Of a stretch of DNA of 64,000 bases, positions 1 through 64,000 are shown piece after piece (positions within the stretch are counted from its first letter, which is position 1; each line of letters begins with the position of its first letter). The stretch lies in contig DASYHQ010000018.1 of the NCBI GenBank assembly GCA_035998445.1, positions 558,001-622,000 on the forward strand, in the 5' to 3' direction. The DNA comes from Tepidisphaeraceae bacterium. Lineage in GTDB: Bacteria > Planctomycetota > Phycisphaerae > Tepidisphaerales > Tepidisphaeraceae. The translations under genes were made by a program, and so were the position numbers. Below the pieces are notes generated by a model. It ran no database searches. It was not told the origin of the DNA and was given only the letters and a program-made list of their open reading frames with translations.

Positions 1-588
1 GCCGGTGTTGATGTCACCGGTGTAGAAGAACGCGATCACCATCACGGCCCCAAGATCGTCGACGATCGCGACGGCCAGCAGGAAGATCTTCACCGACGTG
101 CTGACCGACTTCCCCACCAGCGCCAGCACGCCGATCGCAAACGCGATGTCGGTCGCCATCGGCACGCCCCACCCGTGCGAACCCTCCCCACCGGCGTTGA
201 ACGCCAGGTAAAGCCCCGCCGGCACCACCATGCCCCCGATGGCCGCCACGAGCGGCAGCGTGGCGCTGCGGATGGAGGCCAGTTCGCCGATCACCAGTTC
301 GCGTTTGATTTCCAGCCCCACCAGCAGGAAGAAGATGACCATCAGGCCGTCGTTCACCCAGTGTTCCAGCGATAGCGCGTGCTTGTAATCGCCGAACGTG
401 ATCGCGAGCTTCGTGTGCCAGAAGTGCTGGTACCCATCGCCCCACTGCGAGTTGGCCCAGAACAGCGCCACGATCGCCCCGATGATCAGCAAGATGCCAC
501 CGGCCGACTCGGCCGAGAGAAACCGGTCGATCGGGCGCAACAACGGGGCCAACTTCGACTTGACGATGGGGCTCTGAGGTGCTTCCAT
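1..588 (-). CDS. nhaA: Na+/H+ antiporter NhaA, 3' part cut by window edge
   Basis: Reading the minus strand from the ATG at 588 gives an open frame that runs off the window edge, so about 196 N-terminal residues are visible and the C-terminus is missing. The translation has the NhaA hallmarks: [18 protein letters not shown] in the first membrane segment, [31 protein letters not shown], and VAIVDDLGA, whose aspartates belong to the ion-binding site in the known family. NhaA exchanges sodium for protons across the inner membrane for pH and sodium homeostasis. It is divergent from dxr, with an inverted-repeat element between them. The assignment is firm; only the start is a little uncertain because no clear ribosome-binding site precedes it. 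Confidence 0.93.
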
Positions 589-635
589 GCGGCGCAATAT
601 ACTCGGATCGCTCGATACCGTAAGTGGCGGAAGAT

Positions 636-769
636 CGCGCCAAGGACGCCAAGATGCCAACTGCGCCAAGGCGATCCGCTTTCACGCAAAAACCGCTTAG
701 CCCAATTTCCGAACCATGCCCGTCCTTCCTCGCTTGGCGCACTTGGCCACCTGGCGAACTTGGCGCGCG
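636..769. repeat. Long imperfect inverted repeat between nhaA and dxr
   Basis: The left arm (about 636-674) is built of CGCCAAG-type words and the right arm (about 730-769) is its imperfect reverse complement, built of CTTGGCG words. The 134-bp element lies in the 270-bp divergent spacer and could form a long hairpin. It looks like a dispersed intergenic repeat. No gene is seen in the spacer. Confidence 0.6.
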
Positions 770-858
770 ACAGATGCCGCGCCGCAAATCGCAGGCAGAA
801 GCTCGGGCCAACGGTCCATCTCGCGACGGCGCCGGTTGCCCGGTATAGTGGCCCGCCC

Positions 859-2019
859 TTGCGAAAGAACGTCGCCATTCTCGGGTCTACGGGGTCGATC
901 GGTTGCAACGCGTTGCAGGTGGTCGAACACCTTGGCTTGCCATGGCGGGCGAGCGCGATCAGTGGGCATCGGCAGCCGGAAAAACTGCTGGAACACGCGA
1001 AACGCCACCGGCCGGACGTCGTCGTTGTTACGGACGATTCGTGTCCCGCCAGTTGCCTGACGCAGTTGCGCCAGCACGCCGACGAAGTGCTGATCGGCGG
1101 CGCGGCCCTCGTGGAGGTCGTCCAGCGGCCCGACGTGGATATCGTTTTATCAGCAGTCGTCGGCGCCGCGGGATTGCCGGCGACCCTCGCGGCGGTGCGG
1201 GCGGGTAAGACGCTGGCGCTGGCGAATAAGGAATCGCTCGTGGTGGGTGGCAGCGTGGTCATCCCCGCGGCCAAAGCGTCGGGCGCGACCGTGCTGCCGG
1301 TCGACTCGGAGCACTCGGCGATCTTCCAGGCGATGCTGGCCGGTCGGGCCGGTGAAGTGAAGCGCGTCATCCTGACCGCCAGTGGTGGGCCGTTCCGCAC
1401 TGCAACAATCGATGAGTTGAAGCGTGCTACGTATGCCGACGCGCTCAACCATCCCACCTGGCGAATGGGGAACAAGGTCAGCATCGACTCGGCCACGATG
1501 TTCAACAAAGGCCTGGAGTTGATCGAGGCCTGTTGGCTGTTCGACTTGCCCGCGGAGAAGATCGAGATCGTCGTTCACCCGGAATCGATCGTGCATTCAA
1601 TGGTGGAGTTCATCGACGGCTCGACGCTCGCCCAACTGTCTCCCCCCGACATGCGCACCCCCATCCAGTACGCCTTGACCTACCCCGACCGGCGCACCGG
1701 ACTCGGCCGGCCGATGGATTTGGCGCGCCCGTTCAGCCTGAACTTCGAGCCGCCCGACCCCGTACGGTTTCCAGCCATAGGCCTGGCATACGAGGTGGCA
1801 CGGCTCGGCGGGACCGCCGGCGCGGTGTTCAACGCTGCCAATGAGGCCGCCGTTACCGCATTTGCCGCCGGTCGGATCACCTTTCCGCAGATTTCCGAAC
1901 TGGTTGGGCTTACAATTCAGTCGCACCGGGTTCAGCCGAATCCGACAATAGACGATCTGCTCGAGACGGATCGATGGGCCCGGTCCGACGTGGACGCGCG
2001 GGTCGCAAAGCTGTCGTAG
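859..2019 (+). CDS. dxr: 1-deoxy-D-xylulose 5-phosphate reductoisomerase
   Basis: Second step of the MEP isoprenoid pathway: NADPH-dependent rearrangement and reduction of DXP to 2-C-methyl-D-erythritol 4-phosphate. The N-terminus shows the nucleotide-binding motif ILGSTGSIG, followed by LANKESLV, PVDSEHSAIFQ, LTASGGPF, and the metal/substrate region HPTWRMGNKVSIDSAT, then VHPESIVHSMVEF. I place the start at the TTG at 859 because it lies just before the Rossmann strand and gives 386 residues, the usual family length. The frame is open much further upstream, but that part crosses an inverted repeat and has no family similarity. It is followed 42 bp later by the RseP-like gene. ispG and ispE lie within 8 kb. 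Confidence 0.95.
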   Translation: MRKNVAILGSTGSIGCNALQVVEHLGLPWRASAISGHRQPEKLLEHAKRHRPDVVVVTDDSCPASCLTQLRQHADEVLIGGAALVEVVQRPDVDIVLSAVVGAAGLPATLAAVRAGKTLALANKESLVVGGSVVIPAAKASGATVLPVDSEHSAIFQAMLAGRAGEVKRVILTASGGPFRTATIDELKRATYADALNHPTWRMGNKVSIDSATMFNKGLELIEACWLFDLPAEKIEIVVHPESIVHSMVEFIDGSTLAQLSPPDMRTPIQYALTYPDRRTGLGRPMDLARPFSLNFEPPDPVRFPAIGLAYEVARLGGTAGAVFNAANEAAVTAFAAGRITFPQISELVGLTIQSHRVQPNPTIDDLLETDRWARSDVDARVAKLS

Positions 2020-2061
2020 GCGGATCGACCGTCACGACCTGTACTTACGAAAGTTCGCCTC

Positions 2062-4194
2062 ATGGATGCATTCTTCGCGTGGCTTCAGACGCCGTTGAAC
2101 TGGCTGTTGCTTGGACTGGGTTTCGGCTTCGTCATCTTCTGGCACGAGCTGGGCCACTTCCTGGCCGCCAAGTACGTCGGCATTAAGGTCGAGCAGTTCG
2201 CGGTCGGCTTCGGTCAACCGTTGCTGGCGTGGCGCAAGGGCCTGGGCCTGCGCTTCGGCTTTGCCGGTACCAATCGCGACTACGAGCACGCCCTGAAGAC
2301 CCACCTCGCCAAGACGCATAGTGACGCCGTGCAGCTGAAGGAACCGAAAGAGTTTTCGGAGATCGAGTTCAGCAAGGCCGCGCAGGAACTGGGCATCAGC
2401 GAGACCGAGTACCGCTTGAACTGGATCCCGCTGGGTGGCTACGTGAAGATGCTCGGCCAGGACGACATGAAGCCCGGCCAGCAGGTTGAAGACCCCCGCG
2501 CCTACAACCGCAAGAGCGTCGGCGCCCGCATGCTGGTCGTGGTGGCCGGCGTCATCATGAACATCATCCTGGCGGCGATCGGGTTCATGATCGTCTTCCT
2601 CGTCGGCTTCAACTCGCCGCCCGCCGTCGTTGGCGCAGTGCAACCCGGTTCACCGGCGCAACAGGCTGGATTAACGCCGGGCGACCGTATCTTGACCTTG
2701 GACGGTACGTATCAACACGATTTTACCAAGGTCCAGCTCAACACCGCGCTGGCCGACCCCACCAAGCCTAACCCGCTCACCTACCGTGCCCCCGACGGCA
2801 CCGAACACACCGCAGAGATCGCACCGGCACGCAGCGAGAAGACCGGCGTCGACTTCCTGCTGCTCGGCATCGAGGCCCCCACCGAACTGCGCGGCCAGAA
2901 CCCGCGCAGGTTCAACAGGGACAAGGCTGCCCGCGCCGCGTTCGAAGCGTTGCCGGCGCACTACAAGCACGTTCGTCCCGGTGACGTAATCACCGCGATC
3001 AACGGTAAGTCCGTCAACGCGACCAACCTCGACGACCTCTCCACTGCGGCCATCGAGGCCAAGGTGCGGGACGTGGCCGCGCTTAACACCGCGCTGCAGC
3101 AGTCCGGTGGTAAGCCGGTCGAGCTGACGATCCGCAGCGAAGAGGGCCAGATGCGCACCGAGCAACTGGTGCCCATCCTGCCCGAACCGTTCGTGGGCAA
3201 CCTGCACATGTACGGCGTGCAGATGCGCCCGAGCATCGTCAGCGTGCCCGAAGATTCGCCCGTGGCCGGTAAGCTGATGGAGCGGGACGTCGTGCTGGCG
3301 GTGGGCGTGGGCAACGACCTGCGGCCCAACCCGTCGCAGCAGACCTTCCGCGACATCGTCGCCGACGCAGGCGCCAACGATCAGAAGATCACCGTCCGCG
3401 TGCTGCGCGACGGCAAGGAAGTCGAAGTGGCCGGCATCGAGCCGTCGTACCCCATCGGTAACGGCAGGCGTGGCCTGGGCGTAGGCCTGAACTACGCACA
3501 GGACGTGCCGATGACCAGCGAGCCCGTCGCCAACAGCACCGGCGCCACGCTACCGGCCGGCACGACGATCCAGACCGTCAACGGCCAACCCGTCGCCAAC
3601 TGGCGCGACATCCGCGAGGCCCTTCGCAACGTGAAGGCTGGTCAGACCGTCGCGATCACCGGTGAGGTGGACGGCAAGCCCGTCGAGCAGACGCTTACCC
3701 CGACGGCCGAGGACGTGAAGCAGGTCGAAAACCTGCGGTACATTCACAACCTCCAACTGCACGAGATGCGCCAACCGCGCGAGACGAGCAACCCGCTCGT
3801 GGCGGCCGCCTGGGGCGTGGGTGAGACGCGCGACGCGGTGCTGCAGGTCTACCTGACCGTGAAACGCATGGTGCAGGGCAGCGTGAGCTACAAGAACGTC
3901 AGCGGACCGGTCGGCATCTTCGCCGCCGGCTACCGGTTCGCCGACCGCGGCACGGTCTGGCTGATCTGGTTCCTGTCGATCATCAGCGCCAACCTGGCCG
4001 TGATGAACTTCCTGCCCATCCCGATCGTGGACGGCGGCCTGTTCACGTTCCTGGTGATCGAGAAGATCAAGGGCAAACCGGTGTCGCCGCGCGTGCAGGC
4101 GGTGGCGCAGGTCGTTGGCCTGGCGATCCTGCTCAGCGTCTTCCTCCTGGCGACCTACCAGGACATCACCCGCCTGCCGATCTTCATGCGGTAA
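2062..4194 (+). CDS. rseP: RseP-type site-2 protease (M50 membrane metalloprotease with PDZ domains)
   Basis: Intramembrane zinc metalloprotease of 710 residues. The first membrane helix carries HELGH (His28, Glu29, His32), which binds zinc and is catalytic in this family. The C-terminal membrane part has the second conserved motif, NFLPIPIVDGG, whose Asp is the third zinc ligand. Between them lie PDZ-like segments, for example around PGSPAQQAGLTPGDRIL and a last one near TIQTVNGQPVANWRDIREAL. The protein is much longer than the roughly 450-residue E. coli RseP, with extra sequence in the periplasmic region. RseP-type enzymes release membrane-bound anti-sigma factors or clear signal-peptide remnants. 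The dxr-rseP neighbourhood is widely conserved in bacteria, which supports the call. Confidence 0.92.
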   Translation: MDAFFAWLQTPLNWLLLGLGFGFVIFWHELGHFLAAKYVGIKVEQFAVGFGQPLLAWRKGLGLRFGFAGTNRDYEHALKTHLAKTHSDAVQLKEPKEFSEIEFSKAAQELGISETEYRLNWIPLGGYVKMLGQDDMKPGQQVEDPRAYNRKSVGARMLVVVAGVIMNIILAAIGFMIVFLVGFNSPPAVVGAVQPGSPAQQAGLTPGDRILTLDGTYQHDFTKVQLNTALADPTKPNPLTYRAPDGTEHTAEIAPARSEKTGVDFLLLGIEAPTELRGQNPRRFNRDKAARAAFEALPAHYKHVRPGDVITAINGKSVNATNLDDLSTAAIEAKVRDVAALNTALQQSGGKPVELTIRSEEGQMRTEQLVPILPEPFVGNLHMYGVQMRPSIVSVPEDSPVAGKLMERDVVLAVGVGNDLRPNPSQQTFRDIVADAGANDQKITVRVLRDGKEVEVAGIEPSYPIGNGRRGLGVGLNYAQDVPMTSEPVANSTGATLPAGTTIQTVNGQPVANWRDIREALRNVKAGQTVAITGEVDGKPVEQTLTPTAEDVKQVENLRYIHNLQLHEMRQPRETSNPLVAAAWGVGETRDAVLQVYLTVKRMVQGSVSYKNVSGPVGIFAAGYRFADRGTVWLIWFLSIISANLAVMNFLPIPIVDGGLFTFLVIEKIKGKPVSPRVQAVAQVVGLAILLSVFLLATYQDITRLPIFMR

Positions 4195-4228
4195 CCCGCC
4201 TGAACGGCAGCGTACGCTCGAAAAAGTT

Positions 4229-4278
4229 GGGCCGGTGCGCTTCGCGTCATCCGCGATTCGCACCGGCCCTTCTTCTTG
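4229..4278 (+). terminator. Rho-independent terminator after rseP
   Basis: An 11-bp perfect stem pairs 4229-4239 with 4259-4269 (GGGCCGGTGCG and its complement) across a 19-nt loop, followed by TTCTTCTT. It lies 35 bp after the rseP stop. Confidence 0.7.
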
Positions 4279-4515
4279 CGCAAGACTTGCAGTTCACCTC
4301 TTCTGTAGGACAGGCATTCCTGCCTGTCTCTCCCCCCGTCCGCCTCTCCCCCCGTATTTCAATCAAGAAGAGTTAGCCACGAAGGTGCGCGAAGGTGGCG
4401 CGAAGAAGAGGTTGAACCACAGAGGACACAGAGAGCACAGAGAGCACAGAGAGCACAGATGCAGACACGGAGAAACGAGGCAGCTGTTCACTTGGCGAGC
4501 GTGTCGCGCAGTTCG

Positions 4516-4600
4516 TTATCCTGAGGTACTCCGAAGGATCTTCCCTCGTATTTTTGCTTCGGATAGAAGAGATCCTCCGAAATATCTCAGCATGACGATC
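4516..4600. repeat. CCTGAGGTACTCCGAAGGATC inverted repeat, copy 1
   Basis: The left arm (TCCTGAGGTACTCCGAAGGA) and a degenerate reverse-complement right arm (GATCCTCCGAAATATCTCAG) flank a short loop. A better preserved copy lies at 8484-8566, so this is a dispersed element. Confidence 0.65.
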
Positions 4601-4625
4601 TACTTTATTGGGATTTGGTGCTTGG

Positions 4626-5888
4626 TCATTTGTTTGGCATTGGGGCTTGGGATTTAGGATCTGTCCCTTCCTCCCCCCGAACAACAAACGGCATCCCCAC
4701 CACTTCCCCTTCCCGCATCTCCCCCTCCGCCGGCAGTCTCAATTTGGTCCCGAGGGCAAAGTGCGGCTTCTTCACGTACGCCATGCAGATCGCCACGCCA
4801 CCCAGCAGCGGTGAGACGGTGCTGCTCGTTACCGCGCCCACCGCGTTGTCGGCGGCGTCCAGTACCGGGCTGCCGGCGATGGGGAGCGCATCGGACGGCA
4901 TGCGAATGCCCACCAGCTGCTTCGCCATCGCGTTGCGCGCGTGCATGCGGGCGACGATCTCCTGACCGACGTAGCACTTCGAGTAGTTCAACGCCCGGGC
5001 GGCCTGCCCCGTCTCGGCGGGCAGGATGCCGGCGCCGGGATTGGCTGGCTCGGCGGCGGTCTCGGCATCCGCGGGGTTCAGCTTGGCGCCCGGGCGATCC
5101 GGCGCGGCGCTGGGCATGTCGATGTCGAGCAACGGTCGCCCCGCCTCGATGCGGGCCGCGTTGTACGCCGCCCAGCCGATCGGGCGCAGCAGGTGCTTGC
5201 CGGTGTCGGTGAAACCGAGGCGTTCGATCAGCGTCGTCCAGAGCGCGGGTGCGTGTTCGATGGGAACCAACAGTTGGTAACCCGGCACGCCACAGGCGTC
5301 GTCGCGGAAGATGGTCACTGCAATGCCGAACAGGCTGACCCGCGAAACCGCCAGCGGCGACTCGAGCCTGAAGCGCGAGCCGGTCGCGTGGCGAAGCACC
5401 TCTTCGCTCTTCGGGCCGTGCAGCGCGATGCTGTGCAGGTGCCCCACCTGCGAGGTCATCTTCACCTTCTCGACGAACAGGTATTTGTCCCACGTCGACC
5501 GCAGCAGTTCGACCTTGCGGATGTCAGTCTCGACCAGCGTGCGCTCGCCGTCGTCCAGGATGTTCATGTCCGCGACGATCCGGCCGCGCAGGTTCAGGAA
5601 GAACGCGTACACGCCACTGCCAGCCGGCATCGGCTTTTTGCTGGACGTATCCCACGTCACGTTCGAGACGAGGTTGTTCAGGAACGACAGCCGGTCGACG
5701 CCGGTCAGTTCCAGCACGCCGCGCTGGGGCAGGTCCATCAGCCCGCACCCTTCGTGGATCGCCCCATATTCGCGCCCGGGATGACCGAAGGTGGTCACGA
5801 TTTCCAGCGCGTCGTAGGCCTGCGTTTCGGCGTCGGCCCGTTGGTGCAGTGGCAGCAAGGGGTTGGGAAATAACGTGGGCTCTGCCAT
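4626..5888 (-). CDS. ygfZ: YgfZ/GcvT-like folate-binding protein
   Basis: A 420-residue member of the aminomethyltransferase (GcvT) fold family. The motif KCYVGQEIVARMHARN near residues 300-315 is the YgfZ signature (K-C-Y-x-G-Q-E), which in studied members marks tetrahydrofolate-dependent proteins assisting iron-sulfur cluster repair. N-terminal GCGLMDLPQRGVLELTGVDR and FLNNLVSNV are typical of the GcvT domain. No other glycine-cleavage genes are nearby, so a YgfZ role is preferred over a true T-protein. The last residues (DPKSQAPMPNK) are encoded by a low-complexity intergenic repeat, so the native C-terminus was probably extended or replaced. The start at 5888 leads directly into conserved sequence. 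Confidence 0.85.
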   Translation of the reverse strand: MAEPTLFPNPLLPLHQRADAETQAYDALEIVTTFGHPGREYGAIHEGCGLMDLPQRGVLELTGVDRLSFLNNLVSNVTWDTSSKKPMPAGSGVYAFFLNLRGRIVADMNILDDGERTLVETDIRKVELLRSTWDKYLFVEKVKMTSQVGHLHSIALHGPKSEEVLRHATGSRFRLESPLAVSRVSLFGIAVTIFRDDACGVPGYQLLVPIEHAPALWTTLIERLGFTDTGKHLLRPIGWAAYNAARIEAGRPLLDIDMPSAAPDRPGAKLNPADAETAAEPANPGAGILPAETGQAARALNYSKCYVGQEIVARMHARNAMAKQLVGIRMPSDALPIAGSPVLDAADNAVGAVTSSTVSPLLGGVAICMAYVKKPHFALGTKLRLPAEGEMREGEVVGMPFVVRGEEGTDPKSQAPMPNK

Positions 5889-6095
5889 GGGATTACCGTT
5901 CTAAACGCCTGTGCCGAATGTAACGCCGGCACCGATGGCTGGGTTGTAACTTCTGGTGGCGGCGCGCCTATCATGTATGTGGACCACCCGCCGACGCCGG
6001 ATTAACTTCTTGGTGCCGACCGACGCTTTGGGGTAATCCTAAGCGTTCGGCGAGACAAAAGCAGGTGTGGTCGCAAACGTGAGACAGAGAAACGA

Positions 6096-6926
6096 ATGAA
6101 CGAACCAACACCCAAACCGCAACGGCGAACCGAACGCGGTCCGACGAAGGACATCGCCCCCGTCATCAAGGGGTGGGACTACGAGCCGGGCACCATCAAC
6201 GTGCGCAAAGTGAGCGGCGTCGATGGCGTGCCCAAGCTTCAGCTTCGCCTGGACCTTGGCCTCTTACAGATGGAACTCACCGGCCGCCCCGACGGCGCCC
6301 GGCCGCACGGTCACGAATCGCTTCTGGAGTACTACGAGACCAAGCTCGGCGAGTACCGCACCAAGGCCGGTACCGAACTGGGCTTCCACCTCACCGGGTC
6401 GCAATGCCAGTCGCTTCGCGAAGAGGCGGCGATGTACTACCACCGTTACCTGAGCCTCTTCGTCCTGGAAGAATACCCCAGTGTGGTGCGCGACACCGAC
6501 CGCAACCTGCGCGTGCTCGACATGTGCCGCCGGTTCGCCCAGAGCGAGGCGGACCGGGTGGTGATGGAGCAGTACCGCCCGTACATCACGATGATGAACG
6601 CGCGGGCTCGTGCGTCGATCCTGTTCAAGGATGAGAAGTACGCCGACGCGCTTGAGGCGATTCGCGCCGGCTTGAAGGCGATCAAGAAGTTCTTCCGCCG
6701 GTTCGGGCAGTTGGAGGCGTACAAGCACGCGAACGAGGTGCTGGTGCTGAAGCGTTTCGCCCGCGACATCAAGAAGAAGCTCCCGGTCGACCCGATCGAG
6801 TTGCTCCAGCGCAAGCTGGACAAGGCGATCGCCGCCGAGCGCTACGAGGACGCCGCCAAACTGCGCGACGAGCTGACTTCGCTGCAACAGCAACGCCCGG
6901 CAGGTGATGAGACCGCGGCGATATAG
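6096..6926 (+). CDS. UVR-motif protein of unknown role
   Basis: A 276-residue soluble protein. The clear feature is a C-terminal UVR (UvrB/UvrC) motif, LDKAIAAERYEDAAKLRDEL, a helical hairpin used for protein-protein contact in UvrB, UvrC, ClpC adaptors and McsA. The middle part is helix-rich (EEAAMYYHRYLSLFVLEEYP, KYADALEAIRAGLKAIKKFF) and resembles tetratricopeptide-like helices. There is no nuclease or helicase motif, so it is not UvrB or UvrC. It stands alone, followed by a strong terminator. An adaptor or scaffold role is inference only. Confidence 0.75.
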   Translation: MNEPTPKPQRRTERGPTKDIAPVIKGWDYEPGTINVRKVSGVDGVPKLQLRLDLGLLQMELTGRPDGARPHGHESLLEYYETKLGEYRTKAGTELGFHLTGSQCQSLREEAAMYYHRYLSLFVLEEYPSVVRDTDRNLRVLDMCRRFAQSEADRVVMEQYRPYITMMNARARASILFKDEKYADALEAIRAGLKAIKKFFRRFGQLEAYKHANEVLVLKRFARDIKKKLPVDPIELLQRKLDKAIAAERYEDAAKLRDELTSLQQQRPAGDETAAI

Positions 6927-6956
6927 AATGTCCGGCTAATTAGAACGACGAAATTA

Positions 6957-6990
6957 AGGCCTGCTCGACGAACGTCGAGCAGGCCTTTCT
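6957..6990 (+). terminator. Rho-independent terminator after the UVR-motif gene
   Basis: A 14-bp stem (AGGCCTGCTCGACG paired with CGTCGAGCAGGCCT, 6957-6970 and 6973-6986) with a tiny loop, followed by TTCT. It lies 30 bp after the stop codon and directly abuts the 138-bp repeat element. Confidence 0.8.
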
Positions 6991-7128
6991 CGTGGCATGG
7001 GCGTCTCGCCCATGCATATTGGTTGGAATGGGAAATTAGATTGGTGGCAGACTGCGTTGACCAAGCAAATAGCCAAAAATTGAATTGATCCGCCTCCTCA
7101 CATGCATAGTCGAGACGCCCATGCCACG
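6991..7128. mobile_element. 138-bp MITE-like inverted-repeat element, copy A
   Basis: It starts CGTGGCATGGGCGTCTCG and ends with the exact reverse complement CGAGACGCCCATGCCACG. The left end is itself a hairpin (GCATGGGCG-TCT-CGCCCATGC). Copy B at 10371-10508 has exactly the same length and identical ends. The interiors align without gaps but are diverged (shared words include TGGAAT, GCG.TGACCAAG). There is no coding capacity. It fits a non-autonomous element or REPIN-type repeat. Confidence 0.75.
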
Positions 7129-7138
7129 GTCAGAGCAT

Positions 7139-8383
7139 CTACCCCCGCATCACCGGCAGCGCCAGGCGGTCGTTGCGCACCTTGCCCCAGCCGCTGCCAA
7201 GTTCACCGATGGGGTCGGGGGGTTTGATGTTGACCTTGGCGTTCTTCAGCGTCGCCTCGCCGCGCTCGACCTTGGCAGCGAACTTGCGCACCTCGTCGAA
7301 CAGCGCATCGAGGATCTTGTCCTCGCTCACCGTGGCCACCTGTTCGCCTTGCACGTAGATGACGCCCTTGTGCTTGCCCGCGAAGACCGCGACGTCGCTG
7401 CCCTCGGCCTCGCCGGGGCCGTTCACCACGCAGCCCATGACGGCGATCTTCACCGGCACGGCGATGTCGGCCATGCGCTTGCGCACCTCGGCCATCATCG
7501 CGATCAGGTCGATCTCGATGCGCCCGCACGTCGGGCAGGCGATCAGTTCCGGTTCGGTGCGCAGCCGCAGGCCCAGCACCTGAAGCAGTTCCTTCCCGTC
7601 AATCACCTCGTCGATCGGGTCCGACGCATAGCTGATGCGGATCGTGTCGCCGATGCCGTCGGCCAGCAATCCCGACAGCGCCGCGACCGAGCGAATGCGG
7701 CCCGTCTCGGGTGGCCCCGCGTGCGTGACGCCAAGGTGCAGCGGGAAGTCGAACCGCCGCGACGTTTCGCGGTAGGCCTGCAGCACGATCTGCGGGTCAA
7801 CGCTCTTTGCGCTGAGTACAACGTCGTAAAAATCGTTGTCGGCGAAGATGCGCAAATACTCCTCGAGCTTGTCGCACATGATCTTCGTCATCTGCCCGCG
7901 ATAGTCCTGTTCCAACGCGGCCATCTCCTCGGCCCGGGCGCCCTTGTCCTTGCGCTCGACGATGCCCCCTTCGTTGGCGCCGACGCGGATGGGGATGCCG
8001 CGCTCCTTGCACGCGGCGATGACCTTTTCCACCTTCGGGCGATCCTGGATGTTGCCGGGGTTCAAGCGGATCTTGTGCACGCCGGCCGCGATCGACTCCA
8101 ACGCCCGCTCGAAGTGAAAATGCACGTCGGCGGCGATCGGCACGCGCACCTGGTTCAGCACTTCCTTCAGCGCTTCAGTGTCGCGCTTGTCCGGCACCGC
8201 CACGCGCACGAGATCAGCGCCGGCGGCGTGCAGCGCGTTAATTTGCTTCACAGTGGCGTCGATGTCGTAGGTGTAGGTGCTGGTCATCGTCTGCAACGCG
8301 ACCGGCGCATCGCCCCCGATGCTGACGAACCCATGCGCCCGGTCCCCCATCGTCACCTTGCGCGTCTTACGGCGTTGGATCAT
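7139..8383 (-). CDS. ispG: 4-hydroxy-3-methylbut-2-enyl diphosphate synthase (GcpE)
   Basis: Sixth step of the MEP pathway: reductive opening of the cyclic diphosphate MEcPP to HMBPP by a [4Fe-4S] enzyme. The 414-residue protein begins with a TIM barrel (VTMGDRAHGFVSIGGDAP, ALHAAGADLVRVAVP, RLNPGNIQDR) and ends with the cluster-binding domain. The ligands expected for the family are visible: Cys283 and Cys286 in CPTCGR, Cys318 in VMGCVVNGPGE, and Glu325 in the same motif. It has the compact bacterial length, without the plant-type insert. It converges on the UVR-motif gene and is divergent from the thioredoxin gene, with nested repeats in that spacer. Confidence 0.96.
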   Translation of the reverse strand: MIQRRKTRKVTMGDRAHGFVSIGGDAPVALQTMTSTYTYDIDATVKQINALHAAGADLVRVAVPDKRDTEALKEVLNQVRVPIAADVHFHFERALESIAAGVHKIRLNPGNIQDRPKVEKVIAACKERGIPIRVGANEGGIVERKDKGARAEEMAALEQDYRGQMTKIMCDKLEEYLRIFADNDFYDVVLSAKSVDPQIVLQAYRETSRRFDFPLHLGVTHAGPPETGRIRSVAALSGLLADGIGDTIRISYASDPIDEVIDGKELLQVLGLRLRTEPELIACPTCGRIEIDLIAMMAEVRKRMADIAVPVKIAVMGCVVNGPGEAEGSDVAVFAGKHKGVIYVQGEQVATVSEDKILDALFDEVRKFAAKVERGEATLKNAKVNIKPPDPIGELGSGWGKVRNDRLALPVMRG

Positions 8384-8432
8384 GCCGTAATGGTACGCGC
8401 GTGGATGGGGGCCGCCAAGGAGGGGGTGGAGG

Positions 8433-8622
8433 GGGTTACGGGTCAGGGGTTAGCAGATCAGAACGCTGGTGCACCGGCCGAGTCGTCATCCTGAGGTACT
8501 CCGAAGGATCTCTTCCTTCCCGGAGCGAATACGGGAGAGATCCTTCGGAGTACCTCAGGGATGACGATTGTCGACTATGACGACTTCTCTAACCTCAAAC
8601 TCCTGACCCCTGCCCCTAACCG
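8433..8622. repeat. Nested inverted repeats upstream of the thioredoxin gene
   Basis: The outer arms are GGGTCAGGGGTTAG-type at about 8433-8455 and CTAACCTCAAACTCCTGACCC-type at about 8590-8622. Inside is a cleaner inverted repeat at 8484-8566, with the CGTCATCCTGAGGTACTCC arm and its complement. The inner element is the same family as 4516-4600. Together they fill the 285-bp divergent spacer between ispG and the thioredoxin gene. Confidence 0.65.
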
Positions 8623-8668
8623 CACTTTCCCTCTTCTCGCGTAACGTTGGCCGTGATTAACTAGCGGC

Positions 8669-9112
8669 ATGATCGTCACCTGTCCCAACTGCGGTCAGAA
8701 AAATCGCGTGGATGAGCGGCCGTCGCACCTGCAGCCGGTCTGCGGCAAGTGCAGGACGCCGTTAGACGCGTCGCGCGTGACCGACGATGGCAAGCCAGTC
8801 GAGGTGACGGACGCGACGTTTGCCGAACGGGTTCTGAACGTGCGCGGCAAGCCGGTGCTGGTGGACTGCTGGGCGGCGTGGTGCGGACCTTGCCGGATGC
8901 TCGCACCCACGATCGACGCGCTGGCCCAGGCCGCGGCCGGCCGGTATGTCATCGCTAAGCTCGACACCGACGCCAACCCGCGCACCGCCAGCGCCTATCG
9001 CATCAGCAGCCTGCCGACGATGCTCATCTTCCGCGACGGCAAAGTCGTCGACCAACTGGTCGGCCTGCAACCGCAGCCCGCGATCGCGGCGGCGCTATCC
9101 AAGGCGAGTTGA
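8669..9112 (+). CDS. trxC: Thioredoxin 2-like protein with N-terminal zinc ribbon
   Basis: Cytosolic disulfide reductase of 147 residues. The N-terminal 30 residues form a zinc ribbon (CPNC at 5-8, CGKC at 25-28), as in E. coli thioredoxin 2. The thioredoxin fold follows, with the redox motif WCGPC at 71-75 and the cis-proline region SLPTMLIF. The length and zinc ribbon separate it from TrxA. In the family the zinc site tunes the redox response to oxidative stress. It stands alone between a repeat-filled spacer and ispE. Confidence 0.93.
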   Translation: MIVTCPNCGQKNRVDERPSHLQPVCGKCRTPLDASRVTDDGKPVEVTDATFAERVLNVRGKPVLVDCWAAWCGPCRMLAPTIDALAQAAAGRYVIAKLDTDANPRTASAYRISSLPTMLIFRDGKVVDQLVGLQPQPAIAAALSKAS

Positions 9113-9341
9113 CCCGCCTTCTCCATCCGCCCCAAATAATCCGAACATTCTCACTTTTCGTTTGACCCTTCGCGGATCCCGTATTACCTTTGCGGTGTTG
9201 GTTCACGTCGATTTCGTTGTCGAAGTCGTACACGTCTTTCGCGGTAACAGAGAAGTCGTAAAACTGAATAGCAGCGTTCGATGGCGAACGGTGGTTGGCG
9301 GGCATTGACAGCAAAGCATTCGTGCTGAAAGTCTGTCATGT

Positions 9342-10352
9342 ATGCGTCTGCTTGCCCCGGCGAAGATCAACTTGCACCTGCGCGTCGGCCCGGTACGGGC
9401 GGACGGGTTTCACCCGTTGCTGACGTGGATGTGCACGATCGGGCTCTTTGACACTTTGGACTTTCGGCGTGCGGGTGGTCGTGGAACCACCCTGACGATC
9501 GAGCCCACGGACAGGGTGCGGACCGACCTCGGTGCGCCGCCGTCGCCTTACGGCGCAGCGGCCACTGCGGGGGGTGTTTCAGATGCAAGGGATGGCAAAG
9601 TCGGGGAGACGTTTGCCGTTCCCGCAGATGGAACCAATCTGGTCGCCCGTGCCGCGTCCGTGTGGGTGGACGAGCAGTCGCGGACGGGGGAAGCCTCCGT
9701 GGCCGGCTCTGGGCTGTCGATCGTACTGGGGAAGGAGATTCCCGTCGGTGCTGGTTTGGGAGGCGGTAGCAGCGACGCTGCCCGCACGCTGTTCGCACTC
9801 GATCAGCTCGACGGCGCGCGCCTCTCGGCAACGCGCTTGAGCGAGCTGGGCGCGTCGCTCGGTAGCGACGTGCCGTTCTTCTTCCACGGCCCCAGCAGCA
9901 TCTGCACGGGTCGTGGTGAAGCGGTCGTGCCCGCACCGGCGCCAGCGCCGAAGTGGGTGCTGCTGTTTCTTCCCGCGATGTCGCTCTCGACCGCACACGT
10001 CTACCAGCGGTTCGACGCGATGAAGCTGGGCACGCCATTGGATGGCGAACCGTTGCCCGACTGGGCCAACTGGGCCACGTTGCCCGCTGGCGCGTTACTG
10101 CAACGGCTGGTGAACGACCTGGAAGCGCCGGCGTTCGATGTCAGTCCGCAACTGGGCGCGTTGCGGGCCGATCTCGAGCAATCGCTCGGCCAGATCGTCC
10201 GCATGAGCGGTAGCGGCAGCAGTTTGTTTACGCTGTTCGACAACCGCGCTCAGGCAGACGACGCCAGCTCGAAGGCCCGCGCCAGTTGGACTGGCCGAGT
10301 TGAGGTCGTCGAGCTGTGTCCGGAAGTAGATCGGCCAGCCGCTGATTCGTAG
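9342..10352 (+). CDS. ispE: 4-diphosphocytidyl-2-C-methyl-D-erythritol kinase
   Basis: Fourth step of the MEP pathway: ATP-dependent phosphorylation of CDP-ME. It is a GHMP kinase. The N-terminus has APAKINLHL, with the catalytic-site Lys, and the ATP-binding loop IPVGAGLGGGSSDAA lies at residues 133-147 with the catalytic Asp145. The C-terminal GHMP motif is MSGSGSSLFTLF. At 336 residues it is longer than usual. Residues about 58-95 are a low-complexity insert absent from ordinary IspE, placed before NLVARAA. An ATG at 9338 is in another frame, and 9342 leads straight into conserved sequence. The neighbour spoVG repeats the ispE-spoVG proximity known in Bacillus. Confidence 0.94.
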   Translation: MRLLAPAKINLHLRVGPVRADGFHPLLTWMCTIGLFDTLDFRRAGGRGTTLTIEPTDRVRTDLGAPPSPYGAAATAGGVSDARDGKVGETFAVPADGTNLVARAASVWVDEQSRTGEASVAGSGLSIVLGKEIPVGAGLGGGSSDAARTLFALDQLDGARLSATRLSELGASLGSDVPFFFHGPSSICTGRGEAVVPAPAPAPKWVLLFLPAMSLSTAHVYQRFDAMKLGTPLDGEPLPDWANWATLPAGALLQRLVNDLEAPAFDVSPQLGALRADLEQSLGQIVRMSGSGSSLFTLFDNRAQADDASSKARASWTGRVEVVELCPEVDRPAADS

Positions 10353-10370
10353 GTCGGCGTCTGCTCCGGC

Positions 10371-10508
10371 CGTGGCATGGGCGTCTCGCCCATGCATGTG
10401 GACTGGAATAAAGAATTGGATTTGTTGGGTATCGCGCTGACCAAGGCTGCCTAAACAAATCTGTTCTTCCGGCCTTATGACGAGCATGGGCGAGACGCCC
10501 ATGCCACG
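10371..10508. mobile_element. 138-bp MITE-like inverted-repeat element, copy B
   Basis: It has the same 18-bp outer ends and the same length as copy A at 6991-7128, with a diverged interior. It lies 19 bp after the ispE stop, in the 342-bp ispE-spoVG gap. The rest of that gap (10509-10694) is AT-richer and probably holds the spoVG promoter, but no convincing -35/-10 pair was found. Confidence 0.75.
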
Positions 10509-10694
10509 AGGTACAACGCAGATCGTTCAGTTAGACGTTTACCTGATCCTGTTCATTGTTTGTTGTTGGTTCGTTACACGTCTCTGTTGTTCATTATTCG
10601 ATCGTTCGTTTCGACCTGACCACAGGGTCACGAACATCGTTATTTGTTGTCTCACATCTGTCCGGAGTTCATCTCAACGCATGGGGTACGCATC

Positions 10695-11273
10695 ATGGAA
10701 CTGACTGAAATTCGCATCAATCTGTCCGGTGGCACCGGCGGTCGTCTCAAAGCATTTTGCTCGCTTACGTTCGACGACACCTTCGTCGTGCGCGACGTGA
10801 AGCTGATCGACGGGCACGACGGCATCTTCCTCGCCATGCCTTCGCGCAAGCTCAGCGACCACTGCGGTCGCTGCAACGAGAAGAACCACCTGCGCGCCCG
10901 ATTCTGCAACGGCTGTGGCCGGCGGCTCGACGAGCGCCGCGGCAACGCCAACGGCAACCATTTCGGTAGCGCCCGCCAGAAGCTGCACACCGACATCGCC
11001 CACCCGATCAACGCGCACGCCCGCCTGGCGATCGAGCAGCAGGTGGTGGCCGAGTATCACCGTGAGCTGGACCGCGCCCGCCAGCCGGGTTACATCGCGC
11101 CCGACCTTGACGGCGAGTACGACGACGACTACATTCATGAACCGATGCGCCGTCACCCCAACAACGACGGGGTGCATAGCGTGCTCCGGCGCCTGCAGGA
11201 TCAACCGGCCGTTGCCTTTCGGCAACCCGAACCTGCGGTCGCGGCGCACCCGGCTGCGTCCAACGCGATATGA
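10695..11273 (+). CDS. spoVG: SpoVG family protein with C-terminal zinc ribbon
   Basis: A 192-residue protein. Residues 1-56 are the SpoVG core (MELTEIRINL, LKAFCSLTFDDTFVVRDVKLI, DGIFLAMPSRK), known in other bacteria as a small DNA/RNA-binding regulator of about 90 residues. Where SpoVG normally continues, this protein has a four-cysteine zinc ribbon (CGRC at 57-60, CNGC at 71-74) and then an acidic, probably disordered tail. The start is the ATG at 10695 because it begins the conserved MELTEIRI; upstream in-frame codons have no similarity. It follows ispE. A nucleic-acid-binding regulatory role is inferred from the family. Confidence 0.9.
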   Translation: MELTEIRINLSGGTGGRLKAFCSLTFDDTFVVRDVKLIDGHDGIFLAMPSRKLSDHCGRCNEKNHLRARFCNGCGRRLDERRGNANGNHFGSARQKLHTDIAHPINAHARLAIEQQVVAEYHRELDRARQPGYIAPDLDGEYDDDYIHEPMRRHPNNDGVHSVLRRLQDQPAVAFRQPEPAVAAHPAASNAI

Positions 11274-11334
11274 CCACCGCCACCGCACTTAGCGAACGCA
11301 ACCTCGCCCTCACCCTTCCGGTGGTCGTACGATA

Positions 11335-11366
11335 GCCGGCAAAGGGCCTACGTGCCCTTTGCCGGC
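11335..11366. terminator. Hairpin after spoVG
   Basis: A perfect 13-bp stem (GCCGGCAAAGGGC with its complement) encloses a 6-nt loop. No T-tract follows, so it may be a weak terminator or an mRNA-stabilising hairpin between spoVG and ilvB. Confidence 0.5.
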
Positions 11367-11510
11367 CCCCCATTCACCCGGTTCAGTTCCGTTCGGAACC
11401 CACCGGGCTGCCCTTATATCCGTTACGACACCCGATTTACGATAATTCAATTGAACGCCGGCCGTCCGCCCGTTACGCTAGGCCGCCCGTTTTTCCACAG
11501 GAAATCCAAC

Positions 11511-13277
11511 ATGACGCTCATCGATTCGACGCCCCCGTCCATCCAATCGCAGCCCGCCAAGCCCCAAACGGATAAACCCCGGTACAAGGGCAAGACCGGC
11601 GCCCGCATCCTTCATGAGATGCTGGTCGGACCGCACAAGGTCGAGGTGATGTTCGGCTATCCCGGTGGTGCGATTCTGCCGGTGTTCGACGAGCTCTACA
11701 AGACCCCCGCCAAGTTCATCCTGAACCGCCACGAGCAGGCCAGTGGTCACTGTGCCGACGGGTACGCGCGCGTCACCGGTAAGCCCGGCGTCTGCATCGT
11801 CACCAGTGGCCCCGGCGCCACCAACACCGTTACCCCGCTGGCGACGGCGCAGATGGACAGCGTGCCGATGGTCATCTTCAGTGGTCAGGTGCCCACGAAG
11901 GTGATCGGCAACGACGCCTTCCAAGAAGCGGACGTCACGGGCATCACGCGCCCCTGCACGAAGTGGAACTACCTCATCAAGGACATCCGCGAGCTGCCGC
12001 GCGTGGTGAACGAGGCCTTCGCCGTCGCCACGAGCGGCCGGCCGGGCCCGGTGCTGATCGATTTGCCGAAGGACATCTCGGCCGGCATCATGCCCGAGGA
12101 AGTCGACGACACCCCGCGCGAGCACATCCTCAACCGCCGCAAGCAGGCCCCCACGCACGCCGGTCACGCCCGTCAGGCCGAAGAGGCCGCCGAGGCGATC
12201 AACCGCGCCGAGAAACCCGTGCTGTACGTCGGCGGTGGCGCGATCATCAGCAACGCCGGGCCGCTGGTGCGCAAGATCTCGGAAAAGGGCAACATCCCCT
12301 GCACCACCACGTTGCTGGGCATGGGCGCTTACGACGAGCTGGACCCCAAGGCGCTGCACATGCTCGGCATGCACGGCAGCGCGTACGCGAACTACGCCGT
12401 CCAGGAGTGCGACGTGCTGATCGCCGTCGGCGCCCGCTTCGACGACCGCGTCACCGGCAACCTCGCCAGCTTCGCGCCGCACGCGAAGATCATCCACATC
12501 GACATCGACCCCAGCAGCATGGGCAAGACCGTCGACGTCGACATTGCCGTCAGCGGCGACGCGAAGATCAGCTTGGAACTGATGCTGCCGCACATAGAGC
12601 ATCGCGACCGGCATGCCTGGTTCAGCACGATCAACGCGTGGAAGAAGCGCTACCCCTTCCACTACCTGGACGACACGAAGAACAGCAAGCCGCAGTACGT
12701 GATCGAGGAGATCAACCGCCAGACCAAGAGCGAGGCGATCATCACCACCGGCGTGGGCCAGCACCAGATGTGGGCCGCCCAGTTCTACCGCTGGCGCCAC
12801 CCGCGCCAGATGGTCACCAGCGGTGGCCTGGGCACCATGGGCTACGGCCTGCCCGCGGCCATGGGCGCTCAACTGGGCGCGCCGGGCAAGACCGTCATCG
12901 ACATCGACGGTGACGGCAGCTACCTCATGACCTGCTACGAGCTGGCGACGATCGCCGAGTACAACATCCCCGTGAAGATCGTCATCCTGAACAACGACTT
13001 CCAGGGCATGATCAAGCAGTGGCAGGACTTGTTCTACGAGAAGCGCTACAGCAACAGCATCATGCGCAACCCCAACTTCGCCGCGATGGCCGAGGCCTTC
13101 CACGTGAAGGGCATCCGCTGCGACGACAAGCGGGACGTGCCAAAGGTGGTCGACCAGATGCTGTCGCACCCCGGCCCGTGCGTGGTCGACTTCTTCGTCG
13201 AACCCAACGAGCACGTGTATCCCATGGTCCCCAGCGGCAAGGGCCTGCACGAGATGGAACTGGGTTCGCTGGCGTAA
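11511..13277 (+). CDS. ilvB: Acetolactate synthase, large catalytic subunit
   Basis: First committed step of branched-chain amino-acid synthesis: thiamine-diphosphate-dependent condensation of pyruvate to acetolactate. The 588-residue protein shows the pyrimidine-domain motif [18 protein letters not shown] with the catalytic Glu, VTSGPGATN, the FAD/central domain ([26 protein letters not shown]), and the ThDP/Mg motif [15 protein letters not shown] ending in NNDFQGM. The ATG at 11511 follows CACAGGAAATCCAAC and gives normal family length; the frame is open 159 bp further upstream without similarity. The regulatory subunit ilvH/ilvN, usually adjacent, is not in this window. Confidence 0.96.
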
Positions 13278-13847
13278 GCCGCAGCCGCATGTCGCATGTC
13301 GAACCCCCACGGCGTCGATGAACAATCGACGTCGTGGGATCGCGACCAGTCCCGCGAAGGCGTCGAAGAAGTAGCTAAGGCGGGTTGTTAGCGTGACATG
13401 GCATCCTGCCCAAGGTGTGTCGGTACGCCGACACGTCGGACGGTACTCCGTCCAAATCATGGATCGCGCCAGCAAAAAACCTTCCTGACCAGTCGCAAGA
13501 GTAGATCGCTTGCGCGCTTTACCTCGAACCGGGTACGTCCCAACACCGCGGCTCCACGGGCAAGATGTCCGTGCCACGGCCAGTGATGTTTCTTTGCGTT
13601 CGTCACCCCACCCGCCCCAATCCTCGGCTCCGAGGGCGTTCGCGTGTCGCAATCCAATAGATGATTATCGCAAATCCGCAGTCATGCGCGTGTATAGTCA
13701 ATGCACGCAACTGATCGCCGTCTGACCAGCGAATGCACCTCCGAACGCTGGGATCGCGATCACGACACGTTGTCGGTTGCGGGGCTGTCAGTCACTTCGT
13801 TCAGGTTTGCCGGATCACGACTTGTGATCCAGGCGTGGGAGAAACGC
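13278..13847. other. 570-bp gap between ilvB and the PEP-CTERM gene
   Basis: No convincing gene is seen. Around 13397-13578 there is a degenerate inverted-repeat pair (CATGGCATCCTGCCC at the left, GGGCAAGATGTCCGTGCCACGG at the right) recalling the ends of the 138-bp elements. It also contains two small stems built on GTCGGTACGCCGAC and GGACGGTACTCCGTCC. A TATAGT hexamer at 13693-13698 could be a -10 box for the next gene. Confidence 0.5.
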
Positions 13848-15659
13848 ATGAGCATGTCGTTGAAATCACCGGCCAAGCACCGGTCGGGCACTGGGGCCAA
13901 TGTGGTGTCTTCCAAGGCTACGTCGCAGACGCGCATCGCGCTGGCGACCATCGCGGCGCTAAGCATCGCGGCCGCGGTGCCGTCGTCCGCATCGGCGGCG
14001 GATGGCACGTGGAACGTCGATGCGAACGGGGTCTGGAGCCTCGACACCAACTGGCTCGACAGCATCGTCGCCGACGGCGCCGACAGCACCGCTAACTTTG
14101 TCTACAACATCACCGGCGGTCGCACCGTCTCGCTCGACTCCAGCCGCACGATCGGCAACCTGAAGTTTCAGGACATCACGAGCGTCAACAACGATTGGAC
14201 CCTGACCAGTGGCCCGATCGCTGGCAACGTGTTGACGTTGGACACCACGGCAGGCGTGCCGCAGATCAACGTCGTGAACCGAACGGCCAACGTCAACCTC
14301 GTGCTGGCAGGCAACGACGGTGTGGAGAAGCTCGGAACCGGCACCCTGCTGCTCCGGGCAGCCAATACCTATACCGGCGGCACCACCATCTCGGCCGGTA
14401 CGCTTATCGTCGCCAACAATTTGGCGCTGAGTACCAGTGATATAACACTGGGCAATGCCAAGCTCGAGGGCAATAACAGCTTTGGCACGACGTACGCCCT
14501 CAGCAACGCCATCAACGTAACCTCTGCCAACAGCAGGCTCGGAAGCGGCGATAACGGCACGCTTCGGCTCGACGGGCCCATATCAATCCCGACCGACATG
14601 AAGTTGGCAGCCGACGGGCGGAATGGTCCGGTGGTCATCAACGGGCAGATCAGCGGCGCCGGTGAGTTCCTCGTCAACGCGGGCAGGGCAACGCTCAACA
14701 GCGTCAACACCGTTTCGAAGGTCAGCCAAGCGGCCGGCACGCTGTTCATCGGTAACGATGGCGCGCTCGGCAGTGGCGTTTTCACGTTGGCTCAGCGCGA
14801 CGCGTCCGCTACGATCGCCAGCAGCAATAGCACCGGCAGGACCATTGCGAACGGGTTCGTCCTTAACGGCAAAGCCCCATTCAACACTAACAACTACAAC
14901 ACCACCTTCGGTGAAGCCGCCGGTGGTACGGGTGCGCTGACGTTTACGGGCAACGGCAGCATCTCTTCGATGCGGATGGTGGTGCACACTACCGCCGAGT
15001 TCACTGGATCGGTCTCCGGCACCGCTGCCGTCAACATGGCCGTTGGCAACGGCACGCTGATCCTCAGCGGCGACAACACCTTCGGCGGCTCGATCACGGT
15101 CAATGCCGCCAAGCTCCTGGTGAATAACACCACCGGGTCGGGCACGGGCACCGCGACGATCAACGTCGGCGGTGGCACCCTGGGTGGCGACGGCGCGATC
15201 GCCGGCGCGGTCAACGTGACCGGCGGCACGCTGTCGCCCGGCAACAGCCCCGGTCAGCTCACCGTCGGACCGTTGTCGCTCGGCTCCGGCGCCACCACGC
15301 TGATGGAGATCGGTGGCGCGACGCTCGGCGAGGATTACGATAACCTGACCTCGACCGGCAACGTCACCTACGGTGGAACGCTCAACATCGTCTCGATCGA
15401 CGGCTTCGACCTGACGCAGACTGGCATCTACGACCTGTTCAGCTTCATCACGTCCACCGGTGGCTTCAACGCGGTGACCCTCGACGCGATGGCGCTCACG
15501 AACATCGGCGGCATCTGGACCGGCGCGTCCGAGTCGACGATCTTCACCTTCACCGAGTCCACCGGCGACCTCGTCGTCGCCGCAGCCGTACCCGAACCGG
15601 CCTCCATCGCCGTCCTCGGCCTCGCCGGCCTCGCCGCCCTTCGCCGGCGTCGGCGTTAG
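13848..15659 (+). CDS. Exported PEP-CTERM protein with autotransporter-type beta-strand repeats
   Basis: A 603-residue secreted protein. The long signal peptide has its hydrophobic core at residues 28-47 and a likely cut after SASA at 50. The mature part is Gly/Asn/Thr-rich with repeated beta-helix units (ANTYTGGTTISAGTLIVAN, GDNTFGGSITVNAAKLLVNN) matching the autotransporter-associated beta-strand repeat, then a conserved GDGAIAGAVNVTGGTLSPGNSPG block. The C-terminus is a PEP-CTERM anchor: VPEPAS, a hydrophobic stretch, and RRRRR. In known systems this tail is cut by an exosortase. The start at 13848 is preceded by GGGAG at good spacing. A surface or biofilm-matrix role is inferred. Confidence 0.88.
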   Translation: MSMSLKSPAKHRSGTGANVVSSKATSQTRIALATIAALSIAAAVPSSASAADGTWNVDANGVWSLDTNWLDSIVADGADSTANFVYNITGGRTVSLDSSRTIGNLKFQDITSVNNDWTLTSGPIAGNVLTLDTTAGVPQINVVNRTANVNLVLAGNDGVEKLGTGTLLLRAANTYTGGTTISAGTLIVANNLALSTSDITLGNAKLEGNNSFGTTYALSNAINVTSANSRLGSGDNGTLRLDGPISIPTDMKLAADGRNGPVVINGQISGAGEFLVNAGRATLNSVNTVSKVSQAAGTLFIGNDGALGSGVFTLAQRDASATIASSNSTGRTIANGFVLNGKAPFNTNNYNTTFGEAAGGTGALTFTGNGSISSMRMVVHTTAEFTGSVSGTAAVNMAVGNGTLILSGDNTFGGSITVNAAKLLVNNTTGSGTGTATINVGGGTLGGDGAIAGAVNVTGGTLSPGNSPGQLTVGPLSLGSGATTLMEIGGATLGEDYDNLTSTGNVTYGGTLNIVSIDGFDLTQTGIYDLFSFITSTGGFNAVTLDAMALTNIGGIWTGASESTIFTFTESTGDLVVAAAVPEPASIAVLGLAGLAALRRRRR

Positions 15660-15714
15660 GCGACCCAACGTCGGTGGCACCGGCGGACCAGTCCTAACTC
15701 TGTCACCATCACCA

Positions 15715-15747
15715 GCCTCCGCGGCATTCGCCGCGGAGGCTTTCTTT
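15715..15747 (+). terminator. Rho-independent terminator after the PEP-CTERM gene
   Basis: A 10-bp stem GCCTCCGCGG / CCGCGGAGGC with loop CATTCG, followed by TTTCTTT. It is a textbook intrinsic terminator. Confidence 0.88.
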
Positions 15748-15852
15748 GATGGGTCGTGAAGCGGATGGCGGCCCGGTATGCTTTCGTAGCAGCGCGAGCG
15801 GTTGCCGCCTCGCATAGGGCCGCTATCGAGACGCAGGATCGAAAGAAACCGA

Positions 15853-17925
15853 ATGGCCGGATTTGAAGAAGAAGTGAACTTGGTCGGCTTTCTCGCCGTG
15901 AATGTCATCGTGCTGCTGGGGGCATGGCGGCTCGCCCGCCGAACGGCGTCGGGCGACGATTCGATGCGATGGCTCGACACGCTCACGCTCTGGTTCCTCG
16001 TGCAGTACGCCACGATCGGCGTCGCCGGCCTGCTGCATGGCCTGAACGTGCCCGTCGTTTACACGCTTGCGATTGGCTGCGGTGGCGCGATGGCGTGGGC
16101 GGGCGGGCGCGGGGCGTTCACTCCCAACGCCCCGCTGTCGGACACGCCCCCGAAGCCGTTGTGGCATTCGCTGATCACGGCAGCGCTACTCGCGTTACCC
16201 ATCGGGTTTATAGCAGCGTACATCTACGAACAGCGGTTCGTGCCCGTGCTGGCCAACGACACGCTCGCCTACCATCTGCCGGCCGCCGTGCAATGGCTGC
16301 AGGAGGGTCGGCTGTCACTGTACGACGTTTGGCACTGGAACCCGGCCAACACGTACTCGCCGCTGGCAGGGTCAACGTTCATCGCCTGGCTGGTGCTGCC
16401 GTTCGGCCATGACGTGCTGGCGCGTTTCGTGCAGATCCCGGCGGTCGCGCTCATCGGGGTCGCGACGGTTGCACTTTGCACGGCGATGTCGGTGCCGCGC
16501 ATGCTCGCAATTGCCATCGCGGCAACGGTCGTCCTGTCGCGGCCGACGATCAGCGAGGCAACGCTGGCGAAGGACGACCTGTTCGTCGTCGCGCTCTTCA
16601 TCGCGATTATCGCCACGTGCGGTATCGATCGGTTGCGTGCATCCGCGGGCCCGGTGCGCGTCGGCGTGCTGATCGGGCTGTTGCTGGCGATGAAGTACAC
16701 GGTGCTGCTGATCGTGCCCGTCCTGCTGTTGCTGATCGACGCCCCGCTGCGCGCGGGATGGCGACCCCGTCACTGGCTGACCGCTATCGGGGTCGCGACA
16801 CTGCTGGCGGGTCCGTGGTACCTGCGAAACTGGCTGCTGACCGGCAACCCGCTCTTCCCGATCGACGTGCGCCCGCTGGGCATTCCGATCTTCGAGGGCA
16901 TGTTCGCCTCCAGGCGCGATGATGCGCTCGTCTCACCGGCCCTCGTCTGGCGCGTCCTGACCGGCACGTACTTCAGCCTGCCTGCCATCCTGCTGGTGCC
17001 GGCGGCCCTGCTGGCTCTGTCAATGATCGCATTCCGTGCCCGTCAACTGCTCGCCAATCCGATGGAGCGCACGCTCCTGATCGGCCCGTTCATCGGCATC
17101 GCGCTCTTCGTCGCAGCCGCGCCGTTCGCGGAGTCGCGGTTCCTGTTCCCGCTGTTCGCAATGCTGCTGATCGCCGCCGGCGTAACGATAGCGCGACTGC
17201 TGCCGAGCGTCGCGTTCTCGCTACCCGCGGCGTTGTTTCTGCTGGTGCTTGCAATCGCCACTGCGTTCGAGCAATCGCACGTCGGGTCGATCGTTCTATT
17301 CGCCACCGCCGGCCTGTTGGTGGCCGTCGCTGCGATGGCGATCGTGGTCGCACGGCGGTTCCTGCCGCGCGTGCAGTGGTATCCGTCGTCGCCGATCGTC
17401 GGCGCGGTGGTGGGATCGCTGGCGATCTACGTCTGCTGGCACGCATACGTCGCCGACTACCTCACCGATCGCCCCAACGCCTGGCGCAACATTTTCGGCA
17501 CCCCGGCCGACGCGTGGGCGTTCGTGAACATGGAGATTCCACCCGAAGCGACGGTCGCGATCGGCAACACGGTGAACGTCTACCCCCTGTTCGGCGACGA
17601 CAACGCGCGCCGTTTGACGTACGCGCCACTGCGGCCGAACGTGTCGCACGTGCACGATCTGCCACCCTTATACGGCCAAAGCCTGAACGGGGCAGATATC
17701 ATCCGCCTCATACCGCCGTACACGGTGGCGGGCGCCGAGCGGCACGTGTGGCTGGAGAACCTGCGCGGTGCGGGCGCGCAGTACTTGTACATTGCTAAGC
17801 GCGAGGCCATCGCCGAGCCGGTTGAGTTGCAATTCGCGAACGGGCTTGGAGACGTGTTCGTGCCGATCTTCGAGAATGCCGATGCGGTGGTCTACCGAAT
17901 CGCGTTTCCGACCCAGGACGATTGA
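15853..17925 (+). CDS. Polytopic membrane protein, GT39/PMT-like glycosyltransferase
   Basis: About 690 residues with a dozen or more hydrophobic segments and a soluble C-terminal domain of about 170 residues. The first extracytoplasmic loop holds LANDTLAYHLPAAVQWLQEGRL, the position and style of the acidic catalytic motif of GT-C (dolichyl-phosphate-mannose transferase-like) enzymes. A second acidic site is ATLAKDDLFVVA. Such enzymes transfer a sugar from a polyprenyl-phosphate donor outside the inner membrane. The start is taken at 15853 (MAGFEEE). The stop overlaps the next gene's ATG by one base (TGATG), implying translational coupling. The substrate is unknown. Confidence 0.7.
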   Translation: MAGFEEEVNLVGFLAVNVIVLLGAWRLARRTASGDDSMRWLDTLTLWFLVQYATIGVAGLLHGLNVPVVYTLAIGCGGAMAWAGGRGAFTPNAPLSDTPPKPLWHSLITAALLALPIGFIAAYIYEQRFVPVLANDTLAYHLPAAVQWLQEGRLSLYDVWHWNPANTYSPLAGSTFIAWLVLPFGHDVLARFVQIPAVALIGVATVALCTAMSVPRMLAIAIAATVVLSRPTISEATLAKDDLFVVALFIAIIATCGIDRLRASAGPVRVGVLIGLLLAMKYTVLLIVPVLLLLIDAPLRAGWRPRHWLTAIGVATLLAGPWYLRNWLLTGNPLFPIDVRPLGIPIFEGMFASRRDDALVSPALVWRVLTGTYFSLPAILLVPAALLALSMIAFRARQLLANPMERTLLIGPFIGIALFVAAAPFAESRFLFPLFAMLLIAAGVTIARLLPSVAFSLPAALFLLVLAIATAFEQSHVGSIVLFATAGLLVAVAAMAIVVARRFLPRVQWYPSSPIVGAVVGSLAIYVCWHAYVADYLTDRPNAWRNIFGTPADAWAFVNMEIPPEATVAIGNTVNVYPLFGDDNARRLTYAPLRPNVSHVHDLPPLYGQSLNGADIIRLIPPYTVAGAERHVWLENLRGAGAQYLYIAKREAIAEPVELQFANGLGDVFVPIFENADAVVYRIAFPTQDD

Positions 17926-19295
17926 TGGCGCTTTACTCGCGGTTGCTGTGGTTGTTCGTGCTCGTCTGCCACGCGCTGGCAGCGGGCGCGTGGCTCGCCA
18001 TGATGCCGGGCGGCTTCGCGATGGCGCACGTTCGCTTCTGGACGAACCGCGCGATGCCCGCGGTTGTGCTGATGGTCATCCTGATCGCGATGGTCGCCGG
18101 ATTTCGCAAGCGTCTTGGAGTAGCGTGCAGCGTGCTGGTGGGCCTGATGGCGATGTATCTCGCGGCGGCGGTGTGTTGCGTGGGACTGTACCCAATCTCC
18201 GGCCGCTATCCAGCACTTGCGTGCATCGTGGCGGCGGGCGTGGTGGCGTTGGCATTGGCACAGTTGCGGCGACACGGGCCGGGCCGAGTTGGGACGGCGA
18301 TGGCTGTGGCAACCGGTGTCGCCGTGGGCGTGGTGATGACGACCGCGCTGCGGGCGCCGCTGGCGTCGACACGTGCCAGCACTGCCGCGGCGGCGGCGGA
18401 AGTCAGCGCAACGACGTTGCTGGCCTTGCCCACGACGACACAACCGTCGCGCGCTGTCGTACGACTGACGAACCACGTGGCGGTGCATCCTGGCGAAGGT
18501 TCGCTCGACGTGACGGCCGGCCGGGGGATCATCAGCGTGCACCCGCTGCTCACGTTCACCAGTCGTTCGCCCGACCGGTTCTGGACCTGCTTCGCGCTGC
18601 GGGCGCTTCGCGTCGGTCCGCCGCGTCATTTGATGATCCGTGATGCTTCGCACAGCCGCGCCGCACTGCATTACGCCGACGACGGCACGTCATCGCTGCA
18701 AGTCGACGCGGCCACCGATGGCGCAGCCGTCCACATCATGGCGACCAGCACGCTGCCGACGGCGATCTACTCGCATCTGAACACGTTCACCGAGATCCAC
18801 ATCGCCGGCCACCGTCGGCTGTCGGTCGCGTTCTCACCATGCCCGCAGGAGCGCATCGCGTTCACGTCGCAGGACGATGCGCCCGCGCGGTTCGCGTACA
18901 TCGATGCAGATCGACGGTTTCACATTGTGCAGGCGCGGGCGAGCGAGAAGGGACCATTCCGAACGCTGGCGACGGGCCGGTTGAATCCCGACGCGCCATT
19001 GACGATGTCCCTGTTCGATGAGGACGGCGACCTGCCGCTGGCGCGCATCACGCTGCACGATTGGGCGGCGCAGGCAAGTACCGCGTTATCGCCGGCGGGC
19101 GGCTGGGGCGTGCCGCAGAACGCGATTGAGTTTTCACTGGGCGGACGGGGTGAGCGATCGGTGGCCAGCATGTACATCACGCTCGCCGCAACGAGCGTTG
19201 GCCGCGGGTTCGAAAGCGCCGGCCACGTTGCTGGCACGTACGTGAACCGCATCACGCTGGAGACGCCCGCGCCCACTGCAGCGGCCGCTCGGTGA
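17925..19295 (+). CDS. Membrane protein of unknown function, coupled to the upstream glycosyltransferase
   Basis: 456 residues, not recognised as a known family. The N-terminal ~150 residues hold about four to five hydrophobic helices (LLWLFVLVCHALAAGAWLAM, AMPAVVLMVILIAMVAGF, MAMYLAAAVCCVGLYPI). An Ala/Thr-rich linker follows, then a soluble domain of about 280 residues with alternating strands (YADDGTSSLQVD, TEIHIAGHRRLSVAF) that resembles a beta-sandwich of the lectin type. The ATG overlaps the preceding stop, so it probably works with the GT39-like protein, perhaps as partner or polysaccharide-binding component; this is inference. Confidence 0.6.
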   Translation: MALYSRLLWLFVLVCHALAAGAWLAMMPGGFAMAHVRFWTNRAMPAVVLMVILIAMVAGFRKRLGVACSVLVGLMAMYLAAAVCCVGLYPISGRYPALACIVAAGVVALALAQLRRHGPGRVGTAMAVATGVAVGVVMTTALRAPLASTRASTAAAAAEVSATTLLALPTTTQPSRAVVRLTNHVAVHPGEGSLDVTAGRGIISVHPLLTFTSRSPDRFWTCFALRALRVGPPRHLMIRDASHSRAALHYADDGTSSLQVDAATDGAAVHIMATSTLPTAIYSHLNTFTEIHIAGHRRLSVAFSPCPQERIAFTSQDDAPARFAYIDADRRFHIVQARASEKGPFRTLATGRLNPDAPLTMSLFDEDGDLPLARITLHDWAAQASTALSPAGGWGVPQNAIEFSLGGRGERSVASMYITLAATSVGRGFESAGHVAGTYVNRITLETPAPTAAAAR

Positions 19296-19379
19296 ACGTG
19301 AGCCCATCCACCGCTTGACAGCGTGCGCGCGTGCGGTGCTAATCGCCGCCTCGCATCCTGCATCTCCGGGAGTTTGAAC

Positions 19380-21563
19380 ATGCCGCTACCGCAACCGTTA
19401 CGTCTTGTTTCGATCGCCGCCCTTACGCTGGCCAGCCTTGCCGCCCTCAACACCGTTCATGCTCAAACCAAACCCGCGCCGCCGCCGCCCGCCATCGCGC
19501 TGCCGCAGGTGGGTCAGATTCAAATCGACGGCGCTACGGACGACTGGGCCGACCGCGGCTTGCGGGCCAACGTGCTTACTGAAGCAGCCCCCGATCGCCG
19601 GCCGTACGGTGATCATGATGCCACGGTACGGCTGGGCTGGGACGATGAAGGATTGCTGGTGCGCGTGGACGTCATCGACGGCACGCTCGCCGAGTCTGAC
19701 CGCGACAACACCCTGTGGCTGCGCGACGGCATCGAGCTGTTCATCGCTAACGGGGATGGCACGCGGCGCGTGCAGTTCATCTACGCGCCTGGGCTGGACC
19801 CAAATCACCCGCAGCCGCGTACGCAGACGATCGATCACCGCCCCGCCGAAGCGCGTGCCGACGCGCCGACGCAGACCAGCGCCATTGGAAAAACCGATCA
19901 AGGTTATGTGCTTGAGGCGCGGGTGCCGTGGGCGCAGCTAGGCATCACCCCGGCGGAGGGCGCCGAGGTGCGCGTGCAGGCGCAGGTGAACGATGTGGAC
20001 GAGGAATCGCGCAAGCGGCAGCTGCGCCTCTACCCGATCGCCGGGGCGAACAGCGATTCATCGAAGATGATGCTGCTTCGCCTGGCGGACGCGAACGCCG
20101 CCCCCACAGTGACCGCGGTCGCCAGCAGTGGCGCGTACGAGCGATTCCGCCGAGCCCGCGTGAACGTCGGCGCGCCGGCTGCGCTGGCGGGCAAGGCCGT
20201 AGAAGTGCGCGACGCCGGGAAGGTCGTCGCCACGGGCAAGTTGACCACTCAGGGACGATTGGCGACCGCCAGCCTTGTGCTGCCGATTCCGCGCGATGAG
20301 TACGGCACGCTAGAGGTCGCGGTCGATGGCGAGGCTGCCAGCAGCGTCACGCTGCCCGACCTAACCGAGAGCCGCACGAGCGCGATTGAGAACCTGGAGG
20401 TTCGCTTTACGCCGTTCGTGTTTCACGGCAAGCAATTCCCACAGGTCGACTTCGAAGACTTCCGCTTCGCTGAAGACCTCATCGGCCCGTACACGATCGA
20501 GACGACGTTCTACGATGCGAAGTTCAATCCCGTTACGTCCGCCGAGGCACCTGGGCGCTACGGCGCAGTGGTGTCGATCGTGCCGGACGACGGCCAGCCG
20601 CTGAAGCGGTACGTCACGCTGTACCGCGCGCCCGAAGAGGTGAAGTGGCGCAAGGAGACGCTACAGGCCACGATCGAGCTGCCGCCGGGCCTGGGCATCG
20701 ATCCTGCGGTGGGACGCGATCGGTCGGAAGAGATCGTGGATAACGTGAAGTGGTCGCTGCGGCAGATGACCTCGCAGAACGGCCACCTGGCGATCCTATT
20801 GGCCGGCCTTCATGAGATGCAGCCCGGCGAGCCGGCGCTGCAGCGCAACGGCCCGCAGGCGCGCGACGATGCGTACTGGTACGAACTGAAAAAGCGCATC
20901 GATCAGCTCGAGCCTTACGAGTACGTTGCGACGCTACCCCATAGCTACGAAACGTCGCCGGACAAAAAGTGGCCGCTGATCCTGTTCCTGCACGGCAGCG
21001 GTGAGCGTGGCAGCGACGTGACGAAGGTGCTGAAGCACGGCCCACCGAAGGAGGCCCGCGCCGGCCGCGACTTGCCGTTCGTCATCATCAGCCCGCAGTG
21101 CCCCGCACGGCATCGCTGGAACGTGCAGATGGTGCGCGACCTGCTGGACGAGGTGAAGGCCAAATACCGCATCGACCCCGACCGCGTCTACCTCACCGGC
21201 CTGTCGATGGGCGGCTTCGGCAGTTGGAGCGTAGCGACGGCATACCCCAACGAGTTCGCTGCCCTCGTGCCCGTGTGCGGCGGGGGTGACCCGAAGGACG
21301 TGGCGCGCATCAAAGACATTCCCACTTGGGTCACTCATGGCGGGAAGGATGAGGTCGTCTTCCCTGAAGACAGTTACCGAATGGTGGCGGCGTTGCGGGA
21401 GATCGGTGGCCGCGTGCGCTTCACGTTGTTCCCCGAGGCCGACCACGACTCCTGGACCGCCACCTATTCCAACCCGCAACTGTACGAGTGGATGCTGCAG
21501 CAGCGCCGCGGCGCGCCGCAGCAACCCCCTGCCACCACGGCCGGCACGCAACCCAGCGAGTAG
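19380..21563 (+). CDS. Secreted multidomain esterase (CBM9-like domain plus alpha/beta hydrolase)
   Basis: A 727-residue exported enzyme. A signal peptide ends near VHAQ (residue 23). Residues about 40-220 look like a CBM9/DOMON-type sugar-binding domain (IQIDGATDDWADRG, LRDGIELFIANGDGTR, YVLEARVPWAQLG). The C-terminal ~190 residues are an alpha/beta hydrolase of the feruloyl-esterase/phospholipase type: LFLHGSGERGSD as oxyanion-hole region, GLSMGGFGSW with nucleophile Ser609, then Asp657 (GGKDE) and His689 (ADHDS). The ATG at 19380 has GGGAG upstream. A role in de-esterifying plant or algal polysaccharide is inferred from the domain pair. Confidence 0.8.
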   Translation: MPLPQPLRLVSIAALTLASLAALNTVHAQTKPAPPPPAIALPQVGQIQIDGATDDWADRGLRANVLTEAAPDRRPYGDHDATVRLGWDDEGLLVRVDVIDGTLAESDRDNTLWLRDGIELFIANGDGTRRVQFIYAPGLDPNHPQPRTQTIDHRPAEARADAPTQTSAIGKTDQGYVLEARVPWAQLGITPAEGAEVRVQAQVNDVDEESRKRQLRLYPIAGANSDSSKMMLLRLADANAAPTVTAVASSGAYERFRRARVNVGAPAALAGKAVEVRDAGKVVATGKLTTQGRLATASLVLPIPRDEYGTLEVAVDGEAASSVTLPDLTESRTSAIENLEVRFTPFVFHGKQFPQVDFEDFRFAEDLIGPYTIETTFYDAKFNPVTSAEAPGRYGAVVSIVPDDGQPLKRYVTLYRAPEEVKWRKETLQATIELPPGLGIDPAVGRDRSEEIVDNVKWSLRQMTSQNGHLAILLAGLHEMQPGEPALQRNGPQARDDAYWYELKKRIDQLEPYEYVATLPHSYETSPDKKWPLILFLHGSGERGSDVTKVLKHGPPKEARAGRDLPFVIISPQCPARHRWNVQMVRDLLDEVKAKYRIDPDRVYLTGLSMGGFGSWSVATAYPNEFAALVPVCGGGDPKDVARIKDIPTWVTHGGKDEVVFPEDSYRMVAALREIGGRVRFTLFPEADHDSWTATYSNPQLYEWMLQQRRGAPQQPPATTAGTQPSE

Positions 21564-21635
21564 TCAAAACGTGGGCACCTACGTTACGATCCCGCATCCG
21601 GACAGAACAAGCAACGACCGTAAAGGACCCGAATC

Positions 21636-22526
21636 ATGGCCGACCGAATCTCCGTTCTGCTCGACACCGATCCCGGCAGCGACATCGACGACGCCGTCGC
21701 TTTGGCCTACCTGCTTCGCCAGCCCCGCTGTGAACTGGTCGGCGTCACCACGGTTAGCGGCGACGTCGCCAAACGGGCCGCGCTCGTTCAGATGCTCTGC
21801 GAGACCGCCGGCCAACCAAACGTGCCGATACATGCCGGCCTCAGCGGTTCCCTGCTGCACGGCACGGGCCAACCGAACGTGCCGCAGTACGAGCCGGTGA
21901 AGCACCGCCCGCACCGCACCGATTTCCGCAAGGGCACCGCCGTCGAGTTCATGCGCGATACGATCCGCAGTCGGCCGGGCGAGATCACGCTGCTCAGCGT
22001 CGGGCCGTTCACGAACGTGGCGACGTTGTTCGCGCTCGATCCAGAGATCCCGTCGCTGCTGAAGGACATGGTCTCGATGGCCGGCGTCTTCAGTCGCCCG
22101 CACCCGTGGGGCGACAACGAGTGGAACTGCAAGGTGGACAGCATCGCGACCGCCATCACCTACGCCCGTGTGCCCAAGGGCCACCTGAGCGTCGGCCTCG
22201 ACGTGACGGCCAAGTGCCAGCTGGACGCCGACGAGGTCAACCAGCGCTTCACCGGGCCGCTGCTCGAGCTGGTCCGCGAGATGAGCACCGCGTGGTTCAG
22301 CGGCGATCATAAGCACATGACCTTCCACGACCCCCTGGCCGCGGCGCTGCTGTTCAAGCCCGAGCTGTGCCAGTACGCCACCGGCACGATCACCGTCGAG
22401 GTGAATGAAGACAAGAAGCTCGGCGGCCGCACGCCGTTCGTCGCCTCGGCCGACGGCCCTCACCGCATCGCAATGGAAGTGGACCGCGAGGCGTTCTTCG
22501 AGGAATACTTCAGCGTGTTCAAGTAA
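21636..22526 (+). CDS. Inosine-uridine-type nucleoside hydrolase
   Basis: A 296-residue nucleoside N-ribohydrolase. The N-terminal calcium/ribose motif DTDPGSDIDDA (residues 10-20) is complete. Further family landmarks are ITLLSVGPFTNVATLF and MAGVFSRPHPWGDNEWNCKVD, and the late aspartate in MTFHDPLAAALLF that closes the metal site. The enzyme splits a nucleoside or related N-riboside to ribose and base in salvage; the exact base preference cannot be told. It is 72 bp downstream of the esterase gene and 22 bp upstream of the zinc-ribbon membrane protein, possibly one transcript. Confidence 0.9.
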   Translation: MADRISVLLDTDPGSDIDDAVALAYLLRQPRCELVGVTTVSGDVAKRAALVQMLCETAGQPNVPIHAGLSGSLLHGTGQPNVPQYEPVKHRPHRTDFRKGTAVEFMRDTIRSRPGEITLLSVGPFTNVATLFALDPEIPSLLKDMVSMAGVFSRPHPWGDNEWNCKVDSIATAITYARVPKGHLSVGLDVTAKCQLDADEVNQRFTGPLLELVREMSTAWFSGDHKHMTFHDPLAAALLFKPELCQYATGTITVEVNEDKKLGGRTPFVASADGPHRIAMEVDREAFFEEYFSVFK

Positions 22527-22548
22527 GTGATAATCAAAGGGGAATCAC

Positions 22549-23016
22549 ATGAGCACAGAGTTCGCGAAGACACCGGCGATGCTGGATGGCGAGGCGTTGG
22601 TTCAGTACCTGCAGACGCGCGATGTGCCATGTCCAGGGTGCGGCTACAACCTGCGACAATTACAATCGGTGATGTGCCCGGAATGTGGGCAACAGCTGAA
22701 GCTATCGGTGGGGTTGGTGGACCAGCGGCTGGGCTGGTGGATCACGTGCCTGTTGGGTTGCTGCATTCCCGCAACGTTCGGGGCGTTCACGCTCATTTTT
22801 GTGGCCCCTGATGTTCCAACGCGCGAACTTGCGCGCATTCCGTGGCAGATCCTGCTGCTATGGACGTACTTGATCGCGATGATCCCGACGGTGTTCATCC
22901 TGATCGTGCGTCGCCGAACGTATCAGCGCATGCCGCACGACCGACAGATCGTGCTCGGGGCCGCGCCGTGGTTCGTGCTGGTGGCCACCGTGCTTTTCAT
23001 GATGATGCGATTCTAA
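22549..23016 (+). CDS. Small zinc-ribbon membrane protein of unknown function
   Basis: 155 residues. A four-cysteine zinc ribbon (CPGCGYNL and CPECGQQL, about residues 28-50) precedes three hydrophobic helices (WWITCLLGCCIPATFGAFTL, ILLLWTYLIAMIPTVFILIV, PWFVLVATVLFMMM). The sequence CPxCGYNLxxL followed by CPECG is a recurrent planctomycete arrangement in unnamed membrane proteins. The start is backed by AAAGGGGAATCAC just upstream. Function unknown. Confidence 0.7.
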   Translation: MSTEFAKTPAMLDGEALVQYLQTRDVPCPGCGYNLRQLQSVMCPECGQQLKLSVGLVDQRLGWWITCLLGCCIPATFGAFTLIFVAPDVPTRELARIPWQILLLWTYLIAMIPTVFILIVRRRTYQRMPHDRQIVLGAAPWFVLVATVLFMMMRF

Positions 23017-23059
23017 CGTGAGTACGGTGCAGCCAGCGCGTTGACGCGCGGGCGTCACG

Positions 23060-24070
23060 CTATGCTGTTAATTCCACCGGCTCCACGCCAGCCTTGAGCG
23101 CCTGTTCCACCATCGTGTTGTACAGCGCATCCTCCTCGCCGTTCTTCCACGCACCTCGGCGGCGGATGTCGGCCAGCGTCTCGGTGGCGCCGGTCTTCAA
23201 ATCAATCTCGCAGCGGAACTCGGGCACGTCGCGCTTGGCCTTTTCCGAACTGTACGCGCCGTGGAACGCCGTGATCTCGCGCAGCAGGCCAAACCGCGCC
23301 GGATCGTGCGCCGCCACCCACTTGGCAGGCATGTACAATACCTGCGCCGGCTTGCCGATCGCGCGGGCGATCTCGCGGATGTTTTCCGTCCAGGTCATGT
23401 TCTGATCGCGCGTGGCGTTGTACGCCTGGCCGTAGGTTTTCGGATTGCCGGCGGCGTAGGCGAACAGCTTGCCGCAGTCGTCGCGGTGCGTGTAGACCCA
23501 CAGGCCCAGGCCGCCCTCGGTGCAAAGGATCGGCAGGCCCTTACCCACGCGGTCCCAGGAGGCCGGATTCGATTCGAGGTTGTCGATCAGCGGATTGCCC
23601 GGTCCGTAGGTGCAGCTGGGCCGCACGATCGTCGTCTTGAACTTGCCCGCCGCATGGGCCTTCATGAAGATCTGCTCGCACTCGAGCTTACCGCGGCCGT
23701 AACCGCTGATCGGCTCCTGCGGAAACGTCTCATCCACCAGCACGGTCGGCGGCACCTTCGTGCCGTACGTGCACACGGTCGAACAGAAGATGAACTGCTC
23801 GCACCGCCCGCCGAACGCCGCGACGCTGGCGCGGGCCTGGTCGGGATTGAAGCAGATCATGTCGATGACGACGTCGTAGCGGTCATTTTTGAAAGTATTG
23901 ACAAATTCATCCACCGCGTTGCGATCGCCGACCATCGTCTTCACGCCCGCCGGCAGCGTGTTTTCCCGCTTGCTGCGGTTGAAAACGGTGACGTCCGCCC
24001 GGCGGTTCAGCAGGTGCTTGACGATGCCGGTACTGATCAATCCCGTGCCGCCGATGAGGAGTGCTCGCAT
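23060..24070 (-). CDS. NAD-dependent epimerase/dehydratase (extended SDR)
   Basis: A 336-residue extended short-chain dehydrogenase. It opens with the nucleotide-binding motif [18 protein letters not shown] and VTVFNRS, and has [11 protein letters not shown], the serine position in [10 protein letters not shown], the active-site YGRGK, and [11 protein letters not shown]. It resembles the nucleoside-sugar epimerase branch, including proteins related to RNA-binding CSP41 and to isoflavone-reductase-like forms, but the substrate cannot be read from sequence. It is convergent with the zinc-ribbon gene and divergent from folE, sharing a 78-bp promoter region. Confidence 0.85.
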
Positions 24071-24123
24071 GCCTCAAGCATACGCCCGCACACGCCCATG
24101 CCGCAACCGCCGACCGCTTGGCC

Positions 24124-24129
24124 TATAAT
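24124..24129 (+). promoter_or_regulatory. Probable -10 box of folE
   Basis: A perfect TATAAT lies 19 bp before the folE ATG, in the 78-bp space divergent from the SDR gene. The -35 region (near 24101-24106, CCGCAA) is poor. An AGGAG Shine-Dalgarno follows at about 24137-24141. Confidence 0.45.
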
Positions 24130-24148
24130 GCCGCACAGGAGAGATTCG

Positions 24149-24820
24149 ATGAGCCTTCCCACCAGCAACGACAAGCCCACAACCGACATGGCCCACGACG
24201 ACGTGCTCGACGACGCCAGCGACGCCGCGCCCTTGCCGGTCGCGCCACTGGACTACCCGCGCATCGAAAAGGCCGTGCGCGAGATTTTGATCGCCATCGG
24301 CGAAGACCCCGACCGCGAGGGCCTGCTGAAGACGCCCAACCGCGTCGCCCGCGCCTATGGCGAGCTGATGGCCGGCCTGCACACCGACCCGCGCCTGCAC
24401 CTGAAGACCGTCTTCACCGAACAGTACGACGAGGTCGTGCTGCTGCGCGACATCGAGTTCCACAGCCTCTGCGAGCACCACCTGCTGCCGTTCACCGGCC
24501 GAGCGCACGTCGCTTACATGCCGCAGGGCAAGGTCGTCGGCCTCTCGAAACTCGCGCGATTGGTCGAAGGCTACGCCCGCCGCCCGCAGGTGCAGGAACG
24601 GTTGACCACGCAGATCGCCGACGCGTTGATGTCCGAACTGGCCCCGCTGGGCGCCGCCTGCGTCATCGAGGCCGTCCACACCTGCATGACGATCCGGGGC
24701 GCCAAGAAGCACGGCAGCACCATGGTCACCAGCGCCCTCCGCGGCAGCTTCAAGCGCGACGCGCGCAGCCGCGCCGAGGTGCTCTCGCTGATGCATGGGG
24801 GAAGTCCCGGCAACCGTTAG
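24149..24820 (+). CDS. folE: GTP cyclohydrolase I
   Basis: Opens the imidazole ring of GTP to give 7,8-dihydroneopterin triphosphate, the entry to folate (and queuosine precursor) synthesis. The 223-residue protein has a variable acidic N-terminus, then [44 protein letters not shown] split across the zinc site, [10 protein letters not shown], and [14 protein letters not shown]. The zinc ligands Cys and His in SLCEHH and the Cys in HTCMT are present, so it is the zinc type. The ATG at 24149 has AGGAG at correct spacing; the frame is open far upstream only because it overlaps the opposite-strand SDR gene. Confidence 0.96.
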
Positions 24821-24919
24821 AATGGGCCGCACACGCACATGGTCGTCCGTCGGTCGCGCGGGCGGCACTGGTTTCGCCGTGGCCGACCAGCGCTAGTAGG
24901 CACAACGGGGGCGGATGGA

Positions 24920-26719
24920 ATGGTGATGGCATTTCCGAAGGTGGCAGCTTGGACCCTGCGGGCCGTGCTGTTGTTGGTGGCGGTTTGGTTTGGATCCGCA
25001 CTGAACGGCACCGAAGGCGCGTCGCGTTACCTTCCGCTGATACCCATCCTTTTGATCGGGATGCTGCCCCAGGTCTCGTCGCGAATCTGGAAGGTCCAGC
25101 AACGGTTGCGCGATCCGTCCCGCGACGCGACGCGAATGACGACCATAGCGATCGGGGCGCTGACGTGCATCTATCTCTACGCGAACGCGGTCTACATCGA
25201 CCGCGAGTTGCATCCGCGAATGCACGATGAGTTCATGCACCTCCTGCAAATACGCATGATGGCGCACGGGGCGCTTTGGCTACCGTCGCATCCGCTCGCC
25301 GACTTCTTCGAATCGTTCCACATCTTCGTGAAGCCGGTCTACGCCTCGATGTACTTCCCGGGTGGCAGCCTCTTCTACCTCCCAACCATCTGGTTTGGGC
25401 TCGATCCGTGGCTCATGCCCTTACTGACCGTCTCCGCGATCGTCGCGATAACCTATTGGGTCGTGCGAGAACTGATCGACGGTGAAGCGGGCATCCTGGC
25501 CGCCATGTGGATGATCGCGCTGGCACCCTTCCGGATGACCGCGTTCATGGTCATGTCGCACCAGGTCATGCTAATTCTGGGTTTGCTCGCGTTCGTCGCG
25601 TGGATCCGATGGCGCCGCACGATGCACATGGGTTGGGTGGCGGTGATCGGGGCCTTGGGCGGATGGGCGGCCATCACGCGCCCGGTCGACGCGCTGTGCT
25701 ACCTGGTGCCGATCGGCATAGCGATGTTCGTTCGATTGGTGCGCGAACCTCGTGATGGCGTCGAGGTCGCTCGCGTCAGTCGCATCGCGCTCACCGCAGG
25801 CCTGCTTGTCGTCTCTGCGGCGCCGTTTCTGTCGCTGCAGTTGGTGCTCAACCATGGGTTGACCGGTTCGTGGTCGACGATGCCGTGGGACGAGTACGTG
25901 CGCATCAACCAGCCCCAGTTCGGGTATCTGGAAAGCACGTTCGACCCCACGGTGCGCCCGCAGACGGCGCTGCTGCAAAAGGTTGAGTATTACGATACTG
26001 GCGTGGTCCCGCTGATTCGGAACCGTGCCGAGCTAGGACACGCGAAGATCTGGTGGCGAGAGAAGCTGTCCGTGTTCGTGGGTGCAACCCTGCCTGCTGC
26101 GCCGCTGCTCGTGCCGCTCTTCCTGGGCTTCACCGGGCTCACCACCGCGCGTCGCTGGACGCTCTTGGCAGCGTTGCTCCTGTTCGTCTTGCTGTACACA
26201 CCGTACGCGCACCTGTTGCCCCAATACTCGAACCTCGTCGTGCCGGCGATCGCAATGCTGGCCATGCTGGGCCTGCGTGACGTTGAGCAATGGTTCCCGC
26301 GTCACCGCGCGACCGTTGCCACGCTGTTGTTCCTGTCGACGACGTATGCGCTGATAATCGCGCTGCCGCAAACAAAGTCGAACAACGAAGCTGAGGCCAT
26401 GGACTGGCCCACCATGCGGGCCGTTCACTACGCCCTGCCCGACGCCGTCGACGCCCCCGCCATCGTCCTCTTTCGCTACACGCCCGGTTATGCCACGCCC
26501 CACGAGGAACCCGTCTACAACGTCACCACCGCCTGGCCAGACGACGCCGCCATCATCCGTGCACACGATTTGGGCGATCGCAATGCCGAGCTGTTCGCCT
26601 ACTATGCGCAGCGGCAGCCCGACCGGAACGTCTACCGGTTCGACCGCGCCACAGGCCAGCTCACGTTCCTCGGCCGGGCGCGCGACCTTGCACCGACGTC
26701 GGGCTCGCCCCTAAAGTAG
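24920..26719 (+). CDS. Second GT39-like polytopic glycosyltransferase
   Basis: About 599 residues, with around eleven hydrophobic helices followed by a soluble C-terminal part. The first outer loop holds LHPRMHDEFMHLLQIRMMAHG, matching the HDE acidic motif of GT-C enzymes of the PMT/ArnT class, and a later loop has PVYASMYFPGGSLFYLP. These enzymes use polyprenyl-phosphate sugars to modify proteins, lipids or polymers outside the cytoplasm. I choose the ATG at 24920, preceded by a GGGGGCGGATGGA purine-rich stretch; an in-frame ATG at 24839 would add 27 arginine-rich residues. It lies 100 bp after folE and just before the TPR-YggX gene. Confidence 0.72.
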   Translation: MVMAFPKVAAWTLRAVLLLVAVWFGSALNGTEGASRYLPLIPILLIGMLPQVSSRIWKVQQRLRDPSRDATRMTTIAIGALTCIYLYANAVYIDRELHPRMHDEFMHLLQIRMMAHGALWLPSHPLADFFESFHIFVKPVYASMYFPGGSLFYLPTIWFGLDPWLMPLLTVSAIVAITYWVVRELIDGEAGILAAMWMIALAPFRMTAFMVMSHQVMLILGLLAFVAWIRWRRTMHMGWVAVIGALGGWAAITRPVDALCYLVPIGIAMFVRLVREPRDGVEVARVSRIALTAGLLVVSAAPFLSLQLVLNHGLTGSWSTMPWDEYVRINQPQFGYLESTFDPTVRPQTALLQKVEYYDTGVVPLIRNRAELGHAKIWWREKLSVFVGATLPAAPLLVPLFLGFTGLTTARRWTLLAALLLFVLLYTPYAHLLPQYSNLVVPAIAMLAMLGLRDVEQWFPRHRATVATLLFLSTTYALIIALPQTKSNNEAEAMDWPTMRAVHYALPDAVDAPAIVLFRYTPGYATPHEEPVYNVTTAWPDDAAIIRAHDLGDRNAELFAYYAQRQPDRNVYRFDRATGQLTFLGRARDLAPTSGSPLK

Positions 26720-26743
26720 CCGCTCAACACGAAGGACCAGCCC

Positions 26744-27370
26744 ATGCCGACCTCACAGGAACGTATCGATCAATTCAAGAAGATGGCCGCCGACGACCCG
26801 AAGAACGAGCTGGGGCACTTCTCGCTCGGCCGCGCGTATCTGGACGCGGGCCAGTACAACGAGGCCGTCAAGTCGTTCGAGCACACGCTCGTGCTCAACA
26901 ACAAGCTCTCCAAGGCCTACCAGCTCATCGCCACCGCTCTGCTCAAGCAGGACCTCAAGAGCGAAGCCATCGACCGCCTCACGCAGGGCGTGCTGCTCGC
27001 CGACGAGCGCGGCGACGTGCTGCCGCGCAACGAGATGGTCAAGATGCTCGAGGAACTGGGCGCCCCCGTGCCCATGCTGAAGAGCGCCAACCGCACCATC
27101 GAGGTTGGCGAAGGCCAGGTGCTCGACCGCCGCACCGGCCAGCCCGGCACAAAGCTGCCGCGGCCGCCGTTCAGCAACAAGATGGGCCAGATGATCTACG
27201 CGAACGTGTCGGCCGAAAGCTGGCGCGAGTGGATCGGCATGGGCACGAAGGTCATCAACGAACTCCGCCTGCCCCTCTCCGATCCGCAGGCCCAGAAGGT
27301 CTTCGACGAACACATGCTCGACTTCCTGAACCTGAAGGACGTGTGGGAGGAATGGCGGGCCAAGCCGTAA
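26744..27370 (+). CDS. TPR protein fused to a YggX-like Fe(II)-trafficking domain
   Basis: 208 residues. Residues 5-105 are tetratricopeptide repeats (LGHFSLGRAYLDAGQYNEAV, KAYQLIATALLKQDLKSEAI). Residues about 145-200 match the small YggX protein (Fe2+-trafficking/oxidative-damage protection): GQMIYANVSAESWREWI, then INELRL and FDEHMLDFLN, in the same order and spacing as the E. coli protein. Free YggX is about 90 residues and begins with a conserved cysteine; that cysteine is absent here. A linker with RTGQPGTKLPRPPFSNK joins the parts. The role is therefore inferred: iron handling or damage protection with a TPR docking surface. Confidence 0.82.
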   Translation: MPTSQERIDQFKKMAADDPKNELGHFSLGRAYLDAGQYNEAVKSFEHTLVLNNKLSKAYQLIATALLKQDLKSEAIDRLTQGVLLADERGDVLPRNEMVKMLEELGAPVPMLKSANRTIEVGEGQVLDRRTGQPGTKLPRPPFSNKMGQMIYANVSAESWREWIGMGTKVINELRLPLSDPQAQKVFDEHMLDFLNLKDVWEEWRAKP

Positions 27371-27382
27371 CGCGTCGCCCGC

Positions 27383-27441
27383 ACGAGCCGGACGCGTTAG
27401 CGACGAATTCCAGATCCCGGTCGCTCACGCTCGCGGCTCGT
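27383..27441. repeat. REP-type repeat (GAGCCGGACGCG family), isolated pair
   Basis: ACGAGCCGGACGCGTTAGCGACG at the left and an imperfect reverse complement ending CGGCTCGT at the right form an inverted pair 12 bp after the TPR-YggX stop. It is the same family as the copies around the transposase at 54 kb. Confidence 0.75.
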
Positions 27442-27467
27442 CAGTACGGAGCGCGGAAGGACCAACA

Positions 27468-27503
27468 AAGAAGCGGCGCGCCACACAGGCCGCGCCGCTT
27501 CTT
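27468..27503. terminator. Bidirectional terminator between convergent genes
   Basis: A perfect 13-bp stem AAGAAGCGGCGCG / CGCGCCGCTTCTT with a 10-nt loop sits between convergent genes. The AAGAA/TTCTT ends give short T-rich tails in both directions. Confidence 0.75.
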
Positions 27504-27528
27504 CATTCAGACTTCATCCTTCTGCCAC

Positions 27529-28212
27529 TCACGCCGCCTTCGCCCCCACGCCGCCGAACTGCACGCGGGTAGGTACGGGCAAACTCACCGGCCCCGCCTC
27601 CTGGCGGCGGGATACCCAAGCCGCGCACAGCCAAACCATCGTGCCGGGCGCCACGCTGTCGGGCAGGGTGATTTTGTAGCCCGGCCGCGTCGCGGCACCG
27701 GCAAATTCCCAGTCGCCAGGGTTCTGCGAGTACGTCTCGCCCGCGAACCAGTAGACCCACGCCGCCACCGCGCCGGCCGCCTTGCCGCGCTTCGTCGTCT
27801 TGTCGTGCACGTCCACGGTGATCGTCCGGCCCGTCGTGTCCGTAATGTCCACGCCAGGCGACACCGCGATCGGCGGCTGCGGGCTGGGCTGCTTGTAGAT
27901 CGGCAGGCCCAGCTGCGTGCGCATCGGGTCGGTCGTGCCCGGGTGCCGCTGCACCACGCCCGCCAACGCCCGCAAATCGGCGGTCAACTGTCGTTTGGCG
28001 ATGTGAAGCTCGTCGACCTTCACCGGCGTGCGAAACTCGTTGTTCTCGCATTGCGCGAGCAGCTCATCGAACACGGTGAACCGAGCACCGAACGTCGCGA
28101 CTTGCAAAGGAGCCAGCCCGGCCGCTGCGCCCATCGTGTCGATGCCGGTCTTGAACGTCAGGCAGTACGCGCGAAACTTCGCGTTGCCGGTTGGGAAGAA
28201 ATTGCCGCTCAT
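27529..28212 (-). CDS. Hypothetical protein with fibronectin-like C-terminus
   Basis: 227 residues. The N-terminal half is helical (TFKTGIDTMGAAAGLAPLQV, VKVDELHIAKRQLTADLRAL) with the phrase VQRHPGTTDPMRTQLGLPI. The C-terminal half looks like a beta-sandwich (ITVDVHDKTTKRGKAAGAVA, ending with WLCAAWVSRRQEAGPVSLP). I recall a widespread uncharacterised family in Planctomycetes, Verrucomicrobia and Acidobacteria with this layout (short N-terminal FxP, TDxxRxxLGLP, and a fibronectin-type tail on tissue-like strands). The start at 28212 has GAGG at good spacing. Function unknown. Confidence 0.65.
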   Translation of the reverse strand: MSGNFFPTGNAKFRAYCLTFKTGIDTMGAAAGLAPLQVATFGARFTVFDELLAQCENNEFRTPVKVDELHIAKRQLTADLRALAGVVQRHPGTTDPMRTQLGLPIYKQPSPQPPIAVSPGVDITDTTGRTITVDVHDKTTKRGKAAGAVAAWVYWFAGETYSQNPGDWEFAGAATRPGYKITLPDSVAPGTMVWLCAAWVSRRQEAGPVSLPVPTRVQFGGVGAKAA

Positions 28213-28413
28213 GGTGTACCTCGGGTCAGGCGTCCGCCGTCCCGTCGCGCGCACCACCCGGACCACCCGGACGAGCCACGACATCGCGAGGACACCCCTC
28301 CCATCGTCGTTCGGCCTGCCCCACTTAATCGGAATTCGCCAGCCCCCGCGCGGATCGATGCACGTCCAAGAATACCGCCCGTCCCACCCTCCCCACCCCC
28401 CTCGCGCCGCCCC

Positions 28414-28544
28414 GCGCAACTCCGCACGCCCCCTGCGGAACGCCGCACGCCCCCCTGCGGAACTCCGCTCACCCCCGTTCGGATCTCCGCACGCCCCCCT
28501 GCGGAACTCCGCTCGCCCCCGTTCGGATCTCCACACGAGGGCGC
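28414..28544. repeat. 22-bp tandem repeat, about six units
   Basis: Units such as GCGGAACTCCGCTCGCCCCC-GT start at 28414, 28435, 28457, 28479, 28501 and 28523. Two unit types alternate: GCGGAACTCC and TCGGATCTCC. The period of 22 bp is not a multiple of three and the array lies outside any supported gene. Confidence 0.8.
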
Positions 28545-28596
28545 GCGCATGTCCGCCTGTGTCCTTTAGAGCAGGGCGCACCTTGCCGTAGCGTTC

Positions 28597-28674
28597 GGGT
28601 GCCACGGTTTGGTACGCCAAGCCGTGTCTCGGGCGTGCGGCAGGCACGGCTTGGCGTACCAAACCGTGGCACCC
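28597..28674. repeat. Perfect 30-bp inverted repeat, GGGTGCCACGG family copy 1
   Basis: The left arm 28597-28626 is the exact reverse complement of 28645-28674 (an arm begins GGGTGCCACGGTTTGG), with an 18-nt loop. A second copy at 42309-42382 has the same arms except for one base changed in both arms. Confidence 0.88.
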
Positions 28675-28775
28675 AGCGGGCTCTCGCGACGCGAAAGTGT
28701 CCCACCCGGCCATGGTTAGACCACGCCAAACGGTTGGACGGTAGACGTTTGTTTATCAGGTGGATCGACCAGATA

Positions 28776-29147
28776 ATGGAGGGCATGCCGCAGGAAGCCG
28801 AAAACCGACCGGTGCTGGATTACGCTCGATCCCGCACTCGGCTCGCGATGCACTGGCCGACGGCCGCCGCTGTCGCCGCTGTCGGAGTTGCGCTGAACGC
28901 TCTTCCGCTCTTCCGCACTAGCATTCCTCCGATCGGGGAGCGGCGGATCTCGGTTACCATGGAGGACATGCTCGGGTGGCCGTGGGTGTTCCTGTGGTAC
29001 GGCGGCGGGTACAGCAGCGAGGTCGTCATCCTTTGGCCGTACCTCCTGTTCGATGTCACGTTGCTTGCGGGCCTCGCCCTTGCCACGGGCCACGCGGCCT
29101 GTCGCATAACCCGCCGCAGCAGCGGACCGGTGACGATAGTAAACTGA
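28776..29147 (+). CDS. Small hypothetical membrane protein
   Basis: 123 residues from the ATG at 28776; an ATG at 28785 (with GGAGG close by) is an alternative. Two hydrophobic segments (TAAAVAAVGVALNALPLF and ILWPYLLFDVTLLAGLALAT) flank a loop with GWPWVFLWYGGGY. No family was recognised. It is bounded by palindromic repeats on both sides. Confidence 0.5.
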   Translation: MEGMPQEAENRPVLDYARSRTRLAMHWPTAAAVAAVGVALNALPLFRTSIPPIGERRISVTMEDMLGWPWVFLWYGGGYSSEVVILWPYLLFDVTLLAGLALATGHAACRITRRSSGPVTIVN

Positions 29148-29191
29148 ACGGAGCCGGGTGCCACGGTACGATACACCGTGCCGGGGTGAGG

Positions 29192-29270
29192 AAAAGGGGA
29201 CATCCAGAATATCCACGCCCGACCGTTGACGGCCCAACACCGCCCACGGATATTCTGGATGTCCCCTTTT
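29192..29270. repeat. Perfect 23-bp inverted repeat (AAAAGGGGACATCC family)
   Basis: The arms at 29192-29214 and 29248-29270 are exact reverse complements around a 33-nt loop. A duplicated CCCTTTTCTGGTCC follows at 29264-29292. Just before it, 29155-29182 carries a fragment of the GGGTGCCACGG palindrome family. The 393-bp gap 29148-29540 has no other recognisable content. Confidence 0.85.
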
Positions 29271-29540
29271 CTGGTCCCCCTTTTCTGGTCCTCCGCCGCG
29301 TCAACGACCTGCGTCCCACCCCCCGCCCCTGCCCTAACGCCCCGACGTTTGACATTCCCCCCACCCGCGCCGATTATCATGCCAACGGCCATGCGCCGGT
29401 CGGCCATTGCACCGCCCCCCGTCGGGGCCCCGGCCCGTAACCCCGTGCGGCGCACGCGTTGGTCAACCCATCGTCCCGACCCCGGCCGGCATGCTAATTT
29501 GCGCCGTCGGTCAGGCTAATAGTAGTTATCCCGCCTCACG

Positions 29541-29810
29541 ATGACGCTCATTGAGACCCATTCCGGCGAGAGCGATGCCGAGTTGCGGGTAGTCACCGAC
29601 GGCATTCTGCAAACACTGAACCCCGAGAAGCCCAACTGGTGGCATCCCTACGAGCTACGCGGGACGTATCGCCGCGACGGCAAGATGTTTCGCGAGTTCT
29701 TCTGCGTCGCTGGCAGCGTTCAGATTTGGCTCTGGAAACTCGCGGGTGAGAATCGGACGCGCGAAGTCCTGATGGTCGAAGACGACGCGGCGGAACGGCC
29801 GGCGGTATAA
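29541..29810 (+). CDS. Small hypothetical protein
   Basis: 89 residues with a non-random composition: LNPEKPNWWHPYELRGTYRR, REFFCVAGSVQIWLWKL. Rich in Trp and charged residues, no signal peptide, no membrane segment. No family recognised. It is kept because its composition looks protein-like and no better frame overlaps. Confidence 0.5.
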   Translation: MTLIETHSGESDAELRVVTDGILQTLNPEKPNWWHPYELRGTYRRDGKMFREFFCVAGSVQIWLWKLAGENRTREVLMVEDDAAERPAV

Positions 29811-29912
29811 CCCGGCAATGCAACGGACCGTGCCGGCGGTATAGTTACTGGTGGTCGCGAGTCGCGCGTGCGCCGGCCCGGCCGTTGATCGCCATCACGT
29901 TATACCGCACAA

Positions 29913-30323
29913 ATGTCGCGTCCTTACAAAGTCGCAATCGTTGTTGACCGTGAGTTCGGTAGCCGGCTCGACGCGGTGGCGAAGCAGCTCCACGTATGGA
30001 TTTGTGATTCGCCAACCAATCGAGCGGCTTTCGATGCGGTGCATCGTTCAAGGGGGGAATGGCGTTATGATCTTGAATCCGGTGTGACGATTTTCAAGTG
30101 CGATCCCATTGAATCTGCCGAGGACGCGCTGATCGCCGTTCTTGGTGCGGTTGACTTGCATCACGGCGGTTATTCGCACGACCCTCCTTGGTCGGGTATC
30201 GACGTTTTTGGTTGTGCTGCTACGCCGCGCGTGCGAGACGCGTTTGCGGAGTATGGCGCGAATGTAACCAGTGAGACCGCAGATGGATTCGAAGCGCGGC
30301 GGCCATCCGGCAGTGCGGTATAA
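29913..30323 (+). CDS. Small hypothetical protein
   Basis: 136 residues. It begins MSRPYKVAIVVDREFGSRL and includes LHVWICDSPTNRAAFDAVHR, then IESAEDALIAVLGAVDLHHG. The pattern of an N-terminal strand, helix, second strand and late helix suggests a compact alpha/beta fold. No catalytic motif or export signal. Not recognised; possibly an immunity-like or accessory protein, but nothing in context proves it. Confidence 0.55.
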   Translation: MSRPYKVAIVVDREFGSRLDAVAKQLHVWICDSPTNRAAFDAVHRSRGEWRYDLESGVTIFKCDPIESAEDALIAVLGAVDLHHGGYSHDPPWSGIDVFGCAATPRVRDAFAEYGANVTSETADGFEARRPSGSAV

Positions 30324-30677
30324 CCACCCGACTATGAATCCCGTTTGGGGTCAAGGGTGAAGTTGGCGCGCACCGCATTTGGCCTCCCTCTCTTACCAGA
30401 CGCATTTCGCTTCCGTGGTCGGGTTCGGTGCTTCACCTTAGCGGCCGGTGCGCTTCAGACGACTATTCGATGTTCATCGAAACGCCTTCATCGGTTCCGA
30501 GCCTCATTCACCCAGGCAAAAGCCCGTCGCCTCATTCGCTGCATCGGACGTCCCCGTTGCTTGCGCACGGGATATCCCGCCCGTGTTGATGTGCGTTGCG
30601 TCATTTCGAATCGTTCCGCCCGCACGGCTTCTGCCCTATACTTCCCGCTCGTCAACGAACCTTCGGAGAACTGAAAC
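30324..30677. other. 354-bp gap upstream of galE
   Basis: No gene, repeat or convincing promoter was identified. The only supported site is the GGAG ribosome-binding sequence at about 30665-30668, in front of galE. Confidence 0.5.
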
Positions 30678-31673
30678 ATGAACGTCCTTGTCGCGGGTGG
30701 AGCGGGTTATATCGGGTCGCACACGGTGAAGCGGTTGAAGGAGGCGGGGCACAAGCCCGTCATCTACGACAATCTCTCGCGCGGGCATCAGGCGGTGGCG
30801 AAGATTTTGGACGTGCCGGTCGTCTGGGCGGATCTGAACGATTCGCTGGCGCTGATGGATGCGCTGCGGACCCACAAGATCGACACCGTCATGCACTTCG
30901 CGGCGTTCGCGTACGTGGGCGAGAGCGTGGACGAGCCGCTGCGCTATTACCAGAACAACGTGGCCACCACGGTGAACGTGCTGCGCGTGATGCAGGAGGC
31001 GGGCGTGAACCGCTTCGTCTTCAGCAGCACCTGCGCCACCTACGGCGACCCGCCGAGCGTGCCGATTACCGAGGACATGCCGAAGAACCCGGTCAGCCCG
31101 TACGGCCACAGCAAGCTGATGGTCGAGCGCATCCTGATGGACCTGGCCAACGGCAAGTGGACCGACTTCAAGTTCGCGGCCCTCCGCTACTTCAACGCCA
31201 GCGGCTGCTCGATGGATGGCAGCATCGGGGAGGACCACGATCCGGAGACGCATTTAATCCCCGTCGTGCTGCAAGCCATCATGGGCGTGCGGCCGGGCAT
31301 CACCGTCTTCGGCACCGACTACCCCACGCCCGACGGCACCAACGTGCGCGATTACATCCACGTGGAAGATCTGGCCGATGCCCACATCCTGGCGATGGAG
31401 AAGCTGGACAGCATTAAGAAGGTCTTCGCGAACCTGGGCACGGGCAAGGGGTTCAGCGTGAAGGAGATCATCGCGACGGCCGAGCAGGTGACGGGGAAGA
31501 AGGCCCCGGTGACGTATGGCCCAAGGCGGCCGGGCGATGCGATCGCGCTGTATGCGAATCCGAAGCTGGCGAAGGACGTGCTGGGCTGGGAGGCGAAGCA
31601 CAAGGACCCGCTGTCGATCGTGCAGAGCGCGTGGAACTGGCATAAGGATCATCCGCGCGGGTACGAGCGGTAA
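30678..31673 (+). CDS. galE: UDP-glucose 4-epimerase
   Basis: A 331-residue extended SDR that interconverts UDP-glucose and UDP-galactose with tightly bound NAD. Seen: VAGGAGYIGSHTVKRL (NAD motif), MHFAAFAYVGESV, FSSTCATYG with the catalytic Ser/Thr, YGHSK with the catalytic Tyr-Lys pair, ALRYFNASG, and GTDYPTPDGTNVRDYIHVEDL. This last block is diagnostic for GalE. It supplies UDP-galactose for envelope sugars and may serve the glycosyltransferases seen elsewhere in the window. A GGAG site precedes the ATG. Confidence 0.95.
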   Translation: MNVLVAGGAGYIGSHTVKRLKEAGHKPVIYDNLSRGHQAVAKILDVPVVWADLNDSLALMDALRTHKIDTVMHFAAFAYVGESVDEPLRYYQNNVATTVNVLRVMQEAGVNRFVFSSTCATYGDPPSVPITEDMPKNPVSPYGHSKLMVERILMDLANGKWTDFKFAALRYFNASGCSMDGSIGEDHDPETHLIPVVLQAIMGVRPGITVFGTDYPTPDGTNVRDYIHVEDLADAHILAMEKLDSIKKVFANLGTGKGFSVKEIIATAEQVTGKKAPVTYGPRRPGDAIALYANPKLAKDVLGWEAKHKDPLSIVQSAWNWHKDHPRGYER

Positions 31674-31684
31674 GGCAGAGATTA

Positions 31685-31753
31685 GAACAAAGATTACGCA
31701 GATGACGCAGATTTGGGTTCAACCAGTCTGCGCAATCTGCGTAATCTTTGTTC
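31685..31753. repeat. Inverted repeat after galE
   Basis: GAACAAAGATTACGCAGATG (from 31685) pairs with an imperfect reverse complement ending at 31753. This CTGCG/CAGAT-rich element is another dispersed intergenic repeat type. It may also act as a terminator hairpin. Confidence 0.65.
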
Positions 31754-31838
31754 CCTGATGCTTATTCTCCTGAATTCACGATGTTCCTCGCTGTTCACCC
31801 TCTTTCCCGCGTCCCTGTCGTAGACGACAATTACATCC

Positions 31839-32879
31839 ATGGCCCGCCTGCGTGATGTGCCGACGATCGTGCGCGAAGTGGGCGTCGTGCCGTTCGCCAA
31901 GCGCGTCTGGTTCGAGACGCTGGACGATCACCTGCCGATGTTCGCCGGCACGCTGGCGTACGCGTGGCTGCTGGCGTTGTTTCCGTTCGTCATTCTGATC
32001 TTGAACGTCGTGCCGCTGTTGCCGGGGGCCACGCATCGGGATGTGGCGGTGGATACGTCCGTCATCCTGCACGCCCTGCTGCCCGACCGACTGGCCGACG
32101 CCGTCTGGAGCAACGCGACCAATCTCGGCGCTGCCGACCGATCGCGGCGAAGCACAGGATGGGTGGTGCTCGGCAGTTTGCTGGCGACGCTGTGGATCGC
32201 CAGCGGTGGCGTGACGGCGACGATGGCGGCGCTGGACAAGTGCTACGAGCTGAAGCAGGTGCGCGCGTACCACAAGCGCCGGCCGATGGCATTCGGGCTG
32301 ACGATCGTCATGGCGCTGCTGGCCATCGGCGTGACGACGCTGCTGACCACCGGGCCCGCCGGCCGGCAATGGATCGCCGACCAGTTCAGCCGTGGCGTGG
32401 CGATCCCGCTGATCTTCTGCTTCGACCTGATTCGCGGAGCGATCGCGCTCGGGGCCGTGATGTTCCTGGTGGGCCTGATGTACCACTTCGGCCCCTGCGT
32501 GAAGCGTCCTTACCGCCCCGCCACGCCGGGCGCCATTTTCGTGATGGTCGTCTGGCTCCTGCTGGGCCTGGCGTTCAAGGAATACGTGAACCGCTTCAGC
32601 GGCAGCCGCTACGAGGAGAACTACGGCGCCGCCGGTTGGGTCGTCATCCTGCTGGTCGTGCTGTACCTGGACGCGCTGGTGCTCTTGATCGGCGCTGAGA
32701 TCAACAGCGAGATGGACTTCGCGATTCTGAAGGTGCCGCGCGGTTCCAGGAATTACATGCAGGCCGAGCGGGCGCGGACGAATGGAACCGAAGCAGCGGT
32801 GCCGTCGAAGGGAACGGAAGCGGACCTGTGCCTGCCAGACGCCCCGCGGCCGACTCAGGACAGCGCGCCGGTATCGTGA
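31839..32879 (+). CDS. YihY/BrkB family inner-membrane protein
   Basis: A 346-residue polytopic protein with about six helices. Family marks: FAGTLAYAWLLALFPFVILIL at the start, WVVLGSLLATLWIASGGVTA with the typical S/G-rich turn, and RFSGSRYEENYGAAGWVVIL, the best conserved YihY block, followed by YLDALVLLIGAEINSE. The polar C-terminal tail is not conserved. Members were long mislabelled ribonuclease BN; their true role is not settled. The end overlaps the convergent M50-like gene by 25 bp. Confidence 0.85.
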   Translation: MARLRDVPTIVREVGVVPFAKRVWFETLDDHLPMFAGTLAYAWLLALFPFVILILNVVPLLPGATHRDVAVDTSVILHALLPDRLADAVWSNATNLGAADRSRRSTGWVVLGSLLATLWIASGGVTATMAALDKCYELKQVRAYHKRRPMAFGLTIVMALLAIGVTTLLTTGPAGRQWIADQFSRGVAIPLIFCFDLIRGAIALGAVMFLVGLMYHFGPCVKRPYRPATPGAIFVMVVWLLLGLAFKEYVNRFSGSRYEENYGAAGWVVILLVVLYLDALVLLIGAEINSEMDFAILKVPRGSRNYMQAERARTNGTEAAVPSKGTEADLCLPDAPRPTQDSAPVS

Positions 32880-33385
32880 CGCCTGCGGAACGGGTTCGGC
32901 ACGCGATGCCACATCCAGAGCCCGCCTGCGACCGACGCAGCGCCGAGGGTGACCATCAGCGCGATCGGCACACCCAGCGCACGCAGTTCACCTGCATCGC
33001 CGGTGGGTTCGAGCCAGCCAACACCGATGTACGCGCCATTGGCGATCAGGCAGAAGCCGCAGAAGAACCGCAGCCACGCCGGCAACGATTTGCGGATGCC
33101 CCGCACGACGCCGCAGAGCATCACCGGCAACAGCACGCCCCACACCGGCCCGCCGGCGACGATGAACGTCCGGCTGGCGCCACCCGTGACATCGGTTCTC
33201 GAGAACCCCCAGAGCGGCAGGACGACGCGATCGACCGTGCCACCAACGAGCCACGCGTGCAACACGTGCCCCGCCTCGTGCGTCGCCATGAACGCCAGCC
33301 ACGACGCGTAGATGCCAGCGAGCGTCGCCAGCATCCGCCGAACCAACCACCCGTTGATGGGATGCCGAGATGATCCAGAAGTCAC
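32855..33385 (-). CDS. Small M50-like membrane metallopeptidase homologue
   Basis: 176 residues with four to five hydrophobic helices. The second helix region carries HEAGH (His36, Glu37, His40), a zinc-protease motif in the membrane setting of M50 proteins, followed by FIVAGGPVWGVLLPV, like the post-motif glycine region. The second M50 aspartate motif is not obvious, so activity is uncertain. The GTG start overlaps the stop of the PEGA lipoprotein gene (GTGA), so the two are coupled. Confidence 0.65.
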   Translation of the reverse strand: MTSGSSRHPINGWLVRRMLATLAGIYASWLAFMATHEAGHVLHAWLVGGTVDRVVLPLWGFSRTDVTGGASRTFIVAGGPVWGVLLPVMLCGVVRGIRKSLPAWLRFFCGFCLIANGAYIGVGWLEPTGDAGELRALGVPIALMVTLGAASVAGGLWMWHRVPNPFRRRHDTGALS

Positions 33386-34050
33386 TTCGTGCCCAGGCGG
33401 TTCTGCAGTTCGTCGATCAGCTCCTGGTCACCCGTAAACACGCGGTCGTACGGTTCCCACATGCCGGGCACCTCGGAGCGTTCGGAGACGATCTTCACCT
33501 TGTAGACCAGCGGCTCGGCTTGGGCGATCGTGCCGATGAAGTAGGTGCGGACCGAGAACTCACCGCGGCCCGGGGTGCGGAAGGTGCGCGTGAGGCCGAC
33601 GCTGCGCAGGTAGCCGCTGGCCTGGTCCATCTGTTCGAGGTTGGAGTAGCGCGTGGTGACGGAATCGATCATGCGCTGCCACGCCGCCGCCTTGTCGAAC
33701 TGCTTGTCGACCTGGATGCGCCGCCAGTTGTTGGCGGCGTCGGAGACGGTGGTCTGCGTGTAGGCCTGATCGGGGATGAGGTCGAAGTTGACGTACCCTC
33801 GCTTGGCGATCGCACTGCCCGAGGCCACCGTCTGCGACGCGCCGATGTAGCCGACCTTGTTGGCCGACACCTCGTAGAAGCTCTTCTTGCCAAAGTCGAA
33901 CTTGGCCGGCGTGGGGGTGGTGCCGACGGCGTTGCCATCGACCATCACTGTTGCGCCGGGCGGCGTGCTGCGCACCTGCAGCGTCGTCGGCCCGCACCCG
34001 ATCGCCAGCACTAACATCGACAACACGACCCCGCAACGCAGCGCAACCAT
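33382..34050 (-). CDS. PEGA-domain lipoprotein
   Basis: 222 residues. A signal peptide with lipobox LAIGC (Cys at about 19) predicts lipid attachment. It is followed at once by a PEGA domain: VRSTPPGATVMVDGNAVGTTP and YEVSANKVGY, a small beta-domain common on planctomycete surface proteins. The C-terminal 120 residues are charged, helical, and not recognised (WQRMIDSVTTRYSNLEQMDQ). AGGCGCC precedes the ATG. It is coupled to the downstream M50-like gene. It is probably an envelope structural or scaffold protein. Confidence 0.8.
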   Translation of the reverse strand: MVALRCGVVLSMLVLAIGCGPTTLQVRSTPPGATVMVDGNAVGTTPTPAKFDFGKKSFYEVSANKVGYIGASQTVASGSAIAKRGYVNFDLIPDQAYTQTTVSDAANNWRRIQVDKQFDKAAAWQRMIDSVTTRYSNLEQMDQASGYLRSVGLTRTFRTPGRGEFSVRTYFIGTIAQAEPLVYKVKIVSERSEVPGMWEPYDRVFTGDQELIDELQNRLGTK

Positions 34051-34122
34051 GGCGCCTCCCTTGAACGTAAGATAAGGATGCGAATCCCTCGCGTCGCGCC
34101 AGGCCGGCGCGACGGCGATCGA

Positions 34123-34371
34123 TCACTTGCCCGGCTTCAGGTCGGACGGCAGGTCGCCGGCCTTGACCTTCCGCACCGCCGCCGACGACAGCATGACCGT
34201 GTCGGCCGTGCGCAGGTCGACGAACGTCACGCTGCCGGAGCTCACCTTGTAGCTGTTGGTATAGTACGGCCGATCGGGCGCGCCCGGCTCGACCACGCGG
34301 TAGTACGTCGGCGCGCAGCCCGCGCCGATGCAGATCATCACGCCGCACATCAGTCCCGTCACTCGCTTCAT
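34123..34371 (-). CDS. Small lipoprotein
   Basis: 82 residues with a lipoprotein signal (MKRVTGLMCGVMICIGAGC). The short mature part reads as an SH3-like strand set (YYTNSYKVSSGSVTFVDL, ADTVMLSSAAVRKVKAGDL), comparable in size and layout to the YgdI/YgdR lipoproteins, though that link is tentative. GAGG lies six bases before the ATG. It is in the same direction as the PEGA lipoprotein, 72 bp upstream of it. Confidence 0.68.
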   Translation of the reverse strand: MKRVTGLMCGVMICIGAGCAPTYYRVVEPGAPDRPYYTNSYKVSSGSVTFVDLRTADTVMLSSAAVRKVKAGDLPSDLKPGK

Positions 34372-34444
34372 CGAATACCTCGGTGATTTGATGGCCCCAA
34401 ACGATGCGCCGTCGCAACCCCATTGCGCTCGGCCGGCACAGGTG

Positions 34445-34978
34445 CTACCCCGACTTCCGGCGATCGCCGTCGTCGGCCCCGCGCGAGTAGAAGTCGAGGT
34501 AGAAGTATGACATTTCCTTGCCTGCGATCGTTTTACTCCGATTCAGGCGGAAATGGAATTTTTCCAGAAGTTTCACTGCCGGCAGCGTGCCCACGCTGGT
34601 GCCGAGGGCAACCTTCAGGTGGCCGATCTCCTGGCAGAACGCGATCGCGTGCACAAGCAACTTCGACCCGATGCCGCGCCGCTGCGCGTCGGCCCGCACG
34701 CGCAGTCGGCGGATCTCGCCGACGCCCTCTTCCAAGTGCTGCACGCCGATCATGCCCACGATCTCACCGACCTCGTTCACGGCGACCCAGAACCCATTGC
34801 CGCCATCCACCGCGTAGGCGCGTTCGATGTCGTCGATGTCCAGCCCCGTATCGTTCGCCGCAAGCTTCGCCCCGGCGACCATGCCGTCAAGATAGAGCCG
34901 TCTGCACGCCACCTGATCCTGTGGTTGATAAGCACGAATGGTGACGGGAATGTCAGGAAGGTCGGCCACGATCCACAT
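34445..34978 (-). CDS. GNAT-family N-acetyltransferase
   Basis: About 177 residues. The acetyl-CoA-binding motif A is clear: VGEIRRLRVRADAQRRGIGS with the R/Q-x-x-G-x-G/S pattern, then LLVHAIAFCQEIGHLKVALG and LLEKFHFRLN. N-terminal VTIRAYQPQDQVACRRLY is the usual first strand and helix. The ATG at 34978 is used; the frame is open 75 bp further but without similarity. The substrate is unknown. It sits just downstream of the pigment operon in the same direction but is separated from it by a repeat array. Confidence 0.83.
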   Translation of the reverse strand: MWIVADLPDIPVTIRAYQPQDQVACRRLYLDGMVAGAKLAANDTGLDIDDIERAYAVDGGNGFWVAVNEVGEIVGMIGVQHLEEGVGEIRRLRVRADAQRRGIGSKLLVHAIAFCQEIGHLKVALGTSVGTLPAVKLLEKFHFRLNRSKTIAGKEMSYFYLDFYSRGADDGDRRKSG

Positions 34979-35016
34979 TGTAACAAGGAGCGAACCGATG
35001 GGGAGGAAAGTGGGAC

Positions 35017-35125
35017 GGAAATGCGGAGTGCGGATTGGAAAACAAAGCGTCACACTTCAGGCTCCGCTCCATTCCGCACTCATCACTCATCACTCATCAC
35101 TCATCACTCATCACTCCGCATTTCC
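35017..35125. repeat. Inverted repeat enclosing a 7-bp satellite
   Basis: GGAAATGCGGAGTG (35017-35030) pairs with CACTCCGCATTTCC (35112-35125). Just inside the right arm, CACTCAT is repeated five to six times (35077-35116). The element runs into the MMPL gene: the last codons of that gene (MRSDE and stop) are made from it. Confidence 0.8.
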
Positions 35126-37665
35126 CCCTTCACCATCAGCATCATCGGCCAGATCAGCAGCAGCGTGGCGGCCGCGCAGGCGGTGACGCCGACGTTGATC
35201 AGCAGGCCCAGCGACTGCACCGCCGGAATGCTCGCGGGCACCATCGAGCCGAAGCCGATGAACGTCGTCGCGCAGCAGGTCAGCAGCGCAGTGGCCAGCG
35301 GCGCGAAGTGTTCCTCCAATTCGCGGCGGTCCCTCGATTGCCGCCAGACGGTGGCGACGAAGATGCCGTAGTCGACGTTGATGCCCAATAGCAGCGGCGC
35401 CATCACGCTGTTGACCAGGTTCAGCCGCGTGTCGGTGATCGACATGAACGCCAGCACGCAGAGCAGGCTGAGGCAGGTCGGCAGCATCGCCAGCAGCGCC
35501 AGCTTCAGCGATCGAAACTGCAGAGCGAGGTAGATGCCGATCGCGCCCAGCGCCGCAGCGATCAGCCGCGGCAGATCGCGCAGCACCGCCGCTTCGACGT
35601 TGGCTGAGATGGGCGTCATGCCAGTGATGGTGGCGCCCGGCATGCCGGCCAGTGCCGGGCCGATTGCGCGGAGCGCCGCGTCGCGCGTCTCGCTGCGGTC
35701 GAGCGGCTCGCGGAAGAAGAGCACCGTCACCGCTTCGCGAATCGGCCCACCGGCCAGTGCGTCGCGCGGCAGCAGCAGCTGGCCCAGTTCGGGGTACCGC
35801 ACGAGCGACGCGGCCGTCGGCGCATCGCCCGGCGACAGCAGCTGCGACAGGAACGTGCGATAGCCCGCGAAACCGGCAGGGTCGAACGAACTGGCGGCGA
35901 TGGCGGTTTGAAAGTCGGCCGTGACGCGGTCGGCCAGTGCTTCGCTCAGCATCGGCTGTCGCTGGGCGACCACGGCGGGATCGGGCACGAGCGACGCCAG
36001 CCCGAAGACGCCACTGATGCCCGCCGCCCGCACGGCCGGCGTATCGAGGCGGCGCTGCACGTCGTGCGAGAGACGCACCAGCTCGTCGGCTGAAGGTGCG
36101 TTCAAATAAATGACGATCGGGCCCGCAGCGCTCTGCATGCGCGTCGCGATGAACCGCTGGGCATCCAACGGCGGGTTGGGCCGCGGGTGGAGCGACGTCA
36201 GGTCCGCCTCGGACCGGTAAGCCGCCCCACCGACCGCCAGGCACGCCGCCGCCGCCAGCAGCACCAACGATGCGGCAGCGATGAAGGTCCGCGGCCGGTT
36301 CGACAGCGCGCCACCCAGCATCGCCGCGACGGGCAGGCGCAGCGTGACGATGCCACTGGTGCCGTTGTCGCGCCACGCCAGCAGCGCCGGCAGCACAACC
36401 GTCGCCGCCAGCCACGAGCCGGTAAGGCAGAGCGTGCCGACCATCGCGAAGTCGCGCAGTACCGGCACGGGTGAGATCGCGATCGTGATGAAGCCGATGA
36501 TCGACGTCAGGCAAGCCGCCACCATCGGCGACAGAAGCCGCCGCGACGTGGCGATCGCGACGGCGGCGCTGTTGGCCTGCCCCTGCCGTCGCGCGAAGTA
36601 GGCGATGACGTAGTGGATCGTGTAGTCGATGCCGATGCCACCGAGCGCCCCACCGACAACGGCAGCGAGCGGCGTGATCGTATCGCGGAAGAGGGCGTAG
36701 GCGCCGAATCCCCACACGATGCCGCACGCCACCGGCGCGAACGCCAAGATGAACAGTCGCACCGGTCGGCGGTAGAGCAGCGCGAAGAGCACCGCCAATC
36801 CGACGACCGTCGACACGACACCGACGATCGAGTCGCGCCGGATCATGGTGGCGCTGTGCGACGCCACCGCGTAGCCACCGGCGATGTCGATGCGCAGCCC
36901 GTCGGCGTTGGCCGCCGCTGTCAATCGTCGCACGGCTGCGGTGATGTCGGTGGCAAAGCTGAAGTCACCCGTCGGCTTCACCCCTTCGATGCGGATGAGC
37001 AGGCTGCGATTATCGGGCGACAGGAACGCGCCGTTGCTGCCGGGCGTCGCGCCACCGCCACCGCCGCCGCCGCCGCCACCGCCCGGCACGTTCAGAGAGG
37101 AGAGCCGTTGCAACAGAAACTCGTACAACCGAAGCGGATCGCGCGCGATCGCCTTGGCCAGTGCCCCGATCGCCGGCCCCGGCGCCGCCAAGGCGGCCTC
37201 GTTCTGCGCGATCTGCTCGCGCATGCCCGCGGGCGACAGCCGCTGCATGACGGCCGCAAACTGCTCGTCGTTCAGGTAGTACAGCCCGGCCGGCACGACG
37301 ACCTTCTCGATGTACTGGCGCTCCTGCGTGCCGGCGCGGTACCGCATACGCGCGATCAACCGCGCGCCATCGGCATCGGTGGCGGCGGTGCGTTGCAAGG
37401 CTTCAGCGAACGCGATGAGCGGCTGCGCATCGGGTTGAGCACCTTCAGGCAGCGTCGCCAGCACCAGCAGTTCGTTGGCGACCGGAAACTGGTCCAACAC
37501 CCGCCCCATCGCCGCTACGGCCGGCTGCGATTCGTCGAGCAATCCCTGGATGCTCGTCTCCGGGCGCAAGCGCAGCATCGACAGGACCGCCGCGATCGTC
37601 AGCAGCGCCGCCAGGATCAACGTGGTGCGCGGGAAGCGGGCCGGCCACTCGGTGAGCAGCCTCAT
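35104..37665 (-). CDS. MMPL/RND-family exporter of the aryl-polyene-like cluster
   Basis: An 853-residue inner-membrane transporter of the RND/MMPL type: one N-terminal helix, a large periplasmic loop, five helices, and a second copy of the same plan. Seen are GALGGIGIDYTIHYVIAYFA and LLGINVDYGIFVATVWR, the paired TM4 motifs with the GxxxDY/D proton-relay aspartates. Such exporters accompany aryl-polyene and hopanoid systems and move lipid-linked products toward the outer membrane. Near residue 198 there is a run of about 11 glycines from a CCG repeat (about 37050-37085). The ATG overlaps the previous stop (ATGA). The C-terminal end comes from a repeat. Confidence 0.85.
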   Translation of the reverse strand: MRLLTEWPARFPRTTLILAALLTIAAVLSMLRLRPETSIQGLLDESQPAVAAMGRVLDQFPVANELLVLATLPEGAQPDAQPLIAFAEALQRTAATDADGARLIARMRYRAGTQERQYIEKVVVPAGLYYLNDEQFAAVMQRLSPAGMREQIAQNEAALAAPGPAIGALAKAIARDPLRLYEFLLQRLSSLNVPGGGGGGGGGGGATPGSNGAFLSPDNRSLLIRIEGVKPTGDFSFATDITAAVRRLTAAANADGLRIDIAGGYAVASHSATMIRRDSIVGVVSTVVGLAVLFALLYRRPVRLFILAFAPVACGIVWGFGAYALFRDTITPLAAVVGGALGGIGIDYTIHYVIAYFARRQGQANSAAVAIATSRRLLSPMVAACLTSIIGFITIAISPVPVLRDFAMVGTLCLTGSWLAATVVLPALLAWRDNGTSGIVTLRLPVAAMLGGALSNRPRTFIAAASLVLLAAAACLAVGGAAYRSEADLTSLHPRPNPPLDAQRFIATRMQSAAGPIVIYLNAPSADELVRLSHDVQRRLDTPAVRAAGISGVFGLASLVPDPAVVAQRQPMLSEALADRVTADFQTAIAASSFDPAGFAGYRTFLSQLLSPGDAPTAASLVRYPELGQLLLPRDALAGGPIREAVTVLFFREPLDRSETRDAALRAIGPALAGMPGATITGMTPISANVEAAVLRDLPRLIAAALGAIGIYLALQFRSLKLALLAMLPTCLSLLCVLAFMSITDTRLNLVNSVMAPLLLGINVDYGIFVATVWRQSRDRRELEEHFAPLATALLTCCATTFIGFGSMVPASIPAVQSLGLLINVGVTACAAATLLLIWPMMLMVKGEMRSDE

Positions 37666-38375
37666 GGCAATCGCTCCGCACGCGGCGGAGGTTCGAACGC
37701 CGTGGGGGCTGCGACGTTCAGCTCGACGTCGCGCAGTTGAATTACGATCTTACCCGATGCGCTCGTGGCGACGATGCGCCCCGGCCAGACCGTCGGCCCC
37801 ACCTGGCGGTACCGGTCGAGCGTCAGGCTGAAGTGCTGCGTGCCGTCGCGGTCGGACATGGTGTAACTGCGGGCCGTCAGGGTCGGGCGGTCGATCTCGC
37901 CGCGAGTGATGAGCTCCTCGTGCCGCGTCACGATCAGCTTCTGGCCGGTCAACTGCACGCTGCCCCCCGCCTTGTCACCGGCCAGCAGTTGCAGCCACTG
38001 GCGGATCGCCCGCCCTGTGCCGGCCGAAGCGCTGCGCACCTGATCGGCCCGCGCATCTTGCCGGGGCAGGAAAAGCCACAAGCCGTCGGGATTCACGGTC
38101 AAGTCAAGCACCGCCTGCCCGAACTTATACGCCCGCACGCGCGCCCGATCGGGTGGCCCGAAGACGAACGCCGCGTCGAACTGCACGGTGCCGCCGTTGG
38201 GGTCGGTCAGCGTCACCGTGCCCTGGCCCGAGATGTCCTGCACCTGCTCGGCCCGGGCGCGCATGGTGGCGAGCGAGGCGCGCGAGTCCATCAGCGGATA
38301 GGTCGGGATGTCCTCCTTCGGCGCCGCGCAGCCGCACGCGAACGCGAGGCAGGCGAGGATGATCGTTCGCAGCAT
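37662..38375 (-). CDS. LolA/LolB-like lipoprotein of the aryl-polyene-like cluster
   Basis: 237 residues with a lipoprotein signal ending LAFACGC. The mature part begins with a helix (ASLATMRARAEQVQDISGQG) and continues as a half-barrel of strands (VQFDAAFVFGPPDRARVRAY, LDLTVNPDGLWLFLP), as in LolA/LolB-type hydrophobic-ligand carriers. Aryl-polyene clusters usually hold one such lipoprotein. The ATG at 38375 overlaps the ligase stop (TGATG) and the stop overlaps the exporter start. A role in carrying the lipid-linked product is inferred. Confidence 0.72.
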   Translation of the reverse strand: MLRTIILACLAFACGCAAPKEDIPTYPLMDSRASLATMRARAEQVQDISGQGTVTLTDPNGGTVQFDAAFVFGPPDRARVRAYKFGQAVLDLTVNPDGLWLFLPRQDARADQVRSASAGTGRAIRQWLQLLAGDKAGGSVQLTGQKLIVTRHEELITRGEIDRPTLTARSYTMSDRDGTQHFSLTLDRYRQVGPTVWPGRIVATSASGKIVIQLRDVELNVAAPTAFEPPPRAERLP

Positions 38376-39853
38376 CACGGTGCCTCCAGCAGTTGTCGCT
38401 TGATCTTGCCGGCATCGTTGCGCGGCAGCGACCGCGCGAACTCGAACAGCCGTGGCACTTTGTAACTGGCCAGGCGTTCCTTGGTGAAGCGACGCAGTTC
38501 GATCACGTCGGGCGGCGTCGCGACATCGCGCGGCACGATGATCGCCTTCAGCCGCTGCACCGTCTCACTTTGCCGTACGGGCACCACGACGCAATCGGCC
38601 ACCTGCGGATGCTGGCCGAGCACGGCTTCAACCTCCAGCGGGTTCACCTTCAGCCCACCGGTGTCGATGAGCAAGCGCACGCGCCCGGTAATGACAACGT
38701 TGCCCGCGGCGGTTAGGTGCCCCAGGTCGCCCGTGCGAAAATGGCCGTCGACCAAGGCCGCGCCCGCCCCCACGTACCCGCGGAACATCGACGGCGCCCG
38801 CACGGCGATCTCGCCTTCCTCGCCGGGGGCGACCGACTGGCCGGCGTCGTCCACGTTCAGCACGCGCACCGATACGCCGCGCATCGGTCGTCCCACACTG
38901 GCGGGTTCGAACGTCTCGGACGATGGCGACCCGAAGGTGACCGAGCCAATCTCCGTCATGCCATACAATTGGCCGACTCGCACGCCGAAGCGCGACTGGA
39001 ACCGATCGTACACCGCCCGCGGCAACGGCCCACCAGCCGAGTAGACGACGCGCAGCGACGGCATCGTCAGCGATTCATCCCCCACCGCCGCCAGCATCTC
39101 GATCATCGACGGAACCGCCGGCCAAACGGTGATCGGTCCGGCCAGCGCCCGCGTCACCTGCGGCAGATCGAGCCCGTCGCACAGGTGCACCGTGCTGCCC
39201 GCCCACAGCGGCGCGAGCAGGCCGTGTTCCAAGCCGTACGAGTGCGACAACGGCACGCACGACAGCACATGATCGCGCCGGCCGAACCCGATCGCCTCGA
39301 CCATGTTGCGCGCCACCGCGTCCAGCGATGCCGCGGTGCGGTGGACAATCTTAGGCTCGCCGGTGGTGCCGGAACTGGACAGCAGCAGGTCACCCCAATC
39401 ACCAGCAATCGGGCCGTTCATCTCTTCGTCAAAAACTTCCGGACTTCCGTTCCAGCGATGAACGTCCCAACTGAGGGGCAAGCACTCCTCCATCGCAATT
39501 CGCGTGCTGACGTCGGCGACGATCGCCGTCGCTCCGGCGCGCGTGGCCATGTTGCGGAGCTCCGTCATGGTGAGTGCAGGCGCGACGGGCAAAACCCGGG
39601 CGCCGCAAGCGAGGATCGCGAGAAACCAAGATGCGAAGTCAACGCGATCGTCGCACCGCAGCATCACGACATCGGTGGCACCAACGCTGGTACACAACTC
39701 CACAAAACGCCCGCGCACCTGTCCCAATAGATCTGCGTACGAGATCCACCGCGAGGACTTAAGCTCGACGTACGCGATCCGGCTCGCGGCCGCATGGCAT
39801 TCGATACGTCGGATGAGCTGAAGGTCGGTCATGGCCTGCATCCACTCATGCAT
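38375..39853 (-). CDS. AMP-dependent acyl/aryl ligase of the aryl-polyene-like cluster
   Basis: A 492-residue adenylate-forming enzyme. Motifs: LLLSSSGTTGEPKIVHR (phosphate loop), PLSHSYGLEHGLL, QLYGMTEIGSVTFG, FRTGDLGHLTAAGNVVITGR (hinge region), and LPRNDAGKIKRQLL with the catalytic C-terminal Lys. The expected reaction is ATP-dependent activation of an aromatic acid and transfer to the cluster's ACP; the chorismatase next door could make that acid. Starts at 39841 and 39832 are also possible. It follows the flavoprotein gene by 43 bp. Confidence 0.85.
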   Translation of the reverse strand: MHEWMQAMTDLQLIRRIECHAAASRIAYVELKSSRWISYADLLGQVRGRFVELCTSVGATDVVMLRCDDRVDFASWFLAILACGARVLPVAPALTMTELRNMATRAGATAIVADVSTRIAMEECLPLSWDVHRWNGSPEVFDEEMNGPIAGDWGDLLLSSSGTTGEPKIVHRTAASLDAVARNMVEAIGFGRRDHVLSCVPLSHSYGLEHGLLAPLWAGSTVHLCDGLDLPQVTRALAGPITVWPAVPSMIEMLAAVGDESLTMPSLRVVYSAGGPLPRAVYDRFQSRFGVRVGQLYGMTEIGSVTFGSPSSETFEPASVGRPMRGVSVRVLNVDDAGQSVAPGEEGEIAVRAPSMFRGYVGAGAALVDGHFRTGDLGHLTAAGNVVITGRVRLLIDTGGLKVNPLEVEAVLGQHPQVADCVVVPVRQSETVQRLKAIIVPRDVATPPDVIELRRFTKERLASYKVPRLFEFARSLPRNDAGKIKRQLLEAP

Positions 39854-39896
39854 CCCGCGCGACCCCGACGGTACGCGGCTCCGTCACGAGGCGACA

Positions 39897-41222
39897 TCAG
39901 GCAGTCACGCCTGCAATGGCCGGCGCGTCGATCTGGGGCAACTGCACCGGCGCCTCGGCCACCAAGCTAAACCGGGCGCGCCGCGGCACCATGGGCACGT
40001 AGCGGTTCAGCACCTCGCACACCTCGAACAGCCACATGCGCCAGCGGAGGGCCCACACGGGTTTGGGGAACACCTGGCCTGCCAAGATCGAGATGATCGC
40101 GCGGTGCACCTGGTGCGGCCCGGTGCCGTGCAGGAACAGCTCGCGGAACGAATGGCGGTAGTACCGGCGGATCAGCCGCCACAGGACGAACGTGCTGCCC
40201 TTCACGAACCGCACGTACGCCGCGTGCGCCTTGGCCGGCGCCATCTGCCCCTTCATCACCGCGATCGCCAGCCGTGCGGCCTCGCAGCCGCCGTTCATGG
40301 CCAGCGTGACGCCGGTGGAGAAGATCGGGTCCAAGAATGCACCAGCGTCGCCGATCAGGAAGAACCCCGGCCCCGCGTGCGGCGAACAGGTGTAGCTGAA
40401 GTCGGCCAGCACGCGGTTCGTCGGCTCGCCCACCGCGTTGCGCATGCGGTGCCGCACCACCGGGCACCGCGCGACCGCCCACTGCAGCAGGCGGTCCGGC
40501 GCGACGTTCAGTTCCTTCACAAAGCTCGGTCGGGTGACGAAGCCGACGCTCGTCTTGGTCTCGGTCAAACCGATGATCCAGAACCAGCCCTCGTCGCACA
40601 TGATGATCGTCGGGTGGCCGGTGGAGTCGCCGGGCAGGCGTTCGACGTGGTCGAAGTGCTGGAAGTAGGCGACCTTTTGCAAATGCGGGTCGTCGAAGTT
40701 CCGCCGTTGGCCCAAATGCCGACCGACCACCGTGCCATGGCCCGACGCGTCCATCAGCACGCGGCCGCTATACGTGCGGTCGGCGGTGGCCACCTCGCAG
40801 AAGCCCTCTTCCAGCCGGTTGATCTTCTTCACCGTCACCCCCTCGCACACCTCGGCGCCGGCCAGGCGGGCCTGGTCGATCAGCATCTTGTCGAAGTGTG
40901 AGCGTTCGATGTTGAAGACCGGCGAGCCCTCCACCAGCCCGTCGGCGAAGCGGAAGCGCATCGTGTTGTGATCGTTGCCCATGCCGAACTCGGCGCCGAG
41001 CTTCGTCAGGTGCGGCAGCTTCTTCAGCTCGTCCTCCAACCCAAGCTCGCGAATGATCGCCATGTTGCGCGGCAAAATCGATTCACCGATGTGGAAGCGC
41101 GGGTGATGGTCCTTTTCCAACACGATCACCTTCAGCCCCGCGCGGGCCATGGCGATCGCGGTCGTGCTGCCGCCGGGGCCGCCACCGATGATGACTGCGT
41201 CGTACTCGGGAGAAGCGTTCAT
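39897..41222 (-). CDS. Tryptophan-halogenase-family FAD protein
   Basis: 441 residues. It opens with the FAD motif YDAVIIGGGPGGSTTAIAMA, then FHIGESILP, equivalent to the GEST/SIP block of flavin halogenases and of the geranylgeranyl-reductase-like family. GDAGAFLDPIFSTGV is the second flavin motif. The halogenase marker WxWxIP appears as WFWIIG, lacking the proline, so true halogenation is uncertain. Xanthomonadins are brominated aryl polyenes and their clusters carry this family; a ring oxidation is the alternative. The ATG overlaps the chorismatase stop (ATGA). Confidence 0.8.
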   Translation of the reverse strand: MNASPEYDAVIIGGGPGGSTTAIAMARAGLKVIVLEKDHHPRFHIGESILPRNMAIIRELGLEDELKKLPHLTKLGAEFGMGNDHNTMRFRFADGLVEGSPVFNIERSHFDKMLIDQARLAGAEVCEGVTVKKINRLEEGFCEVATADRTYSGRVLMDASGHGTVVGRHLGQRRNFDDPHLQKVAYFQHFDHVERLPGDSTGHPTIIMCDEGWFWIIGLTETKTSVGFVTRPSFVKELNVAPDRLLQWAVARCPVVRHRMRNAVGEPTNRVLADFSYTCSPHAGPGFFLIGDAGAFLDPIFSTGVTLAMNGGCEAARLAIAVMKGQMAPAKAHAAYVRFVKGSTFVLWRLIRRYYRHSFRELFLHGTGPHQVHRAIISILAGQVFPKPVWALRWRMWLFEVCEVLNRYVPMVPRRARFSLVAEAPVQLPQIDAPAIAGVTA

Positions 41223-42154
41223 AGCTCAGTCGATCCTTCGATTGGGGCGTATCCTTCGATTTCCACCAGCAGGTCCGGCCGACACAAATCGGCATGCCAC
41301 ACCTGCACATCGTCGCTGAATGTCTCACGCGACCATTCGGCGATTTGCGACCGATCCTCGGCCCGCGGCACGTATATTCGCACCTGCGCGAGGCGCGACA
41401 GGACATCATCCGCATCGCTGCGCGCGACGCCATTGGCGGGCACGGACTTTAACAACGTACGCAGGTGGTCCAGCGTTAGCTCGAACTGCCGCCGCAGCAC
41501 GCCGGCGTGTCGGGTCTGCTCACCGGTGATGGCGGCGGTGCCGGAGATCAACAGCGCCTGTCGCGGCGCGCGCGTGAGCGTCGCCCGCGCAAAGCAAGGT
41601 GGCAATGGGCCGTACCGCGTCGAATAGCGGTACGCCGGCACCTGGTTGGCGTTCTCGATCGGCCGACCGGGCTCGTGCGTTGCCAGGGCGTGGATGACCA
41701 GATCATCCCCATCATGCCCCACCCCCGACGCCGCCGGCGCCAGCGAGGCAAGGCTCGGCCCGAACCACCGCGTCATGGCGGCGTGCCGGCCGGCGTTGAA
41801 GGTCATGTAGCGGTCGACCGCGTCGCCCATCGGGTCGCCAATACCTGGGACGTGGTTCCACATCCGAACGACGTGCGCGTGCGGGCCTGCGGCAATCGCG
41901 CACCGAATAACGTCGTATGCCGAGACGACGCGCGACCGGAACATGTCGGCATCAACGGCGGCGCGGGCGTCGACCACCCGAGCGGTGATCAGCGTGGCGT
42001 CGCGACCGGTCCGGATGGTCAACTGGACCGGCGCGGTCGATTGAACAGTCGATTCCGCTAACCCAACCCACGAATCCACCCACATCGGTGGCGCGCACTC
42101 GCGCGCCGCACTGACGCGAGCGGGCAGCAGAGGTTGTCGGATCACGTTCTGCAT
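41219..42154 (-). CDS. Chorismatase-family enzyme (FkbO/Hyg5/XanB2-like)
   Basis: 311 residues resembling the chorismatases that hydrolyse chorismate to hydroxybenzoate or dihydrodiol acids. Marks: VVRMWNHVPGIGDPMGDAVDRYM for the conserved RxWN-P-I block (split in two by variable residues), AGRHAAMTRWFG, PAASGVGHDGDDL, and ISGTAAITGEQTRHAGV, close to the family's GTASI-GE-ST strand. XanB2 of Xanthomonas makes 3- and 4-hydroxybenzoate for xanthomonadin, so here it may supply the polyene starter. It lies within the operon after the nested repeat. The subtype (which hydroxybenzoate) cannot be set by eye. Confidence 0.78.
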   Translation of the reverse strand: MQNVIRQPLLPARVSAARECAPPMWVDSWVGLAESTVQSTAPVQLTIRTGRDATLITARVVDARAAVDADMFRSRVVSAYDVIRCAIAAGPHAHVVRMWNHVPGIGDPMGDAVDRYMTFNAGRHAAMTRWFGPSLASLAPAASGVGHDGDDLVIHALATHEPGRPIENANQVPAYRYSTRYGPLPPCFARATLTRAPRQALLISGTAAITGEQTRHAGVLRRQFELTLDHLRTLLKSVPANGVARSDADDVLSRLAQVRIYVPRAEDRSQIAEWSRETFSDDVQVWHADLCRPDLLVEIEGYAPIEGSTEL

Positions 42155-42272
42155 GAGAATTCAGAGTCGATGGCAACGCTTCCGGTCCCTCTCCCGGCAC
42201 TCCGGGAGAGGCTAGGTGAGGGTGATTTCGATCTGCTGACGACCCTCGTTGTTCGAAATCGCCCTCACCTAG

Positions 42273-42430
42273 AGCGTGTTATGCACTTTCCAGCTCAGAT
42301 GCTGGCTTGGGTGCCACGGTTTGGTACTCCAAGCCGTGCCGGTACACGCAGACACGGCTTGGAGTACCAAACCGTGGCACCCAGCGTCGTCACGCCTGCG
42401 TTACGGGCCCCCGAAAGCGCCTAACACGCT
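42273..42430. mobile_element. Middle element: 158-bp MITE with 18-bp ends and CTAG duplication
   Basis: The ends AGCGTGTTATGCACTTTC and (reverse strand) AGCGTGTTAGGCGCTTTC match at 16 of 18 positions. CTAG occurs directly on both sides (42269-42272 and 42431-42434), as expected for a target duplication of an IS5-group element. It has no transposase. Confidence 0.82.
42309..42382. repeat. Inner element: perfect 30-bp inverted repeat, GGGTGCCACGG family copy 2
   Basis: Arms 42309-42338 and 42353-42382 are exact reverse complements around a 14-nt loop. It matches copy 1 (28597-28674) with one paired base change (TACTCC/GGAGTA against TACGCC/GGCGTA). It lies inside the middle element. Confidence 0.88.
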
Positions 42431-42482
42431 CTAGCCTCTCTCATGGGTACATGGGAGAGGGACCGGACTTCGCAAGTCTCAC

Positions 42483-44885
42483 CTACATCGTAATCGTTCG
42501 CTCGGGCGCCAGCGAGATCGTGGCCGCGGTGGCGTTGCCGTTCCAGTCGGTGCAGAGCGTGGTGAACCGGTCGACGCGCTCGCCGGGCCGCGCGAACGTC
42601 AGGTCGCTGTTGATCGGTGGCCGGGCCAGTGTGGGCAGCGAGCGACTGAGCATCGCCGCGGCCATGCCGAGCAACGGGCCGGCGCTGAAGGTTTCGCCGC
42701 ATAAGTCGTAGGTTGCGCCGATGCGAGCGTTGGGCGCACCGCGCGACAGCGCGTTCGCCTCGATGCGGTCGATCCAGGTGGCGCAGGCGCTGCTGATGAC
42801 GTGCGGCGCCGTCGGCGACAGCTCCAGCAACCGCGCCAGCGTGCGCGGCAGCAGTTCGCGATCGCCGCTCAGGGCATGGGCGGATTCCATGCGGGCGTAG
42901 GGTTGAACACCGCGTGCGCGGGCCGAGTCGGCCGACTCCATCACGAACGAGACCGCCCCACCGGTTGAGTTGAAACCCGTGGTCTCCGTGAACGGCCCGG
43001 CCGACACGGCGTGCGTCAGCAGGCCGCATTGTTCGTAGGCCTTGTCGATTGCGACGTGGCCTTCCTCACCGCCGCTGACGATCGTGCGGTCGCAGGCGCC
43101 GGTGGCGATGCGCAGCCACGCGAGGCGCAGTGCATCCATGCCGGCGGTGCGGGCTCCGATGATCGTCTGGCAAGCGTTCTTCAATCCCAGCATCAGGCTC
43201 AGCTGGGCCGCGCCACCGTTGGGCACGCCTTCAGCGAACAGGACCGGGTTGCCTGCCAGTACGCCCTCGCGAACCACCTGGGCGTAGTAGTCGTTGCAGT
43301 AGGTGCCTGAGCCGTGCGTGGTGCCGAGAATGGCGCCGGTGTCGGCCAGCAGGTCGGGCCGGTCGCTCAGTGCTGCATCCCGACACGCCATCGACGCCGC
43401 GGCGAGCGTGAACTTCGCGTAGGTGCTCATGCGGCGTACACGCCGGGCGTTCAACAGGTGCTCGTAATCGGCATCAACTAAGGGCGTGCGCTGGCGGTTG
43501 TAATGGTCAGCGCGCGTCGCGTGAAAGAAGGCGTCGTTCCCGATGATGCCGGGAAGAAGGACGCCGATGCCCGTGATCCAAACCTCGCGTGTACCGTGCC
43601 CATTTAGCCCCCGGCTTGCCGGGGGGGTTTTCTCGATCGTGGTTTCCCCCGGCAAGCCGGGGGCTATGGGGGACTGGGGCGTACCCAGCACGATGCACGT
43701 GTTGGCGCCGCCAAAGCCGAGGGACGTATTGAGCGTGGCGTTGATGGTCGCGTTGCGCGCGGCGCCGGTGGTGACGCGCAGGGACGGGTACTCCACATCG
43801 TCGGGGCCGATGTTCGCGGTCGCGGGCGCGACGCCGTCGCGCATGGCCATCGCGGATAGGATCAGTTCCGCCGCCCCGGCGCCGCCGAGGGTGTGGCCGA
43901 GGTGACTCTTGAAGCAGACGACCGGCACGTCGCTCAGCTTGTCGCCCAGCAGGCTGGAGAGGGCCGCGAACTCGGATGCATCGTTGTCGGGCGTGCCGGT
44001 GGCGTGGGCGGCGATCAGGCCGAGTTGGGCCGGTTCCAGCTTCGCGCGGTTCAGGGCCGCACGCATCGCGCGTTGCGCGCCGTCACCGGTCGGATGAGGT
44101 TGCGTAAGGTGATGCGCGTCGGCCGACTCGCCGTAGCCCAGTACGGTCGCCTGAACGCTCGCGCCTCGCTTAAGCGCATCGCTGCGACGTTCGAGCACCA
44201 CGATGCCGTACCCCTCGCCGAGCTTCATCCCCGTGCGCCCGCGGCTGAACGGACGCAGCGGCCCCTCGGCGACCAGCCGCAGCGCGTTGAACCCGGCCCA
44301 GGCGTACTCACTGACCGCGTCGTATCCACCGGCCACCACGAGGTCCGCCTGGCCGCTCTCGAGCAGCGTCATTGCCAGCGCGATGCTACCCAGGCTGGAC
44401 GAACAGGCCGAGCAGGTCGTCGCGGCGCCGCCGGCAAAGCCAAGGCCGGCGGACGCAAGGCGCAGCGTATCGCCGGCGAGGAAGTCGCGCAGCTCCGTGT
44501 AGTTTTCGTTACGCAGGAACCGCCCCCCCGCCCGCATGCCGTGCAGCGTGGTGCCGAGCATGAACGCGCAGCGCGTCGCGTCGTACGGCAAGCGATCGCC
44601 GTCGATCTTCGCATCCCGCAGCGCAGCCGACAGCGTCCAACGCAGGTAGCGCGCCTCGCGCGGCAGGTCAGGCTCGTAATCGGCCGGCAACGGGGGCGCC
44701 TGGCAGCCGTCGCGGCCCGGTGGCAGCGGCGATTCCATATCGACCATCACGCCCGCGCCGCACCGGTTGGCGCGCACGGCGGCCCACGTGTCGGCGACCG
44801 ATAGGCCGAGCGCCGTCACTAGGCCCATGCCCGTGATGACGATCGGTTCGCTGCTGATCTTCAGGTCAGTCGGCACGTTGCTCAT
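42483..44885 (-). CDS. Ketosynthase fused to chain-length-factor-like domain
   Basis: 800 residues, two thiolase-fold domains of about 400 each. The first is an active beta-ketoacyl-ACP synthase: Cys161 in SACSSSLGS, His294 in AHATGTPDND, Lys326 in VCFKSHLGHTLGG. The second (from about residue 435, VWITGIGVLLPG) lacks the nucleophile: GARTAGMDA places Arg578 where the Cys should be, as in chain-length factors. In aryl-polyene and type II PKS systems KS and CLF are separate, pairing proteins; here they are one chain. The linker (residues 405-432) is encoded across a perfect palindrome (43605-43666). The ATG at 44885 lies inside the end of the acyltransferase gene (20-bp overlap). Confidence 0.86.
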   Translation of the reverse strand: MSNVPTDLKISSEPIVITGMGLVTALGLSVADTWAAVRANRCGAGVMVDMESPLPPGRDGCQAPPLPADYEPDLPREARYLRWTLSAALRDAKIDGDRLPYDATRCAFMLGTTLHGMRAGGRFLRNENYTELRDFLAGDTLRLASAGLGFAGGAATTCSACSSSLGSIALAMTLLESGQADLVVAGGYDAVSEYAWAGFNALRLVAEGPLRPFSRGRTGMKLGEGYGIVVLERRSDALKRGASVQATVLGYGESADAHHLTQPHPTGDGAQRAMRAALNRAKLEPAQLGLIAAHATGTPDNDASEFAALSSLLGDKLSDVPVVCFKSHLGHTLGGAGAAELILSAMAMRDGVAPATANIGPDDVEYPSLRVTTGAARNATINATLNTSLGFGGANTCIVLGTPQSPIAPGLPGETTIEKTPPASRGLNGHGTREVWITGIGVLLPGIIGNDAFFHATRADHYNRQRTPLVDADYEHLLNARRVRRMSTYAKFTLAAASMACRDAALSDRPDLLADTGAILGTTHGSGTYCNDYYAQVVREGVLAGNPVLFAEGVPNGGAAQLSLMLGLKNACQTIIGARTAGMDALRLAWLRIATGACDRTIVSGGEEGHVAIDKAYEQCGLLTHAVSAGPFTETTGFNSTGGAVSFVMESADSARARGVQPYARMESAHALSGDRELLPRTLARLLELSPTAPHVISSACATWIDRIEANALSRGAPNARIGATYDLCGETFSAGPLLGMAAAMLSRSLPTLARPPINSDLTFARPGERVDRFTTLCTDWNGNATAATISLAPERTITM
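43605..43666. repeat. 62-bp palindrome inside the KS-CLF linker
   Basis: TAGCCCCCGGCTTGCCGGGGG at 43605-43625 is repeated as its exact reverse complement at 43646-43666. Each arm is also a hairpin (CCCCCGGC-TT-GCCGGGGG). It codes for residues about 407-427 of the fusion protein, exactly between the two domains. Confidence 0.88.
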
Positions 44886-45849
44886 CCTCTGTAAAAGCAG
44901 GTTCCAGCACCAGCCACTGTTGTGGGTACTTGGCGATAAACGTCTCGATGCGGTTCGCCAGCGCCCGCAGCGCAACGTCGACCGGATCGCCACCCGCGAC
45001 GGCGTCGGGGGATTCAACCTCGATCGCCTCGCACAGGTGAACCTCGTACCGCCCGCCCGCGGTTCGCACGACGAAGACAGGGACGATCGGGCTGCCGGTC
45101 AGCTGCGCCAGCTTCACGGGCCCGGTGGGCAGCCGCACGCTGCCGTGCAGCAAGGGGACGACTTGCGACCGCTGGCCCGGCATGGCGCGATCGCCTTGCA
45201 TGACGACGACGCCGTCGGCCAGCAGCGCGTCGCGCAGGCGCACGAGCGACGGCCAGCCGTCGTCGATCGGCGCTTCGTGCACGCCCAGCAGTTGCCGCAC
45301 GGCGGCGCGCAGGCGCTCGAAGCTGGGGAACGGGTCGCGCTTGAAGACGACGTGCACGTTCGATTCCACGCCGCGCAGCGCAGCCAGTCCCACCTCGAAC
45401 GCGCCCATGTGAGCCGTCACCAGCACCGCGCCGCGCTTGCGCTGCCGCTGGGCCAGGTAAGCGGGTTCGCCAATGACGCGTTCGATGCGGCTCGCCAGCG
45501 ATTGCCGCGTCTGCTGCGCGCTGCGGCCGGCGTCGGCGACGAAGTCGTAGAAGTTGGCGACCACGCCGCGCGTGAACCCGCTTTGTTCACTGCGTGACAG
45601 GCGCTTGCCGAAGATGCGCAGCGCGTTGGCGCGGGTCGCATCGCGCAACGGCCTGCAGAACAGGATCGCCAGCCGCACGCCGGCCGGGCGAATGAGGCGC
45701 AGCAACCACGGCGCGCGGGCGGCGACGAAGAAGAAGGTCCGCAGGGCGTTCGTGACGAGCGCGCTCGGGCCGGTGGCCGCGGCGTCGGGGTGGACGTTGC
45801 GCGCGGCGGGCAGGGGCGCGATCGGGATGGCCTGTTCGGTCTGCGTCAT
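44866..45849 (-). CDS. LpxL/HtrB-like acyltransferase of the aryl-polyene-like cluster
   Basis: 327 residues of the lipid A late-acyltransferase type. The catalytic HX4D/E motif appears as HMGAFE within LVTAHMGAFEVGLAAL; later blocks are VVVMQGDRAMPGQRSQVVPLL and GPVKLAQLTGSPIVPVFVV. In aryl-polyene clusters such an enzyme moves the finished polyene acyl chain from ACP to a lipid or glycolipid acceptor. The ATG overlaps the LolA-like stop by one base (TGATG) and its own end overlaps the KS-CLF start. Confidence 0.83.
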   Translation of the reverse strand: MTQTEQAIPIAPLPAARNVHPDAAATGPSALVTNALRTFFFVAARAPWLLRLIRPAGVRLAILFCRPLRDATRANALRIFGKRLSRSEQSGFTRGVVANFYDFVADAGRSAQQTRQSLASRIERVIGEPAYLAQRQRKRGAVLVTAHMGAFEVGLAALRGVESNVHVVFKRDPFPSFERLRAAVRQLLGVHEAPIDDGWPSLVRLRDALLADGVVVMQGDRAMPGQRSQVVPLLHGSVRLPTGPVKLAQLTGSPIVPVFVVRTAGGRYEVHLCEAIEVESPDAVAGGDPVDVALRALANRIETFIAKYPQQWLVLEPAFTEDEQRAD

Positions 45850-46589
45850 CACTGCTGTGGAGCGGGCATCGCATCGCCCACGGGTCGTACGACCTTCGTG
45901 CCGGCCGGCGTGTCGAGCATTAGCGCGTCGTCGCTCAGCCCGCGGTCGGGTTGCAGGTTGGAAAATCGAACGAGCGTACGCTCGCCGTCCGGATCGGTCA
46001 CTTCAAACGCCAGCACCAAGCCACGGTCGGCATCGAGCAGCACGCGCACGAAGCCGACGTATGGCCGCAGCGCCTCCACCGGCTCCAACCGCAACGCCCG
46101 CGTGTTGCCGGCGGGCTCGACGGGATCTAGACCCGCGCCGGCGTCGGGCGATAGCGTGAAGTTTTTGCGGATGTCCTGCAGCGCCGGTAACGGCGACGAT
46201 GCCATCGCGCCCAGGCGACCGTCCACCGGATATTCCTCGACGACCTTCTGCTTCGGATAGTACAGCCGCACCCAGCGCGAGTCGATCGACATGCGGCTCG
46301 GCTCGGGCTCGGCCGTCACCCACAACGTGAGCGGCCCCTTCGCCATCACCGTGCCGCGGCTGACCAGTGGCTTGCGCAGCAGTGGCGAGTGCTTCTCCTG
46401 CACGAAGTCGGCGGTGAGATCCTGGTGTGCCAGCGCCTTGCGGTCGATCGCATCGAGCTCGGCATCGAACGCCGATGCCGGCGCGGTCGCCGGTGCCGGG
46501 GTGCGCGCGGGTTGGGTCGCGTCCTGCGCGTGCGCATGTGACGTGACCGCGACCGACGACAGCAACATTACAAAGAAAAAATGCTTCAT
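45849..46589 (-). CDS. LolA-like periplasmic carrier of the aryl-polyene-like cluster
   Basis: 246 residues with a signal peptide ending near SHAHAQ. The mature protein shows LolA-type features: LTADFVQEKHSPLLRKPLVSRGT (helix then first strands), RWVRLYYPKQKVVEEYP, and a late strand pair VLAFEVTDPDGERTLVRFSNLQ. LolA homologues are a regular part of aryl-polyene clusters, where they are thought to ferry the lipid product over the periplasm. The start at 46589 begins the signal peptide; the frame is open further upstream with no similarity. Confidence 0.82.
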   Translation of the reverse strand: MKHFFFVMLLSSVAVTSHAHAQDATQPARTPAPATAPASAFDAELDAIDRKALAHQDLTADFVQEKHSPLLRKPLVSRGTVMAKGPLTLWVTAEPEPSRMSIDSRWVRLYYPKQKVVEEYPVDGRLGAMASSPLPALQDIRKNFTLSPDAGAGLDPVEPAGNTRALRLEPVEALRPYVGFVRVLLDADRGLVLAFEVTDPDGERTLVRFSNLQPDRGLSDDALMLDTPAGTKVVRPVGDAMPAPQQ

Positions 46590-46678
46590 CGATGCCCAAA
46601 CAGTCGACCACCGATCTTGCCGTTTTCGCGGATCGCGAATCACCAATAATACGGAAGAAGGCGCAGAATTACGCGTTT

Positions 46679-47392
46679 TTACCCAAGCCGCAACGCGACC
46701 GATCCTCGCGCCACCACGGTCCCCGCGACCGTCGCGGCGACGTCGCATTGGTGCAGATCGCCCATCTGGCGCGTCACCGTCGCCGACAGGTCGATCGTCG
46801 CCGGTGGCGCCACGGGCGATTCGAACCGCACGTCGGCGTGCACCAGCATGCCACCCTGCGTCTTCGAGCCGGCGGCCAGGGCGATGCCGGCGAGCTGGGC
46901 AAGGCTTTCGATCAACAGCACGCCCGGCACGATCGGGCGGTTCGGAAAATGACCCGCGAAAAACGGTTCCGACCCATCGACCGTCCATTGCCCCAGCGCG
47001 GTCTTCCCCGGCTGCACGTCGGTTACCTTCGACACGTACCGAAACGCCGGCCCGTGCGGCAGCATGGCGAGGTAGTCGACCGGTTGCGCCGCCGCTGTCG
47101 ATTGCCCCGTCGTCGCCCCACCCGCGGCGCGGTCGCGGCTGTCCTGGATGAACTGGGCCAGGGTGTATACGTCGGCGAACATGGTTCGGCCGACGGCTTC
47201 GTTGGGAATCTTGATGCCGAACTGCTTTTCCACGCTGGAGACCAGCAGCAGGATGTCGAGCGAATCGAGGTCCATCTGGCCCCCGATCAGTGGCATGTCG
47301 TCGGCGATCGTCGCATTGGGGCCGAGCTTTAAGTCACGCCTTAGGATCAACTTCAGCTGCTCTAGCAAGGCACCGTCCACTGCACGGTTCAT
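46679..47392 (-). CDS. Acyl carrier protein fused to FabZ-like dehydratase
   Basis: 237 residues and the first gene of the operon. Residues 1-85 are an acyl carrier protein with the phosphopantetheine serine Ser44 in MDLDSLDIL. After an Ala/Gly linker, residues about 105-237 are a hot-dog-fold 3-hydroxyacyl-ACP dehydratase: FFAGHFPNRPIVPGVLLIESLAQ, with catalytic His148 and Glu162 in FabZ positions. Usually these are separate proteins. The fusion should tether the growing polyene next to its dehydratase. Divergent from the PlsC gene at 47496 with a 103-bp shared promoter space. Confidence 0.87.
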   Translation of the reverse strand: MNRAVDGALLEQLKLILRRDLKLGPNATIADDMPLIGGQMDLDSLDILLLVSSVEKQFGIKIPNEAVGRTMFADVYTLAQFIQDSRDRAAGGATTGQSTAAAQPVDYLAMLPHGPAFRYVSKVTDVQPGKTALGQWTVDGSEPFFAGHFPNRPIVPGVLLIESLAQLAGIALAAGSKTQGGMLVHADVRFESPVAPPATIDLSATVTRQMGDLHQCDVAATVAGTVVARGSVALRLG

Positions 47393-47495
47393 CCGCGTCC
47401 TCGGTTACGTCAAACTTGATAAACACCAGAGCGGAGCGATCATAAGCCCAACCGCGCCGCCCGCAAGCGAACACGGCCGCCACGATAGAGTCGCC

Positions 47496-48167
47496 ATGCC
47501 CACGAAATATTACCGGATCGGTTGCTATCTGTCGGCGTTCATCAAACAGCAATGCATCCGCGAGACCGTGCTCCACCGCGACCGGTTGAACCTGCCCGGC
47601 CCGTTCCTGCTGGCCTGCACCCACCTCAGCCACATCGAACCGATGATCATGTCGCCCATGGTCAAGCGGCCGATCCACTGGATGGCGCGAATCGAGTTCT
47701 ACCGCAACCGTTTCCTGGGCCCGCTGTTACGCAATACCGGCACGTTTTGCGTCAACCGCCAGGGCGTGCCGGTACAGGCCATCCGCACCGCGATCGGATT
47801 GGCCAAGGCCGGCAAGATCGTCGGCATCTTCCCCGAAGGCGGCTGCCGCAAGGGCAAGCAGTTGGCGTTTCGCGGTGGCAAGATCAAGGGCGGTACTAGC
47901 GCGATCTCGTTGCAGGCGCAGGTGCCGATCATCCCCGTCGCAATCGTCGGCACCGACCGCATGACCGACGTCGAACGCTGGCTGCCCGGCAAGTACGGCC
48001 AAGTATGGGTGGCAATCGGTGAACCCATCTACCCGCCACCACGTCCGACACGAACCCAGCGGCGGGCGGCGAGGCATGCGCTGACCGAACAACTAGAGCA
48101 GACTTACGTGGCGTTGTATCAGGAGATATTAGAAACGACCGGCCTCACCGACGACTACACCCCATGA
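47496..48167 (+). CDS. PlsC-type acyltransferase
   Basis: 223 residues of the 1-acylglycerol-phosphate acyltransferase family. The first block is ACTHLSHIEPMIM, where the catalytic HX4D reads HX4E (HLSHIE). The second, VGIFPEGGCRKGKQL, is the glycerol-phosphate-binding motif, and VPIIPVAIVGTD is the final conserved strand. The ATG at 47496 gives a normal length. The gene starts a plus-strand operon (47496-51309) divergent from the pigment cluster, so a joint role in lipid attachment is possible but unproven. Confidence 0.83.
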   Translation: MPTKYYRIGCYLSAFIKQQCIRETVLHRDRLNLPGPFLLACTHLSHIEPMIMSPMVKRPIHWMARIEFYRNRFLGPLLRNTGTFCVNRQGVPVQAIRTAIGLAKAGKIVGIFPEGGCRKGKQLAFRGGKIKGGTSAISLQAQVPIIPVAIVGTDRMTDVERWLPGKYGQVWVAIGEPIYPPPRPTRTQRRAARHALTEQLEQTYVALYQEILETTGLTDDYTP

Positions 48168-48220
48168 TCGCGCGGCCACCACCGCAACATTGAAATGCGC
48201 CGTACGAACCGACGAACCTT

Positions 48221-48880
48221 ATGAGCGACCCGTTCTACAAAGCCATCCGGTTCAGTGGCCGTCACGTCTTCTGGCTCACCAGCAACAGACGCAGGGTGAT
48301 CGGCGCCCACCATGCACAGCTGCCCGGCCCGTACATCCTCGCCGCCACGCATGGCAGCCCCTACGACATACCGCTGCTGATCTTGCACACGAAACGAAAC
48401 TTGGACTTCGTCAGCAGCGCCGAGGTGTTCAAGAACCGGTTCGTCGCGTGGTTCTATGGTTCGATGAATGCCTTCCCGCTCGATCGGTCGCGACCCGACA
48501 CCTCCGCCGTCCGCATTATCCTCGACCGATTGAAGCGCGGCCGGGCCGTCGCGATGTTCCCGGAAGGCCGCATCTGCAAGGGAAATGCCTCCGTCGTCTT
48601 TTCCCGACGAATCCGGCCGGGCATTGGCCGCATCGCGCAACTGGCGAACGTGCCGATCGTGCCGGTGGTGATCGTCAACTCCATCGCCTACTCGCGGGTC
48701 ATCAACTGGCTGCCGCTGAAGCGGGTCCGTTACGGTTTGATCTACGGCCCGCCCATCGCGCCCGAAGGTGACGCCAAGGCAATCGAACAACAGCTGATCG
48801 ACGCCTACGTCGCTCTGCACGCCGAGCTGATCGCGCAAATGCCCCCCGCGGCTCGCGATGCGGTATCATCCACCGCGTGA
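48221..48880 (+). CDS. PlsC-type acyltransferase
   Basis: 219 residues. Catalytic HX4D is intact as AATHGSPYDIPLL, and the second motif is AMFPEGRICKGNA, followed by VPIVPVVIVNS. Like its neighbour it is a soluble-looking LPLAT without an obvious N-terminal helix. The stop overlaps the GTG start of the helicase gene (GTGA), which implies coupled translation. Acceptor and donor are unknown. Confidence 0.85.
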   Translation: MSDPFYKAIRFSGRHVFWLTSNRRRVIGAHHAQLPGPYILAATHGSPYDIPLLILHTKRNLDFVSSAEVFKNRFVAWFYGSMNAFPLDRSRPDTSAVRIILDRLKRGRAVAMFPEGRICKGNASVVFSRRIRPGIGRIAQLANVPIVPVVIVNSIAYSRVINWLPLKRVRYGLIYGPPIAPEGDAKAIEQQLIDAYVALHAELIAQMPPAARDAVSSTA

Positions 48881-51309
48881 AGTCGCGCGATGAAATCGTT
48901 CTGGAGTACGTCGACCAGTTGCCCTACCCGCCCTACCCGGTGCAGGAGGAGGCGCTGTTCGCCTGGGCATCGTGCGACGGTGGCGTGCTGATGTCGGCCC
49001 CCACCGGCACGGGCAAAACGCTGGTCGCTGAAGGGGCTTTGTACGAGGCGCTGCACACCGGCAAAGCCGCGTACTACAGCACGCCGCTCATCGCGCTTAC
49101 CGATCAAAAGTTCCTCGAACTGCAGGACACCGCCGAGCGCTGGGGCTTCGCCCGCGACAGCGTGGGACTCGTCACCGGGCATCGCACGGTCAACCCCGAT
49201 GCGCCGGTGAAAGTCGTGGTGGCCGAGGTGCTGCTGAACCGCCTGCTGCATCCCGAAGCGTTCGACTTCGCGAACGTGGGCGCGGTGGTGATGGACGAGT
49301 TCCACAACTTCAACGACCCGCAGCGCGGCATCGTGTGGGAACTGGCGCTGTCGCTGTTGCCCGGCCACGTACGCGTGATGCTGCTGTCGGCGACGGTCGG
49401 AGCCGCCAACGAGTTCGTCAGCTGGATGGCGCGCAGCCTGAACCGGGCGGTGACGCTGGTCGAGGGAACCGAGCGCAAGGTGCCGCTGGTCTTCGAATGG
49501 ATCGGCGACGAACTGCTGCCCGACTTTATGGAGCGCATCGCCCAAGGCACCGAGGCGCAACGCCGCACGCCCGCGCTCGTGTTTTGCTTCGACCGCAGCA
49601 TCTGCTGGGACGTGGCGGAGGTGCTGAAGGGAAAGGACCTCTTCGCAGAAGGACAGCGCAAGTTGCTCCTCGATCGCTTGGAGGATTTCGACTTCTCCAT
49701 CGGCTCCGGCAACAAGCTGCGCACGTTTTTGGCACGCGGCATCGGCATCCACCACGCGGGCCTGCTGCCGCGCTATAGGCGGGTGATCGAGACGCTGTTT
49801 CAGGAAAAGCTGCTTCAGGTCTGCGTCTGCACCGAAACGCTCGCTGCGGGCTTGAACCTGCCGGCACGATCGACGGTGCTAAGCACGCTCGTGAAGGGCC
49901 CGAAGGACAAGAAGAAGTTGATCGACCCCAGCACCGCCCAGCAGATCTTCGGCCGCGCCGGGCGGCCGCAGTACGACACCGAGGGGCACGTCTTCGCGCT
50001 GGCCCACGAAGACGACGTGAAGCTGGCCAAGTGGCAGGTGAAATACGACTCGATCCCCGAGGACACGAAGGACCCCAAGCTGATGGTGGCCAAGAAGGCC
50101 CTGATGAAGAAGAAGCCCACGCGGCGCAGCGGCTTCACGTACTGGAACGCCGAGCAATTCGTGAAGCTCCAGACCGCCCCACCGGCGCGCCTGACCAGCC
50201 GTGGGCGATTGACCTGGCGCTGGCTGGGCTACCTGCTGGATGCCAACCCCGCCGTCGAGCCGATCCGCGACGTCATCCGCCGGCGGCTGATGGACCAGCC
50301 GACGATCGAGGCCGAGATCAAACGGCTGACGAAGATGCTGGTGACGCTCAGCCAACTGAACGTCGTCACGCTCGATCCACCCCCGCCGCTCAGTTGGCAG
50401 CAGGCCGTTCAACCGACGGCCGTGCCCGTCGTGTCGACCGCACCCGCAAACGACGATTCGGACGAAGACGACGCGCCTGAAACGAAGTTGGCAGAACCGA
50501 AGCAAAACGTCACCGAGCTGATGGGCCGTCTGACGATCGGCGATCAGATGAGCGCCGCCGTCGCCACCGCCAAACCAGTCGCGGGCAAAGGTGGCGCGAA
50601 GGTAGGCCCACCACAGCCCGAGCCGTACGAGCCGCGCACCGCCACGCCATCAGACAAGCTGAAGCAGTTGATGGTCTTCCGCGCCGTGCATCCGCTGTAC
50701 GGCCTGTTCTTAATGGACTACGTCGCCAAGGCCGACGATCGCGAGCTGATCCAGATCCTCGAAAGCCTTTTAGAGATGCCGGGCTCGGTCGCGAAATCGC
50801 TGCGCGTGCCGCGGCCCGACGATCTGCCCCCCGGCCCGCTCACGCTTGAAGTGATCGACCCCGCGGTCGTCACGCGTGGGCTGGCGGCGCACGAGGATTT
50901 GTATCCACCGCCGCCGCACGAGCAGGAAGATGTGCCGCCGGAGCTGCGCAAGTACCCGATCCCGCTGGCGCAGAAGGTGCGCATGATCTTCGAGGCCGAC
51001 GTCGACCACGCCGGGGGGTTGTTCGTTACCCCCGTCTGGGCCGCGGGCGACCTCATCGAACATGGCGGCGACTTCGACAAGTTCGTCCGCTCGCGCGAAC
51101 TGGTGAAGCAGGAAGGCGTGCTCTTCAAGCACCTGCTCCGCATGATCCTCCTCTGCGGCGAGTTCGCCCGCCTTACGCCGCCCGGCGTCGATTCGCGGGA
51201 CTGGAAGGCCCGTTTGTCGGCCATCGCGGATGTGCTGACCAACGCCTGTCGCACGGTCGATCCGCAGTCGACGGATGAGACGTTGGAAGAGTTGCTGGAT
51301 GAGTTGTGA
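48877..51309 (+). CDS. Ski2-like DExH helicase
   Basis: An 810-residue superfamily 2 helicase. Motif I is APTGTGKT (41-48), motif II is DEFH (140-143), motif III LLSAT, motif IV-V region HHAGLLPRYRRVIETLF and CTETLAAGLNLPARSTV, and motif VI QIFGRAGRPQYD. The order and the DExH box match Ski2/Mtr4/Lhr-like RNA or DNA helicases. Residues 500-610 are Pro/Ala-rich and variable; the C-terminal 200 residues are not recognised. The GTG start is fixed by the GTGA overlap with the acyltransferase. Its coupling to lipid genes may be only operonic. Confidence 0.87.
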   Translation: MKSRDEIVLEYVDQLPYPPYPVQEEALFAWASCDGGVLMSAPTGTGKTLVAEGALYEALHTGKAAYYSTPLIALTDQKFLELQDTAERWGFARDSVGLVTGHRTVNPDAPVKVVVAEVLLNRLLHPEAFDFANVGAVVMDEFHNFNDPQRGIVWELALSLLPGHVRVMLLSATVGAANEFVSWMARSLNRAVTLVEGTERKVPLVFEWIGDELLPDFMERIAQGTEAQRRTPALVFCFDRSICWDVAEVLKGKDLFAEGQRKLLLDRLEDFDFSIGSGNKLRTFLARGIGIHHAGLLPRYRRVIETLFQEKLLQVCVCTETLAAGLNLPARSTVLSTLVKGPKDKKKLIDPSTAQQIFGRAGRPQYDTEGHVFALAHEDDVKLAKWQVKYDSIPEDTKDPKLMVAKKALMKKKPTRRSGFTYWNAEQFVKLQTAPPARLTSRGRLTWRWLGYLLDANPAVEPIRDVIRRRLMDQPTIEAEIKRLTKMLVTLSQLNVVTLDPPPPLSWQQAVQPTAVPVVSTAPANDDSDEDDAPETKLAEPKQNVTELMGRLTIGDQMSAAVATAKPVAGKGGAKVGPPQPEPYEPRTATPSDKLKQLMVFRAVHPLYGLFLMDYVAKADDRELIQILESLLEMPGSVAKSLRVPRPDDLPPGPLTLEVIDPAVVTRGLAAHEDLYPPPPHEQEDVPPELRKYPIPLAQKVRMIFEADVDHAGGLFVTPVWAAGDLIEHGGDFDKFVRSRELVKQEGVLFKHLLRMILLCGEFARLTPPGVDSRDWKARLSAIADVLTNACRTVDPQSTDETLEELLDEL

Positions 51310-51370
51310 TTTTGCGAAGAGGGATTGCCCACGAATGGGCACGAAGAAACACGAATAGGAGAAGGAGCCT

Positions 51371-51487
51371 CCGGTCCCTCTCCCGGTACTCCGGGGGAGG
51401 CTAGGTGGGGGTGATTTCGAACTGCTGACGCCTGAGGAAGAACAAACCCCCACCCCAACCCTCCCCCGGCGTACCGGGAGAGGGGGC
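51371..51487. repeat. Palindromic element, CCCTCTCCCGG family
   Basis: Begins CCGGTCCCTCTCCCGGTACT and ends CCGGGAGAGGGGG-type, with internal CCCCCACCCCAACCCTCCCC. It shares about 60 bp of left end with the outer element at 42182. It lies between convergent genes, the helicase and the TIM-barrel protein. Confidence 0.78.
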
Positions 51488-51495
51488 AAGAGCGA

Positions 51496-52323
51496 TCACG
51501 CTCGCTGTAGCACGTCGACGGCCGCCTTCATGTCGGCGATGCGCGTCGCTCCGGCTTCGCGTTCGATGACGAGCGGGCCGCGATAGTCGATCGCCTTTAG
51601 CGCATCCAGAAACTTCGTCCAATCCACCGCCCCGCTGCCCACGGGCACTTCCTCGCCCCACGTTTCCCCAGGGCGATCGGAGGGCGTGGCGTCCTTCACG
51701 TGCACCTGACCAATGAATCGCCCCAGCGTTCGCACCGCGCTAATCGGGTCGCCGGCGCCGTAGAGGATCATATTCGCGGGGTCGAAGTTGGCCTTCACGT
51801 TGGGGCGGTTCAGGTCGGTCAGGAAATGGGCCAGATGGTCGGCCGTCTCCTGGCCGGTCTCGAAGAGCAGTTCCACGCCTTCCGCTGCGAAGGCGTCGGC
51901 GACGGTGCGCAGGCGTTTCATCACGACGGCGTACTGCGGCGAATCGCCCGTGGGCAGGAAGCCGGCGTGCATGGAGACGCGCGTGATGCCGAACGCGCTC
52001 TTCCCGATCTTCGCTGCACCAATCGCCCGGGCGATGCGCTCGTCGGCCAAGTCGTCGGGCAGAAAGCCGCCCGTCTCACGGATGCGGTCGATGGTCGCGT
52101 AGTCCTCGCCGGCGAAGCCGATCATGCCCGATGCGATCGTGATGCCCGCGGCCTTGAACGCCGCCGCGTCGCGCGTGGCCGTCGTCTCATCCTCCACGTA
52201 AGGCGACAACCCCAACTGCACGTGCGACAGGCCGACGGCCTTCAGCGCGTCGATGATCTCCCCCGCCGTCGTCGTGCCGAGGGACCAGCTGCAAAGGCCG
52301 ATGTCGTGTTGGTGGATCTGCAT
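51496..52323 (-). CDS. Sugar phosphate isomerase/epimerase-like TIM barrel
   Basis: 275 residues of the xylose-isomerase-like (AP endonuclease 2) superfamily. The expected metal ligands are visible: Glu in LLFETGQET, Asp in KANFDPANMI, His in GQVHVKDATP, Glu in GPLVIEREAG. Such enzymes isomerise or epimerise sugars, keto acids or inositols; the substrate cannot be read. It is the downstream partner of a GT2 gene in the same direction, separated by the palindromic element at 52378. Confidence 0.83.
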   Translation of the reverse strand: MQIHQHDIGLCSWSLGTTTAGEIIDALKAVGLSHVQLGLSPYVEDETTATRDAAAFKAAGITIASGMIGFAGEDYATIDRIRETGGFLPDDLADERIARAIGAAKIGKSAFGITRVSMHAGFLPTGDSPQYAVVMKRLRTVADAFAAEGVELLFETGQETADHLAHFLTDLNRPNVKANFDPANMILYGAGDPISAVRTLGRFIGQVHVKDATPSDRPGETWGEEVPVGSGAVDWTKFLDALKAIDYRGPLVIEREAGATRIADMKAAVDVLQRA

Positions 52324-52377
52324 CGCGTCGCTCGTACCCCGGGCCCGGGCGGCCCGCAGCCCATGTTTTGCATTACT

Positions 52378-52494
52378 CCCTCTCCCGGTACTCCGGGGGA
52401 GGGTTGGGGTGGGGGCGCTTTACCCATGCGGAGGATACCACCACCCGATGAAGACCCCCACCCCTGCCCTCCCCCGGAGTACCGGGAGAGGGGG
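52378..52494. repeat. Palindromic element, CCCTCTCCCGG family, second full copy
   Basis: Left arm CCCTCTCCCGGTACTCCGGG and right arm CCCGGAGTACCGGGAGAGGG are reverse complements. The centre differs from the 51371 copy except for GGGTTGGGGTGGGGG-type ends. It fills the 191-bp gap between the TIM-barrel and GT2 genes. Confidence 0.8.
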
Positions 52495-52514
52495 AAGGCG
52501 CGTGGTCTCGTCTC

Positions 52515-53261
52515 CTACGCCCCGCCGCCCTTTGGCACTTCGCTGAACTCCGCGGCGTGGTAGCGTTTCTTCATCCAGCGCACGCCGAACAGATCGAAGA
52601 TGCCCACGAACGCGCGGTTGCCGAAGCCGTACTTGGCCGTACCGGCGAAGCGATGGCTGTGCTTCACCGGCGTCTCGTACACCTTGTACCCGCGCATCTT
52701 CACGAGCGTGGGGAAGTAGCGGTGCGCCCCGCGGAACAGCTTCACGCCCTTGATCGCATGCGCGCGGTAGACCTTCAGTGACGACGCGCTGTCGTTCACC
52801 GTCTCTTCGGTCACCCAGTTGCGAATGCGGTTGGCCTGCCGGCTCTGCCACTTGCGGAAGTTGGTGTCCTGCCGGTCCTTCCGCCAGCCGGTGATCATGT
52901 CGACCTGGTGCTCGTCGAGCATCGGGATCAGCCGCGGGATTTCTTCGGGATCGTTCTGCAGGTCGGCGTCGATCGTCGCCAGGATCTCGCCGCGTGCCGC
53001 GTTGAACCCCGCCTCGAACGCCGCGCTCTGCCCGCCGTTCTTCTTCATGCGCAGCACGCGCAGCCAGGGGTATTTCGCCATCCCCTCCGCCAATAGCGCC
53101 GGCGTGCGATCGGTGCTGCCGTCGTCGATGAGGATCACCTCGAACGGCCTGCCCATCGGCGACAGGGCTCCCTCCACGCGCGTGAGCAGCGTGGGGATGT
53201 TTTCCTCTTCGTTGTAGGCCGGGATGATCAGGGACAGGTAGGGCGCGGTGTCGTCGCTCAT
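52515..53261 (-). CDS. Family 2 glycosyltransferase (polyprenol-phosphate type)
   Basis: 248 residues. The GT-A fold is clear: LSLIIPAYNEEENIPTLL, VILIDDGSTDRT, the DxD region as ATIDADLQNDP, and MITGWRKDRQD, as in dolichol/undecaprenyl-phosphate sugar synthases (DPM1/GtrB/ArnC-like). It lacks the two C-terminal membrane helices of GtrB, so it resembles the soluble DPM1 form. It could make the polyprenyl-phosphate sugar used by the two GT39-like enzymes of the window; this is inference. Confidence 0.88.
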   Translation of the reverse strand: MSDDTAPYLSLIIPAYNEEENIPTLLTRVEGALSPMGRPFEVILIDDGSTDRTPALLAEGMAKYPWLRVLRMKKNGGQSAAFEAGFNAARGEILATIDADLQNDPEEIPRLIPMLDEHQVDMITGWRKDRQDTNFRKWQSRQANRIRNWVTEETVNDSASSLKVYRAHAIKGVKLFRGAHRYFPTLVKMRGYKVYETPVKHSHRFAGTAKYGFGNRAFVGIFDLFGVRWMKKRYHAAEFSEVPKGGGA

Positions 53262-53304
53262 GGGACGGGGAATGATACCGCAATCCCCGCCCCTTCAATA
53301 GCCA

Positions 53305-53447
53305 ACGAGCCGGACGCGTGAGCGACGGTTTTCTCACATCCCACGCGCGGTGAAGGTTATTGCAAATGAATGCCGGGGAATCCGTCGCGCGGTGAAGGTT
53401 ATTGCAAATGAATGCCGGGGAATCCGTCGCTAACGCGTCCGGCTCGT
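53305..53447. repeat. REP pair enclosing a 42-bp tandem duplication
   Basis: A forward GAGCCGGACGCGTGAGCGACGG-type REP at the left faces an inverted copy ending GGCTCGT at the right. Between them a 42-bp unit (beginning CGCGCGGTGAAGGTTATTGC) is present twice, exactly, at 53344-53385 and 53386-53427. The right REP overlaps the end of the gene at 53430. Confidence 0.85.
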
Positions 53448-53717
53448 GTGGGTCGTTGGGCGCGCCGCCGCCATGGCCGCCCGCTCGCGCACCTCGGCGA
53501 GCGTGGGGATGACGAACAGCGGCGCCACCGGCGCGGGCAGCGCCAGTTGTTTGTGTGGCTGGAACATCGCGACCGGCGCCTCGGCCTTGGCCAACGCCTT
53601 AGCCGGCGCCTTCGTGCCGTACATCGCCTCAAGCGCCGCCCGACGCCTGATCTTGTACAGCCGGTTGTAGTCCGGGTTGCGCCGCCGGAACTCTTGCGTC
53701 CGCTCGGTGCTGGTCAT
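53430..53717 (-). CDS. Small basic hypothetical protein
   Basis: 95 residues from the ATG at 53717. The N-terminus (STERTQEFRRRNPDYNRLYK then IRRRAALEAMYG) is strongly basic and helical, of a kind seen repeatedly in planctomycete proteins with unknown role and compatible with nucleic-acid binding. The rest is Ala/Pro-rich. The last residues and stop (HTSRTR) are made by a REP repeat, so the original C-terminus may have been different. Confidence 0.5.
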   Translation of the reverse strand: MTSTERTQEFRRRNPDYNRLYKIRRRAALEAMYGTKAPAKALAKAEAPVAMFQPHKQLALPAPVAPLFVIPTLAEVRERAAMAAARPTTHTSRTR

Positions 53718-54277
53718 CGGCGGACGCCGTTGCACGACGAAGGAGGGTGGGCATTCCATACGTTCCCATCATCGGCCCCGCCGAAGAGCGACTTGACGTC
53801 AGAATCGGTACAACCCCACCCATTCCCCCGCGGGGCGATAAAAACGACTCACCCTCACTGCCAAACGCCCCGCCGCACCCAATTGGCGAAACGAGAACCC
53901 GAGCAGGCGAAACGTGTTCTCGAGCAGGCGAAACGTGTCGTGGTGTTTTCGTTTCGCCGGCTGGTGTTTTCGTTTCGCCTGCTGGTGAATTCGTTTCGCC
54001 TGCTGGGGTTCTCGTTTCGCCTGCTGGTGGATTCGTTTCGCCTGCTGGTGAATTCGTTTCGCCTGCTGGGGTTTTCGTTCCGCGTTATGGGGATTTCGTT
54101 TTGTCGCAGGGCCCCCTCTCCGGCCGGGTGCCACGGGCGGTACAACAAACGCACCGCGACGAGCCGGACGCGTAAGCGACGGTTTTCTTATACGCCACCC
54201 GGGAAAACCGTCGCTTACGCGACGAGCCGGACGCGTAAGCGACGGTTTTCTTATACGCCACGCGGGGAATCCGTCGC
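53718..54277. other. 560-bp non-coding gap with minisatellite and REPs
   Basis: Holds the 21-bp minisatellite (53886-54118) and the left REP block (54159-54294). Several frames are open across the minisatellite only because its period is seven codons; none has a credible start or family, so no gene is called. Confidence 0.65.
53886..54118. repeat. 21-bp minisatellite in two opposing blocks
   Basis: The left block has GCGAAACG units at 53886, 53907 and 53928. The right block has the reversed core GTTTCGCC at 53951, 53972, 53993, 54014, 54035 and 54056, and degenerate units at 54077 and 54098. All steps are exactly 21 bp. The two blocks are inverted relative to each other, so the array can fold on itself. 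Confidence 0.88.
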
Positions 54278-54294
54278 TTACGCGTCCGGCTCGT
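54159..54294. repeat. REP block at the 3' side of the transposase
   Basis: Two forward REPs (ACGAGCCGGACGCGTAAGCG at 54159 and 54222) and inverted partners (CGTCGCTTACGCG...; the last ends at 54294). The last inverted REP contains the transposase stop codon and its final codons. Confidence 0.87.
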
Positions 54295-54811
54295 TGGGGC
54301 GTTGGGGGGATCGGCCGTCGTAGCGGGACATTGGTGCGCCCTGCTCATCCAGCACGTACGTGATCGCGGCGGTCAGCGACGCTTCGGTGTTGAGCCAGCG
54401 CGTGCTGCCGTGCTGCGTCCACCGGTCGCAATCGGGCGGCTCGGCGAACGTCTCGCGCAGGCGACGGCTGGTCCAGGCCTTCAGGTCGGACATCACCCGC
54501 TCGGGCCGCGCCGCGGTCGCCGACACGACGATGTGGACGTGATTGGCGCGCACGTGGACGGCGTGCAGATGCCAGCCGCGATGATCGGCGACCTCACGGA
54601 TCGTGCGCACCGCGACGTCGCGCCGCGGTCCGTCGAGCAAGTAAGGGGGGTGTCGCATCGCTTCGGCCCGCGCTCGTTCGAGCGCCGGATTCGCCGATAG
54701 GAATGGCGTGCCGGGCCGGTTGTGCTCGCGGTCGACCGAACCCGCGTCGCGGCCATGGAGCCAGGTACCGTACGTCGTAAACGTGATGAAGTACGCCAGC
54801 GGCGCGCCCAT
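54278..54811 (-). CDS. REP-associated tyrosine transposase (Y1, HUH)
   Basis: 177 residues of the TnpA-REP (RAYT) family, single-strand transposases related to IS200/IS605 TnpA. The N-terminal YFITFTTYGTWLHG block is typical. The metal-binding HUH motif is H91-V-H93 in ANHVHIVV, and the likely catalytic Tyr is Y152 in AAITYVLDEQG. RAYTs are single-copy domesticated enzymes that mobilise REP sequences. This gene is flanked within 15 bp upstream by REPs, and its C-terminus (NEPDA, stop) lies inside another REP, so these REPs are its probable substrates. Confidence 0.88.
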   Translation of the reverse strand: MGAPLAYFITFTTYGTWLHGRDAGSVDREHNRPGTPFLSANPALERARAEAMRHPPYLLDGPRRDVAVRTIREVADHRGWHLHAVHVRANHVHIVVSATAARPERVMSDLKAWTSRRLRETFAEPPDCDRWTQHGSTRWLNTEASLTAAITYVLDEQGAPMSRYDGRSPQRPNEPDA

Positions 54812-54825
54812 GCCCTCAACCTACC

Positions 54826-55007
54826 ACGAGCCCGACGCGTAAGCGACGGATTTCCTCATCGAGCGTACGAGCCGAACGCGTAAGCGACGGATTTCCCCAA
54901 CGAGCGTACGAGCCGGACGCGTAAGCGACGGATTTCCTCAACGCATTCAAAACGGTTCCATCCGCACGTGGGACATAAAAAATCCGTCGCTTACGCGTCC
55001 GGCTCGT
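54826..55007. repeat. REP block at the 5' side of the transposase
   Basis: Three direct REPs start at 54826, 54867 and 54908 (41-bp steps, units ACGAGCC-GACGCGTAAGCGACGGATTTCC), followed by one inverted REP ending at 55007. It fills the gap between the transposase start and icd. Confidence 0.88.
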
Positions 55008-55078
55008 TGCTACCTTTGACTTTTCCGCCACATCCTCATAATGACAACCCGTCCTTTTAACCCAAGCGGAGAATTGAA

Positions 55079-56356
<1,278 letters not shown>

Positions 56357-56381
56357 TTCCGCCGAACTTAGCTCAAAACGC

Positions 56382-56409
56382 AAAGGGCGGCCGCCGTGGC
56401 CGCCCTTTT
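56382..56409 (+). terminator. Rho-independent terminator after icd
   Basis: An 11-bp stem AAAGGGCGGCC / GGCCGCCCTTT with loop GCCGT, followed by TTTT; 26 bp after the icd stop. Confidence 0.9.
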
Positions 56410-56452
56410 CCCATTTTCAGCATCAAGAGTTTTAACTGAACAGGTTGACCCC

Positions 56453-57349
56453 ATGATCCCCAACATCAACGACGGTTCCTCCGCCCCGCCACGCTTGCGC
56501 TGCTACCTGAACGGTGGCGGGCTGGCTAATCTGCCGTCGTTCTCGACGGTGCCGAAGGGGGAGGGGGACGCGCTGCTGCAGGCGATCAGGGCCGCCGGCT
56601 TCGACGGCATGCAGGGTGGGGACGTGGTGGCCTGCAGGCGGCTCGGTTTGGGCATCGCAGGAGATGGCCGGGTCGATTCGCCGGCGGATGCGTTTCGGAT
56701 CGCGGCCGATAGCAAGGCCAAGGGGCTGGAATGCGCCACCGTCCACGCCGGCACCGGGTTTGAGTCGGACGCGGAGATCGACCGCCTGGTCGGCGCGATC
56801 CTTGAGGCGTCGGCGAAGGAGCAGTTTCCGATCTACCTCGAGACCCACCGCGCCACCATCACGCAGGACATCTGGCGAACGGTCGAGCTCGTCAAACGCT
56901 TCCCCGAGATCCGCTTCAACGGCGACTTCTCGCACTGGTACACCGGCCACGAGATGGTCTATGGGAACCTGCCGAAGAAGCTTGAGTTCATCCAACCCGT
57001 GTTCGATCGCGTGCGGTTCGTTCACGGGCGCATCGGCAACCCCGGCTCGATGCAGGTCGACCTCGGCACGCAGACCTACGGCCCCGCGGTCACGCCTGCC
57101 AGCGGCCAGCCGTACATCGATCATTTCCGCCAGATGTGGACGCTGTCGTTCGCGGGCTTTCTGAAGACGGCCAAGCCCGGTGACTACCTTATTTTCGCGC
57201 CAGAACTGCTCTTCAGCTCGATCTACTACGCCCGCCTCTTTCCCGGCCCGGACGGCACGCTTCGCGAGGAGGGAGACCGCTGGCAGCAGGCCCAGCTGTA
57301 CTGCCGCATCGCTCGCGACTGCTTCGAGGCGGCGCGGCAGACGGTGTGA
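56453..57349 (+). CDS. Sugar isomerase-like TIM-barrel protein
   Basis: 298 residues related to the xylose-isomerase-like TIM-barrel superfamily. Seen: AAGFDGMQGGD, CATVHAGTGFES, FPIYLETHRATITQD with a metal-type Glu, IRFNGDFSHWY with Asp, RVRFVHGRIGNP with His. The LETHR and FNGDFSHWY phrases occur in a distinct subgroup without assigned substrate. The ATG at 56453 starts the conserved part. It is located between icd and the phosphatase gene, both plus strand. Confidence 0.75.
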   Translation: MIPNINDGSSAPPRLRCYLNGGGLANLPSFSTVPKGEGDALLQAIRAAGFDGMQGGDVVACRRLGLGIAGDGRVDSPADAFRIAADSKAKGLECATVHAGTGFESDAEIDRLVGAILEASAKEQFPIYLETHRATITQDIWRTVELVKRFPEIRFNGDFSHWYTGHEMVYGNLPKKLEFIQPVFDRVRFVHGRIGNPGSMQVDLGTQTYGPAVTPASGQPYIDHFRQMWTLSFAGFLKTAKPGDYLIFAPELLFSSIYYARLFPGPDGTLREEGDRWQQAQLYCRIARDCFEAARQTV

Positions 57350-57433
57350 AATAGAAGCGGATCGGATCGGAAATCGCCGTGCTCCCAGATTCGCTATCCC
57401 CGCTCGGCGTGATCGTTGCTACTGTCACCGCTC

Positions 57434-58990
57434 GTGGAAGGTGACCCGGCCGACATCGACGCCTCGTTTTCGCGGAAGCTTCGGCGGACGACTTACTCGC
57501 CCGTCATCAGCCTCGCCGTGCTCGTGCTGAGCCTGCTGCTGCTGGTCGGCTTCCTCATGTGGACGTTCGGCAAGGTCAACCACACGAACCGCGTGATCGC
57601 CCAAGGGCTGCGTGCCGAGAAGCTGCTGCTCGATCTTCAGGCGGCCACGCGTGGCTTCTACCTCACCGACGACCCGAGCTTTCTCTCGGCCTACGGCAAT
57701 AGTCGATCGGAACTGCCCGAGGTGCTGGCCGACCTGCGGCGAATGGTGCGCGATAACCCAGCTCAAGCCGAGCGCGCCGTGGAGATCGAGCGCGCATCGC
57801 GCGTCTGGCTGGCCTGGACCGCCACCGCGATCGTGCCCAAGGCCGCGGGGCTGACGACCACCGAGCCCACGACGCAGGCCGTGCAGGAGGATCGGGCGCG
57901 CTTCGACCACCTCAGTGGCGACATCGCCGCCTTCCTGCGCACCGAATACGAGCTGCGCGACCAGCGCGCCCGGCGGGCGGTGCGGACGGGATGGTGGTCG
58001 CTTGGCCTGGCGCTTGCGGCCTCAACCATCGTGGCGCTGCTGCAGTGCCGCGGCATTCGCAGGCAGGTGGAATCGATCACGGCGGCCTATCGCGAGGTGC
58101 TGCGACTGGCGCGCGATCGGCGGTTGCGCGCTCAGGAAGTGCTGCAGGAACTGGATCACGAGCTGAAGGCCGTCGGCGACATTCAGCGATCCCTGCTGCC
58201 ACTGCGCTTGCCCAGCATTCCCGGTTTGGAACTGGCGGCCAGCTACCAGACGAGCCGACGCGCCGGTGGCGATTATTACGACTTCTTCCGCCTGCCACCC
58301 GAACACGCCGACGACCCGCGCGTGCGATACGGCATCCTGATCGCCGACGTCAGTGGTCACGGTACGCCCGCGGCGGTGTTGATGGCGGTGACTCATTCGA
58401 TCGCGCATGGGTTCGAGCGTCCCACGCATCCGCCGAGCGATCTGCTGGAGTTCGTCAACCGTCGGCTGTGCGACAGCTACACCGTCAACACCGGCACGTT
58501 CGTCACCGCGTTCTACGCGATCTACGACCCGGAGACGCGCGAGCTGACCTACAGCAGCGCCGGCCACAACCCGCCGCGCCTGCGCCGGGCAGGCAGCGAT
58601 CGTTTCGAAGAGCTACCCGTCGAGCCAGGCTACCCGCTCGGCGTGGACCGCGACGAACGGTACGCGACCGCCACCCACGTGCTGGCCCCGGGCGACATGC
58701 TCGTGCTGTACACCGACGGCATCACCGAGGCCCGCAACGACCGCGACGAACAGCTGGGCGTCCAACGGCTGGACCAGGCGATGCTCGGCGCCTGCTGCGA
58801 GCCGAACGAGATGCTCGCCAGCACCCTGGCGTTCGTGCGCGACTTCGGTGGCGAGGTGCCGGAGGACGATCGCACGCTGCTCGTGATGCGCGTCTGCGAC
58901 TCCCCCTGCGCCGAGGCGACGCACGAGGTGCAGCGGCAGACGATCGTCGTCGACACGCCGATCAATCCACTGGCTGGCCTTCGGGCATAA
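57434..58990 (+). CDS. Membrane-bound SpoIIE/RsbU-type PP2C phosphatase with CHASE3-like sensor
   Basis: About 518 residues. Two hydrophobic helices (VISLAVLVLSLLLLVGFLMW and WWSLGLALAASTIVALL) bracket a periplasmic helical domain of about 130 residues with the phrase AATRGFYLTDDPSFLSAY, typical of CHASE3. A short coiled coil (REVLRLARDRRLRAQEVLQEL) leads to a PP2C domain with RAGGDYYDFFRL, LIADVSGHGTPAAVLM, SSAGHNPP and LVLYTDGITEARN, carrying the metal-binding aspartates. Such proteins control sigma-factor partner switching through an anti-anti-sigma factor; none is visible nearby. The start is uncertain: GTG at 57434 or TTG at 57416. Confidence 0.85.
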   Translation: MEGDPADIDASFSRKLRRTTYSPVISLAVLVLSLLLLVGFLMWTFGKVNHTNRVIAQGLRAEKLLLDLQAATRGFYLTDDPSFLSAYGNSRSELPEVLADLRRMVRDNPAQAERAVEIERASRVWLAWTATAIVPKAAGLTTTEPTTQAVQEDRARFDHLSGDIAAFLRTEYELRDQRARRAVRTGWWSLGLALAASTIVALLQCRGIRRQVESITAAYREVLRLARDRRLRAQEVLQELDHELKAVGDIQRSLLPLRLPSIPGLELAASYQTSRRAGGDYYDFFRLPPEHADDPRVRYGILIADVSGHGTPAAVLMAVTHSIAHGFERPTHPPSDLLEFVNRRLCDSYTVNTGTFVTAFYAIYDPETRELTYSSAGHNPPRLRRAGSDRFEELPVEPGYPLGVDRDERYATATHVLAPGDMLVLYTDGITEARNDRDEQLGVQRLDQAMLGACCEPNEMLASTLAFVRDFGGEVPEDDRTLLVMRVCDSPCAEATHEVQRQTIVVDTPINPLAGLRA

Positions 58991-59436
58991 GTCGGCCGTG
59001 GAACGGTCGTGCCGCTCCGAACAACGATGTCTCGCAGGACTGATGAAAATTCGTGCAACATTCAAAAGATTCACCGCGAAGTTTCACGGTGAACATTTCG
59101 GTGTTATATTCCGGACAGGTCAGCCAGCGGTCGCGACAAGTTACGACCGCCGTTGCCTGGCTCATTCCGTAAGTACGTGTCGCGCGTCGGTCGGGCAAGC
59201 ACATCGCTTACGACCGCATCGTCAGATCGTTAGTCGTACAGTGCGTTCGCTGCAAATCGCGAGCTGATCTGGGAGGCATTACATCCGATCAACGGGATGA
59301 ACGGCCCGTTCACCCGCTTCGCCTATGGTCGTCGCACTATTGCGGCCACAGCAATGGCAGCAATCGCAACTCTGGTGTGAGCAAGCGTTCGGCCTTCTAC
59401 GCCACCACCGACCCCTACGTGACCTAGCCAGAAATT
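58991..59436. other. 446-bp gap upstream of the ABC transporter operon
   Basis: No gene is seen. It probably carries the operon promoter: a TTATAT-like -10 at about 59104-59109, preceded by the small inverted repeat at 59070-59093. The rest has no recognised repeat. Confidence 0.4.
59070..59093. promoter_or_regulatory. Possible operator upstream of the ABC transporter operon
   Basis: TTCACCG and CGGTGAA (7-bp arms, 10-bp spacer) form an inverted repeat just upstream of a TTATAT box at about 59104-59109. It could be a regulator site, but short palindromes arise by chance. Confidence 0.25.
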
Positions 59437-62400
59437 ATGTCCAACGTCATCCGTGCCGCAATTCGAGTTCTAGTGGTATGCGTGGGCATCGTGGTCGCGC
59501 TGTGGGTCTGCGCGTGGCTGCTCCGCCCGAACACCAGCGACCGTCCGGTCGCCGTCGCCCCCGAGGTTGCCGCCGAGGCCGAACGTGAGCGGGCGGCGCT
59601 GTTCGACCCGAACAACACGCCATCGCTGCACCGGAAGGAGCACGTCGAGCCGACGGGCGAGTCGCCGTTGCTGGCCGACTTGGTGAAAGACGGCAAGCTG
59701 CCCCCGCTGAAGGAACGCCTGCCCGACGAACCGACCGTAATGGCGGGCGTCGACGGCATCGGCAAGTACGGCGGCACCTGGCTGCGTCTGGCCAACGGGC
59801 CGGAGGACGTCTCGATCATCTCCTACCGGTTGAGCGGCGCGTACCTGGTGCGCTGGTCACCGTTGGGTTACCCGATCGAACCGCACATTGCCAAGTCGCT
59901 GGAATCATCGCCGGACAAAAAGGAATGGACCGTCACCCTGCGCAAGGGCATGCGCTGGTCCGATGGCGCCGCCTACACCGCCGACGACATCATGTACTGG
60001 TGGGAGGCCGAGGCGAACAACAAGCATCTGAATGCGATCCCACCCACGTGGATGCAGATCGGCGGGAAAGCGGGGCGCGTCGAGAAGCTGAACGAGTACC
60101 AGGTGAAGTTCGTCTTCCCCTTGTCCAACGCGTTGTTCGCCGAGACGTTGGCGAGCACGGGCGTGGTCTGCGACACGCCGAAGCACTACCTGAGCCGCTA
60201 TCACCCCGACCCCGCGATCGGTGATGCCGATCTGATCGCGCGCGACATGGCCGCGTACAAGATGCCGAGCAAGCGGTCGCTGTACGGGTTCATGAAGTCG
60301 TGGAACAACCCGGAGCATCCGCGGCACTGGCCGTGGGTGTACCGGTCGTTCAAGGGCAACCCACCGCAGGCGTTCGTGCGCAACCCGTACTACTTCGTGG
60401 TCGACACGGCGGGCAACCAGTTGCCGTACGTCGATCGAATGCAGTTCGACGTGCAGGACGGCAAGCTGCTGGCGTTGACGGCCGCCAACGGTGGCGCGTC
60501 GATGCAGGGGCGGCACATCCGCTTCGGCGACTACACCGAGTTGATGAGCCGCCGCGAGATCGCCGGCACGCGCGTGCTGCACTGGTACCCTGCCAGCAGC
60601 AGCGTGTGGGTGATCAACCCAAACCTGAACCGTCGCGTGGACCCGGCCGAACCGTCGACGAAACACAAGGCCGCGCTGCTGTCCGACAAGCGGTTTCGTC
60701 AGGCGATGTCGATCGCGATCGACCGGCAAAAGATCATTCGCGCCGAACAGTCTGGCGTCGGCACGCCGTCGCAAGTCACCCCCCCGCCTGGCTCACCGTT
60801 CTACAGCGAACGTCTCGCCAACGCGTTCATCGAATACGATCCCGACCGCGCCCGGGCAATGCTCGACGAGATCGGTTTGACGCAGCGCGACAGCGAGGGC
60901 TACCGCACGTTCCCCGATGGCTCGCGGATGACGTTCTACCTCGACTTCACGGCCTACACGGGCATTGGCCCCGCGCAGTTCGTGGTGGACGACTGGGCCA
61001 ACGTGGGCGTGCGTACGGTGATCCGCGAGCGGGCGCGCCCGCTGTTCTACACCGAAAAAGACGCGATGAACTTCGACTTCAACGTCTGGGGCGCCGAGAG
61101 CGAGTACTTCCCGCTGGTCCTCAGTCGTTATTTCATCCCGTACAACACCGAGTCGTTCTACGCGGTCGGCTGGGGCCGCTGGTACCAGCGCGGCGGGTTC
61201 TACGGCAACCCGAACGCCAACATCGCCGGTTGCATTCCGGTGCCGCGCGATCACCCGATGTTCGAGTCGATCAGCCTCTTCGAACGGGCGATCCAGACGC
61301 CCGACCTGGCGACGCAGAAGCAGCTGATGTCTCGCGTGTTCGAGATTGCGGCCGAGAATACGTGGTCGATCAACATCGCCAGTGCGCCGCCCGTACCGAT
61401 CGTGGTAAGCAAGGACATGCGCAACGTGCCACGGGTCGCGCTCTGGGGCAACGCCTTCTCCACACCGTCCAACGCGGGCATCGAGACCTACTACTTCGAG
61501 AACCCGCGCATGTCGCCCGGTGCGGTCGCCGACGCGCGGGCGTCGATCGTTACGCCCATGCTGCGTCCCGGCAGCGTGAACGCCAGCGGGGCCGCGACGA
61601 CGGGTTCCACCGTCGGTACGACCGTGCGCTGGCTGATCATCGCCGGTGGCCTGCTACTGCTGACGATGGTCGCGGTGCGGCATCCGTTCATCGGGCGGCG
61701 ACTGCTGATCATGGTGCCCACGCTGGCGATCATCTCGGTCGTCGTCTTCGCGATCATCCAGATGCCGCCGGGCGACTTCCTGACCACGCGCGTCATGCTG
61801 CTGCAGGAAAACGGTGACCCCGCCAACGAGCAGGCGATCGCCGACCTGCGACAGCTGTTCCACTACGACGAACCGCAGTGGAAGCTCTACGCGCGCTGGA
61901 GCGGCCTGATGTGGTTTACCACCTTCAACCCCGCCGACCAGGGCCTCTTGCAGGGCAACCTCGGACGATCGATGGAAACCCAGCAGCCGATCAACAACAT
62001 GGTCGGCGACCGCATCATGCTCACGATCGTCATTTCGCTGGCGACGATCGTCTTCACCTGGCTCATCGCTTTGCCGATCGGCATCTACTCGGCCGTGCGG
62101 CAATACTCGCTGGGCGACTACGTGCTGACGCTCGCCGGCTTCGTGGGCATGTGCATTCCGGCGTTCCTGCTGGCGCTGGTGCTGATGGCGATCAGCGGCG
62201 TGTCGGGCCTCTTCTCACCCGAGTTCGCGGCACAGCCCGAATGGGACTGGGCCAAGACGCGCGACTTGCTTAAGCACATCTGGATCCCGATCCTCGTGCT
62301 GGGCGTCGGCGGCACCGCAGGCATGATCCGCGTGATGCGGGCCAACCTGCTCGACGAGTTGAAACGCCCCTACGTCACCACCGCCATGGCCAAGGGCGTA

Positions 62401-62694
62401 CGGCCGACGAAATTGCTGCTGAAGTACCCCGTTCGCCTGGCGCTCAACCCGTTCATCAGCGGCATCGGTGGGCTGTTTCCACAGTTGATCAGCGGTGGCG
62501 CGATCGTGTCGATGGTGCTGGCGCTGCCGATGGTTGGCCCGCTGTTGCTGCAGGCGCTGTTCAACGAAGATATGTACCTCGCCGGCTCGATGTTGATGGT
62601 GCTTAGCCTGCTCGGCGTGGTCGGAACGCTCGTCAGCGATTTGCTGTTGCTCTGGCTCGACCCCCGCATTCGCTTTGAAGGAGGCAGCCGATGA
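59437..62694 (+). CDS. Peptide-type ABC transporter: substrate-binding protein fused to permease
   Basis: 1085 residues. A single N-terminal helix (AAIRVLVVCVGIVVALWVCAWLL) anchors a periplasmic family 5 solute-binding domain (about 60-690: VTLRKGMRWSDGAAYTADDI, FRQAMSIAIDRQKIIRAEQ). From about residue 735 a DppB/OppB-type permease follows with six helices and the ABC-contact loop TTAMAKGVRPTKLLLKYPVR. Usually binding protein and permease are separate chains. The ATG of the next permease overlaps the stop (ATGA). The import substrate is unknown; peptides, oligosaccharides or nickel-like complexes are used by relatives. Confidence 0.87.
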   Translation: MSNVIRAAIRVLVVCVGIVVALWVCAWLLRPNTSDRPVAVAPEVAAEAERERAALFDPNNTPSLHRKEHVEPTGESPLLADLVKDGKLPPLKERLPDEPTVMAGVDGIGKYGGTWLRLANGPEDVSIISYRLSGAYLVRWSPLGYPIEPHIAKSLESSPDKKEWTVTLRKGMRWSDGAAYTADDIMYWWEAEANNKHLNAIPPTWMQIGGKAGRVEKLNEYQVKFVFPLSNALFAETLASTGVVCDTPKHYLSRYHPDPAIGDADLIARDMAAYKMPSKRSLYGFMKSWNNPEHPRHWPWVYRSFKGNPPQAFVRNPYYFVVDTAGNQLPYVDRMQFDVQDGKLLALTAANGGASMQGRHIRFGDYTELMSRREIAGTRVLHWYPASSSVWVINPNLNRRVDPAEPSTKHKAALLSDKRFRQAMSIAIDRQKIIRAEQSGVGTPSQVTPPPGSPFYSERLANAFIEYDPDRARAMLDEIGLTQRDSEGYRTFPDGSRMTFYLDFTAYTGIGPAQFVVDDWANVGVRTVIRERARPLFYTEKDAMNFDFNVWGAESEYFPLVLSRYFIPYNTESFYAVGWGRWYQRGGFYGNPNANIAGCIPVPRDHPMFESISLFERAIQTPDLATQKQLMSRVFEIAAENTWSINIASAPPVPIVVSKDMRNVPRVALWGNAFSTPSNAGIETYYFENPRMSPGAVADARASIVTPMLRPGSVNASGAATTGSTVGTTVRWLIIAGGLLLLTMVAVRHPFIGRRLLIMVPTLAIISVVVFAIIQMPPGDFLTTRVMLLQENGDPANEQAIADLRQLFHYDEPQWKLYARWSGLMWFTTFNPADQGLLQGNLGRSMETQQPINNMVGDRIMLTIVISLATIVFTWLIALPIGIYSAVRQYSLGDYVLTLAGFVGMCIPAFLLALVLMAISGVSGLFSPEFAAQPEWDWAKTRDLLKHIWIPILVLGVGGTAGMIRVMRANLLDELKRPYVTTAMAKGVRPTKLLLKYPVRLALNPFISGIGGLFPQLISGGAIVSMVLALPMVGPLLLQALFNEDMYLAGSMLMVLSLLGVVGTLVSDLLLLWLDPRIRFEGGSR

Positions 62695-63875
62695 GCCTCG
62701 CCACGCCCCCCACCCCACCGCCGACCTCCACCCCGATCGCCACCCCGCCGGCCACCGGTCTAGCGACGGCGGCGATCGACCGTAAGAAGGACGTTGCGCG
62801 GCTGAGCCAGTGGCAGTTGATCCGCATCAACTTCGCCAAGCACAAGTTGGCCGTCTGGTCGCTGAACCTGCTGGTGTTGCTATACGCCGTGGCGGCGTTC
62901 AGCGAGTTCGTCGCGCCGTCGACCTCGCAGCACAGCGACCTCGCCCATCAGTATTGCCCGCCGCAACTGCCGCGCTGGAACTGGGAACACGGCCTGCACG
63001 CGCGCGAGATGCGCCAGCACCTGGACCCGGTCACCCTGCGTCGCACTTATACCGAGTCGCCGGATGACGTGATCCCGCTCGGCTTCTTCGTAAAGGGCCA
63101 GTCGTACGAGCTTTGGGGCTTGGTCAACGCCGAACGGCATCTTTTCGGGGCCAAGCCCGCGCCCGACGGCACGCCGCGCAACGTTTACTTCATGGGCGCC
63201 GACCGCTACGGCCGCGATCTGCTGAGCCGCATCGTGTACGGGGCGCGCATCTCGCTGTCGGTCGGACTGATCGGCATCGCGTTCACGTTCGTGTTCGGCA
63301 TGGCGATCGGTGGCGTCTCCGGCTACATCGGCGGGCGGGCTGACACGGTCATCCAGCGCGTGATCGAGGTCATCAACGCCTTGCCGCAGCTGCCCCTCTG
63401 GATCGCATTGGGCGCGATGATGCCGACCGACTGGTCGCCGTTGACCGGTTACTTTGCGATCACCATCGCGCTGAGCCTGCTCGGCTGGACCGGCCTGGCC
63501 CGCGTGGTGCGCGGCAAGATCCTCTCGCTGCGCGAGGAGGACTACGCCATGGCCGCCCGCCTGCTGGGCGCCAGCCATACGCGCATCCTGGCCCGCCACC
63601 TGCTGCCGGGCTTTACCAGCCACATCATCGTAGCGCTGAGCCTGAGCGTGCCCGGCATGATCCTCGGCGAAACTTCGCTGAGCTTTCTGGGCCTGGGCCT
63701 GCGTCCGCCGATCGTGAGCTGGGGCGTGCTGCTGCAGGATTGCATGGACGTGCAGGCCGTGCGCTACTACCCCTGGCTGTTGACGCCCGTGCTGACGATC
63801 GTGGCGACCGTGCTCTGCTTCAACTTCGTCGGCGATGGCCTCCGCGACGCGGCCGACCCTTACGCGTCGCGGTAG
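62691..63875 (+). CDS. ABC transporter permease, DppC/OppC type
   Basis: 394 residues. A Pro/Thr-rich N-tail leads to a first helix (AVWSLNLLVLLYAVAAFSEF), a long periplasmic insert of about 130 residues, then the core permease: MGADRYGRDLLSRIVYGARI, the DppC signature, and the ATPase-contact loop AMAARLLGASHTRILARHLLPG. It pairs with the permease half of the preceding fusion protein. The long insert before GADRYGRD, also seen in related planctomycete permeases as I recall, may contact the tethered binding domain. Confidence 0.9.
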   Translation: MSLATPPTPPPTSTPIATPPATGLATAAIDRKKDVARLSQWQLIRINFAKHKLAVWSLNLLVLLYAVAAFSEFVAPSTSQHSDLAHQYCPPQLPRWNWEHGLHAREMRQHLDPVTLRRTYTESPDDVIPLGFFVKGQSYELWGLVNAERHLFGAKPAPDGTPRNVYFMGADRYGRDLLSRIVYGARISLSVGLIGIAFTFVFGMAIGGVSGYIGGRADTVIQRVIEVINALPQLPLWIALGAMMPTDWSPLTGYFAITIALSLLGWTGLARVVRGKILSLREEDYAMAARLLGASHTRILARHLLPGFTSHIIVALSLSVPGMILGETSLSFLGLGLRPPIVSWGVLLQDCMDVQAVRYYPWLLTPVLTIVATVLCFNFVGDGLRDAADPYASR

Positions 63876-63932
63876 AGCGAAGCACTTTGAAGCACGAATG
63901 CACGAATCGCACGAAGAGATTGCTGATTTACT

Positions 63933-64000
63933 ATGGCCGACCCAACCGACAACGTCCTTTCCGTTCGCGACCTGCGGGTGGTTTTCAGTGGCATTCAGGG
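63933..64000 (+). CDS. ABC transporter ATP-binding protein, DppD/OppD type (start only)
   Basis: Only 22 codons lie in the window: ATG at 63933, then a short linker and LSVRDLRVVFSGI, the usual first strand of oligopeptide transporter ATPases. It is 57 bp after the permease gene. The assignment rests on position and this strand alone. Confidence 0.7.
   Translation, partial: MADPTDNVLSVRDLRVVFSGIQ

Follow-up and report, generated by a model that had tools for sequence, protein, structure and literature searches.

Can a planctomycete gene cluster which lacks its own ketoreductase (KR) make and export a pigment similar to the xanthomonadins, the membrane pigments of plant-associated bacteria? 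We examined such a cluster in a stretch of 64,000 nucleotides from a Tepidisphaeraceae bacterium (hereafter the window). Judging from the genes alone, it is likely that this operon produces and exports a xanthomonadin-like aryl polyene which is primed with 3-hydroxybenzoate and possibly halogenated, and which is delivered to the outer membrane as a lipid ester. The planctomycete origin proposed by a first-pass annotation was borne out: the genome shares its family with a Humisphaera MAG and its class (Phycisphaerae) with Phycisphaera mikurensis.

Gene content and order

Nine minus-strand genes had been reported at 35104–47392, and all of them proved to be present with the identities claimed. 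These were an ACP-FabZ fusion (46679–47392; Pfam PP-binding 1.2e−5, FabA 2.2e−16), a LolA-like periplasmic lipid carrier (45849–46589, 246 aa with its ATG at 46589; Pfam LolA 2.7e−9), an LpxL-type acyltransferase (44866–45852; Pfam Lip_A_acyltrans 1.9e−24), a KS-CLF fusion (42483–44885; Pfam/NCBIfam, alignment, AlphaFold and Foldseek), an FkbO/Hyg5-family chorismatase (41219–42154; Pfam FkbO_Hyg5-like_N 2.1e−16, NCBIfam TIGR04444 1.4e−43), an FAD-dependent halogenase-family enzyme (39897–41222; Pfam Trp_halogenase 1.1e−23), an AMP-forming acyl/aryl ligase (38375–39853; Pfam AMP-binding 3.3e−57), an ApeN-like lipoprotein of predicted outer-membrane location (37662–38378; lipobox, AlphaFold and Foldseek) and an MMPL/RND-family exporter (35104–37665; Pfam MMPL 2.1e−20). 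The overlap between neighbouring genes had been somewhat overstated, as five of the eight junctions overlap (by 1–4 bp, plus 20 bp at acyltransferase/KS) and the other three are gaps of ~89 bp (ACP-FabZ/LolA), 328 bp (KS-CLF/chorismatase) and ~43 bp (halogenase/AMP ligase). The nine-gene order is unbroken in a second genome of the same family, at 38–60% identity, and the gene set is therefore far beyond chance. The two domain fusions were confirmed and recur in relatives: KS and CLF are fused in every relative where both halves could be read, and ACP and DH are fused in most, being split in three (L129, L131 and L134).

Two PlsC-type acyltransferase genes diverge from the cluster on the plus strand, at 47496–48167 (likely start 47496; Pfam Acyltransferase 3e−18) and 48221–48880 (Pfam Acyltransferase 2e−20). 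The first adjoins the cluster in L117, L120, L124, L125 and L135, even where the gene order is rearranged, and the second lies beside the first in L117, L124, L125 and L135. These two genes (47496–48880) are probably members of the cluster.

The KS-CLF/chorismatase gap holds a nested palindromic insert with no assigned strand (42185–42470), consisting of 22-nt terminal inverted repeats and a 31-nt perfect hairpin, with an inner element of ~165 bp; the genome holds more than 25 copies of this element, most of them 84–97% identical. We regard the insert as incidental and not as a component of the pathway.

The missing ketoreductase

The reported lack of a KR proved to be true of the entire window and also of 30 other cluster loci. 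A KR HMM gave 0 matches over the 1,766 ORFs of these 31 loci, while the genome's own FabG, used as a control, scored at 1e−91. The suggested genome-wide search for a fabG-type partner matched the housekeeping FabG, and no ApeQ-like gene was found outside the cluster in four cluster-positive genomes among the best matches of ApeQ-type KRs. A dedicated ApeQ-type KR is needed in Proteobacteria, and its absence from this cluster is the central puzzle of the system. It should be noted that Lysobacter KR mutants are white (PMC3691225) and that the FabG of Acinetobacter baumannii was unable to substitute for ApeQ in vitro (PMC8041823).

The dehydratase requires a 3-hydroxyacyl substrate, so some KR must act. 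We infer that the keto groups would be reduced by a KR whose gene lies outside the cluster, the simplest candidate being the housekeeping FabG, which in Tepidisphaeraceae genomes is the best match to every ApeQ reference. Planctomycete FabGs retain the FabG-type Phe gate, which counts against this reading, although the KR of the Aureispira polyene cluster retains it as well. We tentatively propose, as a possibility falling somewhat short of an even chance, that the Phycisphaerae make an aryl polyene by means of a KS-CLF/ACP-DH mini-synthase which has permanently lost its own KR and relies instead on the reductase that serves primary fatty-acid synthesis, forming a distinct, lineage-restricted halogenated branch. 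The missing KR bears on the sharing of enzymes between pigment and primary fatty-acid pathways, and raises the question of why FabG fails in Acinetobacter yet may work here; a borrowed reductase, if real, would do what the Acinetobacter system reportedly cannot.

The same pathway with a dedicated KR at an unlinked locus, missed because it is not ApeQ-like, is rather unlikely but is the likeliest of the alternatives. Unlinked partners are plausible, since genome G211 carries its halogenase and exporter homologues at separate loci. No convincing candidate emerged when 108 SDRs from six genomes were compared by reciprocal best hits, or from the Leu gate residue. One SDR (G000:C64:7131-7694) had a reciprocal best hit in each of the other three cluster-positive genomes and none in the two negative ones, but it scored low against KRs, is just 33% identical in P. 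mikurensis and comes from a comparison of six genomes, which is too few. That every ApeQ reference finds its best match in the housekeeping FabG also argues against an unlinked dedicated KR.

Starter supply, tailoring and export

Synthesis would begin with the conversion of chorismate to 3-hydroxybenzoate by the chorismatase. Alignment to PDB structures and within the family places its Gly205, Cys291 and catalytic Glu298 at Gly240, Cys327 and Glu334 of Hyg5, and on the residue rule for the CH-II (Hyg5) subfamily (PMC7170507), whose third residue, Gly164 of Nat-hyg5, maps here with uncertainty, it is a predicted 3-hydroxybenzoate synthase. The reaction of a chorismatase is not accurately predictable from sequence alone (PMC3949708), and were the starter instead 4-hydroxybenzoate or a dihydrodiol acid, the product would be an aryl polyene of the E. 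coli type or carry a non-aromatic head; we regard this as unlikely, given that the Hyg5-type Gly and Cys are invariant across the family alignment.

The 3-hydroxybenzoate is then predicted to be loaded by the AMP ligase, which has ApeH-type homologues at 2e−7 to 5e−13, onto the ACP of the ACP-DH fusion. This fusion (237 aa) has an N-terminal ACP with a DSLD motif and a C-terminal hotdog dehydratase with GHFPNRPIVPG; the ACP, dehydratase and AMP ligase of an aryl polyene cluster were all found by Pfam. The fused KS-CLF would elongate the starter repeatedly with malonyl units and, after each keto reduction, the DH half would dehydrate the chain to leave a conjugated double bond.

The ring may be halogenated by the flavoenzyme, whose sequence is that of a flavin halogenase-family member with intact motifs: GGGPGG, a catalytic-type Lys74 and W-x-W-x-I are present and kept in 16 planctomycete homologues, and the best PDB matches are halogenases. 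The final Pro of W-x-W-x-I-P is replaced by Gly in the window enzyme; roughly half the homologues have Pro at this position.

The LpxL-type and PlsC acyltransferases would join the polyene acid to a lipid, and the MMPL exporter, LolA and the LolB-like lipoprotein would carry the product to the outer membrane, a delivery set which, together with the acyltransferase, is complete by gene content. The LpxL-type enzyme is related to the acyltransferase of the Aureispira polyene cluster (3e−11), and the LolA-like carrier has a weak match to NCBIfam flexirubin LolA2 (5.4e−5). The lipoprotein gave zero matches in Pfam and NCBIfam but has a conserved lipobox Cys17, and its AlphaFold model (pLDDT 81.8) matched LolA3 (8e−10) and LolB (1e−7, TM 0.61) in Foldseek, so that it is predicted to have a LolA/LolB fold and to be LolB-like. 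The product may serve in protection from light and oxidants, as in known relatives.

The KS-CLF fusion, known systems and distribution

The KS-CLF protein is 800 aa long from the ATG at 44885, with its halves joined by a flexible linker (residues 409–430). The catalytic residues of the KS half (Cys161, His294 and His331) are invariant; the CLF half is full length, keeps the KS fold and has its catalytic Cys replaced by Arg, as in E. coli ApeC and as expected of a chain-length factor. Its AlphaFold model (pTM 0.92) matched the KS-CLF of the PUFA synthase PfaC (6riw) over the whole length in Foldseek (TM 0.78), at only 17% identity.

For phylogeny, aryl-polyene reference genes were taken from an E. 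coli CFT073 stretch, leaving out its unrelated genes, and a plasmid search for KS relatives, which returned distant KSs only, supplied further references. The KS fell on the polyene/aryl-polyene side of the split from FAS/aromatic KSs (support 99/97 for the other side), and another KS tree gave the same placement (92/99). Within this assemblage KS and CLF form a separate lineage outside the canonical proteobacterial aryl-polyene clade. The AU test did not reject a joint clade with the canonical KSs (p = 0.098), nor did the tree establish one; the phylogenetic check proposed in the first-pass annotation came out midway between support and refutation. A second KS pair in the same genome (C33) fell in the FAS/aromatic/highly reducing group and was not counted in the system.

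The lack of a KR at 31 of 31 loci, the lack of an ApeQ-like one elsewhere in four cluster-positive genomes and the inadequacy of FabG in A. baumannii would also fit an aryl-primed lipid short of a full polyene. One or a few condensations would then yield a short lipid of hydroxycinnamoyl or beta-keto aryl type, to be exported by the same machinery. We consider such a product improbable, as the FabZ-type dehydratase is conserved with its motif intact and fused to the ACP, the full-length CLF suggests chain-length control and the KS groups with polyene KSs.

We counted co-occurrence in those genomes of the family with a completeness of 80% or more; 9 of them have KS-CLF and 12 do not. The halogenase and the chorismatase were each found in 8/9 of the former and 0/12 of the latter, and MMPL in 8/9 and 1/12. 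It is very unlikely that the product is a polyene lipid which lacks an aryl head, like those of highly reducing type II systems (ishigamide-like, Priestia), and that the chorismatase serves another purpose, such as the supply of quinone precursors. Fused KS-CLFs from Streptomyces and Priestia type II systems do give the top individual KS matches in the reference set, but the chorismatase follows KS-CLF in the family, stays in the operon with the AMP ligase through rearrangements and is paired with a halogenase, as is known from xanthomonadin/arcuflavin clusters.

An aryl polyene made from 3-hydroxybenzoate thus remains our preferred product, and the aryl-polyene-like description holds at the level of parts, the best match being the xanthomonadin/arcuflavin type (Xanthomonas, Lysobacter, Azoarcus), with the reservations of KS placement, the missing KR and the lack of a thioesterase, ApeR-type KS and second DH. 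Xanthomonadin clusters have a chorismatase and a halogenase (PMC3691225), both present here on the sequence features given above, and arcuflavin clusters have a chorismatase, halogenase, acyltransferases, PS-deacetylase, exporter, LolA, dehydratase and AMP ligase (PMC3949708). Shared with this type are the chorismatase-supplied starter, AMP ligase, KS and CLF, ACP, dehydratase, acyltransferases, LolA, exporter and halogenase (which Lysobacter lacks), as well as a PS-deacetylase, which follows the exporter in several of the window cluster's relatives. The differences here are the fused KS-CLF and ACP-DH, a full-length CLF where theirs is half size, Hyg5-type chorismatase residues and no clustered KR. 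The cluster is probably a variant of the known xanthomonadin-like type for pigment synthesis and export, its unusual feature being the fused form, always with no clustered KR.

The apeA-R clusters of E. coli and Acinetobacter share KS, CLF, ACP, DH, AMP ligase, MMPL (ApeM), LolA (ApeL), a LolB-like lipoprotein (ApeN) and a lysophospholipid acyltransferase, whereas the window cluster has no ApeQ (KR), ApeR-type KS, ApeK (thioesterase), ApeG or second DH, belongs to a separate KS lineage and adds a chorismatase and halogenase. The label flexirubin-like found no support. Flexirubin-type clusters (Aureispira, Bacteroidota) also have an LpxL-type acyltransferase, LolA, a longer CLF and the PS-deacetylase of the window cluster's relatives, but Aureispira has a clustered fabG, no tyrosine ammonia-lyase homologue was found among the window cluster genes or in the relatives' loci, and no dialkylresorcinol genes were seen among the cluster genes. 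PfaC and the Streptomyces/Priestia type II clusters likewise hold KS and CLF in a single chain, but their pathways differ and no aryl starter is known there. A cluster of another planctomycete class (G092, L081, L156) shares the chorismatase, KS, CLF, ACP, halogenase, AMP ligase and MMPL and also has no KR, but its KS, CLF, ACP and DH are separate genes and it includes an ApeG homologue.

Scanning 84,980 species genomes with a CLF profile, a method blind to very distant CLFs, returned 21 loci, 21/21 in Planctomycetota, so that neither horizontal scatter nor recent transfer from Proteobacteria was seen. The pigments known from planctomycetes are carotenoids (PMC12078418), and the literature searched contained no report of an aryl polyene made by Planctomycetota. 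The cluster core is present in P. mikurensis, where an 'arylpolyene' had previously been tallied by antiSMASH with no analysis. This species also has a terpenoid cluster (PMC8882080), so carotenoids may account for its pink colour; as it is cultured and carries the conserved cluster, the product is directly testable.

Composition of the cluster and nearest known systems

The source genome (5.84 Mb, 95.5% complete) carries nine minus-strand genes at 35104-47392 which the first-pass annotation had described as an aryl-polyene-like set, and Pfam and NCBIfam confirmed the families of eight of these: an acyl carrier protein (ACP)-FabZ fusion, LolA, an LpxL-type acyltransferase, a ketosynthase (KS)-chain-length factor (CLF) fusion, a FkbO/Hyg5-family chorismatase, a tryptophan-halogenase-family flavoenzyme, an AMP ligase and an MMPL exporter. 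For the remaining one, a lipoprotein, neither database gave a family match; its AlphaFold model (pLDDT 81.8) has a LolA/LolB fold, consistent with the role of ApeN, the LolB-like lipoprotein of the E. coli/Acinetobacter cluster. Genes overlap by 1-20 bp at 5 of the 8 junctions. Two divergent PlsC acyltransferases beside the cluster (47496-48880) probably also belong to it, since relatives keep the pair next to it even when its other genes have been rearranged.

Among known systems, the cluster comes closest to those for xanthomonadin and arcuflavin, which share with it the chorismatase, AMP ligase and halogenase; the flexirubin type, also suggested originally, was unsupported. The chorismatase contains the Hyg5-type Gly, Cys and Glu which mark 3-hydroxybenzoate formers (PMC7170507), although another paper cautions against reading a chorismatase's product from sequence alone (PMC3949708). 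The flavoenzyme retains the Lys of halogenases as well as W-x-W-x-I. To date, the pigments reported from planctomycetes have been carotenoids (PMC12078418). Detection of the cluster is not wholly new, because antiSMASH tallies had already counted, unanalysed, one arylpolyene cluster in Phycisphaera mikurensis, a cultured pink planctomycete, and occasional ones in other planctomycetes (PMC8882080, PMC11588811, PMC10923784); added here are the architecture, class-wide conservation, predicted starter and halogenation, and constant lack of a ketoreductase (KR).

Structure and phylogeny of the KS-CLF fusion

The KS half retains Cys161, His294 and His331, while the CLF half of almost every homologue has Arg instead of the Cys, a replacement shared with E. 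coli ApeC. The predicted structure (pTM 0.92) comprises two complete thiolase folds and a disordered linker (residues 409-430). Its best PDB match, the KS-CLF of the PUFA synthase PfaC (6riw, TM 0.78), was the only one among the matches listed to cover the full length, and the fusion therefore has precedent; the two proteins are also joined in type II clusters from Streptomyces and Priestia. Unlike this full-length CLF, that of proteobacterial aryl-polyene clusters is about half the size (PMC8358021).

In two trees the planctomycete KSs grouped with polyene and aryl-polyene KSs, apart from FabF, FabB, ApeR and aromatic KSs (support for the split: 92/99 in one tree and, for the opposite side, 99/97 in the other). 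Within this group they form a separate, long-branched lineage, whose union with the canonical aryl-polyene KSs was not rejected (AU P = 0.098). The cluster would thus work like an aryl-polyene system, with its KSs as possible members of the canonical clade.

The missing ketoreductase

The noted absence of a KR from the window was borne out: a KR profile had 0 matches among 1,766 ORFs from 31 cluster loci, with the window covered in full, and scored the genome's own FabG, which adjoins FabF outside the window, at 1e−91. Lysobacter KR mutants are white (PMC3691225). Either an unlinked KR is present elsewhere in the genome, or the planctomycete FabG is sufficient, or reduction stops short of a full polyene. 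For each reference of the type of ApeQ, the KR of the E. coli/Acinetobacter cluster, the best match in Tepidisphaeraceae genomes was FabG, with matches in cluster-positive genomes no better than in negative ones, and the planctomycete FabGs compared retain the FabG-type Phe at ApeQ's Leu position. Against FabG sufficing, Acinetobacter FabG could not stand in for ApeQ when aryl polyenes were made in vitro (PMC8041823). The conserved dehydratase (DH) speaks against a less reduced product.

Distribution among planctomycetes and repeats in the operon

A CLF-profile scan of 84,980 species (one genome each) returned 21 loci, all 21 in Planctomycetota. Humisphaera is classified in Tepidisphaeraceae (PMC11266412) and G214 belongs to the same GTDB family as the window, whereas P. 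mikurensis belongs to another family of the same class. One relative (G218) has all nine genes in the same order. KS and CLF are fused in every relative with both halves readable; ACP and DH are fused in most and split in three loci (L129, L131 and L134). The single-contig genome G211 has homologues of the halogenase (56% identical) and of the exporter (40%) at a great distance from its KS-CLF locus. Among GTDB-family genomes ≥ 80% complete, halogenase and chorismatase were each found in 8 of the 9 that have KS-CLF and in none of the 12 that lack it (Fisher P = 4e−5, kinship uncorrected), and MMPL in 8 of 9 vs 1 of 12 (P = 4e−4, likewise uncorrected).

In several relatives the exporter is followed by an uncharacterised protein of ~490-555 aa and then a polysaccharide deacetylase (L122 18139-20357, L129 17906-20442, L134 12004-14432, L136 17593-20050); Pfam gave no match for the former in the two cases that were run, and no homologue was found in the window's own genome. 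Directly adjoining the fused type, G204 has a second, more canonical aryl-polyene-like set (L069 15351-19469, L097 447-11780) of ACPs, KSs, CLF-like protein, thioesterase, DH, glycosyltransferase, MMPL and LolA; this genome had no chorismatase match and has a UbiE-like methyltransferase. G092, from a different planctomycete class, has an unfused chorismatase/DH/CLF/KS/ACP/halogenase/AMP ligase/MMPL cluster (L081 9515-19500, L156 1-4791), which like the fused type has no KR. Contig 33 of the window's genome holds a separate type II set (L083 8857-13440) with an ACP, two FabA-like dehydratases and two KSs; in the tree these KSs fall together with a highly reducing system from Streptomyces and with a KS-beta.

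The 328-bp gap between the KS-CLF and chorismatase genes is filled by an insert of repetitive palindromic DNA, of which the rest of the genome holds dozens of copies. This nested insert (42185-42470) consists of a MITE-like element, ~165 bp long with a 31-nt perfect hairpin and 22-nt terminal inverted repeats beginning CTAGAGCGTGTTA, inside a REP-like one; across the genome, the MITE-like element has more than 25 near-full copies, mostly 84-97% identical. This insert might split or attenuate the operon transcript. Four further copies of its CTCCCGG..CCGGGAG palindrome lie at 51380-52488; in all, the motif has 10 matches in the window vs 0.64 expected. A perfect tandem repeat with a 7-bp unit (CACTCAT, 5.7 copies) spans 35077-35116, at the exporter gene's 3′ terminus, and tandem repeats with units of 21, 41, 42 and 63 bp cluster at 53344-54943.

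Follow-up and report, generated by a model that had tools for sequence, protein, structure and literature searches.

The 328-bp gap between two genes of a putative pigment operon holds three nested repeats from three mobile repeat families, which very probably came together in two steps and not by three successive insertions. We propose that a REPIN would earlier have entered the ancestor of a miniature element (MITE), likely mobilised by a REP-associated tyrosine transposase (RAYT) whose gene is itself flanked with matching REPINs. In the first step at the present locus, a REPIN-like outer element would have settled between a ketosynthase and a chorismatase gene; in the second, an IS5-family transposase acting in trans would have inserted the REPIN-carrying 160-bp MITE at a YTAR sequence within the outer element, with duplication of the TA.

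Nested repeats in an operon gap

The window, i.e., the whole stretch of 64,000 nucleotides that was analysed (G000:C18:558001-622000), belongs to a draft genome of 5.84 Mb in 64 contigs. The nested palindromes sit at 42155-42482, in the gap that separates two minus-strand genes. The neighbouring genes encode LolA-like, acyltransferase, halogenase-like flavoenzyme, AMP-ligase and MMPL proteins, mostly with overlaps of a few bases, and the gap is the sole large one among these mostly overlapping operon genes. We take this gene set to fit an aryl-polyene or xanthomonadin-like pigment operon, the product being putative. No relatives of the chorismatase turned up in a search of named genomes. The features of the locus are as follows, with no strand assigned to the repeats:

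41219-42154, minus strand: FkbO/Hyg5-like chorismatase, downstream operon gene, coding sequence intact
42181-42271: left part of the outer element (REPIN-like, an inverted doublet), with the hairpin CTCTCCCGG-CACT-CCGGGAGAG and the first bases of the spacer, ending in the first TA (from the inverted repeat, related copies and alignment with the intact copy L030)
42270-42271: left TA target-site duplication, within the YTAR target CTAG
42272-42431: middle element M1, IS5-family MITE, 160 bp, ends GAGCGTGTTATGCACTTT / AAAGCGCCTAACACGCTC (from copies in the same genome and ends common to an IS5-family insertion sequence)
42309-42382: inner element, REPIN, GGGTGC-CACGGTTTGG-TACT-CCAAGCCGTG plus its reverse complement, with a 14-nt loop at 42339-42352
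42432-42433: right TA target-site duplication
42432-42467: outer element, right part; hairpin CTCTCATG-GGTA-CATGGGAGAG, terminal GGACCGGA
42483-45017, minus strand: tandem ketosynthase, upstream operon gene, coding sequence intact, true start probably internal
51371-51487 (approximate limits): uninterrupted relative of the outer element, with a diverged right half

The original prediction described three palindromes lying one inside another, and these are real. An inverted-repeat search of the window gave the same nesting, with outer arms at 42181-42195 and 42453-42467 (15 bp, 100%), an internal pair of the outer element at 42212-42231 and 42253-42272 (20 bp, 95%), middle arms at 42269-42290 and 42413-42434 (22 bp, 91%), and inner arms at 42308-42338 and 42353-42383 (31 bp, 100%, 14-nt loop). 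All three palindromes recur as repeat families in this genome: there are about 27 copies of the middle unit and at least 40 of the outer type, and the inner arm gave 120 matches at three or fewer mismatches against none for a reversed control pattern, the copy counts from DNA searches being lower bounds (scored candidates). Because each unit recurs genome-wide, the nested repeats are not a product of chance. No similar sequence was found in plasmids.

The ketosynthase-chorismatase junction is compact in five genomes of the same family, all of other genera: the two genes overlap by 4 bases in two of these genomes and lie roughly 60-110 bp apart in the other three. Given this compact junction in relatives and the intact coding sequences here, the insert, which adds about 290 bp at the junction, is an addition between intact genes.

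The outer element and the MITE that splits it

The outer element is about 124 bp long and comprises an inverted pair of hairpins, CTCTCCCGG-TACT-CCGGGAGAG and CTCTCCCATG-TACT-CATGGGAGAG; its tails read GGACCGGA, and there is an inner stem. Of the 26 family genomes searched, the own genome among them, 17 gave outer-type matches, as against none of the 35 that were searched from outside the family. The outer element was not found at any of the Y1 transposase loci examined, i.e., eight in the own genome and 29, from a longer list, in related genomes, and therefore we term it REPIN-like and not a REPIN. The absence of an adjoining RAYT, together with the fixed length near 124 bp and the defined ends (CCGGTCCCTCTCCC), would also suit a MITE of the DDE type. 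We consider this reading rather unlikely, however, since no target duplication was apparent by eye in 29 outer copies read with their flanks, and the element is an inverted pair of REP-like hairpins whose paired 37-bp units are present in relatives.

When M1 and one TA are removed and the flanks are joined, what remains is an outer element of 124 bp, which can be aligned over its full length with the intact copy L030. The rejoined flanks thus make up a complete outer element, and the MITE did split a pre-existing one, as had been predicted. The relative at 51371 that was originally put forward for comparison is indeed uninterrupted, but its right half is diverged and has no CTAG where the insertion would lie. 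The outer copies L030-L058 are better suited as empty comparators, since YTAR is intact at that position in most of them; empty target sites, a lack of which would have spoken against the prediction, are thus present in paralogous outer copies of the same genome. Another uninterrupted outer relative, with diverged CCCTCCCCC arms, lies in the window at 52377-52492. Separately, the contig pair C43/C50, if joined as we suppose, would probably be another instance in which a member of this insertion sequence family entered an outer-type element.

The middle element had been called a MITE of 158 bp; its identity as a MITE holds, while its length is 160 bp (42272-42431). Stand-alone copies, whose absence would have spoken against the prediction, are abundant: about 26 besides this one are scattered over unrelated sites and lie in either orientation, with an identity of 85-97% in most of them. 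TA is present on both sides in 23 of the 25 M1 copies that were read with flanks (L025 overlaps L006, so that one locus is counted twice), whereas the next base outward is C or T beside the left TA but can be G, A, T or C beside the right one. As these outermost bases vary independently on the two sides, the target duplication of M1 is TA within YTAR, and the element spans GAGCGTGTTA to TAACACGCTC. The 4-bp CTAG duplication that was originally read does not stand, for although CTAG flanks both sides here, only TA is constantly duplicated across copies; the CTAG is seen because the M1 ends read GAGC...GCTC.

At 160 bp and in many copies, M1 is too short to contain a transposase gene. Its parent was predicted to be an IS5-group element with AGCGTGTTA ends, and both transposase fragments at matching ends and a complete insertion sequence bear this out. 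In the own genome, the IS5-family insertion sequence was seen as pieces at contig ends, with its middle part missing at the contig breaks: at the ends of contigs C24 and C43, an M1-type end adjoins the C-terminal part of a transposase (Pfam DDE_Tnp_1_2), and the matching end is joined to the N-terminus of the same transposase at the ends of C6 and C50. A complete copy of 858 bp, with the same ends (one of them GAGCGTGTTATGCACTTT), TA flanks and an intact frame of 274 residues, is present in another genome of the family (G007); its protein scores 205 bits against the NCBIfam IS5 model NF033580 (cut-off 110), and also matches Pfam DDE_Tnp_1 and DUF4096. An IS630/Tc1-type parent, suggested by the TA target, was dropped after these ends proved to be joined to the IS5-family transposase. 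Judged by these shared ends, M1 is an IS5-family MITE that would be moved by an IS5-family transposase in trans. Like other IS5-family MITEs, it is short and geneless, has ends that match an IS5-family insertion sequence, and duplicates TA in YTAR targets; unlike them, its centre is filled by a foreign REPIN. At two contig breaks, M1 copies (L015 at the end of C12 and L019 at the start of C23) lie next to another transposase gene, in both cases at the same end of it.

The inner REPIN and the order of insertion

The inner palindrome, 74 bp in length, is a doublet of REP hairpins in inverted orientation: each of its 31-bp arms forms a small hairpin of its own, CACGGTTTGG-TACT-CCAAGCCGTG, after GGGTGC. 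Doublets without MITE ends were found at three loci of the own genome (L130, L133, and L134) and, at L179 and L180, in G002 and G003, which represent two other genera. Among the eight Y1-transposase matches in the own genome, L064 alone is flanked by inner-type REPINs, with two on each side of an open reading frame (1237-1806, 189 amino acids); the right arms of these REPINs are 97-100% alike and share a 28-bp core with the arms at the nested locus. The L064 protein scores 76.4 bits against the RAYT model NF047646, just under its curated cut-off of 80, and 29.6 bits for Y1_Tnp (cut-off 23), and has the motifs PDHLHLIV and GGGYDRNV. No inner-type REPs were found at the other Y1 loci examined, in the own or related genomes. 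A RAYT gene flanked by REP doublets is the defining arrangement of RAYT/REPIN systems (PMC2817692; PMC3116915), and the RAYT at L064, with its matching flanks, is the likely mobiliser of the inner REPIN. Two further Y1 transposase genes, L063 (C58) and L062 (C64), have other hairpins on both sides (GCATGGGCGTCTCGCCCATGC and GACAGGCATTCCTGCCTGTC, respectively), so that the genome probably holds at least three RAYT/REP systems. The window itself contains a short Y1 transposase match at 54437-54622 (L061), with a hairpin of 19-bp stem (GAAAACCGTCGCTTACGCGACG...) nearby.

The inner element shares with described REPIN/RAYT systems (PMC3116915; PMC2817692) an inverted REP doublet with a variable loop, a length of 74-81 bp, a large number of copies, and the presence of doublets on both sides of a Y1 transposase gene. 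It differs from them in that most of the copies found here are cargo within two IS5-type MITEs, and in that the MITE-borne arms are symmetric (a perfect 31-bp palindrome) whereas the RAYT-flanking ones are asymmetric. A further difference is that GGGTGC precedes the hairpin in nearly all copies, and a GTAG-type head beside the REP hairpin was not seen in them. Most, though not all, REPs have been sorted by such a tag (PMC3733652); since the GTAG-type head is a feature of some REP classes and not of REPINs as such, its absence narrows the class without excluding a REPIN. In Rfam, the perfect hairpin gave only sub-threshold matches to microRNA precursors, which we take as chance.

The presence of the inner palindrome in all M1 copies might suggest that it is an internal inverted repeat of the IS5-type MITE's own, and not a REPIN. 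This is very improbable, as the same unit also occurs within a second MITE backbone with different ends, is found by itself in other genera, and lies on both sides of a RAYT gene. The second MITE family has ends GAGCAGGGCGCACCTT... / GAGCAACGGACCTATTCC..., a length of about 141-145 bp and TA flanks in most copies, with an inner-type REPIN at its centre; one copy lies in the window at 28569 to about 28710, and the loci assigned to the family are L073, L075-L083, L123-L128, L132, L136, and L137. At L003 (C28:37807-38085), a copy of this second MITE lies directly against an M1 copy at CTAG, so that here, too, one insertion is nested in another or in tandem with it.

The REPIN is present in 27 of 27 M1 copies, at the same place within the element and at unrelated loci, and hence was inside the MITE before the present copy jumped. 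The full M1 and REPIN composite was found in this genome only, among the 26 of the family, and the REPIN alone was found in others, which indicates that the REPIN entered the MITE ancestor first, that the composite subsequently multiplied, and that one of its copies later hit the outer element. The original order of outer, middle, and inner is therefore right in placing the outer element before the MITE and wrong in placing the inner palindrome last. An empty MITE that received its palindrome last, at this locus, would be compatible with the geometry of the nesting taken alone, but is scarcely credible given the constant position of the palindrome in all 27 copies; the sole REPIN-less copy that was found (C37, L070) still has ACCC from the right arm of the REPIN and can be explained by a deletion between two TGGC repeats. 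Nesting geometry alone can thus mislead on insertion order, and here the comparison of copy families reversed the inner step.

Expression of the operon and spread of the REPINs

The gap, taken as a minus-strand RNA of 328 nt, is predicted to fold at -200 kcal/mol (z of -13 against shuffles), and it interrupts a run of mostly overlapping genes. REP hairpins affect mRNA stability in other bacteria. The stack might thus have been co-opted as a regulatory RNA between the operon genes, as a partial terminator, a processing site or an mRNA stabiliser, a possibility that the original prediction had raised in the form of a separating hairpin and that we regard as improbable. A strong fold is expected, since any such palindrome must fold so; near-identical copies at about 26 other places would fold likewise, no intrinsic terminator or promoter pattern was found in the gap, and relatives have the same gene junction without the insert. 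Most likely, the package is a passive, tolerated selfish insertion that is neutral here, with at most polar or mRNA-stability effects: the very stable hairpin that it places in the transcript may reduce or abolish any translational coupling at this junction, or alter mRNA stability.

Insertion sequences that target REP elements have been described (PMC1525189; ISPpu9, PMC8450116), and they resemble the present case in that a DDE-type element lies within a REP-like palindrome. However, the target here is a YTAR site in the outer doublet, most M1 copies are located elsewhere, and the inserted element itself bears another REPIN. In an incomplete survey of the literature, we found no direct case of a nested MITE plus REP.

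Compared with the 23 others, four of the 27 M1 copies (L019, L020, L021, and L024) have the 14-nt REPIN loop turned around with respect to the MITE backbone, their sequence being otherwise unchanged. This suggests an inversion between the REP arms, though it may be an assembly flip.

REPINs are moved by HUH-type tyrosine transposases and, to our knowledge, have been thought wholly dependent on their RAYT. We see an even chance that, in this lineage, REPINs are standard cargo of IS5-type (DDE) MITEs, with the core being inverted in some copies by recombination or cruciform processing. Under such a cargo role, the same REPIN at the centre of two MITE backbones would mean that it spreads by a second transposition machinery. 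If this is true, a cargo REPIN would have two independent routes of spread, and its copy number would no longer track the RAYT.
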